In this document: one piece after another, positions 1 through 52,877 of the stretch | Layout of the letters: each line of letters begins with the position of its first letter | How positions within the stretch are numbered: the stretch's first letter is position 1 | Assembly (NCBI GenBank): GCA_018061265.1 | Contig: JAGOUM010000013.1 | Location: 1 to 52,877, forward strand | Direction of reading: 5' to 3' | Origin: Rhodoferax sp. | Lineage (GTDB): Bacteria > Pseudomonadota > Gammaproteobacteria > Burkholderiales > Burkholderiaceae_C | DNA: 52,877 bases | Translations under genes and position numbers: made by a program | The notes under the pieces: model-generated | Seen by the model: the letters and a program-made list of their open reading frames with translations, nothing else | What the model was told of the DNA's origin: nothing | The model's database searches: none

Positions 1-63
1 AGGCGGGTAAATTACGGTCTTGACTGCTGGATTCCATGTGGGGCGACGCTGTGGTTCACCCCA

Positions 64-96
64 TTGTCTTTAGCCGCCCCTAAAACTAAAGGACAA
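64..96. other. Imperfect hairpin downstream of cheZ
   Basis: Arms at 64-73 and 86-96 pair as TTGTC(C)TTTAG with one bulged base around a 12-base GC-rich loop. It sits about 35 bases past the cheZ stop, but neither strand shows a convincing T tract, so calling it a terminator would be a guess. The rest of 1-131 shows no gene. Confidence 0.3.
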
Positions 97-131
97 AAAG
101 CAGGTGAAAACCCCGCCAGATTCGCGCTGCG

Positions 132-815
132 CTAAAAGCCCAGGCTGGCCAACAAGTCATCCACCTCGGATTGACCTTTGACGACATCCGGGTTGCCTTC
201 CGGATTGACGACCGGGCCTTGAAGGATGGGTTCGTGCAGGATAGGTTCTGCCAGCGATAACGGAGCCGGTGGCGGAGCAGGACAGACAATGCCTGCGGAG
301 CCGTCAGATGGCGCAGTCAGTATCAGCAGCTGAACCAACTCGGCCTCCACATCCGACACCAGACTCACCACCTTGGCCACCACCTGACCAGTCAGGTCAT
401 GAAAATCCTGCGCCATCATGATGTTGGTCAGGTTGGCATCAATTTCCTGTGTGGCCTGTTCCACGTCGGTGATGAAATTCATCACATGGCCCTTGGCAAC
501 GGCCGCCACCGGGTCCTTGACAATCAGCCCGCCAATACGCCGGGTCTCTGCGGCAATGTGATCATGGTGCAGTTTTGCTTGGTCCACATTGTTGAGCACC
601 TTTTCGGCAGCCTCACCTGTCAATCTGGCAATGTAAGAGAGTCGGCTGCGCGCATCCGGGATTTCGCCTGCCCAGGATTTAACCTTTTCGGTTAAACCCA
701 AACCACGCAGTGAGTCGTGTAACTGGCGTGTCAGCGCGCCAATGCGCTGGTGCACATCCTGTGACATCTCTGCACTGACAGCAGTCACGGGGACTGCACT
801 GCCAACACCCTTCAT
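132..815 (-). CDS. cheZ: Chemotaxis protein phosphatase CheZ
   Basis: CheZ removes the phosphate from CheY-P and so ends the signal to the flagellar switch. The 227-residue product has the family's long helical body and the diagnostic active-site stretch [11 protein letters not shown], whose Asp140 and Gln144 match the catalytic Asp143/Gln147 pair of E. coli CheZ. The C-terminus, [10 protein letters not shown], is the amphipathic helix that binds CheY. The start codon overlaps the cheY stop as ATGA (812-815), so the two are translationally coupled. The central linker near residues 170-210 is Pro/Ala rich, as is usual. Confidence 0.95.
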
Positions 816-1201
816 TTAAGCCCCAGCTTGGTGAGGATCAGTGTGACCTTGTCTTCCAGCGTGGCCTTGGTGAATGGTTTGACGATGTAACCTGCCGCAC
901 CCTGTTGTGCTGCCATCACAATGTCTTCCTTGCGTGCCTCGGCGGTCACCATCAGCACCGGAATGTGTTTGAGTTTCTCATCCTTTTTGATCTCGGTGAG
1001 CAACTGAAACCCGTTCATGTTGGGCATGTTGATGTCGCTCACGACAAAATCAAAACTGCCGTTGCGAAGCTTGTGCAGCGCAACCACACCATCCTCCGCC
1101 TCATCGGCCTCGGTAAAACCACTTTCCTTGAGCAGGTTACGCACGATTCGACGCATGGTCGAGAAATCGTCAACCACCAAGAACTTCAGATCATTGGCCA
1201 T
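812..1201 (-). CDS. cheY: Chemotaxis response regulator CheY
   Basis: Single-domain receiver of 129 residues that, when phosphorylated, binds the flagellar motor switch and changes rotation. All signature residues are visible: acidic pair Asp11-Asp12, phospho-acceptor Asp56 in SDINMP, Thr86 in VTAEA, and Tyr105 and Lys108 in GYIVKPF. There is no DNA-binding output domain, and the immediate coupling to cheZ rules out other single-domain receivers. It lies downstream of motB with a 69-bp gap; the cheA kinase is not in this window. Confidence 0.96.
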
Positions 1202-1270
1202 GGGAAAAGCCCTCGAAGGCGCGGTTTGAAACCTGCATAAATGAATACCAAAACATGTTGACAGTTTAGA

Positions 1271-2224
1271 TTACTGAGCGGCTACCGCCGCCGCTGCGCT
1301 GGCCGGATCAACACCCGGTGCAGCCGCCTGCTCAGTGATGACCTCGGTTTTTCTGGCGCCAAGCAATCGCTCTTCCGCCTCACGGGTCATCACTGTAATA
1401 CTAATTCTACGATTGGCCGGGCTGCGCGGGTTCTCTTCGTCGAGCAAAATACTCGACGCCAGGCCCATGACGCGGGCAATTTTATCGTCCGGCATGCCTG
1501 CCGCCACCAGTTCACGGCGTGTGGCGTTGGCCCGGTCAGCCGAAAGCTCCCAGTTGCTGTAGCCGCGCGCACCGCTGCCATAGGGTGTCTGGTCAGTGTG
1601 GCCATCCATGCTGATCTTGTTGTCCACGTCCACCAAAGCAGTGCCAATTTCTTGCAGGATGTCGCGCATGTAAGGCTTGACGGTCGCACTGCCGCTATCA
1701 AACATGGGGCGCTTCTGGTTGTCGACAATCTGGATCTGCAGTCCGTCAGGCGTGATGCGCAGCGAGATCTGCTCGCTGAATTCGGCCAGTTTCGGGTTCT
1801 GGGAAATCAGCGAACTGATTTTGGCGCTCAGGTCGGAGAGTTTTTTGGCGTCTTCCTTCGCTCTGGCTGCCTTGGCCTGGTCGCCTGACATACGTTTGGC
1901 TTTTGGGTCATTGGCGTCACCGCGCCTGGCCTGGCCAGAGGTCTGGGTCAGATCATTGCCGCCCCCACTGACGACGCTGGCGCTGGCACCCGCGCCAGTG
2001 CCACCCTGCATGGCAACCTTTAACGGGGATTGAAAGTAGTCGGAGAGCCCCTTTTTGTCACCCTCTGAAGTGCTGCCCAAAAGCCACATCAGCAAGAAGA
2101 ACGCCATCATGGCGGTCACAAAGTCGGCGTAGGCAATCTTCCACGCGCCCCCGTGGGCCGAGTGACCTCCCTTTTTCACCCGCTTGATGATGATGGGCTG
2201 GAGTTTTTTGGCTTCGGTTGCCAT
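1271..2224 (-). CDS. motB: Flagellar motor stator protein MotB
   Basis: MotB anchors the stator to peptidoglycan and carries the ion-binding aspartate of the channel. The 317-residue protein has a short basic cytoplasmic N-terminus, one membrane segment at about residues 33-50 with the conserved Asp34 (AYADFVTAMMAF), a low-complexity linker at about 60-130, and a C-terminal OmpA-like domain with GHTDQTP, the SNWELSADRAN stretch and the closing SPANRRISI motif. The gap to motA is only 18 bp, so the pair forms an operon. The usual proton-type sequence around Asp34 suggests a proton motor, by inference. Confidence 0.96.
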   Translation of the reverse strand: MATEAKKLQPIIIKRVKKGGHSAHGGAWKIAYADFVTAMMAFFLLMWLLGSTSEGDKKGLSDYFQSPLKVAMQGGTGAGASASVVSGGGNDLTQTSGQARRGDANDPKAKRMSGDQAKAARAKEDAKKLSDLSAKISSLISQNPKLAEFSEQISLRITPDGLQIQIVDNQKRPMFDSGSATVKPYMRDILQEIGTALVDVDNKISMDGHTDQTPYGSGARGYSNWELSADRANATRRELVAAGMPDDKIARVMGLASSILLDEENPRSPANRRISITVMTREAEERLLGARKTEVITEQAAAPGVDPASAAAAVAAQ

Positions 2225-2242
2225 GGTTCGGTGCCAACTGCC

Positions 2243-3100
2243 TTATTTTTTCTTCACAAAGGCTTCCAGCTCGGTGAAGCTGGGCCGATCGGGAGAATAA
2301 AGCACTTTGCGGCCAAACTCGATGGCGGTTGCCGGGTTGTAACCCTGCATACTTGCCAGCAAGGTGGTCTTGATACATTGCAGCTCCTTGCCGGCTTCTT
2401 CGACCTTCTGCTCCAGCAGGCCCGCCAGTGGTTCGGCAAAAGCATAAGCCAACAAAATACCCAAAAAGGTACCCACCAGTGCCGAGCCAATCATGCCCCC
2501 CAACACGGCGGGTGGCTGACCCACTGAACCCATGGTGTTAACCACCCCCAGCACCGCCGCCACAATACCAAAGGCGGGCAAGCCACCGGCCACCCGTTGC
2601 AGCGCCGCAACAGCGGCGTGTTCTTCGGCGTGGTGGGTATCAATTTCGCTGTCCATCAGCGACTCGATTTCATGGGCGTTGAGGTTGCCTGACACCATCA
2701 TGCGCAGGTAGTCGGTGATGAACTCCACCACATGATGGTCATGCCCGACGTCACCATGTTTTTTGAAAATCTCGGACGAATGGGGTTCTTCCACGTCCTT
2801 TTCGATCGCCATCAAGCCTTCTTTGCGGGCCTTTTGCAATATGTCATATAGCAAGGCCAGCAAATCCATGTAGCGTGCTTTGGTGTATTTGCTACCTTTG
2901 AAACACCGGCCAAGCCCGGCGATGGTGGCTTTGACCACTTTCATCTGGTTGTTGGCGAGAAAGGCACCCAGTGTTGCGCCACCAATGGTGATCAGCTCAA
3001 ACGGCAGCGCTTTGAGCACAACCATGATATTGCCGCCGTGGACGATGAACACGCCAAAGACGCAGCCCATAACAACCAGCCAGCCAACAATGACAAACAT
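2243..3100 (-). CDS. motA: Flagellar motor stator protein MotA
   Basis: Channel subunit of the stator complex, 285 residues. Two N-terminal membrane helices (about 1-20 and 30-50), a cytoplasmic loop with the conserved KARKEGLMAIEKDVE stretch whose charged residues touch FliG, and two further helices at about 170-220 with GGLPAFGIVAAVLGVV and the MIGSALVGTFLGILLAY segment. Length and topology are normal. It is the first gene of motA-motB-cheY-cheZ as seen here and follows a candidate sigma-28 promoter about 70 bp upstream. Confidence 0.96.
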   Translation of the reverse strand: MFVIVGWLVVMGCVFGVFIVHGGNIMVVLKALPFELITIGGATLGAFLANNQMKVVKATIAGLGRCFKGSKYTKARYMDLLALLYDILQKARKEGLMAIEKDVEEPHSSEIFKKHGDVGHDHHVVEFITDYLRMMVSGNLNAHEIESLMDSEIDTHHAEEHAAVAALQRVAGGLPAFGIVAAVLGVVNTMGSVGQPPAVLGGMIGSALVGTFLGILLAYAFAEPLAGLLEQKVEEAGKELQCIKTTLLASMQGYNPATAIEFGRKVLYSPDRPSFTELEAFVKKK

Positions 3101-3173
3101 AGAAAAATTCAGTCAGGTGAAGCCAGCGGCCTCATGGTTTAGGTGGCTCAAGGTTTTTGAGCCTGTCTCTATC

Positions 3174-3200
3174 ATATCGTCCAGCGGCGGTGACTCTTGA
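3174..3200 (-). promoter_or_regulatory. Candidate sigma-28 (FliA) promoter of motA
   Basis: Read on the minus strand the site is TCAA-N15-GACGATAT, against the class 3 consensus TAAA-N15-GCCGATAA (3 of 4 and 6 of 8 matches, exact spacing). The start point would fall near 3166, giving a leader of about 66 bases before motA. The same TCAA half with 15-base spacing occurs before fliC1, which supports both calls. Confidence 0.5.
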
Positions 3201-3202
3201 AT

Positions 3203-3258
3203 TTGATATCAAATTGGCCCCAAGCGCAATACCCATAAGCATCAACAGCTACAAAATA
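3203..3258 (-). repeat. Interspersed repeat, copy 1
   Basis: Read on the minus strand, this gap sequence contains TAGCTG, then a TTGCGCTTGGGGCCAATTT block. It aligns with the AAGCGCTAGAGCxxAATTT core of the other copies near 24.3, 25.6, 36.2 and 45.3 kb. It begins about 10 bases past the flhC stop and overlaps the region just upstream of the proposed motA promoter. Confidence 0.5.
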
Positions 3259-3267
3259 AGCTGCAAA

Positions 3268-3813
3268 TCAATGCAGCTGAATCCCCCCCGCTGCCGCCCC
3301 CTTGCCTGCACGCGCCGGTGGCGTGCACAGCCCGCACTCAAAATGCCGCGCATTCTCATACGGCTCACTGACAAAATGCCCGCCACACTTGCTGCACTTG
3401 GTCATCGCCAGCATGTTGTTGTCGACAAACTTCACCAACCGCCAGGCGCGCGTGATGCTCAGCAATGGCTCCACCCCGCAGGTGGCAATCTGCGCGGTGT
3501 ATAGGCGGTACGCCTTCATGATGGCATCGATATCGTCCAGCGCACTCACCTTGTTCAAATACTCATAGGTATTGAGAAACAGCGAGGCATGGATATTGGG
3601 CTGCCAGGTCAGGAACCAGTCGGTGGAAAACGGCAGTTGCCCTTTGGACGGTGATTTGCCAGCCACCTCCTTGTACAGGCGCAGCAGGCGCTCATAGGAC
3701 AGGTCGGTTTCACTCTCGAGCACCTGCAGGCGGGCACCAAGCTGAATCAGCGCCACAGCACGTTCAACCTGTTTGGAGTCATTCAATACACTTTTGATGG
3801 ATGCGGTGGCCAT
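3268..3813 (-). CDS. flhC: Flagellar transcriptional master activator FlhC
   Basis: FlhC forms the FlhD4C2 complex that switches on class 2 flagellar operons. The 181-residue product matches the family length and ends with the four-cysteine zinc site: TKCSKC followed about 20 residues later by ECGLC. A short Ala/Gly-rich tail (PPARAGKGAAAGG) follows the zinc site and is not conserved in the enterobacterial protein. The gene follows flhD after a 36-bp gap on the same strand. Confidence 0.95.
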   Translation of the reverse strand: MATASIKSVLNDSKQVERAVALIQLGARLQVLESETDLSYERLLRLYKEVAGKSPSKGQLPFSTDWFLTWQPNIHASLFLNTYEYLNKVSALDDIDAIMKAYRLYTAQIATCGVEPLLSITRAWRLVKFVDNNMLAMTKCSKCGGHFVSEPYENARHFECGLCTPPARAGKGAAAGGIQLH

Positions 3814-3849
3814 GGTGTTCTTTCTAATCAGTTGGGGACAGAGCAGACT

Positions 3850-4176
3850 TCACAAGGCTTGCTCAAACCGCCCGGCCATCAGGATGCTGGCGTGCAATTT
3901 GGTGGTGGCGTCGTTGTCGACCTTGGCCGGGGTGTGGTTGGTCAGCAGACCCCAGACCATGTCGTCATCCACGCGGAAGCGGCACAACAGCATGGGGCTG
4001 GAGGCAATCTTGAGGATCTGCGCGGGTGACAACATGGCGATCATGTCGGCCGACTCCTCGGAGATGCCCAGGCGAAACAGCGCCTCGGCCTTGTCACGAC
4101 GGATCACATTCTGGGCCAGCATCAGATAGGTGAGGTTGGCGTCGCGGATTTCCTGCGAGAGTTGGTCGTCGTTCAT
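3850..4176 (-). CDS. flhD: Flagellar transcriptional activator FlhD
   Basis: Partner of FlhC in the master regulator complex. I start the protein at the ATG 4174-4176, giving 108 residues that begin MNDDQLSQEIRDANLTYLML. This places the conserved NLTYLMLAQ about 13 residues from the N-terminus as in E. coli FlhD; a longer reading from 4275 would add 33 residues with no family counterpart. No strong ribosome site is visible. The conserved KAEALFRLGIS block and the MVWGLLTNH region are present. Its promoter must lie in 4177-4445, where I see no clear motif. Confidence 0.92.
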   Translation of the reverse strand: MNDDQLSQEIRDANLTYLMLAQNVIRRDKAEALFRLGISEESADMIAMLSPAQILKIASSPMLLCRFRVDDDMVWGLLTNHTPAKVDNDATTKLHASILMAGRFEQAL

Positions 4177-4405
4177 GGTGGGCTTTCGGAAAAACTGGGT
4201 CAAATGATTGGATGGTGTTTGCGGTGCATTTGCCGCGTTCACTGCCTTGGGACCGATTCTGGAAGCCTGTGCCAAAAACTTGAATCAGGGTTTGGATGGA
4301 AGCGCTGTCAGGGTTTTGGGTGGCCGGTGTCAGGGAAATTCCTACAAAGTGTCGCCGACCCGTTTCGCAATTCTTGAACTGCAATGCGAGCGAGGGCTTG
4401 TCTTG

Positions 4406-4428
4406 ATATACATTTACGTTTTGTATAT
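4406..4428. promoter_or_regulatory. Inverted repeat, likely VapB operator
   Basis: A perfect inverted repeat, ATATACA, nine bases, TGTATAT, lies just before the antitoxin ribosome site. A possible promoter, TTGATA (4403-4408) with TATTTA (4426-4431) and a 17-base spacer, overlaps it. Autorepression by antitoxin or complex binding at such a site is normal for vapBC operons; binding here is inferred. Confidence 0.6.
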
Positions 4429-4445
4429 TTATAGTGGAGATATCG

Positions 4446-4688
4446 ATGCAAGTTTCTAGATGGGGTAACTCCTTGGCGGTGCGTTTTCCGGCAGGCTTGG
4501 TTCAGGCGCTTGACTTGAAAGAAGGCGACGACATTGACTTGCACCTGGTTGATAGCCGGTCCTTTGAAGTCACAAAAAAACCGTCCGTGGTCGAGCTACT
4601 GGCGCGCTTGCATCAGTTTCGGGGTCGTTTGCCAGCAGATTTTCATTTTGATCGACTCGAAGCCAACGCCAGAGACGAGGCGCTGTGA
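4446..4688 (+). CDS. Antitoxin, AbrB/MazE-type (VapB-like)
   Basis: Predicted antitoxin of 80 residues that represses its own operon and neutralises the downstream PIN toxin. The N-terminus QVSRWGNSLAVRFPAGLV is the swapped-hairpin AbrB/MazE DNA-binding fold (WGNSLAVR..P signature), and the C-terminal half is the usual flexible toxin-binding tail. The ATG at 4446 is preferred over a GTG at 4434 because GGAG at 4436-4439 then serves as the ribosome site. The stop overlaps the toxin GTG as GTGA. An inverted repeat upstream is the probable operator. Confidence 0.88.
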   Translation: MQVSRWGNSLAVRFPAGLVQALDLKEGDDIDLHLVDSRSFEVTKKPSVVELLARLHQFRGRLPADFHFDRLEANARDEAL

Positions 4689-5080
4689 GTCAAGCTTTCA
4701 TCGACAGCAACATTGTTCTGTATCTCTTGTCTGGCGACACAGCCAAAGCTGACCAAGCCCAAGCCCTGTTGGCTGCAGGCGCAGTCATCAGTGTTCAGGT
4801 GCTCAATGAGGTGACATCGGTATGCCTGCGCAAGTTCGGGATGCCGTGGCCAGAAGTTGAGGCCGTGCTCGTGGCCTTGAAGGCGGCCTGTAAGGTTGTT
4901 CCGTTGACGGTTGCATCACACGATAAAGCCGTTGAACTGGCCAAGCGTTTCCAGTTGCCGTTTTATGATGCCAACATTGTTGCCAGCGCCCACTTGTCGG
5001 GTGCCAAGGTGCTGTTGACCGAAGACATGCAGACTGGGCTGCTGGTTGACGGCCTGGTTTTGCAAAACCCCTTCAAGTGA
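4685..5080 (+). CDS. PIN-domain toxin ribonuclease (VapC-like)
   Basis: Predicted metal-dependent RNase toxin of 131 residues. The PIN acidic residues are all present: Asp7 in IDSNI, Glu42 in LNEVTS, Asp95 in FYDANIVASA and Asp114 in TEDMQTG, so it should be active. It uses a GTG start overlapping the antitoxin stop. The RNA target cannot be told from sequence; many family members cut initiator tRNA or ribosomal RNA. The pair lies between flhDC and the flagellin genes, where it has no evident flagellar role. Confidence 0.9.
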   Translation: MSQAFIDSNIVLYLLSGDTAKADQAQALLAAGAVISVQVLNEVTSVCLRKFGMPWPEVEAVLVALKAACKVVPLTVASHDKAVELAKRFQLPFYDANIVASAHLSGAKVLLTEDMQTGLLVDGLVLQNPFK

Positions 5081-5090
5081 AAAGCCTGCC

Positions 5091-5270
5091 ATGACTCTTG
5101 ACATCTCACCTTTGGGCAATGCCATTGGCCAACTGGAAAAGAGCTTGGTCTACGCCAACTCGTCAGTGGCTTTGGCCGAAGCCGTCTTTGCCGTGGCCTC
5201 TGACTTTCTGATCGAGGCCCTGGCACTGTTGAATGAGCTTACCCGTCGCGGACCGGCAAGCACAGCGTGA
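5091..5270 (+). CDS. Internally shortened HEPN / nucleotidyltransferase-substrate-binding protein
   Basis: Short 59-residue product starting at ATG 5091, 10 bp past the PIN toxin stop. The first 24 residues (LDISPLGNAIGQLEKSL) look like the N-terminus and the last 25 (VFAVASDFLIEALALLNEL) like the C-terminus of HI0074-type HEPN proteins, which are normally about 130-145 residues. About 80 central residues, including the Rx4-6H catalytic motif, appear to be missing with the reading frame kept. It is either a decayed remnant or a shortened partner of the MNT protein it overlaps (ATGA, 5267-5270). The comparison is from memory of the family. Confidence 0.6.
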   Translation: MTLDISPLGNAIGQLEKSLVYANSSVALAEAVFAVASDFLIEALALLNELTRRGPASTA

Positions 5271-5602
5271 TGATTGCGCCGGCTCCTGACGCAGTTTGCA
5301 CCATCGACCTTGATCCGCGTGACCGGGTCGAAGTCTTGCGCATACTGGCACAGCAAGTGCCAGACATGGAGGTATGGGCTTTTGGTTCACGAGTCAGGCA
5401 CACGGCTAAACCCTATTCTGATCTGGACCTGGCCTTGATCAGCCAAAGGCCACTTTCGCTAGACCAAATGGCTGCAATCACAGATGCGTTCGCCAACTCT
5501 GATTTATCGATCCGGGTTGATGTGGTGGACTGGGCTAGTACCAGCGAAGTGTTTCGCCAGATCATTTCGCAACACAAGGTGGTGCTGCAAAAGCCAGGCT
5601 AG
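5267..5602 (+). CDS. MNT-type nucleotidyltransferase (minimal antitoxin-like)
   Basis: Stand-alone nucleotidyltransferase domain, 111 residues, of the kind paired with HEPN toxins. The fold signature is intact: GS at residues 40-41, DLD at 52-54 (Asp52 and Asp54 bind metal) and a third acidic residue at about Asp85 in IRVDVVDW. In characterised HEPN/MNT pairs the MNT protein neutralises the toxin, in some cases by AMPylating a HEPN tyrosine. Here its partner lacks the HEPN centre, so the present role is unclear. There are two adjacent ATGs (5267 and 5270); the first overlaps the upstream stop. Confidence 0.82.
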   Translation: MMIAPAPDAVCTIDLDPRDRVEVLRILAQQVPDMEVWAFGSRVRHTAKPYSDLDLALISQRPLSLDQMAAITDAFANSDLSIRVDVVDWASTSEVFRQIISQHKVVLQKPG

Positions 5603-5921
5603 CGAAGACTGGGACTTCGGGCAACGACGGGACATACATCCTGGAAATAGCAGGTCAAGCGCCGCCAGTGTCGCCCGTTTTGAAGTAAACAAGTGGCTCG
5701 GGCTTCTGTAAAACGGTAAAAAGCACCATAAACACCCCTCAAGTTTCTAACGGCGTTTCCGAAAACACTTACAACGGGCTTCCAAACAAGGCTCGTCGAC
5801 CGGCTAACAAAGCATTTAATTGGTGCAACGCCAGCCGGTCCAGCAGGTCAGCTTGTCTGGCCATTTGGATCGGCAGAAATGCCTGATGTCCATTCAGTCA
5901 TTTGTTATTTAGGAGCTTCAA
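5603..5921 (+). other. Intergenic region upstream of fliC1
   Basis: This 319-bp stretch has no credible gene. It holds a candidate sigma-28 promoter at 5739-5765 and a leader of about 150 bases before fliC1 that ends in an AGGAG ribosome site. I see no remnant of a longer MNT gene and no tRNA. Confidence 0.6.
5739..5765 (+). promoter_or_regulatory. Candidate sigma-28 promoter of fliC1
   Basis: TCAA at 5739-5742, 15 bases, then TCCGAAAA at 5758-5765, compared with TAAA-N15-GCCGATAA. This gives 3 of 4 and 6 of 8 matches at the canonical spacing in the expected place for a class 3 flagellin gene. The start point near 5772 would leave a rather long leader of about 150 bases. Confidence 0.6.
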
Positions 5922-6782
5922 ATGGGATACGCAATCAATACCAATGTGATGTCGATCAATGCGCAACGTAATGCAGCCAGCAACAGTTTGTCTTTGGCTA
6001 CGACCATGGCACGCCTGTCATCAGGGCTGCGCATCAACAGTTCAAAGGATGATGCAGCAGGGTTGGCCATTGCCGACCGCATGAGCACCCAGGTGCGCGG
6101 CATGAATGTGGCCATTCGTAATGCCAACGATGCCATTTCTCTGGCACAAACTGCCGAAGGCGGTCTTGCCTCGATGACAGAAATGCTTCAGCGCATGCGT
6201 GAACTGGCAGTTCAAAGCACTAACGTGACCAACACTACAGGCGCAGCTGGCGATATTGCTAAGCTGAACAATGAATTCACACAGCTCGGCGCTGAACTGA
6301 CCCGCATGTTAAGTGCCACCCAATTCAACGGTCAGTCCATTTTGAATGGTACTAACGCTTACGACTTTCAGATTGGAGCTAACTCTGCAGCTGAAAATCG
6401 AATCACGGTTGCATCTGCCTCGATTTCATTGAACGGTATTACCGCCTTTTCTGTCGTCGCCTTTGGTGGTGCCAGTGCCAGCTTGGCGACGGGCGCCGCG
6501 TCGTCCAACTCGGCAGCTATTGGTGCGCTTGATGGTGCCATTGCGGCAGTGGCAGAGCGTCGTGCTACCCTCGGTGCCGTACAAAGCCGCTTCGAATCCA
6601 CGGTGGCCTATCTGCAGAGTTCTGTTGAAAACCAGGCTGCCGCCCGTGGCCGCATCATGGATGCTGACTTTGCAGCTGAAACCGCCAACCTGAGCCGCAC
6701 ACAGATATTGCAGCAAGCCGGCACGGCGATGATTGCGCAGGCCAACCAAATGCCGCAAGGGGTGCTAGCACTACTGCAGTGA
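5922..6782 (+). CDS. fliC: Flagellin FliC, copy 1
   Basis: Filament subunit of 286 residues, with conserved N-terminal D0/D1 (INTNVMSINAQRN, LSSGLRINSSKDDAAGLAI, LQRMRELAVQ) and C-terminal D1/D0 (ATLGAVQSRFEST, LSRTQILQQAGTAM, final LLQ). The variable middle, about residues 165-205, is very short and rich in Ser, Ala and Gly, so the subunit has almost no outer D2/D3 domains and exposed serines are candidate O-glycosylation sites. AGGAG precedes the ATG. It differs clearly from the two tandem copies downstream of fliD and lies alone upstream of it. Confidence 0.96.
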   Translation: MGYAINTNVMSINAQRNAASNSLSLATTMARLSSGLRINSSKDDAAGLAIADRMSTQVRGMNVAIRNANDAISLAQTAEGGLASMTEMLQRMRELAVQSTNVTNTTGAAGDIAKLNNEFTQLGAELTRMLSATQFNGQSILNGTNAYDFQIGANSAAENRITVASASISLNGITAFSVVAFGGASASLATGAASSNSAAIGALDGAIAAVAERRATLGAVQSRFESTVAYLQSSVENQAAARGRIMDADFAAETANLSRTQILQQAGTAMIAQANQMPQGVLALLQ

Positions 6783-6805
6783 TCAGTATCAGTTGGAGCC
6801 AGGAA

Positions 6806-6838
6806 GCATGCGCTCCAATTCGGGCGCATGCCTTTTGT
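6806..6838 (+). terminator. Terminator after fliC1
   Basis: Perfect inverted repeat GCATGCGC (6806-6813) and GCGCATGC (6824-6831) around a 10-base loop, followed by CTTTTGTCTT. It lies 24 bases past the fliC1 stop and would separate the flagellin transcript from fliD. Confidence 0.7.
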
Positions 6839-6943
6839 CTTGGCTCAGTTTAAGGCACTGGTTTGGCAGGCTATCTGCGGCTTTTGATTTGGTGCCACCT
6901 AAGGTATAAAGACGCAAATTCGGATGGTCTATAAGGAGTACCT

Positions 6944-8380
6944 ATGGCAACTATTTCAACACCAGGAGTTGGTAGCGGGCTGGATGTCAAGTCTATTGTT
7001 ACCCAGTTGGTGAATCTTGAGAAGGCGCCGCTTACCTTACTTCAGACCAAAGCCGCCAGCCTGCAAACCAAACTGTCAGCATTTGGTCGCATCAAGTCGG
7101 AACTGGCAAGTTTGCAGGATGCTGCTGCCGCATTGCTGGACAACAGTACTTGGTCAAGCAAAACATTCACCTCCAACAACACCAGTGCAATCACAGGCTC
7201 ATCCAGCGCGACGGCCCTGTCCACTACTTTTTCGGTGCAAGTCAGTGCTCTGGCGCAAGCCCAGTCGGTGCGATCAGTGCCACTGGCCACCGGCGCCGCC
7301 ATAGGGTCTGCGGGGCGGCTGGACATTCAAGGGGGGCAATGGACAGGTAACAGCTTTGGACCAGGTGCTGCAGCGGCGGTCAGTGTCAACATTGCGGCAA
7401 CCGATACCCTCGCTGACATTGCCACCAAGATCAACAGCTCATCGGCTGGGTTGACTGCGGTTGTGGTACGAAGCGGCGCGGAAGATCGACTTATGTTGCG
7501 CGGCAATGGTACGGGCGACGCAGCGGGTTTCAGGATTCAGGCTTTCGATAGCAGCAATGCCGCTATCACCGACGGCACAACAGGGGTTGGCAAGCTGGCT
7601 TACGACTACGGCACCACTGCATTCTATGGAATGACTGCCACGCTGCAAGCGCAAAATGCCTCAATCAGCATTGACGGCATCGCCGTGTCTTCTGCTACCA
7701 ACACGGTGGCAGATGCAGTGCCCGGTATCACGTTGAATCTGCTTGCCACCACGACCACGGCCGCTCAGGTCACCGTTGGTGCAGATAAGCTGACCGCCAA
7801 AACAAAGATCGAAGCTTTTCAGGCTGCCTACAACAAAATTGCTGCATCCTTGGCTGAATTGACTAAATACGACGCTGCGGCAAAGGCGGGTGCGACACTG
7901 CAGGGTGACAGCACAGCGGTTGGCCTGCAGAATGTGCTGAAGTCGATGCTTGGTGCTGTTGGACCCGTAGCCTCAACCTACAAACGGCTTAGCGATGTCG
8001 GGTTGGAGTTGCAGCGCGACGGTTCACTTTCCGTGAACGCCAGCAAACTGGATGCGGCGTTGGGAGATCTTTCCAACCTCAAAACATTCTTTGAAACCGA
8101 CTCGGGCAGCGCCACCACCAATGGGATGGCGCGCCGCATCCGCGACTTTGCCAAGACCGCGGTTGGGCTGGATGGCAGCATTGAAAACAGAAACAAGGCG
8201 TTGACGGCGTCGATCAGCCGCAACAGTAAAGACCAGGACACCGTGAGTGATCGCATCGCGCGCACCGAGGCACGGCTTTACGCCCAGTACAGTCGCCTGG
8301 ACGCCAACATGGCTAGCCTAACCTCACTCGGGAACTTTGTCACGCAGCAGATCGCTCAATGGAACAAGGCAAATAGCTGA
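6944..8380 (+). CDS. fliD: Flagellar filament cap protein FliD
   Basis: Cap protein (HAP2) that sits at the filament tip and folds incoming flagellin. The 478-residue product has the FliD N-terminal domain at about 10-105 (STPGVGSGLDVKSIVTQLV opening) and the C-terminal domain at about 235-465 with the long heptad-rich end (SDRIARTEARLYAQYSRLD). AAGGAG precedes the ATG by six bases. It sits between flagellin genes and is closed by a strong terminator. I found no convincing sigma-28 promoter in 6841-6943. Confidence 0.95.
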   Translation: MATISTPGVGSGLDVKSIVTQLVNLEKAPLTLLQTKAASLQTKLSAFGRIKSELASLQDAAAALLDNSTWSSKTFTSNNTSAITGSSSATALSTTFSVQVSALAQAQSVRSVPLATGAAIGSAGRLDIQGGQWTGNSFGPGAAAAVSVNIAATDTLADIATKINSSSAGLTAVVVRSGAEDRLMLRGNGTGDAAGFRIQAFDSSNAAITDGTTGVGKLAYDYGTTAFYGMTATLQAQNASISIDGIAVSSATNTVADAVPGITLNLLATTTTAAQVTVGADKLTAKTKIEAFQAAYNKIAASLAELTKYDAAAKAGATLQGDSTAVGLQNVLKSMLGAVGPVASTYKRLSDVGLELQRDGSLSVNASKLDAALGDLSNLKTFFETDSGSATTNGMARRIRDFAKTAVGLDGSIENRNKALTASISRNSKDQDTVSDRIARTEARLYAQYSRLDANMASLTSLGNFVTQQIAQWNKANS

Positions 8381-8406
8381 CCGATCGACATCCGGAAATA
8401 CCCAGC

Positions 8407-8439
8407 AAAAGCCCCGTTTATCGGGGCTTTGTCTTTTTC
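8407..8439 (+). terminator. Terminator after fliD
   Basis: Stem AAGCCCCG / CGGGGCTT around a TTTAT loop at 8409-8429, followed by TGTCTTTTTCT. It ends fliD transcription 30 bases past its stop. An identical copy follows fliC2 because the hairpin is part of the duplicated unit. Confidence 0.85.
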
Positions 8440-8458
8440 TGTTGGAGAAACAATTCTC

Positions 8459-8484
8459 TCAACACCCGGTGACCTGGTCGATCA
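8459..8484 (+). promoter_or_regulatory. Weak sigma-28-like site before fliC2
   Basis: TCAA at 8459-8462 and GTCGATCA at 8477-8484 resemble the sigma-28 elements (3 of 4 and 6 of 8) but with 14 rather than 15 bases between them. The start would be near 8491, about 55 bases before the ATG. The same site recurs 1036 bp downstream. It is the best candidate I see, not a firm call. Confidence 0.3.
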
Positions 8485-8546
8485 GTGACCCCGTAAAAAA
8501 ACCGAGTGGATTTAGTCCATCAACTTTGTTTTTTGTGGAGCCATCC

Positions 8547-9419
8547 ATGGCAATGACGATCAACACCAACGTGATGTCGCTCAACGCGCAGCGCAACACG
8601 GCTCAAAATTCTCTGTCTCTTGCCACTACCATGGCCAGGCTGTCTTCAGGCCTGCGAGTCAACAGCTCCAAGGACGATGCAGCCGGTTTGGCCATTGCCG
8701 ACCGAATGAATACCCAGGTTCGTGGTATGAATGTGGCCATACGCAATGCCAATGACGGTATTTCGCTGGCTCAGGTGGCCGAAGGCGGTCTGTCCTCCAT
8801 GAACGAGATGTTGCAGCGAATGCGTGAGTTAGCGGTACAAGCCACCAACTCCACGAACACTACGGGTGCCAATGGAGATATCGCCAAGCTGAGCAATGAA
8901 TACGGCCAACTGGCGCAGGAACTCACCCGAATGTTTTCGGCAACTCAGTTCAATGGTCAAGCGGTTCTTGCCGGAGCGATTGACTACTCCTTTCAAGTAG
9001 GTGCCAACTCGGGTGCGGATAACCGTATCACCATTTCAGCCACCGATATTTCGCTGGCTGCAGGGGCTGCCTCTGCCGGCTTTACCGCAGTAGCCTCAGG
9101 GGGAGCGGCATCAGCGTTGAACTTAACTAGCAATGTAAACAATTCGGCACTTCTGGGCTCGCTGGATACCGCCATTTCGTTGGTCAATGATCGCCGTGCC
9201 ACATTGGGTGCTGTTCAAAGCCGCTTTGAAAACACAATTGCTTACCTGCGAACCTCAGTGGAGAATCAGTCAGCGGCTCGTGGTCGCATCATGGATGCTG
9301 ATTTTGCTGCCGAGACCGCCAATTTGAGCCGCACACAGATCTTGCAGCAAGCGGGCACTGCCATGATTGCCCAAGCCAACCAAGTGCCTCAACAGGTCTT
9401 GCAACTCCTGCAAGGGTAG
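8547..9419 (+). CDS. fliC: Flagellin FliC, copy 2
   Basis: Filament subunit of 290 residues starting MAMTINTNVMSLNAQRN at ATG 8547, six bases after a GTGGAG ribosome site; longer in-frame readings run back into fliD and are not real. It has complete D0/D1 ends and a short Ser/Ala/Gly-rich centre (about 165-210). It differs from fliC1 at many positions but from fliC3 at only two residues near the C-terminus (NQV versus NQL, and final Gly versus Arg). Confidence 0.96.
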   Translation: MAMTINTNVMSLNAQRNTAQNSLSLATTMARLSSGLRVNSSKDDAAGLAIADRMNTQVRGMNVAIRNANDGISLAQVAEGGLSSMNEMLQRMRELAVQATNSTNTTGANGDIAKLSNEYGQLAQELTRMFSATQFNGQAVLAGAIDYSFQVGANSGADNRITISATDISLAAGAASAGFTAVASGGAASALNLTSNVNNSALLGSLDTAISLVNDRRATLGAVQSRFENTIAYLRTSVENQSAARGRIMDADFAAETANLSRTQILQQAGTAMIAQANQVPQQVLQLLQG

Positions 9420-9441
9420 TCAAAAAGCCCTTACTGCTTCT

Positions 9442-10418
9442 CAAAAGCCCCGTTTATCGGGGCTTTGTCTTTTTCTGTTGGAGAAACAATTCTCTCAACA
9501 CCCGGTGACCTGGTCGATCAGTGACCCCGTAAAAAAACCGAGTGGATTTAGTCCATCAACTTTGTTTTTTGTGGAGCCATCCATGGCAATGACGATCAAC
9601 ACCAACGTGATGTCGCTCAACGCGCAGCGCAACACGGCTCAAAATTCTCTGTCTCTTGCCACTACCATGGCCAGGCTGTCTTCAGGCCTGCGAGTCAACA
9701 GCTCCAAGGACGATGCAGCCGGTTTGGCCATTGCCGACCGAATGAATACCCAGGTTCGTGGTATGAATGTGGCCATACGCAATGCCAATGACGGTATTTC
9801 GCTGGCTCAGGTGGCCGAAGGCGGTCTGTCCTCCATGAACGAGATGTTGCAGCGAATGCGTGAGTTAGCGGTACAAGCCACCAACTCCACGAACACTACG
9901 GGTGCCAATGGAGATATCGCCAAGCTGAGCAATGAATACGGCCAACTGGCGCAGGAACTCACCCGAATGTTTTCGGCAACTCAGTTCAATGGTCAAGCGG
10001 TTCTTGCCGGAGCGATTGACTACTCCTTTCAAGTAGGTGCCAACTCGGGTGCGGATAACCGTATCACCATTTCAGCCACCGATATTTCGCTGGCTGCAGG
10101 GGCTGCCTCTGCCGGCTTTACCGCAGTAGCCTCAGGGGGAGCGGCATCAGCGTTGAACTTAACTAGCAATGTAAACAATTCGGCACTTCTGGGCTCGCTG
10201 GATACCGCCATTTCGTTGGTCAATGATCGCCGTGCCACATTGGGTGCTGTTCAAAGCCGCTTTGAAAACACAATTGCTTACCTGCGAACCTCAGTGGAGA
10301 ATCAGTCAGCGGCTCGTGGTCGCATCATGGATGCTGATTTTGCTGCCGAGACCGCCAATTTGAGCCGCACACAGATCTTGCAGCAAGCGGGCACTGCCAT
10401 GATTGCCCAAGCCAACCA
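9442..10418 (+). repeat. Tandem repeat unit 2 carrying fliC3
   Basis: Second copy of the 1036-bp unit, identical to 8406-9382 by eye through the hairpin, leader and all but the last 37 bases of the flagellin gene. Identity stops abruptly inside the last dozen codons, where the third-codon changes cluster, which suggests gene conversion or crossing-over between pre-existing flagellin genes rather than a simple recent copy. Confidence 0.93.
9443..9475 (+). terminator. Terminator after fliC2
   Basis: Same hairpin as the one after fliD (AAGCCCCG / CGGGGCTT with a following T-rich tract), placed 25 bases past the fliC2 stop. It should separate fliC2 and fliC3 into single-gene transcripts. Confidence 0.85.
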
Positions 10419-10455
10419 GTTGCCTCAACAAGTCTTGCAGCTCCTGCAGCGGTAA
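9583..10455 (+). CDS. fliC: Flagellin FliC, copy 3
   Basis: Third flagellin, 290 residues, identical to copy 2 except for the C-terminal ANQL and final Arg. The leader, ribosome site and start are those of the repeat unit. Unlike copies 1 and 2 it lacks a clear terminator: CCTTC/GGAAGG arms at about 10464-10482 have no T tract, so some read-through into the glycosyltransferase gene 124 bp downstream is possible. Confidence 0.96.
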   Translation: MAMTINTNVMSLNAQRNTAQNSLSLATTMARLSSGLRVNSSKDDAAGLAIADRMNTQVRGMNVAIRNANDGISLAQVAEGGLSSMNEMLQRMRELAVQATNSTNTTGANGDIAKLSNEYGQLAQELTRMFSATQFNGQAVLAGAIDYSFQVGANSGADNRITISATDISLAAGAASAGFTAVASGGAASALNLTSNVNNSALLGSLDTAISLVNDRRATLGAVQSRFENTIAYLRTSVENQSAARGRIMDADFAAETANLSRTQILQQAGTAMIAQANQLPQQVLQLLQR

Positions 10456-10492
10456 CCTCGGCACCTTCTCCGGTTCGGAAGGCGGACGATCG

Positions 10493-10538
10493 TCACAAAC
10501 GTCTATCTTGTGATGTGTGTGAGCAGGTGAAAATAGAC
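10493..10538 (+). promoter_or_regulatory. Nested inverted repeats upstream of the glycosylation block
   Basis: Two overlapping dyads lie in the 124-bp gap: TCACAA (10493-10498) with TTGTGA (10508-10513), and GTCTAT (10501-10506) with ATAGAC (10533-10538). They may mark a regulator-binding site or promoter for the downstream operon. No clean -35/-10 pair is visible, so the function is open. Confidence 0.3.
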
Positions 10539-10579
10539 ACTAGAGAAAATGCTCCAAGGCTGCAGACCATGAGGGTTAC

Positions 10580-13500
10580 ATGATTCCATTTGCATCCACC
10601 CACCAGCCATATTACGTATATGCCGCGCCGGGCTTTTCAGCGGGAAAAGAGTCGTCCATTCAAATGCATGTGCTTTGCTCCATGCTGAATTACGCTGGGT
10701 TGCAGGCTTACATTGCCGCAGCAGACGGTCTGGATGGTCGCTTTTGGACTCCCATGCTGACGCCTCAGGTGATGGCGGCACACCACTTGGCCAAGAAAAA
10801 GCCAATTTCTATTGTTCCCGCCAAGCAAGTGGGAAGGCAGGATTACCCTGGTTTGGTCGCGGGCCACTTGTCTGAATTTGATATCACCGATGAAACTTGG
10901 GCCGCGCCAGGGCGAGTCCGTATTTACCCAGCCGTCGTTGTGGGCAAAGCGGTCCCTGAGCCTGCGGCTGATCTCTGCCTGTCGTTACCTTGGGTGGACA
11001 GCCAGTTGTTTCACTTACCGCCCACTGGCTCGAAACGGGAAGGGGAACTGGTTTGGAGCGGTAACCTGCTGAAGCTGGGCAAGCAATTGCGAGATGAACA
11101 TGCCACACTGCCTGATTTGTCACCTTTCGCGCCCAACCCAATGACTGCAGACGCAAGGGCGAATGCCTTGTGTGAAGCAGAGTGCGTTTACTGCTATGGT
11201 ACAGGTGCAATCACTACAGAAGCGCGCCTGTGTGGGTGCAAGGTGATCTACATTCCCACTGATTGGCAACTTCATGCAGTGCCAAATCACCCCATTGCCA
11301 CTTTGGGTGCGTTCTTTGAAAACTTCGATCAGCCCATCAATACCCGTGAGGGTGAGCAGAGTTTTTTTCATCAGTATCAAAACCATGTGGCAAGCGCGCA
11401 ACACTCCTTGTCAGAGTTTATAGCGATTTCTCAGAGGCTTGCCGCTGCCCAGGTTTTTGAGGAAGCGTGGAGCGATGCGGATGTTGACAGCCTTGGGGAT
11501 CTGGTTACCTCGACACCAGAAGTCAAGGCCGCCAGGGCTGACCGCAGGATGTACAAAAGCCTGTCTGACACCTATGTTGGCTGGAAGGCCAAGACAAGCC
11601 CGAGGGAAGTCTATGCGGACATTGCTGCTCAGTACATTTCGGCCAGGAGTATCCAGCAACCTGCGGTGCATGTTTATGCGCAGGGATGGAGCATGGATGA
11701 CCTTGCAAATGTGCTGGACGACCTGGCACTTGGATGGCTTCAGCCTTCGGTCATTTGTATTCACGCAGATCATGCTTGCCCGGTTGACCCATCTGACTTG
11801 GGTGGCCAGGTTGAGTGGCACGACAAGCCGGGCGGGTTTCAGCACCCTATTGCCAAAGCTGCAACATCGTCAGTTGAGTGGTGTGTATTGATAGACGCGG
11901 GTACCCGCCTTGAGCCTTACACACTTTACGAGCTGCTGAAGGTCAGCCGGTCATCTGGCGACGCTGTGGTGGCCTACGGGGCAGACGACATTCGTCAGCG
12001 CGATGGATCAGAAATACCCAATCTCAAGGGTGGGGGGAACGTGGAACTGCTTCGCCATACCAATTATCTGGGTGGGGTTGTGGCGGTTAAGGAGTCAGCA
12101 TGGTCAGGCATGCCAGATCGGCATTTGTACAGCACTGCCTATCGGGTCGCGCTCGAATACTCGGCGTTGAGGGCTGGTGCGGCCCTTTTGTACGTTGATA
12201 AAGTAATTTCGCACCAACCCCTACGTCAACACATAGGGGCAGAAACCGAAGAATTCAATGTTGTCCGCGACGTTTTGTCCGAGCATTGGCCCGGCACCAA
12301 GGTGTTGGCCGACGAAATCTCGGGTTGCTGGAAGGTGACGTATCCCAAAACTACTGAGCGGGTGACCGCTGTGGTTCCCACTGGGAATCAGTTGGGGTAT
12401 CTGGAGGCGCTATTAAAATCCATCAATCGGTTAGAGAGCGAGGGGATCGACGAAATTGTTCTGGTAACGCGACCGGAAGACTTGGTGAAAACACTGGATC
12501 AGATTGGCGACAGGTACTCGCACCTTGACATTCGATGCATCGCGGGGCCAACTGAGGCATTCAACCTTGGTGCTTACCTGAATGCGGCAATAAAAGTCGC
12601 CAGTCATTCATTGATCTTGGTATGTGATGATGATGTCGAGTTTCTCGCGGGGGGCACCACAGCGACGATAGCATCTTATTTTGTTGACTCGCACGTGGCA
12701 GTGGTGTCACCTCGCCAAGTGCTTCAGGTGGAGCAAAAACCACTACTCACCGGTGGGCCTTGCCTGGTTGGCAATGATGCCTGCCTGGTGCAGTACAACG
12801 GTCAACAGCAGTGGCTTGCCGAGCGAGGTTTCCTCAACCGGCTGCAAATGGCACAGGATGTCGCCGGTGTGCAAGGGTCATGCTACATGTTGCGCAAGTC
12901 GGCACACTGTGACGTGAACGGATTTAATGAATCCGATATGCGGACTTTTTGCACCGCCACAGATTTTGGCTACAAACTGATTCGTGCTGGGTACAGGATT
13001 GTGTGGACTCCTGATGCGAGTTTTCACCACACAGGTGGCGCAACACTGCGCTCCTTAAGGAAAGATCCCGATACGCAGCTGTTGCTGCACAAGCAATGGA
13101 TTGGTGAACGGGATGAGTTGTCTAGAAAGTGGCTGCGCTTTGCCTCTTCGATTGATCTGTACAGTAAGCATCTGTCGCGGGAAATTCCGTACGGTCTGGA
13201 GCCATCCATGGTCATTGAGTGGGACATCCGTAGCAAAGACCGGCCTCGGGTACTGGCGCAACCAATTTCAAGCGGATCAGGGCAATACAGGGTGATTGAG
13301 CCACTTGACGCGATTCAGTCGGCCAGTCTGGCTGAAACCGCGTTGATTTTTCCTGATTCCTCAAAAAAGCGTCGAATCGTCTCTGTAACCGACATCGCAA
13401 TCGCCAAACCCGACAGGGTGTTGTTACAACATTCAATCTCAGACGAGGACATCAGCAATCTAAAAAACATCAGGAAAATCTTGCCAGATACATTTGTCAT

Positions 13501-14242
13501 TCAATTGATGGATGATCTGGTATCTGATCTGCCAAGCTCCCATCCCAACTTTAATTATGGGATGCGCGAAGGCCACACCCGAACCGTTGAAGCCGTCCGG
13601 CTCTGCAACAGGTTGATTGTGTCGACACAGCCTCTCGCAGATTACTATAAAAGCTACTGTGACGATATCGTGGTTGTACCCAATGCGTTGGATGAAAGAA
13701 TGTGGGGCCATCATTTCAAACCGGTGAAGGAGCGCGCACGGCTCCGAATCGGCTGGGCGGGCGCGGCCCAACACCAGGGCGACTTGACGCTCATCACCGA
13801 CGTACTGAAGCACTTTGCGGACAAGGTTGATTGGATTTTTATGGGCATGTGCCCGGATGTTTTGCGTCCAATGATCAAGGAGTTTCACTCTTTTGTTTCC
13901 TACTCAGACTATCCCGCCAAGCTGGCAACCCTTGATCTTGATATTGCCATAGCCCCGTTGGAAGACAACGCATTCAATCAGTGCAAAAGCAACCTGAGAT
14001 TGCTTGAGTATGGTGCTATGGGGTGGCCCGTGGTTTGCTCGGATGTGTATCCTTTTCGCACAGGTAAACCGCCTGTGATAAGTTGCGCCAACAATGTTGA
14101 TGATTGGATTGATGCTATTTCACTGCTTATCAATGATTTTTCATTACGTCAAGCAATGGGAGTGAAGTTGAATGATTGGTTGAAACGCAACTACATGCTT
14201 TCGAATATCGTCACTAAATGGAATACAGCCATCTTCAGCTAA
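10580..14242 (+). CDS. Large multidomain glycosyltransferase, probable flagellin-glycan transferase
   Basis: A 1220-residue protein without signal peptide or membrane helices. The first ~330 residues look like a degenerate GT-B-type module, about 345-590 like a GT-A-like region, about 595-850 like a family-2 GT-A domain with a DDD motif at residues 683-685 and the later GFNESDMRTFCTATDFGYKL stretch, and about 890-1220 like a GT-B module with WAGAAQHQGDL, EFHSFVSYSDYP and a CKSNLRLLEYGAMGWPVV donor site (Cys1135 onward). It starts at ATG 10580 after GAGGG. Its place between flagellin genes and fliST suggests transfer of sugars to flagellin; domain borders are estimates. Confidence 0.8.
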   Translation: MIPFASTHQPYYVYAAPGFSAGKESSIQMHVLCSMLNYAGLQAYIAAADGLDGRFWTPMLTPQVMAAHHLAKKKPISIVPAKQVGRQDYPGLVAGHLSEFDITDETWAAPGRVRIYPAVVVGKAVPEPAADLCLSLPWVDSQLFHLPPTGSKREGELVWSGNLLKLGKQLRDEHATLPDLSPFAPNPMTADARANALCEAECVYCYGTGAITTEARLCGCKVIYIPTDWQLHAVPNHPIATLGAFFENFDQPINTREGEQSFFHQYQNHVASAQHSLSEFIAISQRLAAAQVFEEAWSDADVDSLGDLVTSTPEVKAARADRRMYKSLSDTYVGWKAKTSPREVYADIAAQYISARSIQQPAVHVYAQGWSMDDLANVLDDLALGWLQPSVICIHADHACPVDPSDLGGQVEWHDKPGGFQHPIAKAATSSVEWCVLIDAGTRLEPYTLYELLKVSRSSGDAVVAYGADDIRQRDGSEIPNLKGGGNVELLRHTNYLGGVVAVKESAWSGMPDRHLYSTAYRVALEYSALRAGAALLYVDKVISHQPLRQHIGAETEEFNVVRDVLSEHWPGTKVLADEISGCWKVTYPKTTERVTAVVPTGNQLGYLEALLKSINRLESEGIDEIVLVTRPEDLVKTLDQIGDRYSHLDIRCIAGPTEAFNLGAYLNAAIKVASHSLILVCDDDVEFLAGGTTATIASYFVDSHVAVVSPRQVLQVEQKPLLTGGPCLVGNDACLVQYNGQQQWLAERGFLNRLQMAQDVAGVQGSCYMLRKSAHCDVNGFNESDMRTFCTATDFGYKLIRAGYRIVWTPDASFHHTGGATLRSLRKDPDTQLLLHKQWIGERDELSRKWLRFASSIDLYSKHLSREIPYGLEPSMVIEWDIRSKDRPRVLAQPISSGSGQYRVIEPLDAIQSASLAETALIFPDSSKKRRIVSVTDIAIAKPDRVLLQHSISDEDISNLKNIRKILPDTFVIQLMDDLVSDLPSSHPNFNYGMREGHTRTVEAVRLCNRLIVSTQPLADYYKSYCDDIVVVPNALDERMWGHHFKPVKERARLRIGWAGAAQHQGDLTLITDVLKHFADKVDWIFMGMCPDVLRPMIKEFHSFVSYSDYPAKLATLDLDIAIAPLEDNAFNQCKSNLRLLEYGAMGWPVVCSDVYPFRTGKPPVISCANNVDDWIDAISLLINDFSLRQAMGVKLNDWLKRNYMLSNIVTKWNTAIFS

Positions 14243-14254
14243 AGGGAGACTATC

Positions 14255-15076
14255 TTGATAAATTACTGTATCTCACATAAGCCATTGATGTTTAGGAATA
14301 ACTCTCAGCTTAGGCATATTCTTTTAGGAGATGAATTACTTCCAAAAAAAGAGCAATTTCTACCATCAGAATCTATCCATCACATTTCCGAAATAGCACA
14401 AGATCTTGATTATCTGCATTGTATGTTGGCGGGTTCATCAGGTACTTTTGCGATTGCCAGATTGCTTCGCGGAACACATGATGAATGGGATGAAACAACC
14501 TCAGTTGTGATTAATCAATATCGAAAGTTCATGGCCAAAGATACGCTTGGCATGAAATCAATCAACTACCCAGGTATGGTGATGGTTCCTGTGGATAAAG
14601 CAATTGATATTGATGTTTTCGAAATACAGGCGAACATAAAGACTCCTTTTTTGTTACCCTCACCCATTGTGGTGGGAAACACGTATAACCAGTACTGTAC
14701 TGCCCATAGAGGTCAAGATTTTCTGAGATATATCGCCATTGCCATCGACTTAGGTATTATTGATCACAAACAGGCTGGCCAAATATTTAATTCAGAAATG
14801 ATGATTCCAGGGGGGGTGGAGTTTGGGATTTATCCCGTTGCCATTTTTCTTGACGTCGTTGAAAAACTCGAGAAAATTTGTTTAGAATTTGCGAAGAATA
14901 ATTTACCATCTTCACTTGACAGATACCAGAGAAGAGCATTGGCCTTTTGCAATGAGAGAATGGGAAGTTACCTTCTGCTATTGACGCTGAATCAGATTTG
15001 TGGCGCTGAGATTTCCCCTGAGTGGTTTGGCTATATGCATACTGTCTCGGACAACCTGACATACTACGGCACCTGA
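14255..15076 (+). CDS. Unknown protein, possible glycosyltransferase-like, AT-rich
   Basis: I do not recognise this 273-residue protein with certainty. It starts with TTG 14255, five bases after AAAGGGAGA; no ATG is suitably placed. It has no membrane segment. The pattern [18 protein letters not shown], a central [13 protein letters not shown] and a C-terminal [17 protein letters not shown] faintly resembles the ends of DUF4422-type glycosyltransferases, which is a weak guess. Its base composition is clearly more AT-rich than its neighbours, suggesting separate acquisition. It ends one base before the cytidylyltransferase, so it is part of the glycan operon. Confidence 0.7.
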
Positions 15077-15077
15077 A

Positions 15078-15848
15078 ATGAAAGCTGTCATCCTTGCGGG
15101 TGGCTTGGGAACCCGGATTTCTGAAGAATCCACCGTCCGCCCCAAGCCCATGGTTCAAATCGGAGGCATGCCCATTTTGTGGCACTTGATGAAGGTGTTT
15201 TCGGCTCACGGTATCAATGACTTTGTGATCTGTTGTGGCTACAAGGGCTATATCATCAAGGAGTACTTTGCCAACTACTTCCTGCACATGTCCGATGTCA
15301 CATTTGACATGCAAAACAACCATATGGAAGTTCACCAGCGCAAAGCCGAACCATGGAAGGTGACCCTGGTGGATACTGGCGAAAACTCGATGACCGGTGG
15401 GCGTTTAAAACGCGTCGCTCGCTTTGTGGAAAACGAGACCGCTTTTTGCATGACTTATGGTGATGGGCTGAGCAACCACAACATTGCCGAATCCATCAAG
15501 TTCCACCACAGCCACGGAAAGCTGGCCACCGTCACAGCCGTTCAACCTCCCGGGCGCTATGGCGCTTTGGACATGATTGGCAGCAGTGTCAGCGGGTTTG
15601 TCGAGAAGCCCAAAGGCGAAGGTGGCTGGATCAACGGGGGGTTTTTTGTGCTATCGCCTCAGGTGCTGAACCTGATCGACAACGACAACACCAGCTGGGA
15701 ACTGGAGCCAATGGATACATTGGCGAAAAGTGGGCAGTTGGAGGCCTATACGCACAGCGGGTTCTGGCAGCCCATGGATACCTTGCGCGAGAAAAACCAG
15801 CTTGAAGATCTGTGGATATCTGGGAAAGCACCGTGGAAAGTCTGGTAG
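15078..15848 (+). CDS. rfbF: Glucose-1-phosphate cytidylyltransferase
   Basis: Makes CDP-glucose from CTP and glucose-1-phosphate, the first step towards CDP-linked deoxysugars. The 256-residue protein opens with the nucleotide-binding signature [20 protein letters not shown], carries the family's [11 protein letters not shown] and [10 protein letters not shown] (metal-binding Asp) stretches, and ends with [11 protein letters not shown]. The length is that of RfbF/AscA enzymes. It is followed at once by the 4,6-dehydratase that uses its product. Confidence 0.95.
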
Positions 15849-15862
15849 TCCAATCCAGTCAG

Positions 15863-16939
15863 ATGAGGACACCCTCGCCCGGGTTCTGGGGCGGGAAAAA
15901 AGTGCTACTGACTGGGCACACTGGTTTTAAGGGAAGCTGGTTGGTCATGTGGCTTCAGCAATTGGGGGCCGAGGTGGTGGGTATGGCCCTGCCTCCAGCC
16001 ACTTTCCCCAGTCTGTTTGAACTGGCGAGCGTGGGCAGCATGCTCGACAGCCGCGCGGTAGACATTCGTGATGCGCAGCTGGTGGCGCATCACGTCAAAC
16101 AAATCAACCCGGACGTGGTGTTGCACCTGGCTGCACAGGCTCTGGTGCGGGAGAGTTACCGTCAGCCTGTGGACACGTTCGCCTCAAATGTGTTGGGCAC
16201 TGCCCACGTGCTGGACGCCCTTCGGCACTGTGACCGCACACGTTCTGTGGTGGCGGTGACCACTGACAAGGTGTATCAGAACAACGAGTGGCACCATCCC
16301 TACCGCGAAAGCGATGTGCTGGGCGGGCACGACCCATACAGCGCCAGCAAAGCGGCGTGTGAGCTGGTCATCAACAGTTACAGAAGTTCTTTTTTTGCAG
16401 CAAAAAATGTAAGCCTGTCAAGCGCTAGGGCAGGAAATGTGATCGGAGGTGGGGATTGGTCTGCTGAGCGCTTGTTGCCTGACGCCGCCAAGGCGTGGGG
16501 GCAAGGCATGGCACTTGAAATCCGCAGCCCGGAATCGGTTCGACCCTGGCAGCATGTGCTGGAGCCACTGCTGGCCTACCTGGTGCTGGCCGAAGAAACC
16601 TGGCACAACCCTGCCCATGCAGCGGCCTACAACTTTGGTCCACTGCCCCATGAAGCAGCCACCGTGCGGCAAGTGATGGAATTGGCGCAACCCCACTGGC
16701 CTGGTGCACAGCTGATCTTTGCAGATCACACGCGAGGCCCACACGAGGCGGGCTTGCTCACTTTGGACACGGCGAAGGCTCGTTCCGTCCTGGGTCTGGC
16801 ACCACGCTGGTCACTCGCGCAGGCCGTTGAGCGGACTGTGAGTTGGTATCACCGCCAAAGGCACGGTGAAGATGCCGCTAGGTTGTGCCGCCTGGACTTG
16901 CTGGCATTTACCTCCCCGTTTGCAGAGCCGCAATCATGA
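15863..16939 (+). CDS. rfbG: CDP-glucose 4,6-dehydratase
   Basis: Converts CDP-glucose to CDP-4-keto-6-deoxyglucose. It is an extended SDR enzyme with TGHTGFKGSWL as NAD-binding loop, the DKVYQNNEW segment with the catalytic Asp-Lys-Val, and YSASK as the Tyr-x3-Lys pair. The RPWQHVLEPL stretch is typical of this subgroup and argues against the dTDP enzyme. I take ATG 15863 (358 residues), 14 bp after the cytidylyltransferase stop; a GTG at 15833 inside rfbF is an alternative. The stop overlaps the next ATG. Confidence 0.93.
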   Translation: MRTPSPGFWGGKKVLLTGHTGFKGSWLVMWLQQLGAEVVGMALPPATFPSLFELASVGSMLDSRAVDIRDAQLVAHHVKQINPDVVLHLAAQALVRESYRQPVDTFASNVLGTAHVLDALRHCDRTRSVVAVTTDKVYQNNEWHHPYRESDVLGGHDPYSASKAACELVINSYRSSFFAAKNVSLSSARAGNVIGGGDWSAERLLPDAAKAWGQGMALEIRSPESVRPWQHVLEPLLAYLVLAEETWHNPAHAAAYNFGPLPHEAATVRQVMELAQPHWPGAQLIFADHTRGPHEAGLLTLDTAKARSVLGLAPRWSLAQAVERTVSWYHRQRHGEDAARLCRLDLLAFTSPFAEPQS

Positions 16940-17499
16940 GCGCACAACTAAGCATTCATCCAACGCCATTGGTCGGGTTAAGCGTGGTCAGGCGCCATGC
17001 TCAGGCAGATGCACGCGGGTCCTTCACGCGGCTTTTCTGCAGCGAAACCCTGTCCGCAGCAGGTTGGCCAGGTGCAGTGGTGCAGGTCAACCACAGCCTC
17101 AGTCGACAACTCGGTACAGTGCGTGGGCTGCATTTTCAGCGGCCACCTCACCAAGAATGGAAACTGGTGACTTGCGTTCAAGGCCTGGTTTGGGACGTTG
17201 CCGTGGATGTCCGTACCCACTCTCCAACCTATTTGAAATGGCACGCCGAAACTTTGAGTGCCGACAACGGGCTGGCCATGCTGATTCCAGCGGGGTTCGC
17301 TCATGGCTTTCAGACCCTGAGCAACAACGTGGAACTGGTGTATTGCCATTCCCATGCCTATTACCCCGCAGCTGAAGGTGGACTGAATCCAAATGACCCC
17401 ACTGCGGCCGTGCAATGGCCATTGCCGGTGTCTCAGTGGTCAGAGCGCGACAGGCAATTGCTCACCGTGGACCAGGGTTTTGCAGGAGTTGAACTGTGA
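16936..17499 (+). CDS. RmlC-like sugar-nucleotide 3,5-epimerase (probably CDP-4-keto-6-deoxyhexose)
   Basis: A 187-residue cupin related to dTDP-4-dehydrorhamnose 3,5-epimerase. Visible are the early RGSFTRLF, the active-site His in VRGLHFQ, the second His region LIPAGFAHGFQ and the GGLNPNDP block with the catalytic Asp. Because it lies in a CDP-glucose operon its likely substrate is CDP-4-keto-6-deoxyglucose, epimerised at C3, C5 or both. That is inferred from context. It begins with an ATGA overlap on rfbG and ends with a GTGA overlap on the methyltransferase gene. Confidence 0.88.
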   Translation: MSAQLSIHPTPLVGLSVVRRHAQADARGSFTRLFCSETLSAAGWPGAVVQVNHSLSRQLGTVRGLHFQRPPHQEWKLVTCVQGLVWDVAVDVRTHSPTYLKWHAETLSADNGLAMLIPAGFAHGFQTLSNNVELVYCHSHAYYPAAEGGLNPNDPTAAVQWPLPVSQWSERDRQLLTVDQGFAGVEL

Positions 17500-18737
17500 A
17501 ATGCAGGCATTGCGGCAGTGAGCTGCACCTGAACTTTCTGGATCTGGGCAGCGCTCCGCCATCCAACGCCTACCTGTCCCATGAGGCCCTGTCGGCCCCA
17601 GAAACCTGGTACCCGCTGCGGCTGCTGGTGTGCGAAACCTGTTGGCTGGTGCAAACCGAGGATCACGCCGGGCGAGAACAACTGTTCACACACGAGTATG
17701 CGTACTTCAGCTCGATGTCCACATCGTGGCTGACACATGCGCAACAGTACGTGAGCGACATGGTACAACGGCTGGGTCTTGGTCCGAGCAGTACCGTCGT
17801 GGAGGTCGCTGCCAACGATGGCTACCTGCTCCAATACGTGGCGCAGTCTGGCATTCCCTGCTATGGCATAGAACCGACGGCCAGTACTGCGGCTGCGGCC
17901 AAAGTCAAGGGTCTGGACATTCTGGAGAGCTTCTTTGGCGAGAAACTGGCCACACAGCTGGCCACCAAAGGCAGACAGGCCGACCTGATGGTGGCCAACA
18001 ACGTGTTGGCACACGTGCCAGACATTAACGACTTTGTGGCCGGGTTTGCCACTCTGCTCAAGCCTCAAGGTGTGGCCACTTTTGAGTTCCCACACCTGAT
18101 GCGGATGATGGAGCATAACCAGTTTGACACCGCGTACCACGAGCACTATTCGTACCTGTCGCTTACCGCAGTGCGGAGGATCTTTGTTGCTAACGGCCTG
18201 ACTGTGTTTGATGTTCAGGAACTGCCGACACATGGTGGGAGTCTGCGTGTGCTGGCCCAGCGAAGCGACTCAGGAGCGCGGACGATTCAGGGCAGCGTTG
18301 CAGCAATTCTGTCTGCGGAAACTCAGGCTGGATTGGCAAGGCCTGACGTTTATAAAGAGTTTCAGTCCAAGGCTGAGTCCGTAAAAAATGGGTTGTTGGC
18401 CTTTTTGCTAGAAGCCAAACAAAAAGGACTGCGCGTGGGGGCATACGGTGCTGCCGCCAAGGGCAACACCTTGCTGAACTTTGCCGGTGTGCGACCTGAC
18501 CTGCTGCCTTATGTGGTAGATCGCAGCCCAGGCAAGCAGGGCAAATTTATGCCCGGCAGCCGGATACCCATTGTGCAAGAAGACTATTTGTGGACTGACC
18601 GCCCCGATTTGGTGGTGGTCCTGCCGTGGAACTTGCTGGACGAAGTATCTACCCAGCTTCAAGGTATTCGCGCTTGGGGAGGGCGGTTTGTGGTGTCAGT
18701 CCCTGAACTGCGGATCCTGGAGTCTGCAAGCTCATGA
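17496..18737 (+). CDS. Sugar-nucleotide C-methyltransferase
   Basis: A 413-residue SAM-dependent enzyme of the NovU/TcaB9 type, which adds a methyl branch to C3 of 4-keto-6-deoxysugars. Domains in order: N-terminal zinc module with Cys3, Cys6, Cys46 and Cys49; SAM-binding Rossmann domain with VVEVAANDGYLLQ at about 105; the family's YHEHYSYLSL active-site stretch; and a C-terminal domain with GAYGAAAKGNTLL and KQGKFMPGSRIPI. It starts with GTG 17496 in a 4-base overlap. Together with rfbF/rfbG it predicts a branched CDP-sugar. Confidence 0.9.
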   Translation: MKCRHCGSELHLNFLDLGSAPPSNAYLSHEALSAPETWYPLRLLVCETCWLVQTEDHAGREQLFTHEYAYFSSMSTSWLTHAQQYVSDMVQRLGLGPSSTVVEVAANDGYLLQYVAQSGIPCYGIEPTASTAAAAKVKGLDILESFFGEKLATQLATKGRQADLMVANNVLAHVPDINDFVAGFATLLKPQGVATFEFPHLMRMMEHNQFDTAYHEHYSYLSLTAVRRIFVANGLTVFDVQELPTHGGSLRVLAQRSDSGARTIQGSVAAILSAETQAGLARPDVYKEFQSKAESVKNGLLAFLLEAKQKGLRVGAYGAAAKGNTLLNFAGVRPDLLPYVVDRSPGKQGKFMPGSRIPIVQEDYLWTDRPDLVVVLPWNLLDEVSTQLQGIRAWGGRFVVSVPELRILESASS

Positions 18738-19624
18738 GAGTTGTGTTGACTGGTGCCAGCGGCTTTATTGGCCGCTACGTGCTCGACGAACTGAACGCGG
18801 CTGGCATCGAAACGATCACCTTTGGTCGAAATGTTCCTGACAACGCAACATCTGCGAAACAACATATTCAATGCGATTTATTACGGGACCCGTGCTGGAA
18901 AGACCTGTTGGCTCAAGCCAAGGGAACCCACTTACTTCACTGCGCATGGTACGCCGAGCATGGAAAGTTCTGGACATCATCCGAAAACAACCGGTGGGTG
19001 GATGCCTCCGTGAAGCTTGCGGAAGCCTTTTGCCAGCAAGGAGGGCAACGGATTGTTATGGTCGGGACCTGTGCCGAGTACGACTGGGAATACGGGTGGT
19101 GCAGCGAGGCTAGCACTCCGTTGAACGGTGCCACACTGTATGGATGTGCCAAAGACGCTACGCGGCGGCTAACCGGTTGTCTTTGCAGGCAGAACAAGGT
19201 CGACTTTGCTTGGGGTCGAGTATTTTCCCCGTTCGGCTATGGCGAAAACGAACAGCGGCTCATCCCCGCCTTGATTCGCGCTTTGCGTGGTGAGATTCCG
19301 CCGATGGGCATCAACTCGGATGTATATCGCGATTTTTTGCACGCCAGTGACGTAGCTCGTGGCTTGGTGGCATTGTTGCAGAGCCATGCGCATGGGGCTT
19401 ACAACATCAGTTCGGGGCAACCCACTTCGCTGGCCGACCTGGCCACAATGTTGGCTCAACTGCTGGATGTTGATGTTTCCCTCGTGCTATCCATGCCACC
19501 CGGTCGACGAGACAATGTCCCACTCCTGGTGGGGAATAATAGGCGGCTGTTGGACTTGGGCTGGCAACCCGCCATGAACTTACATGCTGCCTTGGAACGC
19601 ACCTTGGCCGAAGGCTTCAAATGA
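18734..19624 (+). CDS. NAD(P)-dependent sugar-nucleotide reductase/epimerase (SDR)
   Basis: A 296-residue extended SDR enzyme with TGASGFIGRYV as the nucleotide loop and YGCAK as the Tyr-x3-Lys catalytic pair. The SPFGYGENEQRLIP and DFLHASDVARG segments are common to sugar-nucleotide reductases and epimerases. In this operon it most likely reduces the C4 keto group after epimerisation and C-methylation to give the finished CDP-deoxysugar; the stereochemistry cannot be read. It is coupled on both sides by ATGA overlaps. Confidence 0.88.
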   Translation: MRVVLTGASGFIGRYVLDELNAAGIETITFGRNVPDNATSAKQHIQCDLLRDPCWKDLLAQAKGTHLLHCAWYAEHGKFWTSSENNRWVDASVKLAEAFCQQGGQRIVMVGTCAEYDWEYGWCSEASTPLNGATLYGCAKDATRRLTGCLCRQNKVDFAWGRVFSPFGYGENEQRLIPALIRALRGEIPPMGINSDVYRDFLHASDVARGLVALLQSHAHGAYNISSGQPTSLADLATMLAQLLDVDVSLVLSMPPGRRDNVPLLVGNNRRLLDLGWQPAMNLHAALERTLAEGFK

Positions 19625-20796
19625 CACCTCACAACTGTCCGATTTGTAATGGAAATTCACTGACTCCATTCCTCAATCGCTTGGAAGTGCCCGTACACCA
19701 GAACCTGGTCTTGGGTAGCAAGATTGCGGCGCAGTCGGTTGCGCGTGGGGACCTTGACATGGCAGTATGTGCGGAATGCGGGTTTGTCTTCAATCGCCGG
19801 TTCGACATGTCGCGACTTGCCTATGGTGAAGGATATGACAACACCCAGTCTTGCTCGCCGTACTTCGATACTTATCTGGATCATTTGGCGCACGACCTGG
19901 TCAATGTCCAAAGCGTGCGAGATTGCACGGTGGTGGAAGTGGGGTGTGGCAAGGGCCAGTTTCTGGAAAAGCTGGTGAATATACCCGGATCACGGATCAT
20001 AGGTTTTGGATTCGATCCGAGCTACATTGGACCCGAATCCACTTGCTCCGGGCAAGCTCACTTCAGGCGCTGCTACTATGACGATACCTGTTCCGATGTA
20101 CAGGCAGACGTGGTGATATGTCGGCACGTCATCGAACATGTACCAGCACCGCTTAGCTTGCTACATGCAATTAGATCAGCGCTTGAAAATTCACCGGATG
20201 CACGCGTGTTTTTCGAAACGCCATGTGTTGAATGGATACTGGATAACCGAGTTCTTTGGGACTTCTTTTATGAGCACTGCTCGTTGTTCAGTGTCAGTTC
20301 CATCGTTCGGGCATTTGAAGAAACGGGTTTCACCGTGTCCAAGGTTGACCATATTTTTGGCGGTCAGTACCTTTGGTTGGAGGCAAGAGTCGGCACCGCA
20401 GCGTCGGCGCGAACCGACCGTGGCCAAGCTGTCTATGCTCAAGCCTTAAACTATGGACAATGCGAGGAGGCTATGCGGCAAACATGGAAAATTCGAATGG
20501 ACGGTTTGCGTGCTGAGGGCGCGGTCGCACTCTGGGGGGCCGGCGCCAAAGGAGCAACGTTGGCAAATCTGATTGATCCCGGAGCGACCTTGATTGACTG
20601 CGTTGTGGACCTAAATCCCAACAAACAAGGTAAGTTTATTCCCGGAAGTGCACACAGAATAGTGCCTCCAGCCGAATTGAGCAGCCGCAAAATCATGAAC
20701 GCACTTTTGATGAATCCCAACTACCGGCAAGAAAATGAGCACTTGCTTGCGTCGTCCGGTATTTCAACCAAGCTAGTAGATTGGAGCAACCTATGA
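19621..20796 (+). CDS. Second C-methyltransferase-like protein
   Basis: A 391-residue SAM-dependent protein built like the one encoded at 17496-18737. It has zinc-type cysteine pairs (NCPIC near 6-9 and CAEC near 50-53), a SAM site VVEVGCGKGQFLEKL, an EHCSLFS motif in the place of the EHYSYLS motif, and a C-terminal ALWGAGAKGATLA plus NKQGKFIPGSAHRI. The two are divergent paralogues rather than a recent copy. It may methylate another carbon or another sugar of the same glycan. It is coupled by ATGA overlaps to both neighbours. Confidence 0.83.
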   Translation: MTPHNCPICNGNSLTPFLNRLEVPVHQNLVLGSKIAAQSVARGDLDMAVCAECGFVFNRRFDMSRLAYGEGYDNTQSCSPYFDTYLDHLAHDLVNVQSVRDCTVVEVGCGKGQFLEKLVNIPGSRIIGFGFDPSYIGPESTCSGQAHFRRCYYDDTCSDVQADVVICRHVIEHVPAPLSLLHAIRSALENSPDARVFFETPCVEWILDNRVLWDFFYEHCSLFSVSSIVRAFEETGFTVSKVDHIFGGQYLWLEARVGTAASARTDRGQAVYAQALNYGQCEEAMRQTWKIRMDGLRAEGAVALWGAGAKGATLANLIDPGATLIDCVVDLNPNKQGKFIPGSAHRIVPPAELSSRKIMNALLMNPNYRQENEHLLASSGISTKLVDWSNL

Positions 20797-21557
20797 GACT
20801 CAGTCTGGACACCGAGGCGCGGACCTTGACTCTTGAAGACACTGACCATATTACCCAGTTGGACCTCTATTCCAGGGAGGCGTTTGAAGCCATTTCGCGG
20901 TATTGGGTGCGAGTTGGGTGGAATCAAAAGTACCAGTACACGTTCAGTTGGATGGGGCGTCCGGTCATTCAGCTACCAGAAGACATGATCCGGATGCAGG
21001 AGGTCATTTTTGAAGTTAAGCCAGACGTCATTATCGAAACCGGGGTTGCTCACGGCGGCTCACTGATTTTTTACTCAAGCCTTTGCAAGGCGATGGGTAA
21101 GGGACGGGTCATTGGAATTGATATTGAAATTCGCCCGCACAATCGCGTGGCCATCGAGGCGCACCCCTTAAGTGATCGAATCACGTTGGTAGAGGGCAGC
21201 TCAACCGCACCAGACATCGTGCAGAAGGTGGGTGCCATGGTTCAGCCCAATGAGATTGTTCTGGTGATTCTTGACTCCAACCACACCTATGAACATGTGC
21301 TCAACGAATTGAACGCCTATGGCAAATTGGTCAGTAGGGGGTCTTATATTGTTGCTACCGACGGGATCATGTTTGATTTGGCTGACGTCCCACGCGGCCA
21401 CTCCGGGTGGAGCACTGACAATCCGATGTGTGCGGCCGCAGACTTTGCAACGGCGAATCCCGAGTTCACCATTGAGCAACCAAGTTGGCCGTTCAATGAA
21501 AGCGAGTTGACGAAAAACATCACCCATTGGCCAGGCGCATGGTTGCGTCGTCAATGA
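20793..21557 (+). CDS. CmcI-like methyltransferase (cephalosporin-hydroxylase family)
   Basis: A 254-residue Rossmann protein of the CmcI family, named after a cephalosporin enzyme but including the mycobacterial rhamnosyl O-methyltransferase Rv2959c. Visible features are IIETGVAHGGSLIFYSSL as SAM loop, VIGIDIEIRPHN, and the metal-type LDSNHTYEHVL (Asp-x2-His). The start is ATG 20793, overlapping the upstream stop; a TTG at 20781 would only add four residues. O-methylation of the flagellin glycan is the likely job, by context. The gap to fliS is 44 bp. Confidence 0.85.
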   Translation: MRLSLDTEARTLTLEDTDHITQLDLYSREAFEAISRYWVRVGWNQKYQYTFSWMGRPVIQLPEDMIRMQEVIFEVKPDVIIETGVAHGGSLIFYSSLCKAMGKGRVIGIDIEIRPHNRVAIEAHPLSDRITLVEGSSTAPDIVQKVGAMVQPNEIVLVILDSNHTYEHVLNELNAYGKLVSRGSYIVATDGIMFDLADVPRGHSGWSTDNPMCAAADFATANPEFTIEQPSWPFNESELTKNITHWPGAWLRRQ

Positions 21558-21601
21558 AATTTGAACTTCAGATTGTCAAAATTGCTTTAGTCGAGGGTTA
21601 A

Positions 21602-22051
21602 ATGGACGATAAAGAATCTAACAAAACCGTTGATTTAAATGCCATGTACCTTCCAATCCACAGCAGAGCAGCCTCATCGTATTCACGGGTCGGGGTTGAG
21701 ACCAGTGTGCTGAGCGCGAGCCCCCACGAACTGATCAGTTTACTGTTTAATGGGGTATTTGAAACCCTTTCTTTGGCGCAATGTGCGATTGAGCAAAAAG
21801 ACATTGCCACCAAAGGAAAGGCCATTTCCAAGGCGACGCGTCTGATCTCCGAAGGGTTAAAAGGGGGGTTGAGTCCCGACGGTGGTGAATTGACGGTTCA
21901 GTTGACCTCGCTTTACGATTATTGCGTTGGTCGGCTGATGCATGCCAACTTGAAGAACGATACTGCCGCCATTGAGGAAGTGGTCAAGTTGATTCAACCA
22001 ATTGCATCCAGCTGGCAGGCGATCCGCAGTGATGTGACAGGGGGAGTTTGA
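21602..22051 (+). CDS. fliS: Flagellin export chaperone FliS
   Basis: Chaperone that binds the flagellin C-terminus before export. It carries the family core YSRVGVETSVLSASPHELISLLFNG and a helical bundle. The ATG at 21602 has a good GAGGG ribosome site and gives 149 residues, 14 more than usual; the conventional start equivalent is the internal Met at 21644 (MYLPIHSRAASSY), which has no ribosome site. It is followed by fliT after one base and closes the flagellar block begun by fliC and fliD. Confidence 0.94.
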   Translation: MDDKESNKTVDLNAMYLPIHSRAASSYSRVGVETSVLSASPHELISLLFNGVFETLSLAQCAIEQKDIATKGKAISKATRLISEGLKGGLSPDGGELTVQLTSLYDYCVGRLMHANLKNDTAAIEEVVKLIQPIASSWQAIRSDVTGGV

Positions 22052-22052
22052 T

Positions 22053-22403
22053 ATGTCAACTGGATATGAAAATTCCCCGATTGTGTCTGGCCATATTGGA
22101 GCAGCGAGTTGCACGCTGATCGACTACTACAAAGCCATCGAAGACAGCAGTGCCAAGATGCTCGACGCCGCCCGTTCTGAAGACTGGGAGCAGGTGGTGC
22201 GATTTGAAGGTGCCTGCGCGGTCCTGATCGAGCAGTTACGGGCGCGTGCCCATACCGAACAGCTGATGCCAGAGCAGCGCGCCGAAAAGACCCGCATCAT
22301 GCAACGCATTTTGAACAACGACGCGCAAATTCGTTACCTGGCTGAGCCCTGGCTCAGCCATTGCGAGCAGAACATGGACGGTCAGCGTCAGTATCTTCAC
22401 TGA
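22053..22403 (+). CDS. fliT: FliT-like flagellar chaperone
   Basis: A small helical protein of 116 residues directly behind fliS. FliT proteins chaperone the cap protein FliD and in some bacteria restrain FlhDC. Sequence conservation in this family is poor, so the call leans on size, helical character and position; the LIDYYKAIEDSSAKMLDAARSEDW opening is typical of the betaproteobacterial members. A terminator follows. Confidence 0.82.
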   Translation: MSTGYENSPIVSGHIGAASCTLIDYYKAIEDSSAKMLDAARSEDWEQVVRFEGACAVLIEQLRARAHTEQLMPEQRAEKTRIMQRILNNDAQIRYLAEPWLSHCEQNMDGQRQYLH

Positions 22404-22423
22404 GTCGACGCTCTATTTTCAAT

Positions 22424-22463
22424 AGCTTCCAGCCTTTTTTCTAGAAGGGATGGAAGCTTTTTT
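22424..22463 (+). terminator. Terminator after fliT, possibly repeat-derived
   Basis: AGCTTCCA (22424-22431) pairs with TGGAAGCT (22451-22458) and is followed by TTTTTT. The AATAGCT start and the internal sequence resemble the interspersed repeats of this window. It also lies directly before the convergent acyl-CoA dehydrogenase end. Confidence 0.75.
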
Positions 22464-22467
22464 ATGC

Positions 22468-23598
22468 TTACCCCAGGCCCCGCGCAATAATGATCTTCTG
22501 CACATCGCTGGTGCCCTCATAAATCTGGCACACGCGCACATCGCGGTAGATGCGTTCCAGCGGAAAATCACTTACATAACCATAACCCCCCAGCGTTTGT
22601 ATGGCGGCGCTGCAGACCTTTTCGGCCATTTCGCTGGCAAACAGCTTGGCCATCGCGGCTTCTTTGAGGCAGGGGCGCCCGGCATCGCGCAAGGACGCGG
22701 CGTGCCAGATCAGTTGGCGCGCTGCCTCCAGCTGCGTGGCGCACTCGGCCAGCCTGAAGCCCACCGCCTGGTGGTTAAAGATGGCGGTGCCAAAACTCTG
22801 GCGGTCTTTGGCGTACGCCACGGCCACCTCCAGCGCGCTGCGTGCCATGCCCACACTTTGTGCAGCAATGCCGATGCGCCCGCCCTCCAGTCCGCCCAGG
22901 GCGATGCCGTAGCCTTCGCCTTCCTTGCCGATCAGGTTCTCGGCGGGCACGCGGCAGTTGTCAAAACTGATTTGTGCGGTGTCGCTGGAATGCTGGCCCA
23001 ACTTGTCTTCCAGGCGGGCCACCACGTAGCCGGGTGTATTGGTGGGCACCAGGAAAGCGCTCATGCCTTTTTTGCCAGCACCCTTGTTGGTTACCGCAAT
23101 CACAATCGCCACATCGCCGTTCTGGCCGCTGGTGATGAACTGTTTGACACCGTTGATGATGTACCCATCACCGTCTTTCACCGCCGTGGTGCGCAGGCCC
23201 GAGGCGTCCGAGCCCACATGGGGCTCAGTCAGGCAGAACGCACCCAGCATCTGGCCCTGCGCCAGCGGTGCCAGCCACTGTTTCTTTTGCGCGGTGTTGC
23301 CAAACTTCATCAAAATGGCGTTAACCGGGCAGTTGGTCACGCTGATCACCGTGCTGGTGCCGCCGTCACCCGCGGCGATTTCTTCCAGCACCAGCGCCAA
23401 TGTCAGGTAGTCCATGCCCGCGCCACCCAGCTCTTCTGGCACACAAATGCCGTAACAGCCCAACTCGGCCAGGCCTTTGTGCGCATCCTTGGGAAAGTGG
23501 TGCTCCTTGTCCCAGCGCGGCGCATGGGGCCAAAGTTCAGCCTGGGCGTAGGCGCGAACCGCGTCTCGCACCATTTCCTGGTCCTGGGTCAGTAACAT
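22468..23598 (-). CDS. Acyl-CoA dehydrogenase
   Basis: FAD-dependent enzyme for the first dehydrogenation step of acyl-CoA breakdown; 376 residues from ATG 23598, which has a GGAG ribosome site (an upstream in-frame start would add 27 residues without family match). Hallmarks are FCLTEPHVGSDASGL, GVKQFITSG, the DRQSFGTAI region and the C-terminal IYEGTSDVQKIIIARG, whose Glu is the base of short-chain enzymes. The chain length is unknown; butyryl- or methylbutyryl-CoA fits. A 16-bp palindrome upstream matches that of the MerR gene at 37 kb. Confidence 0.93.
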   Translation of the reverse strand: MLLTQDQEMVRDAVRAYAQAELWPHAPRWDKEHHFPKDAHKGLAELGCYGICVPEELGGAGMDYLTLALVLEEIAAGDGGTSTVISVTNCPVNAILMKFGNTAQKKQWLAPLAQGQMLGAFCLTEPHVGSDASGLRTTAVKDGDGYIINGVKQFITSGQNGDVAIVIAVTNKGAGKKGMSAFLVPTNTPGYVVARLEDKLGQHSSDTAQISFDNCRVPAENLIGKEGEGYGIALGGLEGGRIGIAAQSVGMARSALEVAVAYAKDRQSFGTAIFNHQAVGFRLAECATQLEAARQLIWHAASLRDAGRPCLKEAAMAKLFASEMAEKVCSAAIQTLGGYGYVSDFPLERIYRDVRVCQIYEGTSDVQKIIIARGLG

Positions 23599-23663
23599 AA
23601 GGGTCTCCGGCAGCCTGCCCGGCCGGGCAGACTCAAAATTTATAACGATCGGACAATGGGTTA

Positions 23664-23679
23664 TTGACGTGCACGTCAA
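23664..23679. promoter_or_regulatory. Perfect palindrome, probable MerR/LiuR-type operator
   Basis: TTGACGTGCACGTCAA is a perfect 16-bp palindrome 65 bp upstream of the acyl-CoA dehydrogenase start and about 70 bp upstream of the divergent Uma2 gene. It differs from the site at 37074-37089 only in the two central bases. Confidence 0.65.
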
Positions 23680-23748
23680 CTCAAAGCATTATGCCCGGCG
23701 CGCTCGATTGCACGACAATCCGAACAAGTCCGCACAAGGGACCAAATC

Positions 23749-24309
23749 ATGGCCTCAGCCATCACCCAAACGATCATGACCGTCGACAGCTACCTGGCCT
23801 GGGAGGCCGAGCAAACCGAGAAGCACGATTTTTTTCGTGGAGAAGTGTTCGCCATGACGGGTGGCACGCTGCGGCACAACCGCGCCAGTTTGGCCAGCGC
23901 CATCGCATTCAAGACACACTTGAAGGGTCAGGTTTGCCAAGTGTTCACCGGTGACGTCAAAGTGGCGGTCAATGTCGCTGAGCACCTTTTTTACCCCGAC
24001 GTCGTGGTGACCTGCAACGTGCAGGACTTGGCTGACCTGGATGCCGTCAGGATCAGCGCACCCACCCTGGTGCTTGAAGTGCTCTCACCCTCTACCGCAG
24101 CCTATGACCGGGGGCAGAAATTCTTGAGTCTGCAAAAACTGCCCAGCCTGCAGGAGTATGTGTTGCTCGACGCGCAAGCACCTCGGCTGGAGGTTCATCG
24201 GCGCAATGCTGCCGGGCGGTTTGAGCTGTATGTATTTGAGGGTGCAGACTCGGAGGCAGAGCTGGCCAGCATCGGCTGGCGTGGCACAGTGGCCACCCTG
24301 CTCGATTAA
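23749..24309 (+). CDS. Uma2-family (DUF820) nuclease-fold protein
   Basis: A 186-residue protein with the PD-(D/E)XK-like core of the Uma2 family: YLAWEAEQTEKHDFFRGEVFAMTGG at the start, FYPDVVVTC with the acidic residue, and LVLEVLSPSTAAYDRGQKF with Glu, Asp and Lys in the usual places. Such genes are abundant in cyanobacteria and occur singly in many proteobacteria; nuclease activity is presumed and the biological role is unknown. It stands alone on the plus strand between two fatty-acid genes, divergent from the acyl-CoA dehydrogenase. Confidence 0.88.
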   Translation: MASAITQTIMTVDSYLAWEAEQTEKHDFFRGEVFAMTGGTLRHNRASLASAIAFKTHLKGQVCQVFTGDVKVAVNVAEHLFYPDVVVTCNVQDLADLDAVRISAPTLVLEVLSPSTAAYDRGQKFLSLQKLPSLQEYVLLDAQAPRLEVHRRNAAGRFELYVFEGADSEAELASIGWRGTVATLLD

Positions 24310-24317
24310 ATTCAAGA

Positions 24318-24371
24318 GAAATCAGGCTCTAGCGCTTTTTCAATAAGCGCTTAATGCTCTGTTTTTATAAC
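24318..24371 (-). repeat. Interspersed repeat, copy 2 (possible bidirectional terminator)
   Basis: On the minus strand it reads AAGCGCTTATTGAAA then AAGCGCTAGAGCCTGATTT. AGCGCTT (24331-24337) and AAGCGCT (24345-24351) form a 7-bp hairpin in the gap between two convergent genes. The minus-strand end overlaps the thiolase stop codon. Confidence 0.6.
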
Positions 24372-25546
24372 ATCTCCAGCGCCACGGCGGTCGCTTCACC
24401 ACCGCCGATACACAGCGTGGCAACGCCTTTTTTCAGGCCACGCGCCTTCAGGGCATGCAGCAGCGTGACCATGATGCGAGCACCCGAGGCGCCAATCGGG
24501 TGACCCAGCGCACAGGCTCCGCCGTTGACGTTGACGATATTGTGGCTCAGGTTCAGGTCGTGCATCAGCGCCATCGCCACCACGGCGAAGGCTTCGTTGA
24601 CCTCCCACAGGTCCACATCTTCAACAGACCAGCCCGCGCGCGCCAGAACCTTGCGCACCGACCCCACGGGCGCCGTGGCAAACCAGTTGGGCTCCTGTGC
24701 GTGCACCGCATGCGCCACGATACGCGCCAGCGGCTTGCATCCCAACTTGGCGGCGGTGCTTTCGCGCATCAGCACCATGGCCGCTGCACCGTCGTTGATA
24801 CTGGAGCTGCTGCCCGCCGTGATGGTGCCGTCTTTTTTGAATGCGGGTTTAAGCGTGGGGATTTTGTCAAGCTTGATGCGCCCGGGGCCTTCGTCGATGC
24901 TGATCACCTTGTCACCGCCACGCCCGCTCACTGTTACCGGAGCGATTTCGGCGGCAAAAGCTCCGGTGGCCGTGGCGTTCTGCGCGCGGCTGGCGCTGGT
25001 GATGGCAAATTGGTCCTGTTGATCGCGGGTAAAGCCAAACTTGGCGGCACAGTCTTCGCCAAAAGTTCCCATCGAGCGACCAGCCTCGTAGGCGTCTTCC
25101 AGGCCGTCGAGCATCATGTGGTCAAAAATGCGGTCATGGCCAATGCGATAGCCGCCACGGCCCTTTTGCAGCAGGTAGGGCGCGTTGGTCATGCTCTCCA
25201 TACCACCGGCCACCACCACGTCTGCGCTGCCAGCAAGCAACATATCGTGACCAAACATGGCCGCGCGCATGCCCGAGCCACACATCTTGCTCAAGGTCAC
25301 CGCGCCAGCGCTGTTGGGCAAGCCGCCCTTATAAGCCGCCTGGCGCGCCGGTGCCTGCCCTTGGCCGGCCATCAGGCAGTTGCCAAACAACACCTCGTTG
25401 ACCAACTCCGGCGCAATACCGGCGCGTTCAACTGCGGCCCGGATGGCGACGCCGCCAAGGTCATGTGCGGCCAGCGTGGAAAAGTCACCCTGAAAACTGC
25501 CCATCGGGGTGCGGGCGGCGCTAACAATCACAATTGGGTCTGACAT
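24365..25546 (-). CDS. Acetyl-CoA acetyltransferase (thiolase)
   Basis: Thiolase of 393 residues that condenses or cleaves acetyl-CoA units, in beta-oxidation or on the way to polyhydroxybutyrate. The nucleophilic Cys89 lies in SKMCGSGMRAA, the His motif in NVNGGACALGHPIGASG, and the C-terminal catalytic Cys in LCIGGGEA. The length and the GHPIGASGAR block are those of the biosynthetic AtoB/PhaA group; the exact pathway is not fixed by sequence. Its stop codon lies inside an interspersed repeat, and another copy lies upstream of its start. Confidence 0.94.
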   Translation of the reverse strand: MSDPIVIVSAARTPMGSFQGDFSTLAAHDLGGVAIRAAVERAGIAPELVNEVLFGNCLMAGQGQAPARQAAYKGGLPNSAGAVTLSKMCGSGMRAAMFGHDMLLAGSADVVVAGGMESMTNAPYLLQKGRGGYRIGHDRIFDHMMLDGLEDAYEAGRSMGTFGEDCAAKFGFTRDQQDQFAITSASRAQNATATGAFAAEIAPVTVSGRGGDKVISIDEGPGRIKLDKIPTLKPAFKKDGTITAGSSSSINDGAAAMVLMRESTAAKLGCKPLARIVAHAVHAQEPNWFATAPVGSVRKVLARAGWSVEDVDLWEVNEAFAVVAMALMHDLNLSHNIVNVNGGACALGHPIGASGARIMVTLLHALKARGLKKGVATLCIGGGEATAVALEML

Positions 25547-25559
25547 ACAGGTCTTTCTA

Positions 25560-25615
25560 TAAAAAGTGCCTCAAGCGCTTATTGGATATACGCTGACAGC
25601 TATGAAAAATGTTAT
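25560..25615 (-). repeat. Interspersed repeat, copy 3
   Basis: On the minus strand it contains TTTTTCATAGCTGTCAGCG and then AATAAGCGCTTGAGGCACTT. It fills nearly the whole gap between the aceK stop and the thiolase start, so it would be in the thiolase leader. Confidence 0.6.
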
Positions 25616-25618
25616 CTG

Positions 25619-27469
25619 TTAAATCGAATCCGGCAGCTCCGACTTCGACACATCCGGCAAAAAGCGCTTGTTCTGGTCGTAAGGAAAGACGTCAAACATG
25701 TGCCCCTGCAGAATCCGGTCCTTGTTTTTCTGCCAGAACGCTGCCTCCAGCAGGTTGCCGTGATGCTTCATGAACACCTCGCGAACAGCCGGGTTGCCCA
25801 GCAGGAAAGGCCCAAAGGTCTCCGGGAACACATCCTTGGGGCCAACGGTGTACCAGACCTCGCCAGACATTTCATCTTCTTCACAACGCGGCGCGGGCAC
25901 TTTACGGAAGACGCAGTCGGTGATGTACTCAATCTCGTCGTAGTCGTAAAACACCACCTTGCCGTGGCGGGTGATGCCAAAGTTCTTCCACAACATGTCA
26001 CCAGGAAAGATGTTGGCGGCAATCAGGTCTTTGAGTGCGTTGCCGTACTCGATCACGCCGCGCTCCAATTGCTCCCGCGCGCGCCTCGCCTCCAGGCTGG
26101 TGTTGCTTGGGTCGGCGCCGCCGGCGTCAAACGCGTCCTGCAGGTAGATGTTGAGCGGGATCATGCGCCGTTCGATGTAGACGTGACGCAGGATGACTTC
26201 GAGTTTGCCGTCACCGTCGCGGTCGCTGATCTCAAGCTGGCTGGGGGCAAATTTTTCAATTTCGGCAATCAGCTCGTCGGTAAAGCGGTCGCGCGGAAAC
26301 GCCACGCCGCTGTACTCCAGCGTGTCGGCCATGCGTCCCACACGGTCGTGCTGCTTGACCAGCAGGTATTTGCCCTTGATCTGCTCACGCGTGGTCTCCT
26401 TGGGCGGCGGGTAAAAGTCCTTGATGACCTTGAACACGTAGGGAAAGCTGGGCAAATCAAACACCAGCATCACCATGCCTTTGATGCCCGGCGCAATACG
26501 AAACTGGTCGGTGGAGTGGCGCAGGTGGTACAAAAAGTCGCGGTAAAACAGCGTTTTGCCCTGCTTGCCCAGGCCGAGCGCGTTGTACAGCTCGTTGCGC
26601 GGCTTGCGCGGCATCATGCTGCGCAGGAACTGCACATATGCACTGGGGATTTCCATGTCGACCATGAAATAGGCGCGTGCAAAACTGAACAGCACATGCA
26701 TGTCGTCCTCGCCATGCAGCACCGCGTCGATGTGCAGGCGGTTTTCTTGCCGGTTGTACAAAATTGGCAGCGCAAACGGCACTTCGCTGAAGCCGTTGAT
26801 GAGTTTGCCAACGACGTAAGCACCTTTGTTGCGGTAAAACAGGCTGCTGAGCACCTGAAACTGGAAGTTGGCGTGTACCTTGACCCGCTCCAGCATCGGC
26901 GCAATCACACCCATGACCCGTGCCGTGTCGCGCGCCAAGTCTTCAAAATCCCGGCACAGGCCAAAGTCCTGCACCATTTGTATCAGCACCGCCTGTATGG
27001 TGTCGGGTGTCGGGTAATAGGCGCGGTAGGTGGGCAGCGTCTCGGACTCGCTGTTTTCGATGTACTCGGTGCTGACCGCCGGGCGAAAAAAGATAAAACT
27101 GTTCTGGAAATAGCTGCGGTGCAGTATTTTGGTGGTGACCGAGTTAAAAAAGGTCTCGGCCAACTCGGGCTGGTGGTGGTCGACCAGCAGCCCTATGTAG
27201 TGCAGCTTGACCTGCTGCCAGATCTCCATGGGCTGCTCGCCGGCCTTGAACTCGCGCTCCAGTCGGTTCGAGCATTCACGCACGCGGAGGTCGTAAAACT
27301 CGATACGCTCACGCTGGGCGCGCTGCTGGGCCGGCCAATCGGCCGTTTCAAAGCGGTGCTTGGCACGCGCCGATTCGGTGCGGAACAACTGGTAATGGCG
27401 ATTAAAGCCATCCATCATGGCTTTGGCGATATCGTAGGCCAGCCGGGAATCGAGTCGGGTGGGGAACAT
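25619..27469 (-). CDS. aceK: Isocitrate dehydrogenase kinase/phosphatase AceK
   Basis: Bifunctional enzyme that phosphorylates isocitrate dehydrogenase to divert carbon to the glyoxylate shunt and reverses this when needed. The protein is 616 residues from ATG 27469 (a GTG at 27478 would add three), somewhat longer than the 578 of E. coli. Recognisable are the [16 protein letters not shown] opening, KIPNE-type regulatory domain, the kinase [21 protein letters not shown] block and the [17 protein letters not shown] metal site. It stands alone; aceA and aceB are not here. Confidence 0.95.
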
Positions 27470-27546
27470 GGCAATCACTACCGTTAATGTGAAGCCCCAT
27501 TATCGATAAACGCGGGCACCCCATGGCGCGCGGCCGAGACGGAACA

Positions 27547-27843
27547 TCAGTCGTCGTCAGCAAGCTCCGGGTCCCAACCCGCTGCGCGCGCTTTTTGAAT
27601 GGCAGCATCGTAAATCCGGTGGTGCTGCTCAGCCAGCGCAGGCGGTAGCCGGCTGGGCAAGTTGCCATACGGCTCCCAGGCTTTGGAAACGGCATCGAGC
27701 AGCATCTGAAAATCTGCAGCGCTGCGGCCCGCAAACGTGTCGTTTTCAGGCAGCAGGCCAAACAGCCAGGCGTCCCGGATGGTGCGGCCGATCATGGTCA
27801 TGCCGCCGTTTTCTTCGTGGTCCAGACCGGCATAGGTTTGCAT
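27547..27843 (-). CDS. Conserved small protein of unknown function
   Basis: A 98-residue soluble protein (ATG 27843; a TTG at 27855 would add four residues). It has MTMIGRTIRDAWLFGLLPE near the start, a helical SAADFQMLLDAVSKAWEPYG segment and an acidic DPELADDD end. Codon use looks like its neighbours and the frame is clean, so I take it as real. I do not recognise a function. It is tucked between cbbO and aceK on the same strand. Confidence 0.7.
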   Translation of the reverse strand: MQTYAGLDHEENGGMTMIGRTIRDAWLFGLLPENDTFAGRSAADFQMLLDAVSKAWEPYGNLPSRLPPALAEQHHRIYDAAIQKARAAGWDPELADDD

Positions 27844-27896
27844 GGTTTTGCTCAATGTAAAAGTTCAGGGTGGGCGATGATCGCAGGTTCAGGCGG

Positions 27897-30248
27897 TCAT
27901 CGCGTCAAGCCAGCATACAGCAGCGGCAGTTTCTCTGGCAGGCGCTCCACCTTGTCCACCACCATGTAGTTCTTCGCGCCAAAAATGCGCGAGACATAGT
28001 GGTCGGCACGCGGGTCCAGGCTCATGCAATAGGTGATGATGCCGCTGCGCCCAGCCTCTTCCACGGCTTTTTTGGTGTCGTGGCGCAGGTACTGGGGGTC
28101 GCGCACATCGATATCCGCGGGTTCGCCATCGGTGATGACCAGCAGCAGCTTTTTGGCTGAGCGTTGCGCTTTCAAGGCGGTGCTGGCGTGGCGAATGGCT
28201 GCGCCCATACGGGTGGAAAGCTGTCCGGTCATGCCGGCCAGGCGGGCTTTGACCTGATCGTCGTAAGGCTGGTTGAAGTCCTTAAACCGCCAGTAATTCA
28301 CATCGTGCCGGCCGTCTGAGCAAAACCCATGAATGGCAAACGGGTCGCCCACCTTGCCAATCGCGTCGGCCAGCAGCACACACGCCTGGCGCGTGAGTGC
28401 CAGCACGGTGTGATCTTGCCCTGCCACCCGGTCATTGGTGGAGTGCGACAGGTCCAGCAACACCATCACCGAGATGTCGCGTGTTTTGCGCACGCTGCGC
28501 ATCATGAGGCGTGGGTCGGGTTGTTGCCCCATGCGCATGCCGACCAGCGCGTCTAGCGCTGCGTTGAGGTCGATGTCGTCACCATCTTCAAGCTTGCGCA
28601 GGCGCTGCACGCCTTGCGGTTGCATCGCATCGAGCAAATACTTCATGCGCGAAATGACACGTTTGTGCTCGGCGGCAATGGCGTCAATCAAGGCCAGATC
28701 ACCCATTTTGACGCGCCGTTCCTGCACCGTGACCCAGGCCGGGCGCTCCAACTGGATTAAATAATCCCATTCGCCGTAATGGCTGGGCGGCACCAGGGGC
28801 TCTTTGCCTTCGGAGTCGTTGAAGGACACGCCCATGTCTTCGTAAGGAAACAACTCGGTGGCCAGCACCCAGACTTCCTGCGCGTCGTCGCCAGCGGTCT
28901 CGACATCGATTTCGTTGGCCATTTCCATCAGGTTGACGTATTTGCGTACCTGCTGCGGTTCATGGTAGCCAGCGGCCATCGATTGGTCCAGGTCGAATGC
29001 CTCAAAGGCCCAGAAATAGCGGTTGTCGTCGCGGTAAGGCGCCCTTTGCACGTCGGTGCGCGGGTGGTAAGCGGGGCCAACGTCCTTGAAACTGTGAGCC
29101 AGCGCCACGCCGATGTCCCACGACACCGTGTTGGCAAACGGCTGCGCCAGCACACCGGGCAGCGCCTGGGCAAACCAGGCACGCCCTTGGGCAATCCACG
29201 GATGGGCATCGGGGTAGTCGGGTTCCAGCAAAGCCCGCGCCAGCCGGTTCAGGTAGTCGCCGGCCGACTGGTCCAGCGCTGCGTTGCAGGTGTGCAGGCT
29301 GCACCAAAGCTGGCGCAAGCCGGGGAATCTGGCACAGGCCAGCGCTTCCACCCGCGCATCCTCGATGGCACCAATGAGTGCCATCTGCCAGGGGTTCAGC
29401 GCCTCGGCCGAGATCGGCTGGCGGGTATAAACCAGATGCGCTGCAGCGTGGGCAGCGCTGGCACGGTAGAGCTCCAGGGCGCTGACCGTACCCTGCTGGC
29501 CGTGAGCGGCATCAAAGGCATCGGGCAGGTGGATCAGGTAGTCTTCAATATAGGGTTGGTAGCCCTCGCGTGACTCAAAGTCGCCCGAGGTGGGCCGCAT
29601 GAAAAAATCTCGCCCCCACAACGCACGCAAATACAGGTTGATGCGCCGCTGCACATCCACCAGCAGGGTGCCCTTGCGCTCCTGTTGCAGAATCGCCAGC
29701 GACTCTTTGGAGTTCAGGTCAAAGTACTTCACCTGTTCTTCATACTGGGTGCGATGCGCCTGCGCGCCCCAGTTGGCCCAGCGGCGCAAGCCCCCCAAGG
29801 TGAGCTGGCCCAACAGCACATCGATCTTGTCAAGCATCGGCCGCAAAGCGCGGGGTGCCTGGTTGACCAGCGAACTGATCACTTGCAGGTACTGTAAAAA
29901 CAGTTCGCCATCGGCCAGCCGGGTTGCTGCGGTGGGCGCGGTGGCCAGCACCAGTTCAATCACCGCGCCCGAGGTTTTGGAGGCCAGCATCAGCGCCTCG
30001 GTGACCAGGTCGGGCACCACGTCTTCGCCGACCTCTTTGGCTACTTGCGGTGCCGACTCGATCCAGGCGTTGACCAGGCTGGCACCCTTGCCCAGCCCGT
30101 GCAGCGCTGCAGCACCCTTGACATAGTTGTCCAAGCCGCGGGCGGAGAACACGCGGGTGGCATCGGCCCAGGTGTGCAGCATGAGTGCGCGCGACTCGGG
30201 CTTGAGCTCATCAAGCCACTGTTGATAGTCGTCAAGGTGAACGGACAT
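27897..30248 (-). CDS. cbbO: RuBisCO activase subunit CbbO
   Basis: With CbbQ this forms the AAA+ activase that removes inhibitory sugar phosphates from RuBisCO. The 783-residue protein has a long helical N-terminal adaptor and a C-terminal von Willebrand A domain whose MIDAS motif DLSHST begins at Asp599, followed by DGEPADIDVRDP. In the studied enzyme this domain docks on RuBisCO. It begins nine bases after the cbbQ stop. NorD is the closest relative, but the cbb context settles the name. Confidence 0.93.
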   Translation of the reverse strand: MSVHLDDYQQWLDELKPESRALMLHTWADATRVFSARGLDNYVKGAAALHGLGKGASLVNAWIESAPQVAKEVGEDVVPDLVTEALMLASKTSGAVIELVLATAPTAATRLADGELFLQYLQVISSLVNQAPRALRPMLDKIDVLLGQLTLGGLRRWANWGAQAHRTQYEEQVKYFDLNSKESLAILQQERKGTLLVDVQRRINLYLRALWGRDFFMRPTSGDFESREGYQPYIEDYLIHLPDAFDAAHGQQGTVSALELYRASAAHAAAHLVYTRQPISAEALNPWQMALIGAIEDARVEALACARFPGLRQLWCSLHTCNAALDQSAGDYLNRLARALLEPDYPDAHPWIAQGRAWFAQALPGVLAQPFANTVSWDIGVALAHSFKDVGPAYHPRTDVQRAPYRDDNRYFWAFEAFDLDQSMAAGYHEPQQVRKYVNLMEMANEIDVETAGDDAQEVWVLATELFPYEDMGVSFNDSEGKEPLVPPSHYGEWDYLIQLERPAWVTVQERRVKMGDLALIDAIAAEHKRVISRMKYLLDAMQPQGVQRLRKLEDGDDIDLNAALDALVGMRMGQQPDPRLMMRSVRKTRDISVMVLLDLSHSTNDRVAGQDHTVLALTRQACVLLADAIGKVGDPFAIHGFCSDGRHDVNYWRFKDFNQPYDDQVKARLAGMTGQLSTRMGAAIRHASTALKAQRSAKKLLLVITDGEPADIDVRDPQYLRHDTKKAVEEAGRSGIITYCMSLDPRADHYVSRIFGAKNYMVVDKVERLPEKLPLLYAGLTR

Positions 30249-30257
30249 GATGCCTCA

Positions 30258-31061
30258 TCAGAAAAAGGTGGCGACGGCTGCATCGAGGGCATCGCGCATG
30301 TCGGGGTCGTCAGTGATCGGGCGCACCAGTGCCACGCGGCAGGCGGCCTGCGGCGCCACGCCCTTGCGAATCAGATTGCCCGCGTAAATCAGCATGCGGG
30401 TCGAGATGCCCTCGTCCAGACCGTGGCCCTTGAGGTTACGGGCTCGTTCGGCAATCGACACCAGTTTGCCCGCCACCTCGGGTGTGACACCGGTTTCGTG
30501 GGCGACGATTTCGGTTTCAATTGCATGCGCCGGGTAGCTGAAATCGAGCGCACCAAAACGCTGCTTGGTGGACTGCTTGAGGTCTTTCATCAGGCTTTGG
30601 TAGCCCGGGTTGTAGGAGATCACCACCTGAAAATCCGGGTGCGCATGCACCAACTCACCCTTTTTCTCCAATGGCAGGATGCGCCGGTTGTCGGTCAGCG
30701 GGTGAATCACCACGGTGGTGTCCTGGCGCGCCTCCACCACCTCATCCAGATAACAGATTGCACCATGGCGCGCGGCGGTGGCCAGCGGCCCATCCTGCCA
30801 GCGCGTGCCTTGCGCATCGAGCAAGAAGCGCCCTACTAGGTCAGAGGCGGTCATGTCCTCGTTGCAGGCCACCGTGATCAGCGGTTTTTGCAGCTTCCAG
30901 GCCATGAATTCCACAAAACGCGTTTTGCCGCAGCCGGTGGGGCCTTTGAGCATCATCGGCATACGCACGTCATAGGCGGCATCAAACAGTTCAACCTCAT
31001 CGGCCACAGGGCGGTAGTAGGGCTGATGCGTGACGCGGTAAGGTTCCAGGATGTCGTTCAT
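30258..31061 (-). CDS. cbbQ: RuBisCO activase AAA+ ATPase CbbQ
   Basis: Hexameric motor of the CbbQO activase, 267 residues, MoxR/NorQ type. The Walker A motif GPTGCGKT is at 40-47 and Walker B is [18 protein letters not shown] and STKQRFG are the sensor and arginine-finger regions. I take ATG 31061 with GGAGA before it; a TTG four codons earlier is less likely. It follows cbbS after a 150-bp gap that holds a strong hairpin. Confidence 0.95.
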
Positions 31062-31166
31062 TTTTGTCTCCAATCAAAGTACGCGGATTTGGTGCTGCAC
31101 TGGTGCTGCCGGCAGCGCCACTGTGAAAGAGGCCTGTCATCGTAAGAACGGGCGATCTTGCACAGT

Positions 31167-31193
31167 GGTCCCGGCGTATGAACTGCCGGGGCC
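31167..31193 (-). other. Strong hairpin between cbbS and cbbQ
   Basis: Nine-pair stem around a nine-base loop: CCCGGC (31170-31175) with GCCGGG (31185-31190), extended by three outer pairs, one a wobble. It lies 18 bases past the cbbS stop on the transcribed strand without a T tract. It could protect the cbbLS 3' end or damp cbbQO expression. Confidence 0.55.
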
Positions 31194-31211
31194 AGTTGCG
31201 TTGCAGTGGCG

Positions 31212-31568
31212 TTAAACCGTCTTGCCTCTGAAGATCACCATCGAGGCACCTTGCGACTGCTTGAAGTTGTCGTAGCCAATCAGCCGCACATGGTTGTCCG
31301 GGTTGGACTTGCGGCAGGCTTCGCATTCGGCAAGGATTTTGTCCACGTCGGTTTCGCCGAACATAGGCAATTTCCACATGTACCAATACGAATCCATCAA
31401 GTACTGCGGCTCGGTGTGCTCGATGGCGGGGTTGAGGCCTTTGCTTACCAGGTAAGCCACTTGTTTGCGAATTTCCTCGGTGGTCATGGCCGGCAGGTAA
31501 GAAAACGTTTCAAACTTGCGGCTCGTCGGATCGCTCACGCGGCTCTTGTAATCCATGACTTCAGACAT
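31212..31568 (-). CDS. cbbS: RuBisCO small subunit CbbS (form I)
   Basis: Small subunit of 118 residues that caps the L8S8 enzyme. Typical stretches are [19 protein letters not shown], the conserved [14 protein letters not shown] and [20 protein letters not shown]. There is no transit peptide, as expected for bacteria. AAAGGAA precedes the ATG and the gene follows cbbL after 69 bp. Confidence 0.97.
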
Positions 31569-31637
31569 GTCATTTCCTTTCAGATGTTAGGGGCGAGGCT
31601 TCGGGTGGATGGGTCTCACCCGCCCGAAGCGGGGTGA

Positions 31638-33056
31638 TTACTTGTGGGCAACGTCGAGTTTGTCGACGGTGTCAAATTCGAACTTGATCTCTTTCCAGGT
31701 TTCCATGGCGATCTTGAGTTCGGGCGAGTGCTTGGCAGCGTCCATCAGCACGGTTTTGCCTTCTTTCTCAACCGCCACACCTTCGTTGCGTGCCTTGACG
31801 CAAGCTTCCACCGCCACGCGGTTGGCTGCAGCGCCAGCCGCATTGCCCCAGGGGTGGCCCAAGGTACCGCCGCCAAACTGCAGCACCGAGTCGTCGCCAA
31901 AGATGTTGACCAGCGCTGGCATGTGCCAGACGTGAATGCCGCCCGAGGCCACCGGCATCACGCCGGGCATGGAGCCAAAGTCCTGGTCAAAGAAGATGCC
32001 ACGGCTGCGGTCTTCTTTGATGAACTTGTCACGCATGATGTCGATCCAGCCCAGCGTGGCTTCGCGGTCACCTTCGAGCTTGCCCACCACGGTGCCCGAG
32101 TGCAGGTGGTCGCCACCCGACAGACGCAGACATTTGGTCAGCACCCGGAAGTGAATGCCGTGGTGCGGGTTGCGGTCAAGCACAGCGTGCATCGCGCGGT
32201 GCACGTGCAGCAGCATGCCGTTATTGCGACACCAGTTGGCCAAACCGGTATTGGCGCAGAAACCGCCGGTCAGGTAGTCGTGCATGATGATGGGCGAGCC
32301 GATTTCCTTGGCGTATTCGGCGCGCTTGTACATCTCTTCGGGTGTCGGCGCGGTCACGTTGAGGTAGTGGCCCTTGCGCTCACCGGTTTCGCGTTCGGCC
32401 TTGTCAATGGCTTCCTGCACAAAGTCAAAACGCTGCTTCCAGCGCATGAAAGGCTGGCTGTTGACGTTCTCGTCGTCCTTGGTGAAGTCCAGACCACCAC
32501 GCAGCCCCTCATAACAGGCGCGGCCGTAGTTCTTGGCCGACAGACCCAGCTTGGGCTTGATGGTGCAACCCAGCAGGGGGCGGCCGTATTTGTTCATCAC
32601 ATCGCGCTCGACCTGAATGCCATGCGGTGGGCCACCACAGGTCTTGACATAGGCGATCGGGAAGCGCACATCTTCCAGCCGCAAAGCGCGCAAGGCCTTG
32701 AAGCCAAACACGTTGCCCACTAGCGAGGTCAACACGTTGACGATGGAGCCTTCTTCAAACAAGTCAATCGGGTAGGCCACGAAGGCGTAGTAGCAGGTGT
32801 CATCGCCAGGCACGTCTTCGATGCGGTAGGCGCGGCCTTTGTAGTAATCGAGGTCGGTGAGCAAATCGGTCCACACCGTGGTCCAGGTGCCGGTGGACGA
32901 CTCGGCGGCTACCGCAGCCGCGCATTCTTCACGCGACACGCCCGCCTGCGGAGTGATTTTGAAACAGGCCAGAATGTCGGTGTCTTTGGGTGTGTACTCT
33001 GGGGTCCAATAGGTATGCCGGTATTCCTTCACGCCGGCGTTGTAGGCTTTTGCCAT
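31638..33056 (-). CDS. cbbL: RuBisCO large subunit CbbL (form IA)
   Basis: Catalytic subunit of the CO2-fixing enzyme, 472 residues. I start at ATG 33056 ([17 protein letters not shown]), preceded by AAGGAG; a longer open frame upstream crosses the divergent cbbR and is not coding. Catalytic Lys167 lies in TIKPKLGLS, carbamylated Lys193 in LDFTKDDEN, and the loop-6 lysine in GTVVGKLEG. The linked cbbQO genes and sequence put it in form IA. Gene order L-S-Q-O without carboxysome genes suggests a cytosolic enzyme. Confidence 0.98.
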
Positions 33057-33221
33057 GCTGTCTCCTTGTCGAAGTGGTAATAAAGTAGTCGCTTTGCGGC
33101 TCAAAGCTTGGCTGTATAGCGTGCGTTGCTCTGAACTGGCATGAATTTTTGATGATGTGTTCAATAAATAAAAGTAAAATGTTTTAACGATAACGTTTAG
33201 CTTTTTTAAACAATAAAGCCC
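33057..33221. promoter_or_regulatory. cbbR-cbbL divergent control region
   Basis: A 165-bp AT-rich gap between divergent genes, the normal site for CbbR binding. An AACG-ATAA-CGTT dyad at 33186-33197, close to the cbbR start, and TNA-type half sites around it are candidate LysR boxes. I could not assign firm promoter elements. Confidence 0.5.
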
Positions 33222-34133
33222 ATGCCGCTGCGCCACGCCACACTGCACCAATTGCGCATTTTTTCGGCGGTTGCCCGTCACAGCAGCTTTGCGCGCGCCG
33301 CCGAGGCGCTGCACTTGTCGCCCCCCACCCTGTCTTTGCAAGTCAAACAATTGGCTGAAACCGTGGGGGAGCCGTTGTTTGAACAAATCGGCAAGAAGAT
33401 TTTTTTGACCCGTGCGGGTCAGGCGGTGGCGCAGACTTGCCAGGACATCGAGCAGCGCATGGAGCGCCTGTCGCAAGAGTTGGCGGCGCTGCATGGCATC
33501 GAAAAGGGCAGCGTCAGCATTGCCATCCTGACGACGCTGAAGTACACAGTGCCCAAGGTGTTGGCGGAGTTCTGTGCCGAGCATCCGGGCATTGAAGCAA
33601 CGCTGTTTGTCGGCAACCGCGAGACCCTGTTGCAGCGCTTGGCAGCCAATACCGACGACCTGTACGTCATGGGTCAAGCGCCCGCGCATATGGACGTGAT
33701 GAGCGAACACTTTGCCGAAAACCGTCTGGTGATGGTGGCACCGCCCGGGCACTCACTGGCCGGGCAGCGTGAGGTGCCAGCGCAGTGGCTGGCGCAAGAG
33801 CCCTTCGTGCTGCGCGAGCCCGGTTCAGGCACACGCCTGACGACCGAGCGGTTTTTTAGCGGGCATGGCATCACACTGACGAACCGGCTGGAAGTCAGCA
33901 GCACCGAAGCCATCAAACAAACCGTGGCCGGTGGCCTGGGGCTGGCGGTGCTGTCGAGCACGACCGTGGTGTCTGAGCTGGCGCTGGGTGAACTGGTTCA
34001 GCTCGATGTGCAGGGTTTCCCACTCATCCGACATTGGTACGTGGTGTGCCCAGCGGGAAAAAGACTCAGTGCTGCGGCATCGGCATTCAAGACCTGGCTG
34101 CTTCATGCCAAGCTTGGCAGCCCAGCCGTGTGA
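33222..34133 (+). CDS. cbbR: LysR-type regulator CbbR
   Basis: Transcriptional activator of the Calvin-cycle operon, 303 residues. The winged helix-turn-helix is at about 6-65 ([34 protein letters not shown] without gaps), followed by a substrate-binding domain with the [11 protein letters not shown] pocket motif known in CbbR and CysB relatives. It is divergent from cbbL and should sense a Calvin-cycle metabolite. The length is normal. Confidence 0.95.
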
Positions 34134-34199
34134 GCTTCTTTGGCTTTTAGCTCAACGTCAAGAGAAACCGATTTCGTTGCCAGGTCAACCGGCGCGGCA

Positions 34200-34859
34200 T
34201 CAAAGCGAATCCGGGCGCGGATAACGTTTGAAGGCGTTTTGAAACACCGGCATCACCTCGTGGCTGGCCTGCATGCTGACGCCGAGGTCTTTCACCAGAC
34301 CGTCCGCCAGGCCATAACACCAGCCATGTACCGTGACCTTCTGGCCGCGCGCCCAGGCATCTTGCAGCACATTGGTCAGCGCCACGTTGCCCACCTGCTC
34401 AATGACATTCATCTCGCACAAGGTGTCTTGCTGCTGCGCGATGGTCAGGTGGTCCAGCCGCTTGCGGTGGCGCAGCTTGACATCGTGCACATGGCGTAGC
34501 CAGTTGTCGGCCAAGCCCACGCGGGTGCCACGCAGTGCTGCCAATACGCCGCCGCAACTGTAGTGGCCGACCACCATGATGTGCTCAACCTTGAGGTGGT
34601 CCACGGCAAACTGGATGACCGACAAGGCGTTAAGGTCCGAGTGCACCACCACATTGGCAATATTGCGGTGCACAAACACCTCGCCAGGGTCGAGCCCGGT
34701 GATTTCATTGGCTGGCACGCGGCTGTCGGCGCAACCAATCCAAAGGTATTTGGGCGCTTGCTGTTTGGCGAGTTGGGTGAAAAAGCCGGGGCGTTGCTGC
34801 TCCATACGCGCCGCCCAGGCGCGGTTGTTGTCAAACAGGTGTTGAAGTGAAGATGTCAT
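34200..34859 (-). CDS. can: Beta-class carbonic anhydrase
   Basis: Zinc enzyme interconverting CO2 and bicarbonate, 219 residues from ATG 34859. Zinc ligands and partners are clear: CADSR (Cys-x-Asp-x-Arg) and HYSCGG (His-x2-Cys). The protein runs colinear with E. coli Can, including KVTVHGWCYG near the end. Located behind cbbR, it may supply CO2 for RuBisCO, though it could equally serve general bicarbonate needs; it is on the opposite strand from cbbR. Confidence 0.95.
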   Translation of the reverse strand: MTSSLQHLFDNNRAWAARMEQQRPGFFTQLAKQQAPKYLWIGCADSRVPANEITGLDPGEVFVHRNIANVVVHSDLNALSVIQFAVDHLKVEHIMVVGHYSCGGVLAALRGTRVGLADNWLRHVHDVKLRHRKRLDHLTIAQQQDTLCEMNVIEQVGNVALTNVLQDAWARGQKVTVHGWCYGLADGLVKDLGVSMQASHEVMPVFQNAFKRYPRPDSL

Positions 34860-34931
34860 ACAGATATTGTGCATTGCAACATCTGGTGCTGCACTGACAC
34901 GGCTCTGATTGGGTGTTTGAAAGACGCCGCT

Positions 34932-36113
34932 TCAGCAAGTCTCGGCAAACAACTCCCGTCCAATCAGCATGCGTCGAATTTCTGAGGTGCCCGCGCCAAT
35001 CTCGTACAGCTTGGCATCGCGCCACAGACGGCCTAACGGGTATTCATTGATGTAGCCGTTGCCACCAAAAATCTGAACACCTTCGCCAGCCATCCAGGTG
35101 GCTTTTTCGGCGCACCACAAAATCACCGATGCACAGTCTTTGCGCACCTGGCGCACATGCTCGGTGCCCAGCATGTCGAGGTTTTTCGCTACGGTATAGG
35201 CAAAACTGCGCCCGGCTTGCAGAACGGTGTACATGTCGGCCACCTTGCCCTGGATCAGCTGGAATTCACCAATGCTCTGGCCAAACTGCTTGCGGTCGTG
35301 GATGTAAGGCACCACGTTGTCCATCACACTTTGCATGATGCCCAGCGGGCCACCGGTGAGCACCGCGCGCTCATAGTCCAGTCCGCTCATGAGCACCTTG
35401 GCACCCATATTGAGGCCGCCCAAAATGTGCGACTCGGGCACTTCCACATTCTGGAACACGAGCTCGCCGGTGTGGCTGCCGCGCATGCCCAGCTTGTCGA
35501 GCTTTTGCGCAATGCTGAACCCAGGCATGCCTTTTTCAATCAGAAAAGCTGTCACGCCGCGCGCACCCAGTTCGGGTTCGGTCTTGGCATAGACCACCAG
35601 CGTGTCGGCATCGGGGCCGTTGGTGATCCACATTTTGTTGCCGTTGAGCAGGTAATAACCGCCCTTGTCCTGCGCTTTGAGTTTCATGCTGATCACGTCG
35701 CTGCCCGCGCCGGGCTCGCTCATGGCCAGCGCACCCACATGCTCGCCGCTGATGAGTTTGGGCAGGTATTTGGCGCGCTGGGCCTCGGTGCCGTTGCGCT
35801 TGATCTGGTTGACGCAAAGGTTGCTGTGCGCACCGTAGCTCAAACCGACCGATGCGCTGGCACGGCTGATTTCTTCCATCGCAATCATGTGCGCCAGGTA
35901 GCCCATGTTGGCACCGCCATATTCTTCGCCGACGGTGATGCCAAGCACGCCCAACGCGCCCATTTTTTGCCATAAATCCATGGGGAACTGGTCGCTGCGG
36001 TCGATCTCGGCTGCGCGTGGGGCGATTTCGGCTTGGGCAAAATCGCGCACGGCATCGCGCAGTGCGTCGATGTCTTCGCCGAGTTGAAAGTTCAGTCCGG
36101 GCAGGTTGTTCAT
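34932..36113 (-). CDS. Isovaleryl-CoA dehydrogenase
   Basis: Flavoenzyme of leucine breakdown, 393 residues. The catalytic Glu is in [18 protein letters not shown], the position used by isovaleryl-CoA dehydrogenases rather than the C-terminal site of short-chain enzymes, which supports this name. Also seen are [36 protein letters not shown] and the C-terminal [19 protein letters not shown]. It is downstream of the MerR-thioesterase pair; liuB-D homologues are not in the window. Confidence 0.94.
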
Positions 36114-36147
36114 GTTTTGTCTCCTCTATCAATCAAAAAAATCGGGT

Positions 36148-36207
36148 CAAATTGTGCTCTAGCGCTTAATACGATTGCGCTGGACGCTAGTATTCTTAAT
36201 AGCTCTT
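36148..36207 (-). repeat. Interspersed repeat, copy 4
   Basis: On the minus strand it reads GAGCTATTAAGAATACTAGCG and, further on, TTAAGCGCTAGAGCACAATTT. AGCGC and GCGCT at 36161-36181 form a hairpin. Its first bases encode the last residues and the TAA stop of the thioesterase gene. Confidence 0.6.
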
Positions 36208-36648
36208 GGGCACCGGCATGATGGTTTGCTGCAATACCGCGCAGGCGGTTTCGGTGCCATCGTCGGCAATGTGTGTTACCTCGGCGCTGGTGACCATGAT
36301 GCGCTGGCCAGCCTTTACCACCCGGCCTGTGGCACGTAATTCGCCTCCCTGGCGGCTGGTCAGGAAGTTGATCTTGTATTCAACCGTGACCACTTCCATG
36401 CCGTGAGGCGCCTGGGTCAGCGCCGCGTATCCCCCGGCAATGTCGGCCAATGCGCCAATCGCGCCACCATGGAACCCGCCTTGTTGCTGCGTTACTTTGT
36501 CGGAATACGGCAGACTGATCACACATTCACCGACGCTGGCCCGCAACACGCGCGCACCCAGATGTTGCATCATGCCCTGGCGATCAAAGCTGTTTTGCAC
36601 GCGCTGCAGCGCAGTTTCGTAGTGGTGCGGTGTGGCGGTCAGGGTCAC
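36196..36648 (-). CDS. PaaI-type hotdog thioesterase
   Basis: A 150-residue acyl-CoA thioesterase. The hotdog signature QQGGFHGGAIGALADIAGGYAA contains the conserved His-Gly-Gly and the catalytic acidic residue. It starts with GTG overlapping the MerR stop (GTGA), so it is translated together with the regulator. Likely role is release of stalled acyl-CoA intermediates in leucine or isovalerate breakdown; the substrate is not known. The last two codons and stop come from an interspersed repeat. Confidence 0.88.
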   Translation of the reverse strand: MTLTATPHHYETALQRVQNSFDRQGMMQHLGARVLRASVGECVISLPYSDKVTQQQGGFHGGAIGALADIAGGYAALTQAPHGMEVVTVEYKINFLTSRQGGELRATGRVVKAGQRIMVTSAEVTHIADDGTETACAVLQQTIMPVPKSY

Positions 36649-37046
36649 GCGCTGGTCTTTCGTTGTGCCTTGGCCAGCAGGGCGCGGGCTTCGCGCTGGT
36701 GGACCTTGAGTTCGTCCATGTTGGCCTGCAGATCGAGCATCTGCGCTTCGAGTTGCTGCTGGTGCTGGTCAATCACCTGCAAAAATTTCTCCAGCTGCGC
36801 GGCGGTGTCGCGCGGGCTGTCGTACATGTCGATGATGTCTTTGGCCTCGGTCAGGCTCAGGCCCAGCCGTTTGGCGCGCAGGGTGAGTTTGAGGCGGGTG
36901 CGGTCGCGGCCGCTGTAGATGCGGTTGCGGCCACCGGGGCCGCTGCGCTCGGGCTGCAGCAGGCCCATGTCTTCGTAAAAACGCATGGCCCGGGTAGTCA
37001 GGTCGAACTCTTTGGCCAGGTCGCTGATGCTGTAGGTCTGGGGCAT
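36645..37046 (-). CDS. MerR-family regulator, LiuR-like
   Basis: A 133-residue regulator with the MerR winged helix at about 5-75 (YSISDLAKEFDLTTRAMRFY, then GRNRIYSGRDRTRLKL) and a long dimerisation coiled coil to the end. It lacks the metal-binding cysteines of metal sensors. Linkage to isovaleryl-CoA dehydrogenase is the classic setting of LiuR, regulator of branched-chain amino-acid use. A perfect TTGACGTTAACGTCAA palindrome lies 28 bp before its start, consistent with autoregulation. Confidence 0.88.
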   Translation of the reverse strand: MPQTYSISDLAKEFDLTTRAMRFYEDMGLLQPERSGPGGRNRIYSGRDRTRLKLTLRAKRLGLSLTEAKDIIDMYDSPRDTAAQLEKFLQVIDQHQQQLEAQMLDLQANMDELKVHQREARALLAKAQRKTSA

Positions 37047-37073
37047 GGTGGAGGACGGGTTGGGTGTTTGACG

Positions 37074-37089
37074 TTGACGTTAACGTCAA
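37074..37089. promoter_or_regulatory. Perfect palindrome, probable operator of the MerR/LiuR-like gene
   Basis: TTGACGTTAACGTCAA is identical on both strands, and is followed on the minus strand by a partial repeat of the half site. The same half sites occur at 23664-23679 before the acyl-CoA dehydrogenase. Confidence 0.7.
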
Positions 37090-37321
37090 TGTAAGGAAGG
37101 ATTATGGCGTACAAATTGACAGCTTTGTTGGCAGGTGGACGAATCAAATTGATGCACGGTTATCAAAACTGCAGAGTTTTTGTGCAACGTTAGAAAACAG
37201 GAAACCTCTCGGCTTGAACGGGTAGCGGTGTCGGAATCAGCGCTTTTGTGGGTATTTGCATTTCAGTTCTTTGCACTCGAATACCGCACCCAGCGTCACC
37301 CTTGAGCGTGTCGATTTAACT

Positions 37322-37338
37322 CTGGCATGAAATTTGCT
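37322..37338 (+). promoter_or_regulatory. Sigma-54 (RpoN) promoter of the porin gene
   Basis: CTGGCATGAAATTTGCT matches the sigma-54 -24/-12 pattern TGGCAC-N5-TTGCW at all but one base, with GG (37324-37325) and GC (37336-37337) separated by exactly ten bases. Transcription would begin near 37349, 64 bases before the porin ATG. Confidence 0.7.
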
Positions 37339-37412
37339 AATAATTTTTCTGTTGCGTTCGCCCGTATGACGCCCAATCGCTCAACATTTCATTCACTACC
37401 TTGAGATTCATC

Positions 37413-38435
37413 ATGAAAAAAACAATCGTTACCGCGGCCTGTCTGTCCATCTGTGCCATAACTGCCCAAGCGCAGAGCTCGGTTCAACTGATGGGCCTGG
37501 TCGATGTGTACGCCGGCTCCATGCGCATGGCCGGTGAATCCAGCAGCGTGACCAAATTGAACAGCGGCGGCATGACCACCTCCTGGTGGGGCATGGGCGG
37601 CTCTGAAGATTTGGGTGGCGGCATGAAGGCCAGTTTTTTGTTCACCTCGTTTTTCCAGGCCGATTCGGGTGCCACAGGCCGCTTTGGTGAGCAGCAATTC
37701 TCGCGGGACGCGAATGTGAGCCTGTCGGGTGGCTGGGGTGCGCTGACTTTGGGGCGCAGCAAAGCACCCAATTTCTTGCCCACCATTCTGTTCAACCCTT
37801 TCGGTGACTCGTACACCTTCTCTCCGCTGGTCTTACATTCCAGCGTGCCGCTTGGGCCGACCACGGCACGCTACTGGCTGGGCACAGTGCCCGCTGACAC
37901 CGGTTGGTCGAATCAGATCACCTATTCCACCCCGACCTTTGGCGGGCTCAAAGGCAATCTGCACTACCAACTCGGCGAGATTGCAGGCAGCAGCAAACAC
38001 AACATCGGCCTGAACGTCTTCTATTCCGCTGGCCCCGTGGGCTTGACCGCGTTCTGGGAGCGCGACCAGATCAGCAACCCGTTTACCTCGGCAGCCTTGC
38101 CCGATACCCGCACCGACTGGATGCTCGGTGGCACCTATGACGCCGGGGTTGTCAAGGCTTTCCTGACTTACGGTAAAGCCAGCTCGGACGCGGTCGGCTC
38201 CGCAGATCGTAAAACGACCTCGATCGGTGCTTCTGCGCCGCTGGGCAGCGGCAAACTGATGGCCGGTTTTGCCAGCACAAAAATCTCTGGCGGCGCCAAG
38301 CGTGACACGATGACGCTGGGCTACGACTACACCATGTCCAAACGCACAGATGTTTACGCGATGTTGATGCAGGACAAAATCACCGCGCTTTCCTCAGGTA
38401 CCAGCTACGGCGTCGGGGTGCGTCACCGGTTCTGA
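37413..38435 (+). CDS. Outer-membrane porin (general bacterial porin, Porin_4 type)
   Basis: A 340-residue trimeric beta-barrel porin. A 20-odd-residue signal peptide (MKKTIVTAACLSICAITAQA) is followed by the typical SSVQLMGLVDVYAG first strand, loop L3-like SKAPNFLPTILFNPF, and the barrel-closing GVGVRHRF with terminal Phe. The ATG at 37413 is chosen over one four codons earlier because the signal peptide begins there. The substrate is unknown. A sigma-54 promoter suggests control by nitrogen or another enhancer-binding activator. Confidence 0.94.
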   Translation: MKKTIVTAACLSICAITAQAQSSVQLMGLVDVYAGSMRMAGESSSVTKLNSGGMTTSWWGMGGSEDLGGGMKASFLFTSFFQADSGATGRFGEQQFSRDANVSLSGGWGALTLGRSKAPNFLPTILFNPFGDSYTFSPLVLHSSVPLGPTTARYWLGTVPADTGWSNQITYSTPTFGGLKGNLHYQLGEIAGSSKHNIGLNVFYSAGPVGLTAFWERDQISNPFTSAALPDTRTDWMLGGTYDAGVVKAFLTYGKASSDAVGSADRKTTSIGASAPLGSGKLMAGFASTKISGGAKRDTMTLGYDYTMSKRTDVYAMLMQDKITALSSGTSYGVGVRHRF

Positions 38436-38481
38436 GGCTGTCACACCCGGGTGTTGTCGGCACGCTGGCAACGCCCTGTGC

Positions 38482-39420
38482 TCATCGCCAGGGCACAACC
38501 GGATTGGCTTTGAGTTGCTGGCGTCGTGCACTGTAGTCGGGCAGCACGGTGGCGACCGTGTGCCAAAACTGGGCGCTGTGGTTCATCTCGCGCAAATGGC
38601 TGAGTTCGTGCACCACCACGTAGTCGATGATCGCCTGGCTGAAATGCATCAGCCGCCAATTCAACCGTATCGAACCGTCCGAGCGTGCGCTGCCCCAGCG
38701 TGTGCTGGCCTGACTCAGTGTGAGCTTTTTCCATCGAACGCCCAGCAGTGGCGCAAAGTGATTGAGCCGCGCCTCAAAGTTGCTGCGTGCCTGCCGCATC
38801 AGCCAGGCTTGGGCCGCGTCACGAATTTGCGCCGGTGTGGCGCTGTGGGACAGGCTGACAGGAAGGACGATGGGGGTCAATTCTGGTGCAACACCGCTGA
38901 CCTTGTTCGTGCTACATGCGCCGAACGGGCCTGGCGCGCCAAGATGGTGCGCCGGGTCGAGTTGCAGTTGAAGTGTCTGGCCCAGGTAGGGCAGCCTGGT
39001 GCCGTCTTGCCAGGCAATTGCCTGTGGCAAGCGTGACTGGCGTTCCACACCTTCCTGAAGTTTGCGCAAGATCCAGCTTGCCTTGGCTTGCACTGCCGCG
39101 TCGATGGCCTGCAGGCCAATCCATTTGGGGGCACGCACCGCCAGACCATCGGCCCCGACACTCAAACCAATGCTGCGCCGGGCGCTGCGTGTCAGTGCAT
39201 AGGCGACCCGGGTCGACCCCAGTCGACACTCACGGCTGGCCTGAGGATGCCGAAAACAGATGCCTGGGTCCGGTGCAATGGTGCGGCCTTTGGGTTCTGG
39301 CGATACCGGCACCGTCCCCGGTCTTTTTTGTGAACCGCTTGCAAGGGGCTGCCGATCCTCCGTGACGAGGGGCTGAATTTGCTCAAATAAATCCAGGGTG
39401 TAACGCAGCAGCGGCAACAT
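38482..39420 (-). CDS. YgjP-like zinc metallopeptidase-fold protein
   Basis: A 312-residue protein of the YgjP/WLM-like family. The zinc motif HELSHLREMNHS (His-Glu-x2-His with a later His) lies near the C-terminus, preceded by STRWGSARSDGSIRLNWRL, a family hallmark. The first ~60 residues are Pro/Ser-rich and not conserved, so the true start could be later. The function of the family is uncertain. It follows the acyltransferase gene after 12 bp on the same strand. Confidence 0.88.
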   Translation of the reverse strand: MLPLLRYTLDLFEQIQPLVTEDRQPLASGSQKRPGTVPVSPEPKGRTIAPDPGICFRHPQASRECRLGSTRVAYALTRSARRSIGLSVGADGLAVRAPKWIGLQAIDAAVQAKASWILRKLQEGVERQSRLPQAIAWQDGTRLPYLGQTLQLQLDPAHHLGAPGPFGACSTNKVSGVAPELTPIVLPVSLSHSATPAQIRDAAQAWLMRQARSNFEARLNHFAPLLGVRWKKLTLSQASTRWGSARSDGSIRLNWRLMHFSQAIIDYVVVHELSHLREMNHSAQFWHTVATVLPDYSARRQQLKANPVVPWR

Positions 39421-39432
39421 TGGCTTTAACCC

Positions 39433-40167
39433 CTAGACATAGGCCTCAGGGTCGATGCGGCGCATCTCCGCCTCGATCCATGCCTGCGCCTGGCGCATCA
39501 GCACTTTGGGGTCCTGGCCCTGGCTGGGTAAAAGTGGCCCGACGGACACCCGCACCACCCCTGGGTATTTGACAAAGCCCTGGCGTGGCCAGCATCGCGC
39601 GGTGGCCACCGCAATGGGCACCACCGGAGCGCCGGTTTCAACGGCCAGCCGGGTGCCGGCGGTCTGGTAGGTGCCCTCCTGACCGCGGGGAATACGGGTG
39701 CCTTCCGGAAACATCAACACCCAGTTGCCTTGGGCCAGTAGACGCCGACCTTGCTCAATCACATGCTTCATGGCGGCGGCGCGTGACTCGCGGTCGATGT
39801 GGATCATGTCGAGGCGCGCCATCGACCAGCCAAAAAAAGGGATCCTGAGCAACTCGCGCTTGAACACAAAGGCCAGCGGGTGTGTCATCAGGGTGGGCAA
39901 CCAAAGTGTCTCGAGCGCCGACTGGTGCTTGACCAGCAGCACTGCCGCGCTGGTCTGCCCGGTGGGGAGGTTCTCCATCCCGTGGACTTCCATGCGCACC
40001 CCGAGAATCCAGCGGGTGCCAAACATCACCACCCGAAACCAGTTCACAGCCACCCACCAGGTGCTGGTCCGTGAGGCGAAAAGTGAAGTCAACAGCACTG
40101 CCATGGTCCAGGGAACAACGGTCAGCACCATCCAGGCCATGTGTAGCAGCGATCGGATCAGCGCCAT
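39433..40167 (-). CDS. plsC: 1-acyl-sn-glycerol-3-phosphate acyltransferase
   Basis: Membrane-bound acyltransferase of phospholipid synthesis, 244 residues from ATG 40167 (AAAAGG upstream). One or two N-terminal helices precede the active site, KHQSALETLW, which is His-x4-Glu in place of the usual His-x4-Asp, and the FPEGTRIPRG substrate motif. The Glu variant is common in betaproteobacterial homologues as far as I recall. It is followed by the YgjP gene and preceded by gmhB. Confidence 0.92.
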   Translation of the reverse strand: MALIRSLLHMAWMVLTVVPWTMAVLLTSLFASRTSTWWVAVNWFRVVMFGTRWILGVRMEVHGMENLPTGQTSAAVLLVKHQSALETLWLPTLMTHPLAFVFKRELLRIPFFGWSMARLDMIHIDRESRAAAMKHVIEQGRRLLAQGNWVLMFPEGTRIPRGQEGTYQTAGTRLAVETGAPVVPIAVATARCWPRQGFVKYPGVVRVSVGPLLPSQGQDPKVLMRQAQAWIEAEMRRIDPEAYV

Positions 40168-40260
40168 TTCAAGCCTTTTAGGGCGCCAGCCCATATCAGA
40201 CGGCCATTTATAGCTTCAAAAGACATAGCTTAACATTATGACGAGATGTTCTCCACGGCT

Positions 40261-40833
40261 TCAGACCAGCAACTGTGCCTCGCGTGCCAGCAGGAACTCG
40301 GCAAACTCCGCCAGGTCAGCGTGGACCTGTGTATTGGCAGGAAAGGTCTCCGGAATGGGTGCGCCGCGGTACGCCAATGCCTTGCCGGTCAGCACCAGAT
40401 GGGGTTCACAACCCAGACCCACACCGGCCTGCAGGTCGCGCAGGGCATCACCCACCACAGGTACGCCCTTGAGGTTGATGCCATAGCGCTCGGCGATCTG
40501 CTCAAACAGCCCGGGTGCGGGTTTGCGGCAATGGCAGGCGTCGTCCGCCGTGTGGGGACAAAAAAACACGGCGTCAATACGGCCGCCCAAGGTGGCCAGT
40601 TGCTGGTGCATCTTGGTGTGCATGTCGTTGAGGTCAGACACTTCAAACAGGCCGCGCCCCAACCCGGACTGGTTGGTTGCCACCACCACATGCCAGCCCG
40701 AGTGGTTGAGTCGGGCGATCGCCTCCAGCGAGCCGGGAAGGGCGTGCCATTCGTCGGCCGATTTGATGAATTCTGCACTGTCCTGATTGATGGTGCCATC
40801 GCGGTCAATGATCACCAGTTTGAGCGAGTTCAT
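40261..40833 (-). CDS. gmhB: D-glycero-beta-D-manno-heptose-1,7-bisphosphate 7-phosphatase
   Basis: HAD-family phosphatase of ADP-heptose synthesis for the LPS core, 190 residues. IDRDGTIN carries the nucleophile Asp10 and acid Asp12; VATNQSG is motif II; the zinc loop is CPHTADDACHCRKP with Cys-x-His spacing; GDALRDLQAG holds the metal-binding Asp. The length is standard. It lies between glyS and plsC, an arrangement common in Burkholderiales. Confidence 0.94.
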   Translation of the reverse strand: MNSLKLVIIDRDGTINQDSAEFIKSADEWHALPGSLEAIARLNHSGWHVVVATNQSGLGRGLFEVSDLNDMHTKMHQQLATLGGRIDAVFFCPHTADDACHCRKPAPGLFEQIAERYGINLKGVPVVGDALRDLQAGVGLGCEPHLVLTGKALAYRGAPIPETFPANTQVHADLAEFAEFLLAREAQLLV

Positions 40834-40872
40834 GCTTTAGCCCCAGGTAATGAGAGACAGCCCTGACGTGGC

Positions 40873-43014
40873 TCAGGCCACCAGACGCGATAGGTCGGCC
40901 ACCCGGTTCATGGCCTCGTGCAGGGTCTTGAGCAGACCCAGGCGATTGAGCCGCAGGTCAAGTGCCTCGGCGTTGACCATGACACCTTCAAAAAAGGCAT
41001 CCACCGGATCACGCAGTCCGGCCAGTGTTTGCAAACAGGCCGCATAGTCGCCCGCATCAAACTGGGCCTGGGCGCGTGGTCCAAGCGCCAGCATGGCGGT
41101 ATTGAGTGCAATTTCTGCAGGTTCGCGCAGCAGCAGCGCGCTGACATGGGCATCGGCCACGGCGGCGGCGTCGGCCTTTTTCAGGATGTTGCTGATGCGC
41201 TTGTTGGCCGCAGCCAGCGCGGGCGCCTCGGGCAGTGCGGCAAAGGCGCGCACCGCGGCCAGCCGTTTGGGAATATCACCCAGGCGCTGCGGCTGCAGCG
41301 CCAGCACCGCGTCCACTTCCAGGGCGCTGTAACCCTGCTCGCGAAGTGCACCGGCCAGCCGGTCGTAGAAAAAATCACTGAGGGCCCTGGTGGCGTCGGT
41401 GATCTGCTCGCCAAAGGCCGGTCGCGCCAATTCGAACAGTGGTTGTAGTGGTAGCGCCAGATTACGCTCAACCAGCATCCGGATCACTCCCAGCGCATGG
41501 CGACGCAGCGCAAACGGGTCTTTGTCTCCGGTGGGGGTGTTGCCAATGCCAAACATGCCGGTCAGTGTTTCGAGCTTGTCGGCCAGGGCGACCACCAGGC
41601 CAACGGTGTTGCGGGGCAACTCGTCACCGGCAAAACGGGGCTTGTAGTGGTCTTCGATGGCTTGCGCCACCTCCTCGGGCAGCCCGTCATGCCGGGCGTA
41701 ATACGCCCCCATGGTGCCCTGAAGCTCGGGGAACTCGCCCACCATGTCGGTCAGCAGGTCGGTCTTGGCCAACTGGGCGGCGAGGTCGACCGCCGTGGTC
41801 AGGCTTTCATCCCCCAGCTGCTGCGCAATGGCGCGGGCAATGCTGCGTACACGCTGGGTGCGCGCGCCCTGGGTGCCCAGCTTGTTGTGGTAGACCACCT
41901 TGTCCAGGCCTGCCACACGCGACAGAAGTGAGCGCTTGCGGTCCTGGTCAAAAAAGAACTTCGCATCACTCAGGCGCGGGCGCACCACACGTTCGTTGCC
42001 ACCAATCACTGCGCTGGCGTCCGCCGGGTTGATGTTGCTGACGACCAGAAAATGCCGCGTCAGTTTGCCGTTTGGGTCGAGCAGCGGAAAGTACTTCTGG
42101 TTGGCCTTCATGGTCAGGATCAGGCACTCCTGCGGGACGTCCAGGAACTCGGTCTCAAAAGCACAGGTCAACACATGCGGGCGCTCAACCAGTGCCGTCA
42201 CCTCGTCCAGCAAGGCATCATCCTGCAGCACCTGATAACCCGCCCCGAGGCTCTGGGCTGCCTGCGCGAGCTGTACAACGATTTCAGCACGCCGTTCAGC
42301 AAAACTGGCGATCACCGCGCCGTCATGCAGCAAAGTGGCGGCGTAATGGTCTGCGTCGGCCAGGTCGATGTCGGCAAGACGGGCTTCAAAGCGGTGTCCG
42401 TGGGTGCGCCGCCCAGCCGTCAGACCGAGCGCCCGTACCGGCACGACGGTACTGCCGTGTAATGCCACCAGGCCATGCGCCGGACGGACAAAATTCACGC
42501 TGCTCCAGCCCGGCAACTCGCAATCGGTCTCCAACTGGTAACTCATCATTTTTGGAATGGGCAGCTTGGCCAGGGTGGTTTCCAGCGCCTGCTGCAAACC
42601 GATGTCGAGCGTGGCACCGCCGACCAGACTGTCATAAAACAAGGCATCACTCTTGCCGTCGGGCGCCTTGCGCAGCGCCGCCACGGCAAATACCGGGTCT
42701 GACACATCGGCACCCAGCGCCTGCAGTTTCTTGATCAGGGCCGGGGTGGCCAGCCCATTGGCATCGAGCCCGACGCTCACCGGCATGAGTTTCTGCTGCA
42801 CGGCCTTGTCGGCCGCCTTGGCTGCCACCTGGGTGATGTGTGCGCCCAGGCGGCGTGGTGAGGCATAGGGTGTCACCACTGAAGACGCGGTGGCCAGCCC
42901 GAGCAGCCGCAATTGTTCGGCCAGTTGTCCGGCAAAGGCTTCGCCGAGCTTTTTCAGGGCTTTGGGGGGCAGTTCTTCAACGAACAGTTCAACGAGGAGG
43001 TTTTGGGATGTCAT
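40873..43014 (-). CDS. glyS: Glycyl-tRNA synthetase beta subunit
   Basis: Beta subunit of the tetrameric bacterial glycyl-tRNA synthetase, 713 residues from ATG 43014 (MTSQNLLVELFVEELPPKAL); a frame extension of 25 residues upstream is ignored as it overlaps the glyQ spacer. It contains the NGKLTRHFLVVSN region and a DALR-type anticodon-binding end with AFFEGVMVNAEA. It is downstream of glyQ on the same strand with a 41-bp gap. Confidence 0.97.
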   Translation of the reverse strand: MTSQNLLVELFVEELPPKALKKLGEAFAGQLAEQLRLLGLATASSVVTPYASPRRLGAHITQVAAKAADKAVQQKLMPVSVGLDANGLATPALIKKLQALGADVSDPVFAVAALRKAPDGKSDALFYDSLVGGATLDIGLQQALETTLAKLPIPKMMSYQLETDCELPGWSSVNFVRPAHGLVALHGSTVVPVRALGLTAGRRTHGHRFEARLADIDLADADHYAATLLHDGAVIASFAERRAEIVVQLAQAAQSLGAGYQVLQDDALLDEVTALVERPHVLTCAFETEFLDVPQECLILTMKANQKYFPLLDPNGKLTRHFLVVSNINPADASAVIGGNERVVRPRLSDAKFFFDQDRKRSLLSRVAGLDKVVYHNKLGTQGARTQRVRSIARAIAQQLGDESLTTAVDLAAQLAKTDLLTDMVGEFPELQGTMGAYYARHDGLPEEVAQAIEDHYKPRFAGDELPRNTVGLVVALADKLETLTGMFGIGNTPTGDKDPFALRRHALGVIRMLVERNLALPLQPLFELARPAFGEQITDATRALSDFFYDRLAGALREQGYSALEVDAVLALQPQRLGDIPKRLAAVRAFAALPEAPALAAANKRISNILKKADAAAVADAHVSALLLREPAEIALNTAMLALGPRAQAQFDAGDYAACLQTLAGLRDPVDAFFEGVMVNAEALDLRLNRLGLLKTLHEAMNRVADLSRLVA

Positions 43015-43055
43015 GGTGATTCGATTCGGGTAAGCCGGAGTGGCGCGATAAGGGG

Positions 43056-43976
43056 CTATGCGGCTTTTTTGGCCATTTGTGCGACCCATTCGCGCGGTGC
43101 CATCGGAAAGCCCAGGCGTTCCCGGCTGTCGAAATAACTCTGCGCCACGCTGCGTGCCAGGTTGCGGATACGGCCGATGTAGGCGGCACGTTCAGTGACC
43201 GAAATGGCCCCGCGCGCATCCAGCAGATTGAAGCTGTGCGCACATTTGAGCACCTGTTCGTAGGCAGGCAGGGCGAGCTGCGCATCCATCAGGTGTTTGG
43301 CCTGTTTCTCATGGGCACCAAAGGCGGTAAACAGAAAGTCTGCGTCACTGTGCTCGAAGTTGTAGGTTGACTGTTCCACCTCGTTTTGTTTATAGACGTC
43401 GCCGTAACTCAGACATTTGCCGTCAGCGCTGTGTGTCCAGGTCAGGTTGTAGACGTTGTCCACACCCTGCAGATACATCGCCAGTCGCTCCAGGCCATAG
43501 GTGATCTCGCCGGTGATGGGTTTGCAGTCGATGCCGCCGACCTGCTGGAAATAGGTGAACTGTGTCACCTCCATGCCATTGAGCCAGACCTCCCAGCCCA
43601 GGCCCCAGGCCCCCAGTGTGGGGTTCTCCCAGTCGTCTTCTACAAAACGGATGTCGTTCTTTTTCAGGTCAAAGCCCAGCGCCTCCAGGCTGCCCAGATA
43701 GAGTTCCAGAATATTGCCAGGCGCTGGTTTGAGCACCACCTGGTACTGGTAGTAATGCTGCAGGCGATTGGGGTTCTCGCCATAGCGGCCATCTTTGGGG
43801 CGGCGACTGGGTTGTACATAGGCGGCCTTCCACGGCTCTGGCCCAAGCGCCCGCAAAAATGTCGCCGTGTGCGAGGTGCCCGCGCCGACTTCCATGTCAT
43901 AGGGTTGCAGCAATGCGCAGCCCTGGGCGTCCCAGTAGGACTGCAATTTCAGAATGATTTGTTGGAAGGTCAGCAT
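43056..43976 (-). CDS. glyQ: Glycyl-tRNA synthetase alpha subunit
   Basis: Catalytic alpha subunit, 306 residues, class II synthetase. The opening [20 protein letters not shown] and [13 protein letters not shown] are near universal, as are [19 protein letters not shown] and [14 protein letters not shown]-like text. I use ATG 43976; the open frame further upstream lacks family similarity. It pairs with glyS. Confidence 0.97.
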
Positions 43977-44080
43977 GGTCGGTGGCTTCGGCGGAGGCGG
44001 CCCGGTTGGGTGAAAAACATGCGCTGGGCGCAAGATCGCAATTTTACGGCTGCCCATTGCAGTGGGTGTGACGGTGCACC

Positions 44081-45661
44081 TTAGGCGTCGCGGTCTCGGC
44101 GACGGCCGCTGAGCAAAAAAGCGCCCGGCACCATCAGAGCCAGCAGCCACAGCGGCCACAAACCCCAGCGCGACACCCAGTTGGCGTACACGGTGTTGCC
44201 AATGTGGCCCTGGACCTGGGCGGTCAAAACGGCCTGAGTGTGTGGTGGCAAGGCGTGTGTGATCTGGCCCGCAGAATTCACCACCGCGGTGCGCCCGGTG
44301 TTGGTGGCCAGCAGAAACGCACGGCCAAATTCCAGTGAGCGTGCGCGGGCAATGTGCAGATGTTGGTCCATCGCCAGGTTGTTGCCAAACCAGCCCAAGT
44401 TGCTCACGTTGACCAGCAAGGTGGGCGACTGGTCCGGGTCGATGAACTGTTTGGCAAGTTCTTCGCCAAACAGGTTCTCGAAGCAGATGCTCACGGCCAG
44501 TCGCTGTGCGTGCCAGTCTAAGGTCGGCTGAGGCAGCGCCCCCCGATTAAAGTCGCCCAGCGGGATGTTCATCAAGTTGGTGAACCAGCGAAAAAAAGGG
44601 GGAATGAACTCGCCAAACGGCACCAGGTGGTGTTTGTCATACCGCCAGGGCTCAGACTGCCCGGCCTTGAAGCCTGCCACCGAGTTGGTGTAACCCTGCG
44701 AATAACTGCCCATCGGCACACCGACCAATGCCGCTTGATCATTGCTGGCAAACCGCTGGCGCAGCGCCTGCCAGTAACCGTCGGGCAATTGATCGGGTAA
44801 CACCGCCAGAGCCGTCTCCGGTGTGATCACCAGATCGGTTGAGCTGTTGGCCAACTGGGTGCCATACCAGTTCAGCGCCGCCGGTATACCGCTTTGTGGC
44901 TGGAACTTTTCCTCCTGGGCAATATTGCCCTGCAGCAGGCTAACACTGATGGTCTGGTCAGGCTGACTCTGGCTGGCTGGTAACCACCATGACAAAAGCA
45001 CAAGCACCAAGGCTGCCAGGCCAAAACCGCGCGCCTGTGCCCACGAATCAGAGTGTGCCAGCTGCGCCAGCAGCATTGCCAGCAGGGCGGCGACCGCGGT
45101 CACACCATAAACACCGGCCCAGGAAAACAGTGCTGCCAAAGGGCCATCCACATGGGCGTAGCCGACGGCACCCCAGCCAAAACCTGTCAACCAGGTGCCA
45201 CGAGCCATCTCCGCGATCAACCACAATGATGCGAAAAGAATAGCTGAAAACCATTTGCTGTATTGCGCTAGAGCCATAAAAGACCAGCAAACTGCGGCAC
45301 TGTACAGTGCCAGAAAGCCAGCCAGCGCCAGTACCGCCAACACAGACAGCACCGCATGCAGACCCCCAAAGGTGTGCATGGAGGTGTAAAGCCAGGCAAA
45401 GGTGGCGCTTAACCAGGCGCTGGCAAACAGCCAACCCAGCCAAGCCGCCTGGACCGGGGTTTTGCATCCCAGCAAGGTCCTGGCAAACAGCGTCATGGCC
45501 AGCAACTGTAACCACCAGAGTGTTTGGCCCTGGCTGGGTGCAAGCTGGCCCGGAACATCAAAGGGGACGGCCAGGCTGGTGGCTTGCAGCACTCCGGCAA
45601 GCCCGACCAGCAACACTGGTGCTGCACCAAGTCGGGATGAATGGCTGATAAAAAGCCGCAA
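44081..45661 (-). CDS. lnt: Apolipoprotein N-acyltransferase
   Basis: Inner-membrane enzyme that adds the third acyl chain to lipoproteins. About 526 residues: roughly six N-terminal helices up to about residue 200, then a nitrilase-like domain with Glu in [10 protein letters not shown], Lys in [12 protein letters not shown] and Cys in [13 protein letters not shown]. No ATG fits the start; the best is TTG 45661, which overlaps the corC stop region, so the start is uncertain. Residues about 126-143 in the membrane part are encoded by an interspersed repeat (45234-45284). Confidence 0.92.
45234..45284 (+). repeat. Interspersed repeat inside the lnt coding region
   Basis: On the plus strand it reads AAAAGAATAGCTGAAAACC then TATTGCGCTAGAGCCATAAAA, matching the ATAGCTG and GCGCTAGAGCC blocks of the intergenic copies. 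Translated in the lnt frame it gives [17 protein letters not shown], part of a predicted membrane helix, so the frame is kept. Confidence 0.5.
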
Positions 45662-45671
45662 ACGCGTGGTC

Positions 45672-46538
45672 TCAGCTGGCGTTGACCGGCACTGGCGATA
45701 CCTTGAACCACTTGACCGCACCGCCTTTGGTGTGCAGCACGACAAAGTCCAGACCCGACAGCACAAAATGTTCGCCGCGTTTGGGCACATGGCCCATCTC
45801 GTGGGCAATCAGACCGCCGATGGTTTCAAACTCGTCGTCCGGGTCGGAACTGCTCAGTGTCACACCAAAGGCGTTTTCGACGCGCTCGATCAATGTGTCA
45901 CCACTGACACGGTAACTGCGGTCAGGCAATCCGAAAATATCACCCTCGTCATCGGCGATGTCGAACTCGTCCTCGATTTCGCCCACAATTTGTTCCAGCA
46001 CGTCTTCAATCGTGATCAGGCCCGCGACCCGCCCGAACTCGTCGATCACAATGGCCAGATGGTTGTGGTTGCTCTGGAAGTCGCGCAGCAGGTCATTCAG
46101 CCCTTTGCTCTCCGGGACAAAAACGGCCGGGCGCAGCAGGGCGCGGATATTGAGCTCGGGTGCGCGCTGCAGCTTCAGCAGGTCTTTGGCCAGCAGAATG
46201 CCGATGATGTTTTCACGCTCGCCATCAAAAACCGGGAATCGCGAGTGCGCAGTGTCGATGACGCCGTGCATCATCACGTCATAAGGATCAGAAATGTTGA
46301 TCAGCTCCATGCGAGTGCTGGGCACCATCACATCACCCGCGGTCATGTCGGCCATGCGGATCACGCCTTCGAGCATCTTGCGCGAGTCTGCCCCAATGAT
46401 CTGGCTGCGCTCGGCATCGCCAAGCCAGTCGATCAACTCATCTGTTGAGTCCGGGCCGGGATGGATGAATTCGGCCAGTTTTTGCAGAAACGTTCGGGTG
46501 TCTTCGCGGTCGGATCGCGTGGGGTTAGGGTCTGACAC
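45672..46538 (-). CDS. corC: CorC/HlyC-type CBS-domain protein
   Basis: Cytosolic 288-residue protein with two CBS domains (about 60-190, including GDVMVPSTRMELINI and FGRVAGLITIEDVLEQIVGEI split by a short linker) and a C-terminal CorC_HlyC FAD-like domain ending in HTKGGAVKWFKV. Proteins of this kind are linked to magnesium/cobalt transport or membrane repair; the exact role is uncertain. It is upstream of lnt, as ybeX is in E. coli. Confidence 0.93.
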   Translation of the reverse strand: MSDPNPTRSDREDTRTFLQKLAEFIHPGPDSTDELIDWLGDAERSQIIGADSRKMLEGVIRMADMTAGDVMVPSTRMELINISDPYDVMMHGVIDTAHSRFPVFDGERENIIGILLAKDLLKLQRAPELNIRALLRPAVFVPESKGLNDLLRDFQSNHNHLAIVIDEFGRVAGLITIEDVLEQIVGEIEDEFDIADDEGDIFGLPDRSYRVSGDTLIERVENAFGVTLSSSDPDDEFETIGGLIAHEMGHVPKRGEHFVLSGLDFVVLHTKGGAVKWFKVSPVPVNAS

Positions 46539-46632
46539 AGGCAGGCAAGCAGGACATGCGGTAGTTGATCAGCCTAGAAGGATAGCGGAAAACGACGCCG
46601 ACCGCCGCACGGTTTTTGTCACTGAAGGTGAT

Positions 46633-47328
46633 TTACTCGGCACTTTTGGACGTTGTGCCACCGCTCCAGACCGCTTGCCAGCGTTGCACCGTCTCCTGAA
46701 ACTGCTTGGCGTGGACCTTGAACTGGTAGTTGGTTTGGGCCATGTGTTCTTCGACAATCTCGGCCAGCTGTGTGTTGAGGGTGGCAGGTGGCAAACGCAG
46801 ATGGGCTTCGGATTCAGCGCCATCACGCACGATGTGTGCACCCGCATGCCGGGCGATTTTCAGCATGGCGGCATTCTCGGACAAGGCATGGACAAACATT
46901 GTTTGAACACCCCGGTTGCGTGCGTGCATCACGGCCCGGTCAAACAGGCGAGCGCCATAGCCCCGAACGCGCGCCTTTGGCAACACCGACACACCAAACT
47001 CCGCCGCCGGATGGCGCTGCATATCAATGGAAAACGCCACGTGCGCCATGGCAATCAGCGTCAGTTTTCGGTTGTAAATGCCAAAGATTTCATCATGGAC
47101 GAAGTCAAGACCATCCACGTAACGCAGGATCTGATCGTCGCTGGCGGTAAACCCAAACCGGAAATAGCGATCCTGCGCGTCGAGCGAGCGCAGGTGCTCT
47201 GCAATACGCTCGCGATGGTTCTCACCCAGCGAACGGATGGGGACCACCACATCAAAACCTCGGGTGCTCACAGGGCGCTGGGCAACTGCAAGGCTGGTGG
47301 ATTCAATTTCAGGATGGAAGTCTTGCAT
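46633..47328 (-). CDS. GNAT-family N-acetyltransferase
   Basis: A 231-residue protein with an acetyl-CoA-binding GNAT domain at about 25-175; EFGVSVLPKARVRGYGARLF is motif A with the RxxGxG-type pyrophosphate loop (RVRGYG), followed by ENAAMLKIARHAGAHIV. The substrate is unknown. The last ~50 residues are a helical tail with no recognised match. It is separated from corC by about 95 bp and looks monocistronic. Confidence 0.87.
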   Translation of the reverse strand: MQDFHPEIESTSLAVAQRPVSTRGFDVVVPIRSLGENHRERIAEHLRSLDAQDRYFRFGFTASDDQILRYVDGLDFVHDEIFGIYNRKLTLIAMAHVAFSIDMQRHPAAEFGVSVLPKARVRGYGARLFDRAVMHARNRGVQTMFVHALSENAAMLKIARHAGAHIVRDGAESEAHLRLPPATLNTQLAEIVEEHMAQTNYQFKVHAKQFQETVQRWQAVWSGGTTSKSAE

Positions 47329-47438
47329 GATCTAACTATAAGGGTTTTCCCTGGTCAATACGCTCTAGACTGACACCAAATCAGCGTTGGTGTTTGATTT
47401 GTGACACTGTCGTAGGCACCAATGGTGCCGGAGCAGTC

Positions 47439-48350
47439 TCAGTGACCGCCCGACTCGACAGTAAATGTGCTGTGGCTGGATTGTGCGAGTGACTCGGCCA
47501 CCTGCTTGAGTGTGGCGGTCATGCTGGCTTTGAGGGTGTGCGGCGGGTTGACCACAAACATGCCACTGGCGGGCAATCCGGGGCGCACCAGATCACCTTC
47601 GTCACTGCGTTCGAGTTTGCTTGACTTGACAGTGAGTGTGGCGTTGAGCCAGGCCCTTCCCTCCCGCGTGGCCAGTGTCTTGAGTTTGCGGGGCAAATCA
47701 TGGGCCTCGGGGCGCGGGATGATCGGGTACCAAATGAGATAAGTACCTGTGGCGAATCGTTTGAGGGCATCAACCATCATGTCGAGTACCCGTCCGTAAT
47801 CGGTCTTCAGCTCGTAACTGGGGTCGCACAACACCAGGGCACGTCTTGAGGGTGGGGGCAAAAACTTTTTCAGGCCGTCAAAGCCATCCTCTCGCATGAC
47901 GGTCACCAGACGGCCCGCATCGAGCTGCGCTACGTTGGCTTTGAGCGTTTTGGCATCGGTCGGGTGGAGCTCGAACAAACGCAGCCGATCCCGATCGCGC
48001 AAGATGCGTTGGATGATAAACGGCGAGCCGGGGTACACCTTGTGACCCCCCCCGGTGTTAAAACTGGCGACCAGGCTCAGGTAGTCCTGCAGCGCAGGTG
48101 CAATTTCTTTCTCTTTGGCCGCGTTGTCTCCAGGGTTGCCGGAGATCAGTTGTAAATAGCCGTGGCTGGCCTCGCCACTGGTCTGCGCGTAATCACCGTC
48201 CAGCCGGTACAGGCCTGCGCCCGCGTGGGTGTCAAAAAAGTGGATCGCGGTGTCTTTCAGCACCATATGGCGCAGTGTCGCCAGCAGGGTGGTATGTTTG
48301 AGGACATCGGCATGGTTGCCGGCGTGAAAGGCGTGGCGGTAACTGAACAT
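47439..48350 (-). CDS. rlmJ: 23S rRNA (adenine2030-N6)-methyltransferase RlmJ
   Basis: A SAM-dependent rRNA methyltransferase, 303 residues. The start MFSYRHAFHAGNHADVLKH is characteristic of the RlmJ/YhiR family, and the catalytic motif is LCDPSYELKTDY, in which the usual DPPY is DPSY. YPGSPFIIQRILRDRDRLRLFELHP is the SAM region. The length fits. The gene is divergent from rplM with a 197-bp gap. Confidence 0.94.
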   Translation of the reverse strand: MFSYRHAFHAGNHADVLKHTTLLATLRHMVLKDTAIHFFDTHAGAGLYRLDGDYAQTSGEASHGYLQLISGNPGDNAAKEKEIAPALQDYLSLVASFNTGGGHKVYPGSPFIIQRILRDRDRLRLFELHPTDAKTLKANVAQLDAGRLVTVMREDGFDGLKKFLPPPSRRALVLCDPSYELKTDYGRVLDMMVDALKRFATGTYLIWYPIIPRPEAHDLPRKLKTLATREGRAWLNATLTVKSSKLERSDEGDLVRPGLPASGMFVVNPPHTLKASMTATLKQVAESLAQSSHSTFTVESGGH

Positions 48351-48382
48351 TGGTAGATGTTACCCGCTTGCCCGGCGATTTT

Positions 48383-48547
48383 GTATAATGCTCGGCTTCG
48401 CAGCGCTTTGGTGGCTCCGCGGCGAAGTGTCTCAGTATCGTCCCAACGGGCCGTGTGCCGAGTGAAATCCTACCTAAGAGATTCCCAAAAGAGGAACGCC
48501 GACCGTAGAAAAGAGCCCCGCAAACCTTCTTTTTCAAGAGAAATCTC
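48383..48547 (+). promoter_or_regulatory. rplM-rpsI promoter and structured leader
   Basis: A perfect TATAAT lies at 48383-48388; the -35 element is poor. The transcript would start near 48395 and open with a hairpin whose outer arms are CTTCGC (48395-48400) and GCGAAG (48421-48426). The leader is about 150 bases and might mediate feedback by a ribosomal protein, which is inferred. Confidence 0.55.
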
Positions 48548-48976
48548 ATGTCAACTTTCAGCGCAAAACCCGCTGAGGTCGTGCACGAGTGGTTTGTGAT
48601 TGACGCGACCGACAAGGTCCTCGGACGAGTAGCCAGCGAAGTTGCTCTCCGTTTGCGCGGCAAACACAAGGCCATTTACACGCCTCACGTCGATACCGGC
48701 GACTTCATCATCGTCACCAACGCAGCCCGCCTGCGTGTGACCGGTGCCAAGTCACTCGACAAAATGTATTACAGCCATTCCGGCTTTCCTGGTGGCATTT
48801 CCAGCACCAACTTTCGTGACATGCAAGCCAAGTTCCCGGGCCGTGCCCTGGAGAAAGCCGTCAAGGGCATGCTGCCCAAAGGGCCGTTGGGCTACGCGAT
48901 GATCAAGAAGCTCAAGGTCTATGGCGGTGCCGAGCATCCGCACACGGCCCAGCAACCCAAAGTGTTGGAACTTTAA
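48548..48976 (+). CDS. rplM: 50S ribosomal protein L13
   Basis: Large-subunit protein of 142 residues. [12 protein letters not shown]-like opening ([19 protein letters not shown]), [21 protein letters not shown] and [12 protein letters not shown] are diagnostic. It forms the universal pair with rpsI 11 bp downstream. Confidence 0.98.
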
Positions 48977-48987
48977 GGAGCCCCCAA

Positions 48988-49380
48988 ATGATTGGTGAAT
49001 GGAACAATGGTACCGGCCGTCGCAAATCCAGCGTTGCCCGTGTTTTCCTGAAAAAAGGCTCGGGTCAAATCGTTGTGAATGGCAAAGCCATCGACAAGTT
49101 TTTTGGTCGCGCCACCTCGATCATGATCTGCAAGCAGCCCCTGCTGTTGACCAACCACGCCGAAACCTTCGACGTCATGGTCAATGTCGCCGGTGGTGGT
49201 GAGTCGGGTCAGGCCGGCGCGGTGCGCCACGGCATCACCCGTGCGCTGATCGACTATGACGCAACACTCAAGCCCGAGCTGAGCAAAGCCGGTTTCGTGA
49301 CCCGCGATGCACGCGAAGTGGAACGTAAAAAGGTCGGTTTGCACGGTGCTCGCCGTCGCAAGCAGTTCAGCAAGCGTTAA
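48988..49380 (+). CDS. rpsI: 30S ribosomal protein S9
   Basis: Small-subunit protein of 130 residues. It begins [20 protein letters not shown] and ends in the basic [11 protein letters not shown] tail that reaches the P site; [18 protein letters not shown] is the family core. It is co-transcribed with rplM and followed by a perfect 13-bp terminator. Confidence 0.98.
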
Positions 49381-49398
49381 TCACGCCTGTTTCGACCA

Positions 49399-49444
49399 GC
49401 AAACAACCGCCCGAATGCAGATTCTGGCGGTTGTTTGCATTTTG
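49399..49444 (+). terminator. Terminator after rpsI
   Basis: GCAAACAACCGCC (49399-49411) and GGCGGTTGTTTGC (49426-49438) form a perfect 13-bp stem around a 14-base loop, followed by ATTTTG. It lies 18 bases past the rpsI stop. Confidence 0.85.
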
Positions 49445-49462
49445 AAGATCTGAGATGCCCTG

Positions 49463-50218
49463 ATGCGACTGCGATTGTTGATGCGGCGATTGACCGTGAG
49501 TGCGCCTCGCATGGCGGTTCGCAGCGCTTTGCCTTGGCCGATTCGCTGGGTTCTGCTGGCACTGGTGGCAGGGTTCTGCGCGGCCATCGCCGTGTGGGCG
49601 TTTGAATTTGGCAAGGACATCGCCGGGCTGGACGGTGGTTCCAAGCAACAGTTGCAACAGTTGCAGACAGAGCTGCAGAATACTCGTGCGCAACTGGACC
49701 TGGTCACGCAGGAACGCAACAAGGCACAGTCGATTGCCAATACGGCCGACACGATTCTGACCACCGAAAAGGTTGCGCACCAGAAGCTGCAGGAACAAAA
49801 CAGGTTGCTTGAGCAGGAAAACCAGCGCCTCAAAGATGATCTGGGCTTTTTTGAACAGCTGATACCCACCTCAAGTGCTGGTTCAAGTTCGGCCATCCTG
49901 GCGATTCGCAGTCTGCAGGCCGAGCGGCTGCAGAGTGGGGAACTGAAGTGGCAGGTACTGGTGATTCAGGCGCTGAAAAATCCGACAGAATTTAATGGCC
50001 AGCTGGAGGTGGCTTTTGCCGGCGTGTTGAATGGCAAGCCCTGGACCGGCAACTTGCCCACCAATCCGCAAGAGCTTCAGATCAGGCAATATGTGCGCCT
50101 CTCTGGTGTGTACCAGGTACCTGCCCAGGTGGAGGTGCGTAGCTTGACGGTGAAGGTACTGGACGGAAAAAACATCAGGGCGATGCAGACGGTCAAATTG
50201 ATGCCCAGACCCGTGTGA
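49463..50218 (+). CDS. Membrane-anchored coiled-coil protein (DUF6776-like)
   Basis: A 251-residue protein with one membrane helix at about 29-48, a long coiled coil at about 55-132 (SKQQLQQLQTELQNTRAQL and heptads after it), and a C-terminal domain with strand-like VLVIQALKNPTEFNGQLEVAF. I believe it belongs to DUF6776, a betaproteobacterial family of unknown function. It precedes a bactofilin gene by 36 bp and the two are probably co-transcribed, hinting at a role in cell envelope or shape. Confidence 0.8.
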   Translation: MRLRLLMRRLTVSAPRMAVRSALPWPIRWVLLALVAGFCAAIAVWAFEFGKDIAGLDGGSKQQLQQLQTELQNTRAQLDLVTQERNKAQSIANTADTILTTEKVAHQKLQEQNRLLEQENQRLKDDLGFFEQLIPTSSAGSSSAILAIRSLQAERLQSGELKWQVLVIQALKNPTEFNGQLEVAFAGVLNGKPWTGNLPTNPQELQIRQYVRLSGVYQVPAQVEVRSLTVKVLDGKNIRAMQTVKLMPRPV

Positions 50219-50254
50219 TACTGTTCAACGGATTAACTGACGCAAGGACATGCT

Positions 50255-50659
50255 ATGTTTAGCAAAAAAAAACCGCCACCCATCAAAAGTCTGCTGGCAC
50301 ACGGCTGCCAGCTCACGGGTAACTTCAGTTTTATGGACGGTTTACGGCTTGACGGCGAGATCAAAGGTGACCTTGTGGGGCAAGTTGACAAGCCGAGCAT
50401 TCTGGTGATTTCAGAGACCGCCCGGGTGACGGGGTGTGTGCAGGCGGACCATGTGATCATCAATGGACAGATTGATGGCCCGGTGATGGCACGTGTTCTG
50501 CTTGAACTGCAACCGAAGGCACGGGTCAACGGCGATGTGACCTACAAGATTCTGGAAATGCACCAGGGTGCCATGGTGGCGGGCAAGTTGTGTCCCATCG
50601 TTGCCGATATGGTGGCTGAAGAAAAGCCCACACTGAAACTGGCTGCAAATAACCAGTGA
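50255..50659 (+). CDS. Bactofilin
   Basis: Cytoskeletal polymer-forming protein of 134 residues (DUF583). The right-handed beta-helix repeats are visible from about 17 to 105 (GNFSFMDGLRLDGEIKGDL, then QADHVIINGQIDGPVMA, then ARVNGDVTYKILEMHQGAMV). A Lys/Pro-rich N-terminal tail (KKKPPPIKS) is a known membrane-targeting type of end. The length is normal. Confidence 0.92.
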   Translation: MFSKKKPPPIKSLLAHGCQLTGNFSFMDGLRLDGEIKGDLVGQVDKPSILVISETARVTGCVQADHVIINGQIDGPVMARVLLELQPKARVNGDVTYKILEMHQGAMVAGKLCPIVADMVAEEKPTLKLAANNQ

Positions 50660-50716
50660 CACAATATCCGACAGAATTACTGTAGCATTTGATTATTCCT
50701 TTTACCGGAGACCACC

Positions 50717-51082
50717 ATGAGTGCTGTTGCACAAGACATCCAAACCGAAATGCCTGACCCCATCATCTTCACTGACAGTGCCGCTGCCAAAGTGGCTGAC
50801 CTTATTGCCGAGGAAGGCAATCCGGATCTGAAACTTCGCGTGTTTGTGCAGGGCGGGGGATGCTCAGGCTTTCAGTATGGCTTTACTTTTGATGAAGTGA
50901 CCAATGAGGACGACACCACCATGACCAAAAATGGGGTGTCTCTGCTGATTGATGCCATGAGTTACCAATATCTGGTTGGTGCCGAGATCGACTACAAAGA
51001 AGATTTGCAGGGTGCTCAATTTGTCATCAAGAATCCTAACGCCACGACAACCTGTGGCTGCGGGTCCAGCTTTTCAGCCTGA
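50717..51082 (+). CDS. erpA: Iron-sulfur cluster insertion protein ErpA
   Basis: A-type carrier that delivers Fe-S clusters to targets such as IspG/IspH. The 121-residue protein has the three cysteine ligands in [11 protein letters not shown] (Cys49) and TTCGCGSSF (Cys113, Cys115), and [15 protein letters not shown], all as in E. coli ErpA. The N-terminus is about seven residues longer than usual. A terminator follows. Confidence 0.96.
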
Positions 51083-51101
51083 AGCCCAAGCTTGTGGCCA
51101 A

Positions 51102-51126
51102 AACCGCCCTCAGAGGCGGTTTTTTT
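51102..51126 (+). terminator. Terminator after erpA
   Basis: AACCGCC (51102-51108) and GGCGGTT (51115-51121) with loop CTCAGA, followed by TTTTT. It lies 19 bases past the erpA stop and also precedes the end of convergent anmK. Confidence 0.85.
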
Positions 51127-51137
51127 GTCGCCACTTG

Positions 51138-52289
51138 TCAAGCTGGATAGATTGCGCCAAGTAATCTGGCACCCTTGGCACCGGTGACGCTGGGCAGATT
51201 GCCGGGTTTGTGTTCAAGGGTTTGTTTGGCCAGCCAGGCAAAAGCGGATGCCTCAACCTGCAAAGGGGGCATACCAAACTGCTCAGAACCACACACTTCG
51301 GTGCCGGGTAACATGGCTTGCAGGCGTTGCACAAGAAAGCTGTTGAACGCCCCGCCTCCACAAACAATCAGCAGTTTGCTATCTTTAGCGTATCTAAGAA
51401 CGCTTTGTGAACAAGCGCTGGCGGTCAATTCAACCAATGTGGCTTGAATGTCAACCGGGTTTTTTTGCACAAACGGTGCGAGCTTGTGCTCGAGCCAGGC
51501 CGTGCTGAACAAGTCCCGGCCCGTACTTTTGGGCGGCACTTGCGAAAAATAGGCTTCGTCCAGAAGCGCCGACAAAACCTCACTCTGGCATTGCCCACTG
51601 GCGGCCCAAGCACCTTGGTGGTCAAACATGTGTCCGATGTGTCGATGGCACCAATAGTCCATCAGTGCGTTGCCCGGGCCGCAGTCAAATCCGAGCACAG
51701 GTGCGTCGTTCCTGGCGGGCAAAACCGTGAGGTTGGCGATCCCGCCGACATTGAGAACGGCGACATCCTGATTGGTGCTGGCAAAAACCTGGCGGTGAAA
51801 AGCGGGGACCAGAGGGGCACCCTGCCCACCGGCTGCAATATCGCGGCTGCGCATGTCGGCCACCACATCGATGCCGGTCAACTCGGCCAGCAGCGCAGGG
51901 TTGTTCAATTGCAGGGTATAGGCCGTCGTGCAGCCTGTCAGCGACAGTTCGGGCGCAGGTCGATGCCGAACCGTCTGGCCATGGGCACCAATGGCCCGCA
52001 CCAAGGATGCGTCAATACCCAGATGAGCAACTAGAGCCAGCAGGTCACGGACCACCTGAGCGTAGGTGCAAGCAATCTGATTGCCAGCCACCATCGCGCG
52101 GTGCAACTCGTTGACCGTCGGGCTGTTGAGTTCCAGCAGTTCCTGGCGAAACGCCGGTGTAAAACCCGCTGAGGCATTGGCGATGACCTTGGGTTGCGAG
52201 TCTGTCAGGTCGAGCAGGACACCATCAACACCGTCCAAGGAGGTGCCGGACATCAAGCCAATGAACAGATCACGCACGATGCGCACCAA
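51138..52289 (-). CDS. anmK: Anhydro-N-acetylmuramic acid kinase
   Basis: Kinase that recycles cell-wall anhMurNAc to MurNAc-6-phosphate. It has FIGLMSGTSLDGVDGVL (ATP/phosphate loop), AIGAHGQTVRHRP, NVGGIANLTVLP, GPGNALMD and VCGGGAFNSFL, all family signatures. The start is unclear: TTG 52289, GTG 52286 and GTG 52277 are all possible, without a good ribosome site; 383 residues is the longest reading. Residues encoded around 51374-51430 resemble a repeat-derived insertion. Confidence 0.93.
   Translation of the reverse strand: MVRIVRDLFIGLMSGTSLDGVDGVLLDLTDSQPKVIANASAGFTPAFRQELLELNSPTVNELHRAMVAGNQIACTYAQVVRDLLALVAHLGIDASLVRAIGAHGQTVRHRPAPELSLTGCTTAYTLQLNNPALLAELTGIDVVADMRSRDIAAGGQGAPLVPAFHRQVFASTNQDVAVLNVGGIANLTVLPARNDAPVLGFDCGPGNALMDYWCHRHIGHMFDHQGAWAASGQCQSEVLSALLDEAYFSQVPPKSTGRDLFSTAWLEHKLAPFVQKNPVDIQATLVELTASACSQSVLRYAKDSKLLIVCGGGAFNSFLVQRLQAMLPGTEVCGSEQFGMPPLQVEASAFAWLAKQTLEHKPGNLPSVTGAKGARLLGAIYPA
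51374..51430 (+). repeat. Possible degenerate interspersed repeat in anmK
   Basis: TTTGCTATCTTTAGCG followed by ACAAGCGCTGGCGGTCAATT resembles the AAGCGCTAGAGCxxAATT end of the other copies. It encodes part of the variable segment before VCGGG in anmK. The match is partial, so this is tentative. Confidence 0.3.
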
Positions 52290-52385
52290 ACAAGACGTCA
52301 GAGCACAAGGTGTCCAGCCGTTCCTCGCAAGTCATGCTTTGGCCCACCAACTCCGGTAGCGGGCACCTGCGAGCACACCCAAATC

Positions 52386-52877
52386 CTATTCAAAGCCGGC
52401 AAGATTCATGCTGTCAGCGGCAAACAACTCGCTGCGCACATTGGCAGCAAGCCGCTGAAACTCGGGCATCGCGGAACCCGGGACTGGGATCGTCTCGCTC
52501 TTTTGCGCCATGGCCATCGGGTCATGCTGTACACCGTTGACCCGAACTTCAAAATGCAGATGCGGCCCAGTCGCCCATCCGGTGGCACCAACCAGACCAA
52601 TCGTCTGCCCCTGGGGCACACTTTGCCCACGCTTGACCATGATCTTGCTCAGGTGTGCGTAGACTGTTTCGGTATTGTTCCTGTGCTGGATGAACACCAC
52701 ATTGCCATAACCGTTTTGTGTCCCGGCGAAGGAGACGATACCGTCACCCACTGTCCGTGCCGGGGTGCCGGTGCTGGCGGCAAAGTCGGTACCCAGATGT
52801 TTGCGCCACTGCCCGAGAATCGGATGGAAACGCATTGCAAAGCCACTGCTGACACGGGAAAACTCAACCGGTGAGCT
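52386..52877 (-). CDS. M23-family peptidase (LytM-type), 5' part outside the window
   Basis: C-terminal catalytic domain of a peptidoglycan metallopeptidase; the reading frame stays open to the right edge, so the N-terminal part is missing here. Seen in order are FSRVSSGFAMRFHPILGQWR, HLGTDFAA with the zinc His and Asp, VYAHLSK and PHLHFEVRVNG with the zinc His. Such proteins upstream of anmK commonly have a LysM or Opacity-associated (OapA) module, which cannot be checked. It lies 96 bp before anmK on the same strand and both act on peptidoglycan. Confidence 0.92.
   Translation of the reverse strand, partial: SSPVEFSRVSSGFAMRFHPILGQWRKHLGTDFAASTGTPARTVGDGIVSFAGTQNGYGNVVFIQHRNNTETVYAHLSKIMVKRGQSVPQGQTIGLVGATGWATGPHLHFEVRVNGVQHDPMAMAQKSETIPVPGSAMPEFQRLAANVRSELFAADSMNLAGFE

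Follow-up and report, generated by a model that had tools for sequence, protein, structure and literature searches.

Flagellin glycans influence filament assembly and host recognition, and several described systems lie close to the locus reported here. A branched CDP-sugar of Azotobacter vinelandii, CDP-6-deoxy-3-C-methyl-2-O-methyl-4-O-(O-methylglycolyl)-L-aldohexose (vinelose), is said to have been described by Okuda, Suzuki and Suzuki (J Biol Chem, 1967-68). Methyl branches at C3 are also introduced by the antibiotic-sugar 3-C-methyltransferases KijD1 and TcaB9, which serve dTDP-sugars of natural products. In the available text of De Maayer and Cowan 2016, genes for CDP-4-keto-6-deoxyglucose are placed in one of 42 enterobacterial island types (type 23, four strains), so that CDP sugars at flagellin are not new as an idea (PMC4875605). 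The flagellin of Pseudomonas syringae bears methylated deoxy sugars; in B728a, according to the accessible part of the report, these form a chain with units of 203, 160 (methylated deoxyhexose) and 146 Da, and strains other than B728a have fgt1 and fgt2 upstream of fliC (PMC3927599). The accessible portion of PMC8987622 does not mention a branched CDP sugar on flagellin, and a search of the open-access literature retrieved neither a C-methyl branch at flagellin nor its spread nor a link to vinelose.

The window analysed here, a 52,877-nucleotide stretch of a Rhodoferax sp. genome, carries nine plus-strand reading frames at 10580-21557, all of them open, bounded by tandem flagellin genes on one side and fliS-fliT on the other (Table 1). 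Glycosyltransferase and sugar-nucleotide genes lie together in this island, among flagellar genes. The gene order and coordinates of the first-pass annotation hold, as does the flagellar setting it described, with flagellins and fliS-fliT as flanks; the 4-base overlaps that it had seen at nearly every junction from rfbF onward were found at five of six (ATGA or GTGA at rfbG/epimerase, epimerase/CMT, CMT/SDR, SDR/MT2 and MT2/CmcI), whereas rfbF and rfbG are separated by 14 bases, provided that the ATG at 15863 is the start of rfbG. We read the locus as a flagellin glycosylation island that, judging from its gene families, would make a vinelose-type 6-deoxyhexose, activated with CDP and bearing both C-methyl and O-methyl groups (probability about 0.7). 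The predicted sugar would share the CDP carrier, the 6-deoxy position, the 3-C-methyl branch and O-methylation with the sugar reported from A. vinelandii. Enterobacterial type 23 islands resemble the window in combining a flagellin locus with CDP-glucose pathway genes, but they belong to other hosts and, in the available text, no C-methyltransferase is named among their genes (PMC4875605). The Fgt1/Fgt2 system of P. syringae likewise places glycosyltransferases upstream of fliC, and its flagellin carries methylated deoxy sugars, whereas its modified viosamine is described, in the accessible part of the report, as the product of dTDP-viosamine chemistry encoded in a separate island (PMC3927599).

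Table 1. Features of the flagellar island and its flanks, in window positions.
Feature	Position	Strand	Remarks
flagellin 1	5922..6782	+	286 aa, possible acceptor; ends read from translation
fliD	6944-8380		between flagellin 1 and flagellin 2
flagellin 2	8547..9419	+	290 aa, possible acceptor
flagellin 3	9583..10455	+	290 aa, possible acceptor
GT1220, multidomain glycosyltransferase	10580..14242	+	GT2 domain ~594-824
U273, predicted glycosyltransferase, 273 aa	14255..15076	+	fold of WbbM N-terminal domain
rfbF, glucose-1-phosphate cytidylyltransferase	15078..15848	+	TIGR02623 462.5 bits
rfbG, CDP-glucose 4,6-dehydratase	15863..16939 (ORF opens 15812)	+	TIGR02622 459.8 bits
RmlC-like 3,5-epimerase	16936..17499 (ORF opens 16885)	+	PF00908 188.5 bits
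CMT, KijD1/TcaB9-type sugar C-methyltransferase	17496..18737	+	PDB 5t64 238 bits
SDR, predicted 4-ketoreductase	18734..19624	+	PF01370 117.3 bits
MT2, divergent sugar C-methyltransferase family member	19621..20796	+	PF08484 49 bits
CmcI-like, predicted sugar O-methyltransferase	20793..21557 (ORF opens 20781)	+	PF04989 256.7 bits
fliS and fliT, island flank	21602..22403	+	fliS from 21602 by family match; fliT from 22053 by position

RfbF and RfbG score well above the equivalog cut-offs of their families (300.25 and 278.45 bits, respectively), which supports the CDP pathway proposed at the outset; together they would yield CDP-4-keto-6-deoxyglucose. Other RfbG matches in the rest of the genome are 25-27% identical. 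A CDP-3,6-dideoxyhexose pathway was considered and set aside: RfbH (E1) has no match in the genome assembly (89.53% complete), in agreement with the earlier prediction that this branch is missing. The epimerase, which at 150.8 bits falls just under the cut-off of the dTDP equivalog (155.75), is expected to flip C3/C5 and so to give an L-sugar. CMT carries the domains PF08421, PF13489 and PF08484 and matches the solved sugar 3-C-methyltransferases, KijD1 and TcaB9 types included, over its whole length, with conservation of a Y-x-E-H stretch that we take to be catalytic in this family; the C-methyl branch foreseen from the sequence is thereby reinforced, and the methyl would probably be added at C3. 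Unlike its antibiotic relatives, CMT stands in a CDP setting. An alternative that we consider improbable is that CMT acts at C5, or before epimerisation, and that the product is a noviose-like gem-dimethyl sugar or a D-sugar rather than a 3-C-methyl L-sugar. The same family includes the C5-methyltransferase NovU, noviose being C5-methylated, and the solved relatives in our comparison are 3-C-methyltransferases or TcaB9, with no C5 enzyme among them; nevertheless, the best matches of CMT bear the name 3-C-methyltransferase, and the CDP-sugar of A. vinelandii is reportedly 3-C-methylated.

Downstream of CMT, both a 4-ketoreductase and an O-methyltransferase family are represented by family match: the SDR would reduce C4, and the CmcI-like protein, a member of the CmcI/rhamnosyl O-methyltransferase family, would supply O-methyl groups, perhaps together with MT2. 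By its domains (PF13489 and PF08484) and its match to PDB 5t6b (69.5 bits), MT2 is a distant, divergent relative of the sugar C-methyltransferase family, in which E-H is kept and the preceding Tyr is replaced by Phe. The first-pass annotation had counted a single C-methyltransferase and two methyltransferases in all; two related proteins of the former kind are present, CMT and MT2, and three methyltransferases follow the dehydratase gene.

At the upstream end of the island lie two candidate transferases. GT1220 combines its GT2 domain with a GT4-like C-terminal match below the cut-off; it is 39% identical to a protein of locus L048 over 1223 aa, and its C-terminal parts show 27-35% identity to proteins encoded close to the cassette in Pseudomonas. 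Pfam searches up to E 10 gave no match for U273 in any of the five family members tested, and its structural model, of moderate confidence, adopts the fold of the N-terminal glycosyltransferase domain of WbbM (PDB 6u4b) at 16% identity. The WbbM domain is presumably CAZy GT111; U273 is likely a glycosyltransferase, GT111/DUF4422-like in fold. The assignment of the transferase role to GT1220 alone needs correction: U273 probably has such a function too, and its occurrence follows that of the sugar cassette more closely than GT1220 does. Family searches of the nine genes, U273 included, gave no flippase or polymerase match, which points to attachment before export; U273 and GT1220 would build the glycan and transfer it to the flagellins, the putative acceptors.

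Over U273, GC content drops to 39.8% (14000-14999; every other 1-kb block between 5000 and 25000 has 50-61%), as if this gene had a separate origin. One could take this drop, together with the conserved Tyr lost in MT2, for signs that the island is non-functional or transitional, but its nine open frames, their tight overlaps and the orthologs found in the same order elsewhere make that highly unlikely.

Flagellins 2 and 3 differ at 2 of 290 residues, and 1010 of 1023 bases are identical when 150 bases upstream are counted; they are a recent tandem duplication. The flagellin centre had been called Ser-rich, which overstates the case: S+T amounts to 22% in the middle versus 18% overall, a slight enrichment.

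To place the island among its relatives, CMT was searched against 250 genomes of the family, giving 31 strong matches besides the window (≥46% identity), and wide stretches were taken for 30 of them, one on a 4.9-kb contig being excluded. Among the 24 loci with CMT at ≥54% identity, rfbG, the epimerase and CMT occurred together in 23, with rfbF as well in 20, and a flagellin lay inside the examined stretch in 13, a lower bound because several stretches stop at contig ends. The six loci of lower identity included the core once and a flagellin in no case. In L048 (genome G038), the order flagellin, GT1220, U273, rfbF, rfbG, epimerase, CMT, SDR, MT2, CmcI, fliS, fliT departs from that of the window by two additional ORFs between U273 and rfbF. 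In L056, the flagellin was recognised by a match of 35%, and flhA and flhB adjoin it. Close MT2 copies (57-62%) were present in L048, L056, L077, L083, L092 and G272, the last beside flagellin with the window's own set (SDR 52%, MT2 59%, CmcI 76%). Two further genomes from the genus of the window have no such CMT; not every member of that genus, then, carries the island. In L051 (11152-12277), rfbG is split over two reading frames.

Beyond the family, the best 80 of at least 591 matches at named loci were taken, so that the resulting counts are not frequencies; two of the 80 duplicate family loci (L106 = L049, L142 = L052). The full core was found in 67 of these best 80, and a flagellin within 10 kb in 13. 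For 17 Pseudomonas loci outside these 13, whole genomes were searched, and all 17 have a FliC-like protein on the contig of CMT, at a distance of 11.8-16.0 kb; a second flagellin-N protein (open frame of 522-570 aa), by its length probably FlgL, lay on the other side of CMT in 16 and on another contig in the 17th. In Pseudomonas gingeri D8001, CMT occurs a second time (G701 C23:129616-130836), on a contig other than the flagellar one. We labelled 44 loci as flagellar on a quick tree built from 105 CMTs (45 if G272 is included, where the flagellin is on a neighbouring stretch); this distribution requires at least 10 state changes, and 42 of the 44 fall within one set of 63 CMTs (SH-aLRT 97). 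The rfbF-rfbG-epimerase-CMT cassette is a recurring module. Flagellar decoration with a CDP branched sugar, at first thought unusual, has to be seen differently: many Burkholderiaceae, as well as Pseudomonas and Azotobacter, carry the module at flagellar loci, and to judge by the counts for family loci (13 of 24) and Pseudomonas genomes (all 17), CDP-branched sugars look common there.

The comparison with relatives that the first-pass annotation had proposed speaks for the most part in favour of a flagellar role, through L048 and the flagellin-bearing loci. Part of what that annotation had named as refuting evidence does occur in relatives: 11 of the 24 family loci had no flagellin within the examined stretch, and some of them lie beside other surface systems. 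Among the best 80 of at least 591 named loci, 67 had none in the stretch, though 17 of these 67 have one 12-16 kb away. L058 contains three glycosyltransferase genes and no flagellin, L041 adjoins an ABC transporter and a GT2 gene, and in L036 (409-14610) the cassette, with U273, is found beside type I secretion genes (ABC, HlyD, OEP) and a gene whose product has ALTTAQ repeats, a hint that a secreted repeat protein is glycosylated there. Plasmid p1 (51.7 kb) of Desulfolutivibrio sulfodismutans bears the cassette at 4893-13928 (L178; CMT 72% identical), and no flagellar gene is among the 16 features of its incomplete gene table; plasmid carriage at this identity indicates that the cassette may move between phyla. 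These flagellin-less loci and the type I secretion neighbour imply that the sugar is not exclusively flagellar, and it looks like a general currency often used by flagellar islands. They also lend weight, as do the LPS and O-antigen terms attached to rfbF and rfbG in another record's annotation, to the possibility that the sugar made in the window goes chiefly into LPS or a different surface polysaccharide or protein, and that the flagellar location of the genes is incidental. We regard this as unlikely, because a flagellar position is seen repeatedly, in Burkholderiaceae, in Pseudomonas and in Azotobacter, alongside differing glycosyltransferases, and because family searches of the nine genes in the window gave neither a flippase nor a polymerase.

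The relatives also differ in the fate expected for the 4-keto group of the sugar. We scored an SDR within 8 kb and a DegT aminotransferase within 3 kb (≥50%) at 104 loci, namely the 24 family loci and the best 80 of at least 591 named ones. An SDR was present in 66 (13 and 53, respectively), a DegT in 22 (4 and 18) and both in none (Fisher p 1e-12 if loci are treated as independent, which they are not, being related sequences with two loci counted twice). Such mutual exclusion would be expected if both enzymes act on the same 4-keto group. On the CMT tree, at least 15 changes of C4 state are needed to account for 21 DegT rows, and such recurrent exchange at a single place in the cassette agrees with two possible outcomes for the 4-keto group, alcohol or amine. 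DegT replaces the SDR at the flagellar loci L037, L039 and L049 (= L106) and at L119, L126, L129, L139, L141 and L143 of Pseudomonas, for which 4-amino-3-C-methyl sugars on flagellin are predicted. CmcI-family genes are nearby in 14 of the 24 family loci and in 60 of the best 80 of at least 591 named loci.

The link to vinelose was pursued through the alternative nitrogenase gene vnfG, which is present in 7 of 398 genomes in the family of a Pseudomonas genome. One of the seven, G311, is a single contig of 5,366,370 bases whose VnfD is identical over 474 residues to PDB 5n6y, a structure that presumably comes from A. vinelandii, and we take it as a genome of that species. CMT was found in two of the seven genomes, the same two that have an above-cut-off CDP-glucose dehydratase, and gave no match in the other five. 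In G311, the only such dehydratase and the only such CMT share one cluster beside flagellin, comprising rfbF, rfbG, epimerase, CMT, a Hexapep acyltransferase, SDR, CmcI, a PhyH dioxygenase and a TylF methyltransferase; its end abuts a GT41-GT2 protein and flagellin, and flhA-flhB lie at the far side. These gene families fit what the CDP-sugar reported from A. vinelandii would need: acetylation by Hexapep, hydroxylation by PhyH and O-methylation by TylF might together produce the methoxyacetyl ester.

The cluster and the window thus share the rfbF-rfbG-epimerase-CMT core beside flagellin and differ in their finishing genes, Hexapep, PhyH and TylF in the former, MT2 and U273 in the latter. The CmcI of the window stands apart from the A. 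vinelandii type, in a clade of its own with eight members (100/100, stem 2.25), and a family search found no Hexapep, PhyH or TylF among its nine genes. The A. vinelandii form of the pathway was on these grounds rejected for the window, whose sugar is probably not vinelose itself. From the common core, the distinct CmcI clade and the additional MT2, we expect the product to be a sister compound to vinelose, namely a 3-C-methyl-6-deoxyhexose that carries one or two O-methyl groups and has a residue mass of 174.09 or 188.10.

A broader proposition, to which we give even odds, is that the cassette is the source of CDP-vinelose-type sugars and constitutes a widespread module for placing 3-C-methyl-6-deoxyhexoses on flagellin and on certain further surface proteins. 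In this view, C4 would be either reduced or aminated, finishing by methyl and acyl groups would be lineage-specific, and the A. vinelandii ester would derive from Hexapep, PhyH and TylF. If so, genes would be assigned to a CDP-branched sugar described as a chemical, with a hint as to why A. vinelandii makes vinelose; Burkholderiales and Pseudomonas would share a common class of flagellin glycan readable by mass; and CDP-linked C-methyl sugars would extend the enzyme set for branched sugar synthesis. Finally, L046 and the Achromobacter dolens locus L074 each combine close copies of Hexapep, PhyH and TylF, and both stretches contain a flagellin.
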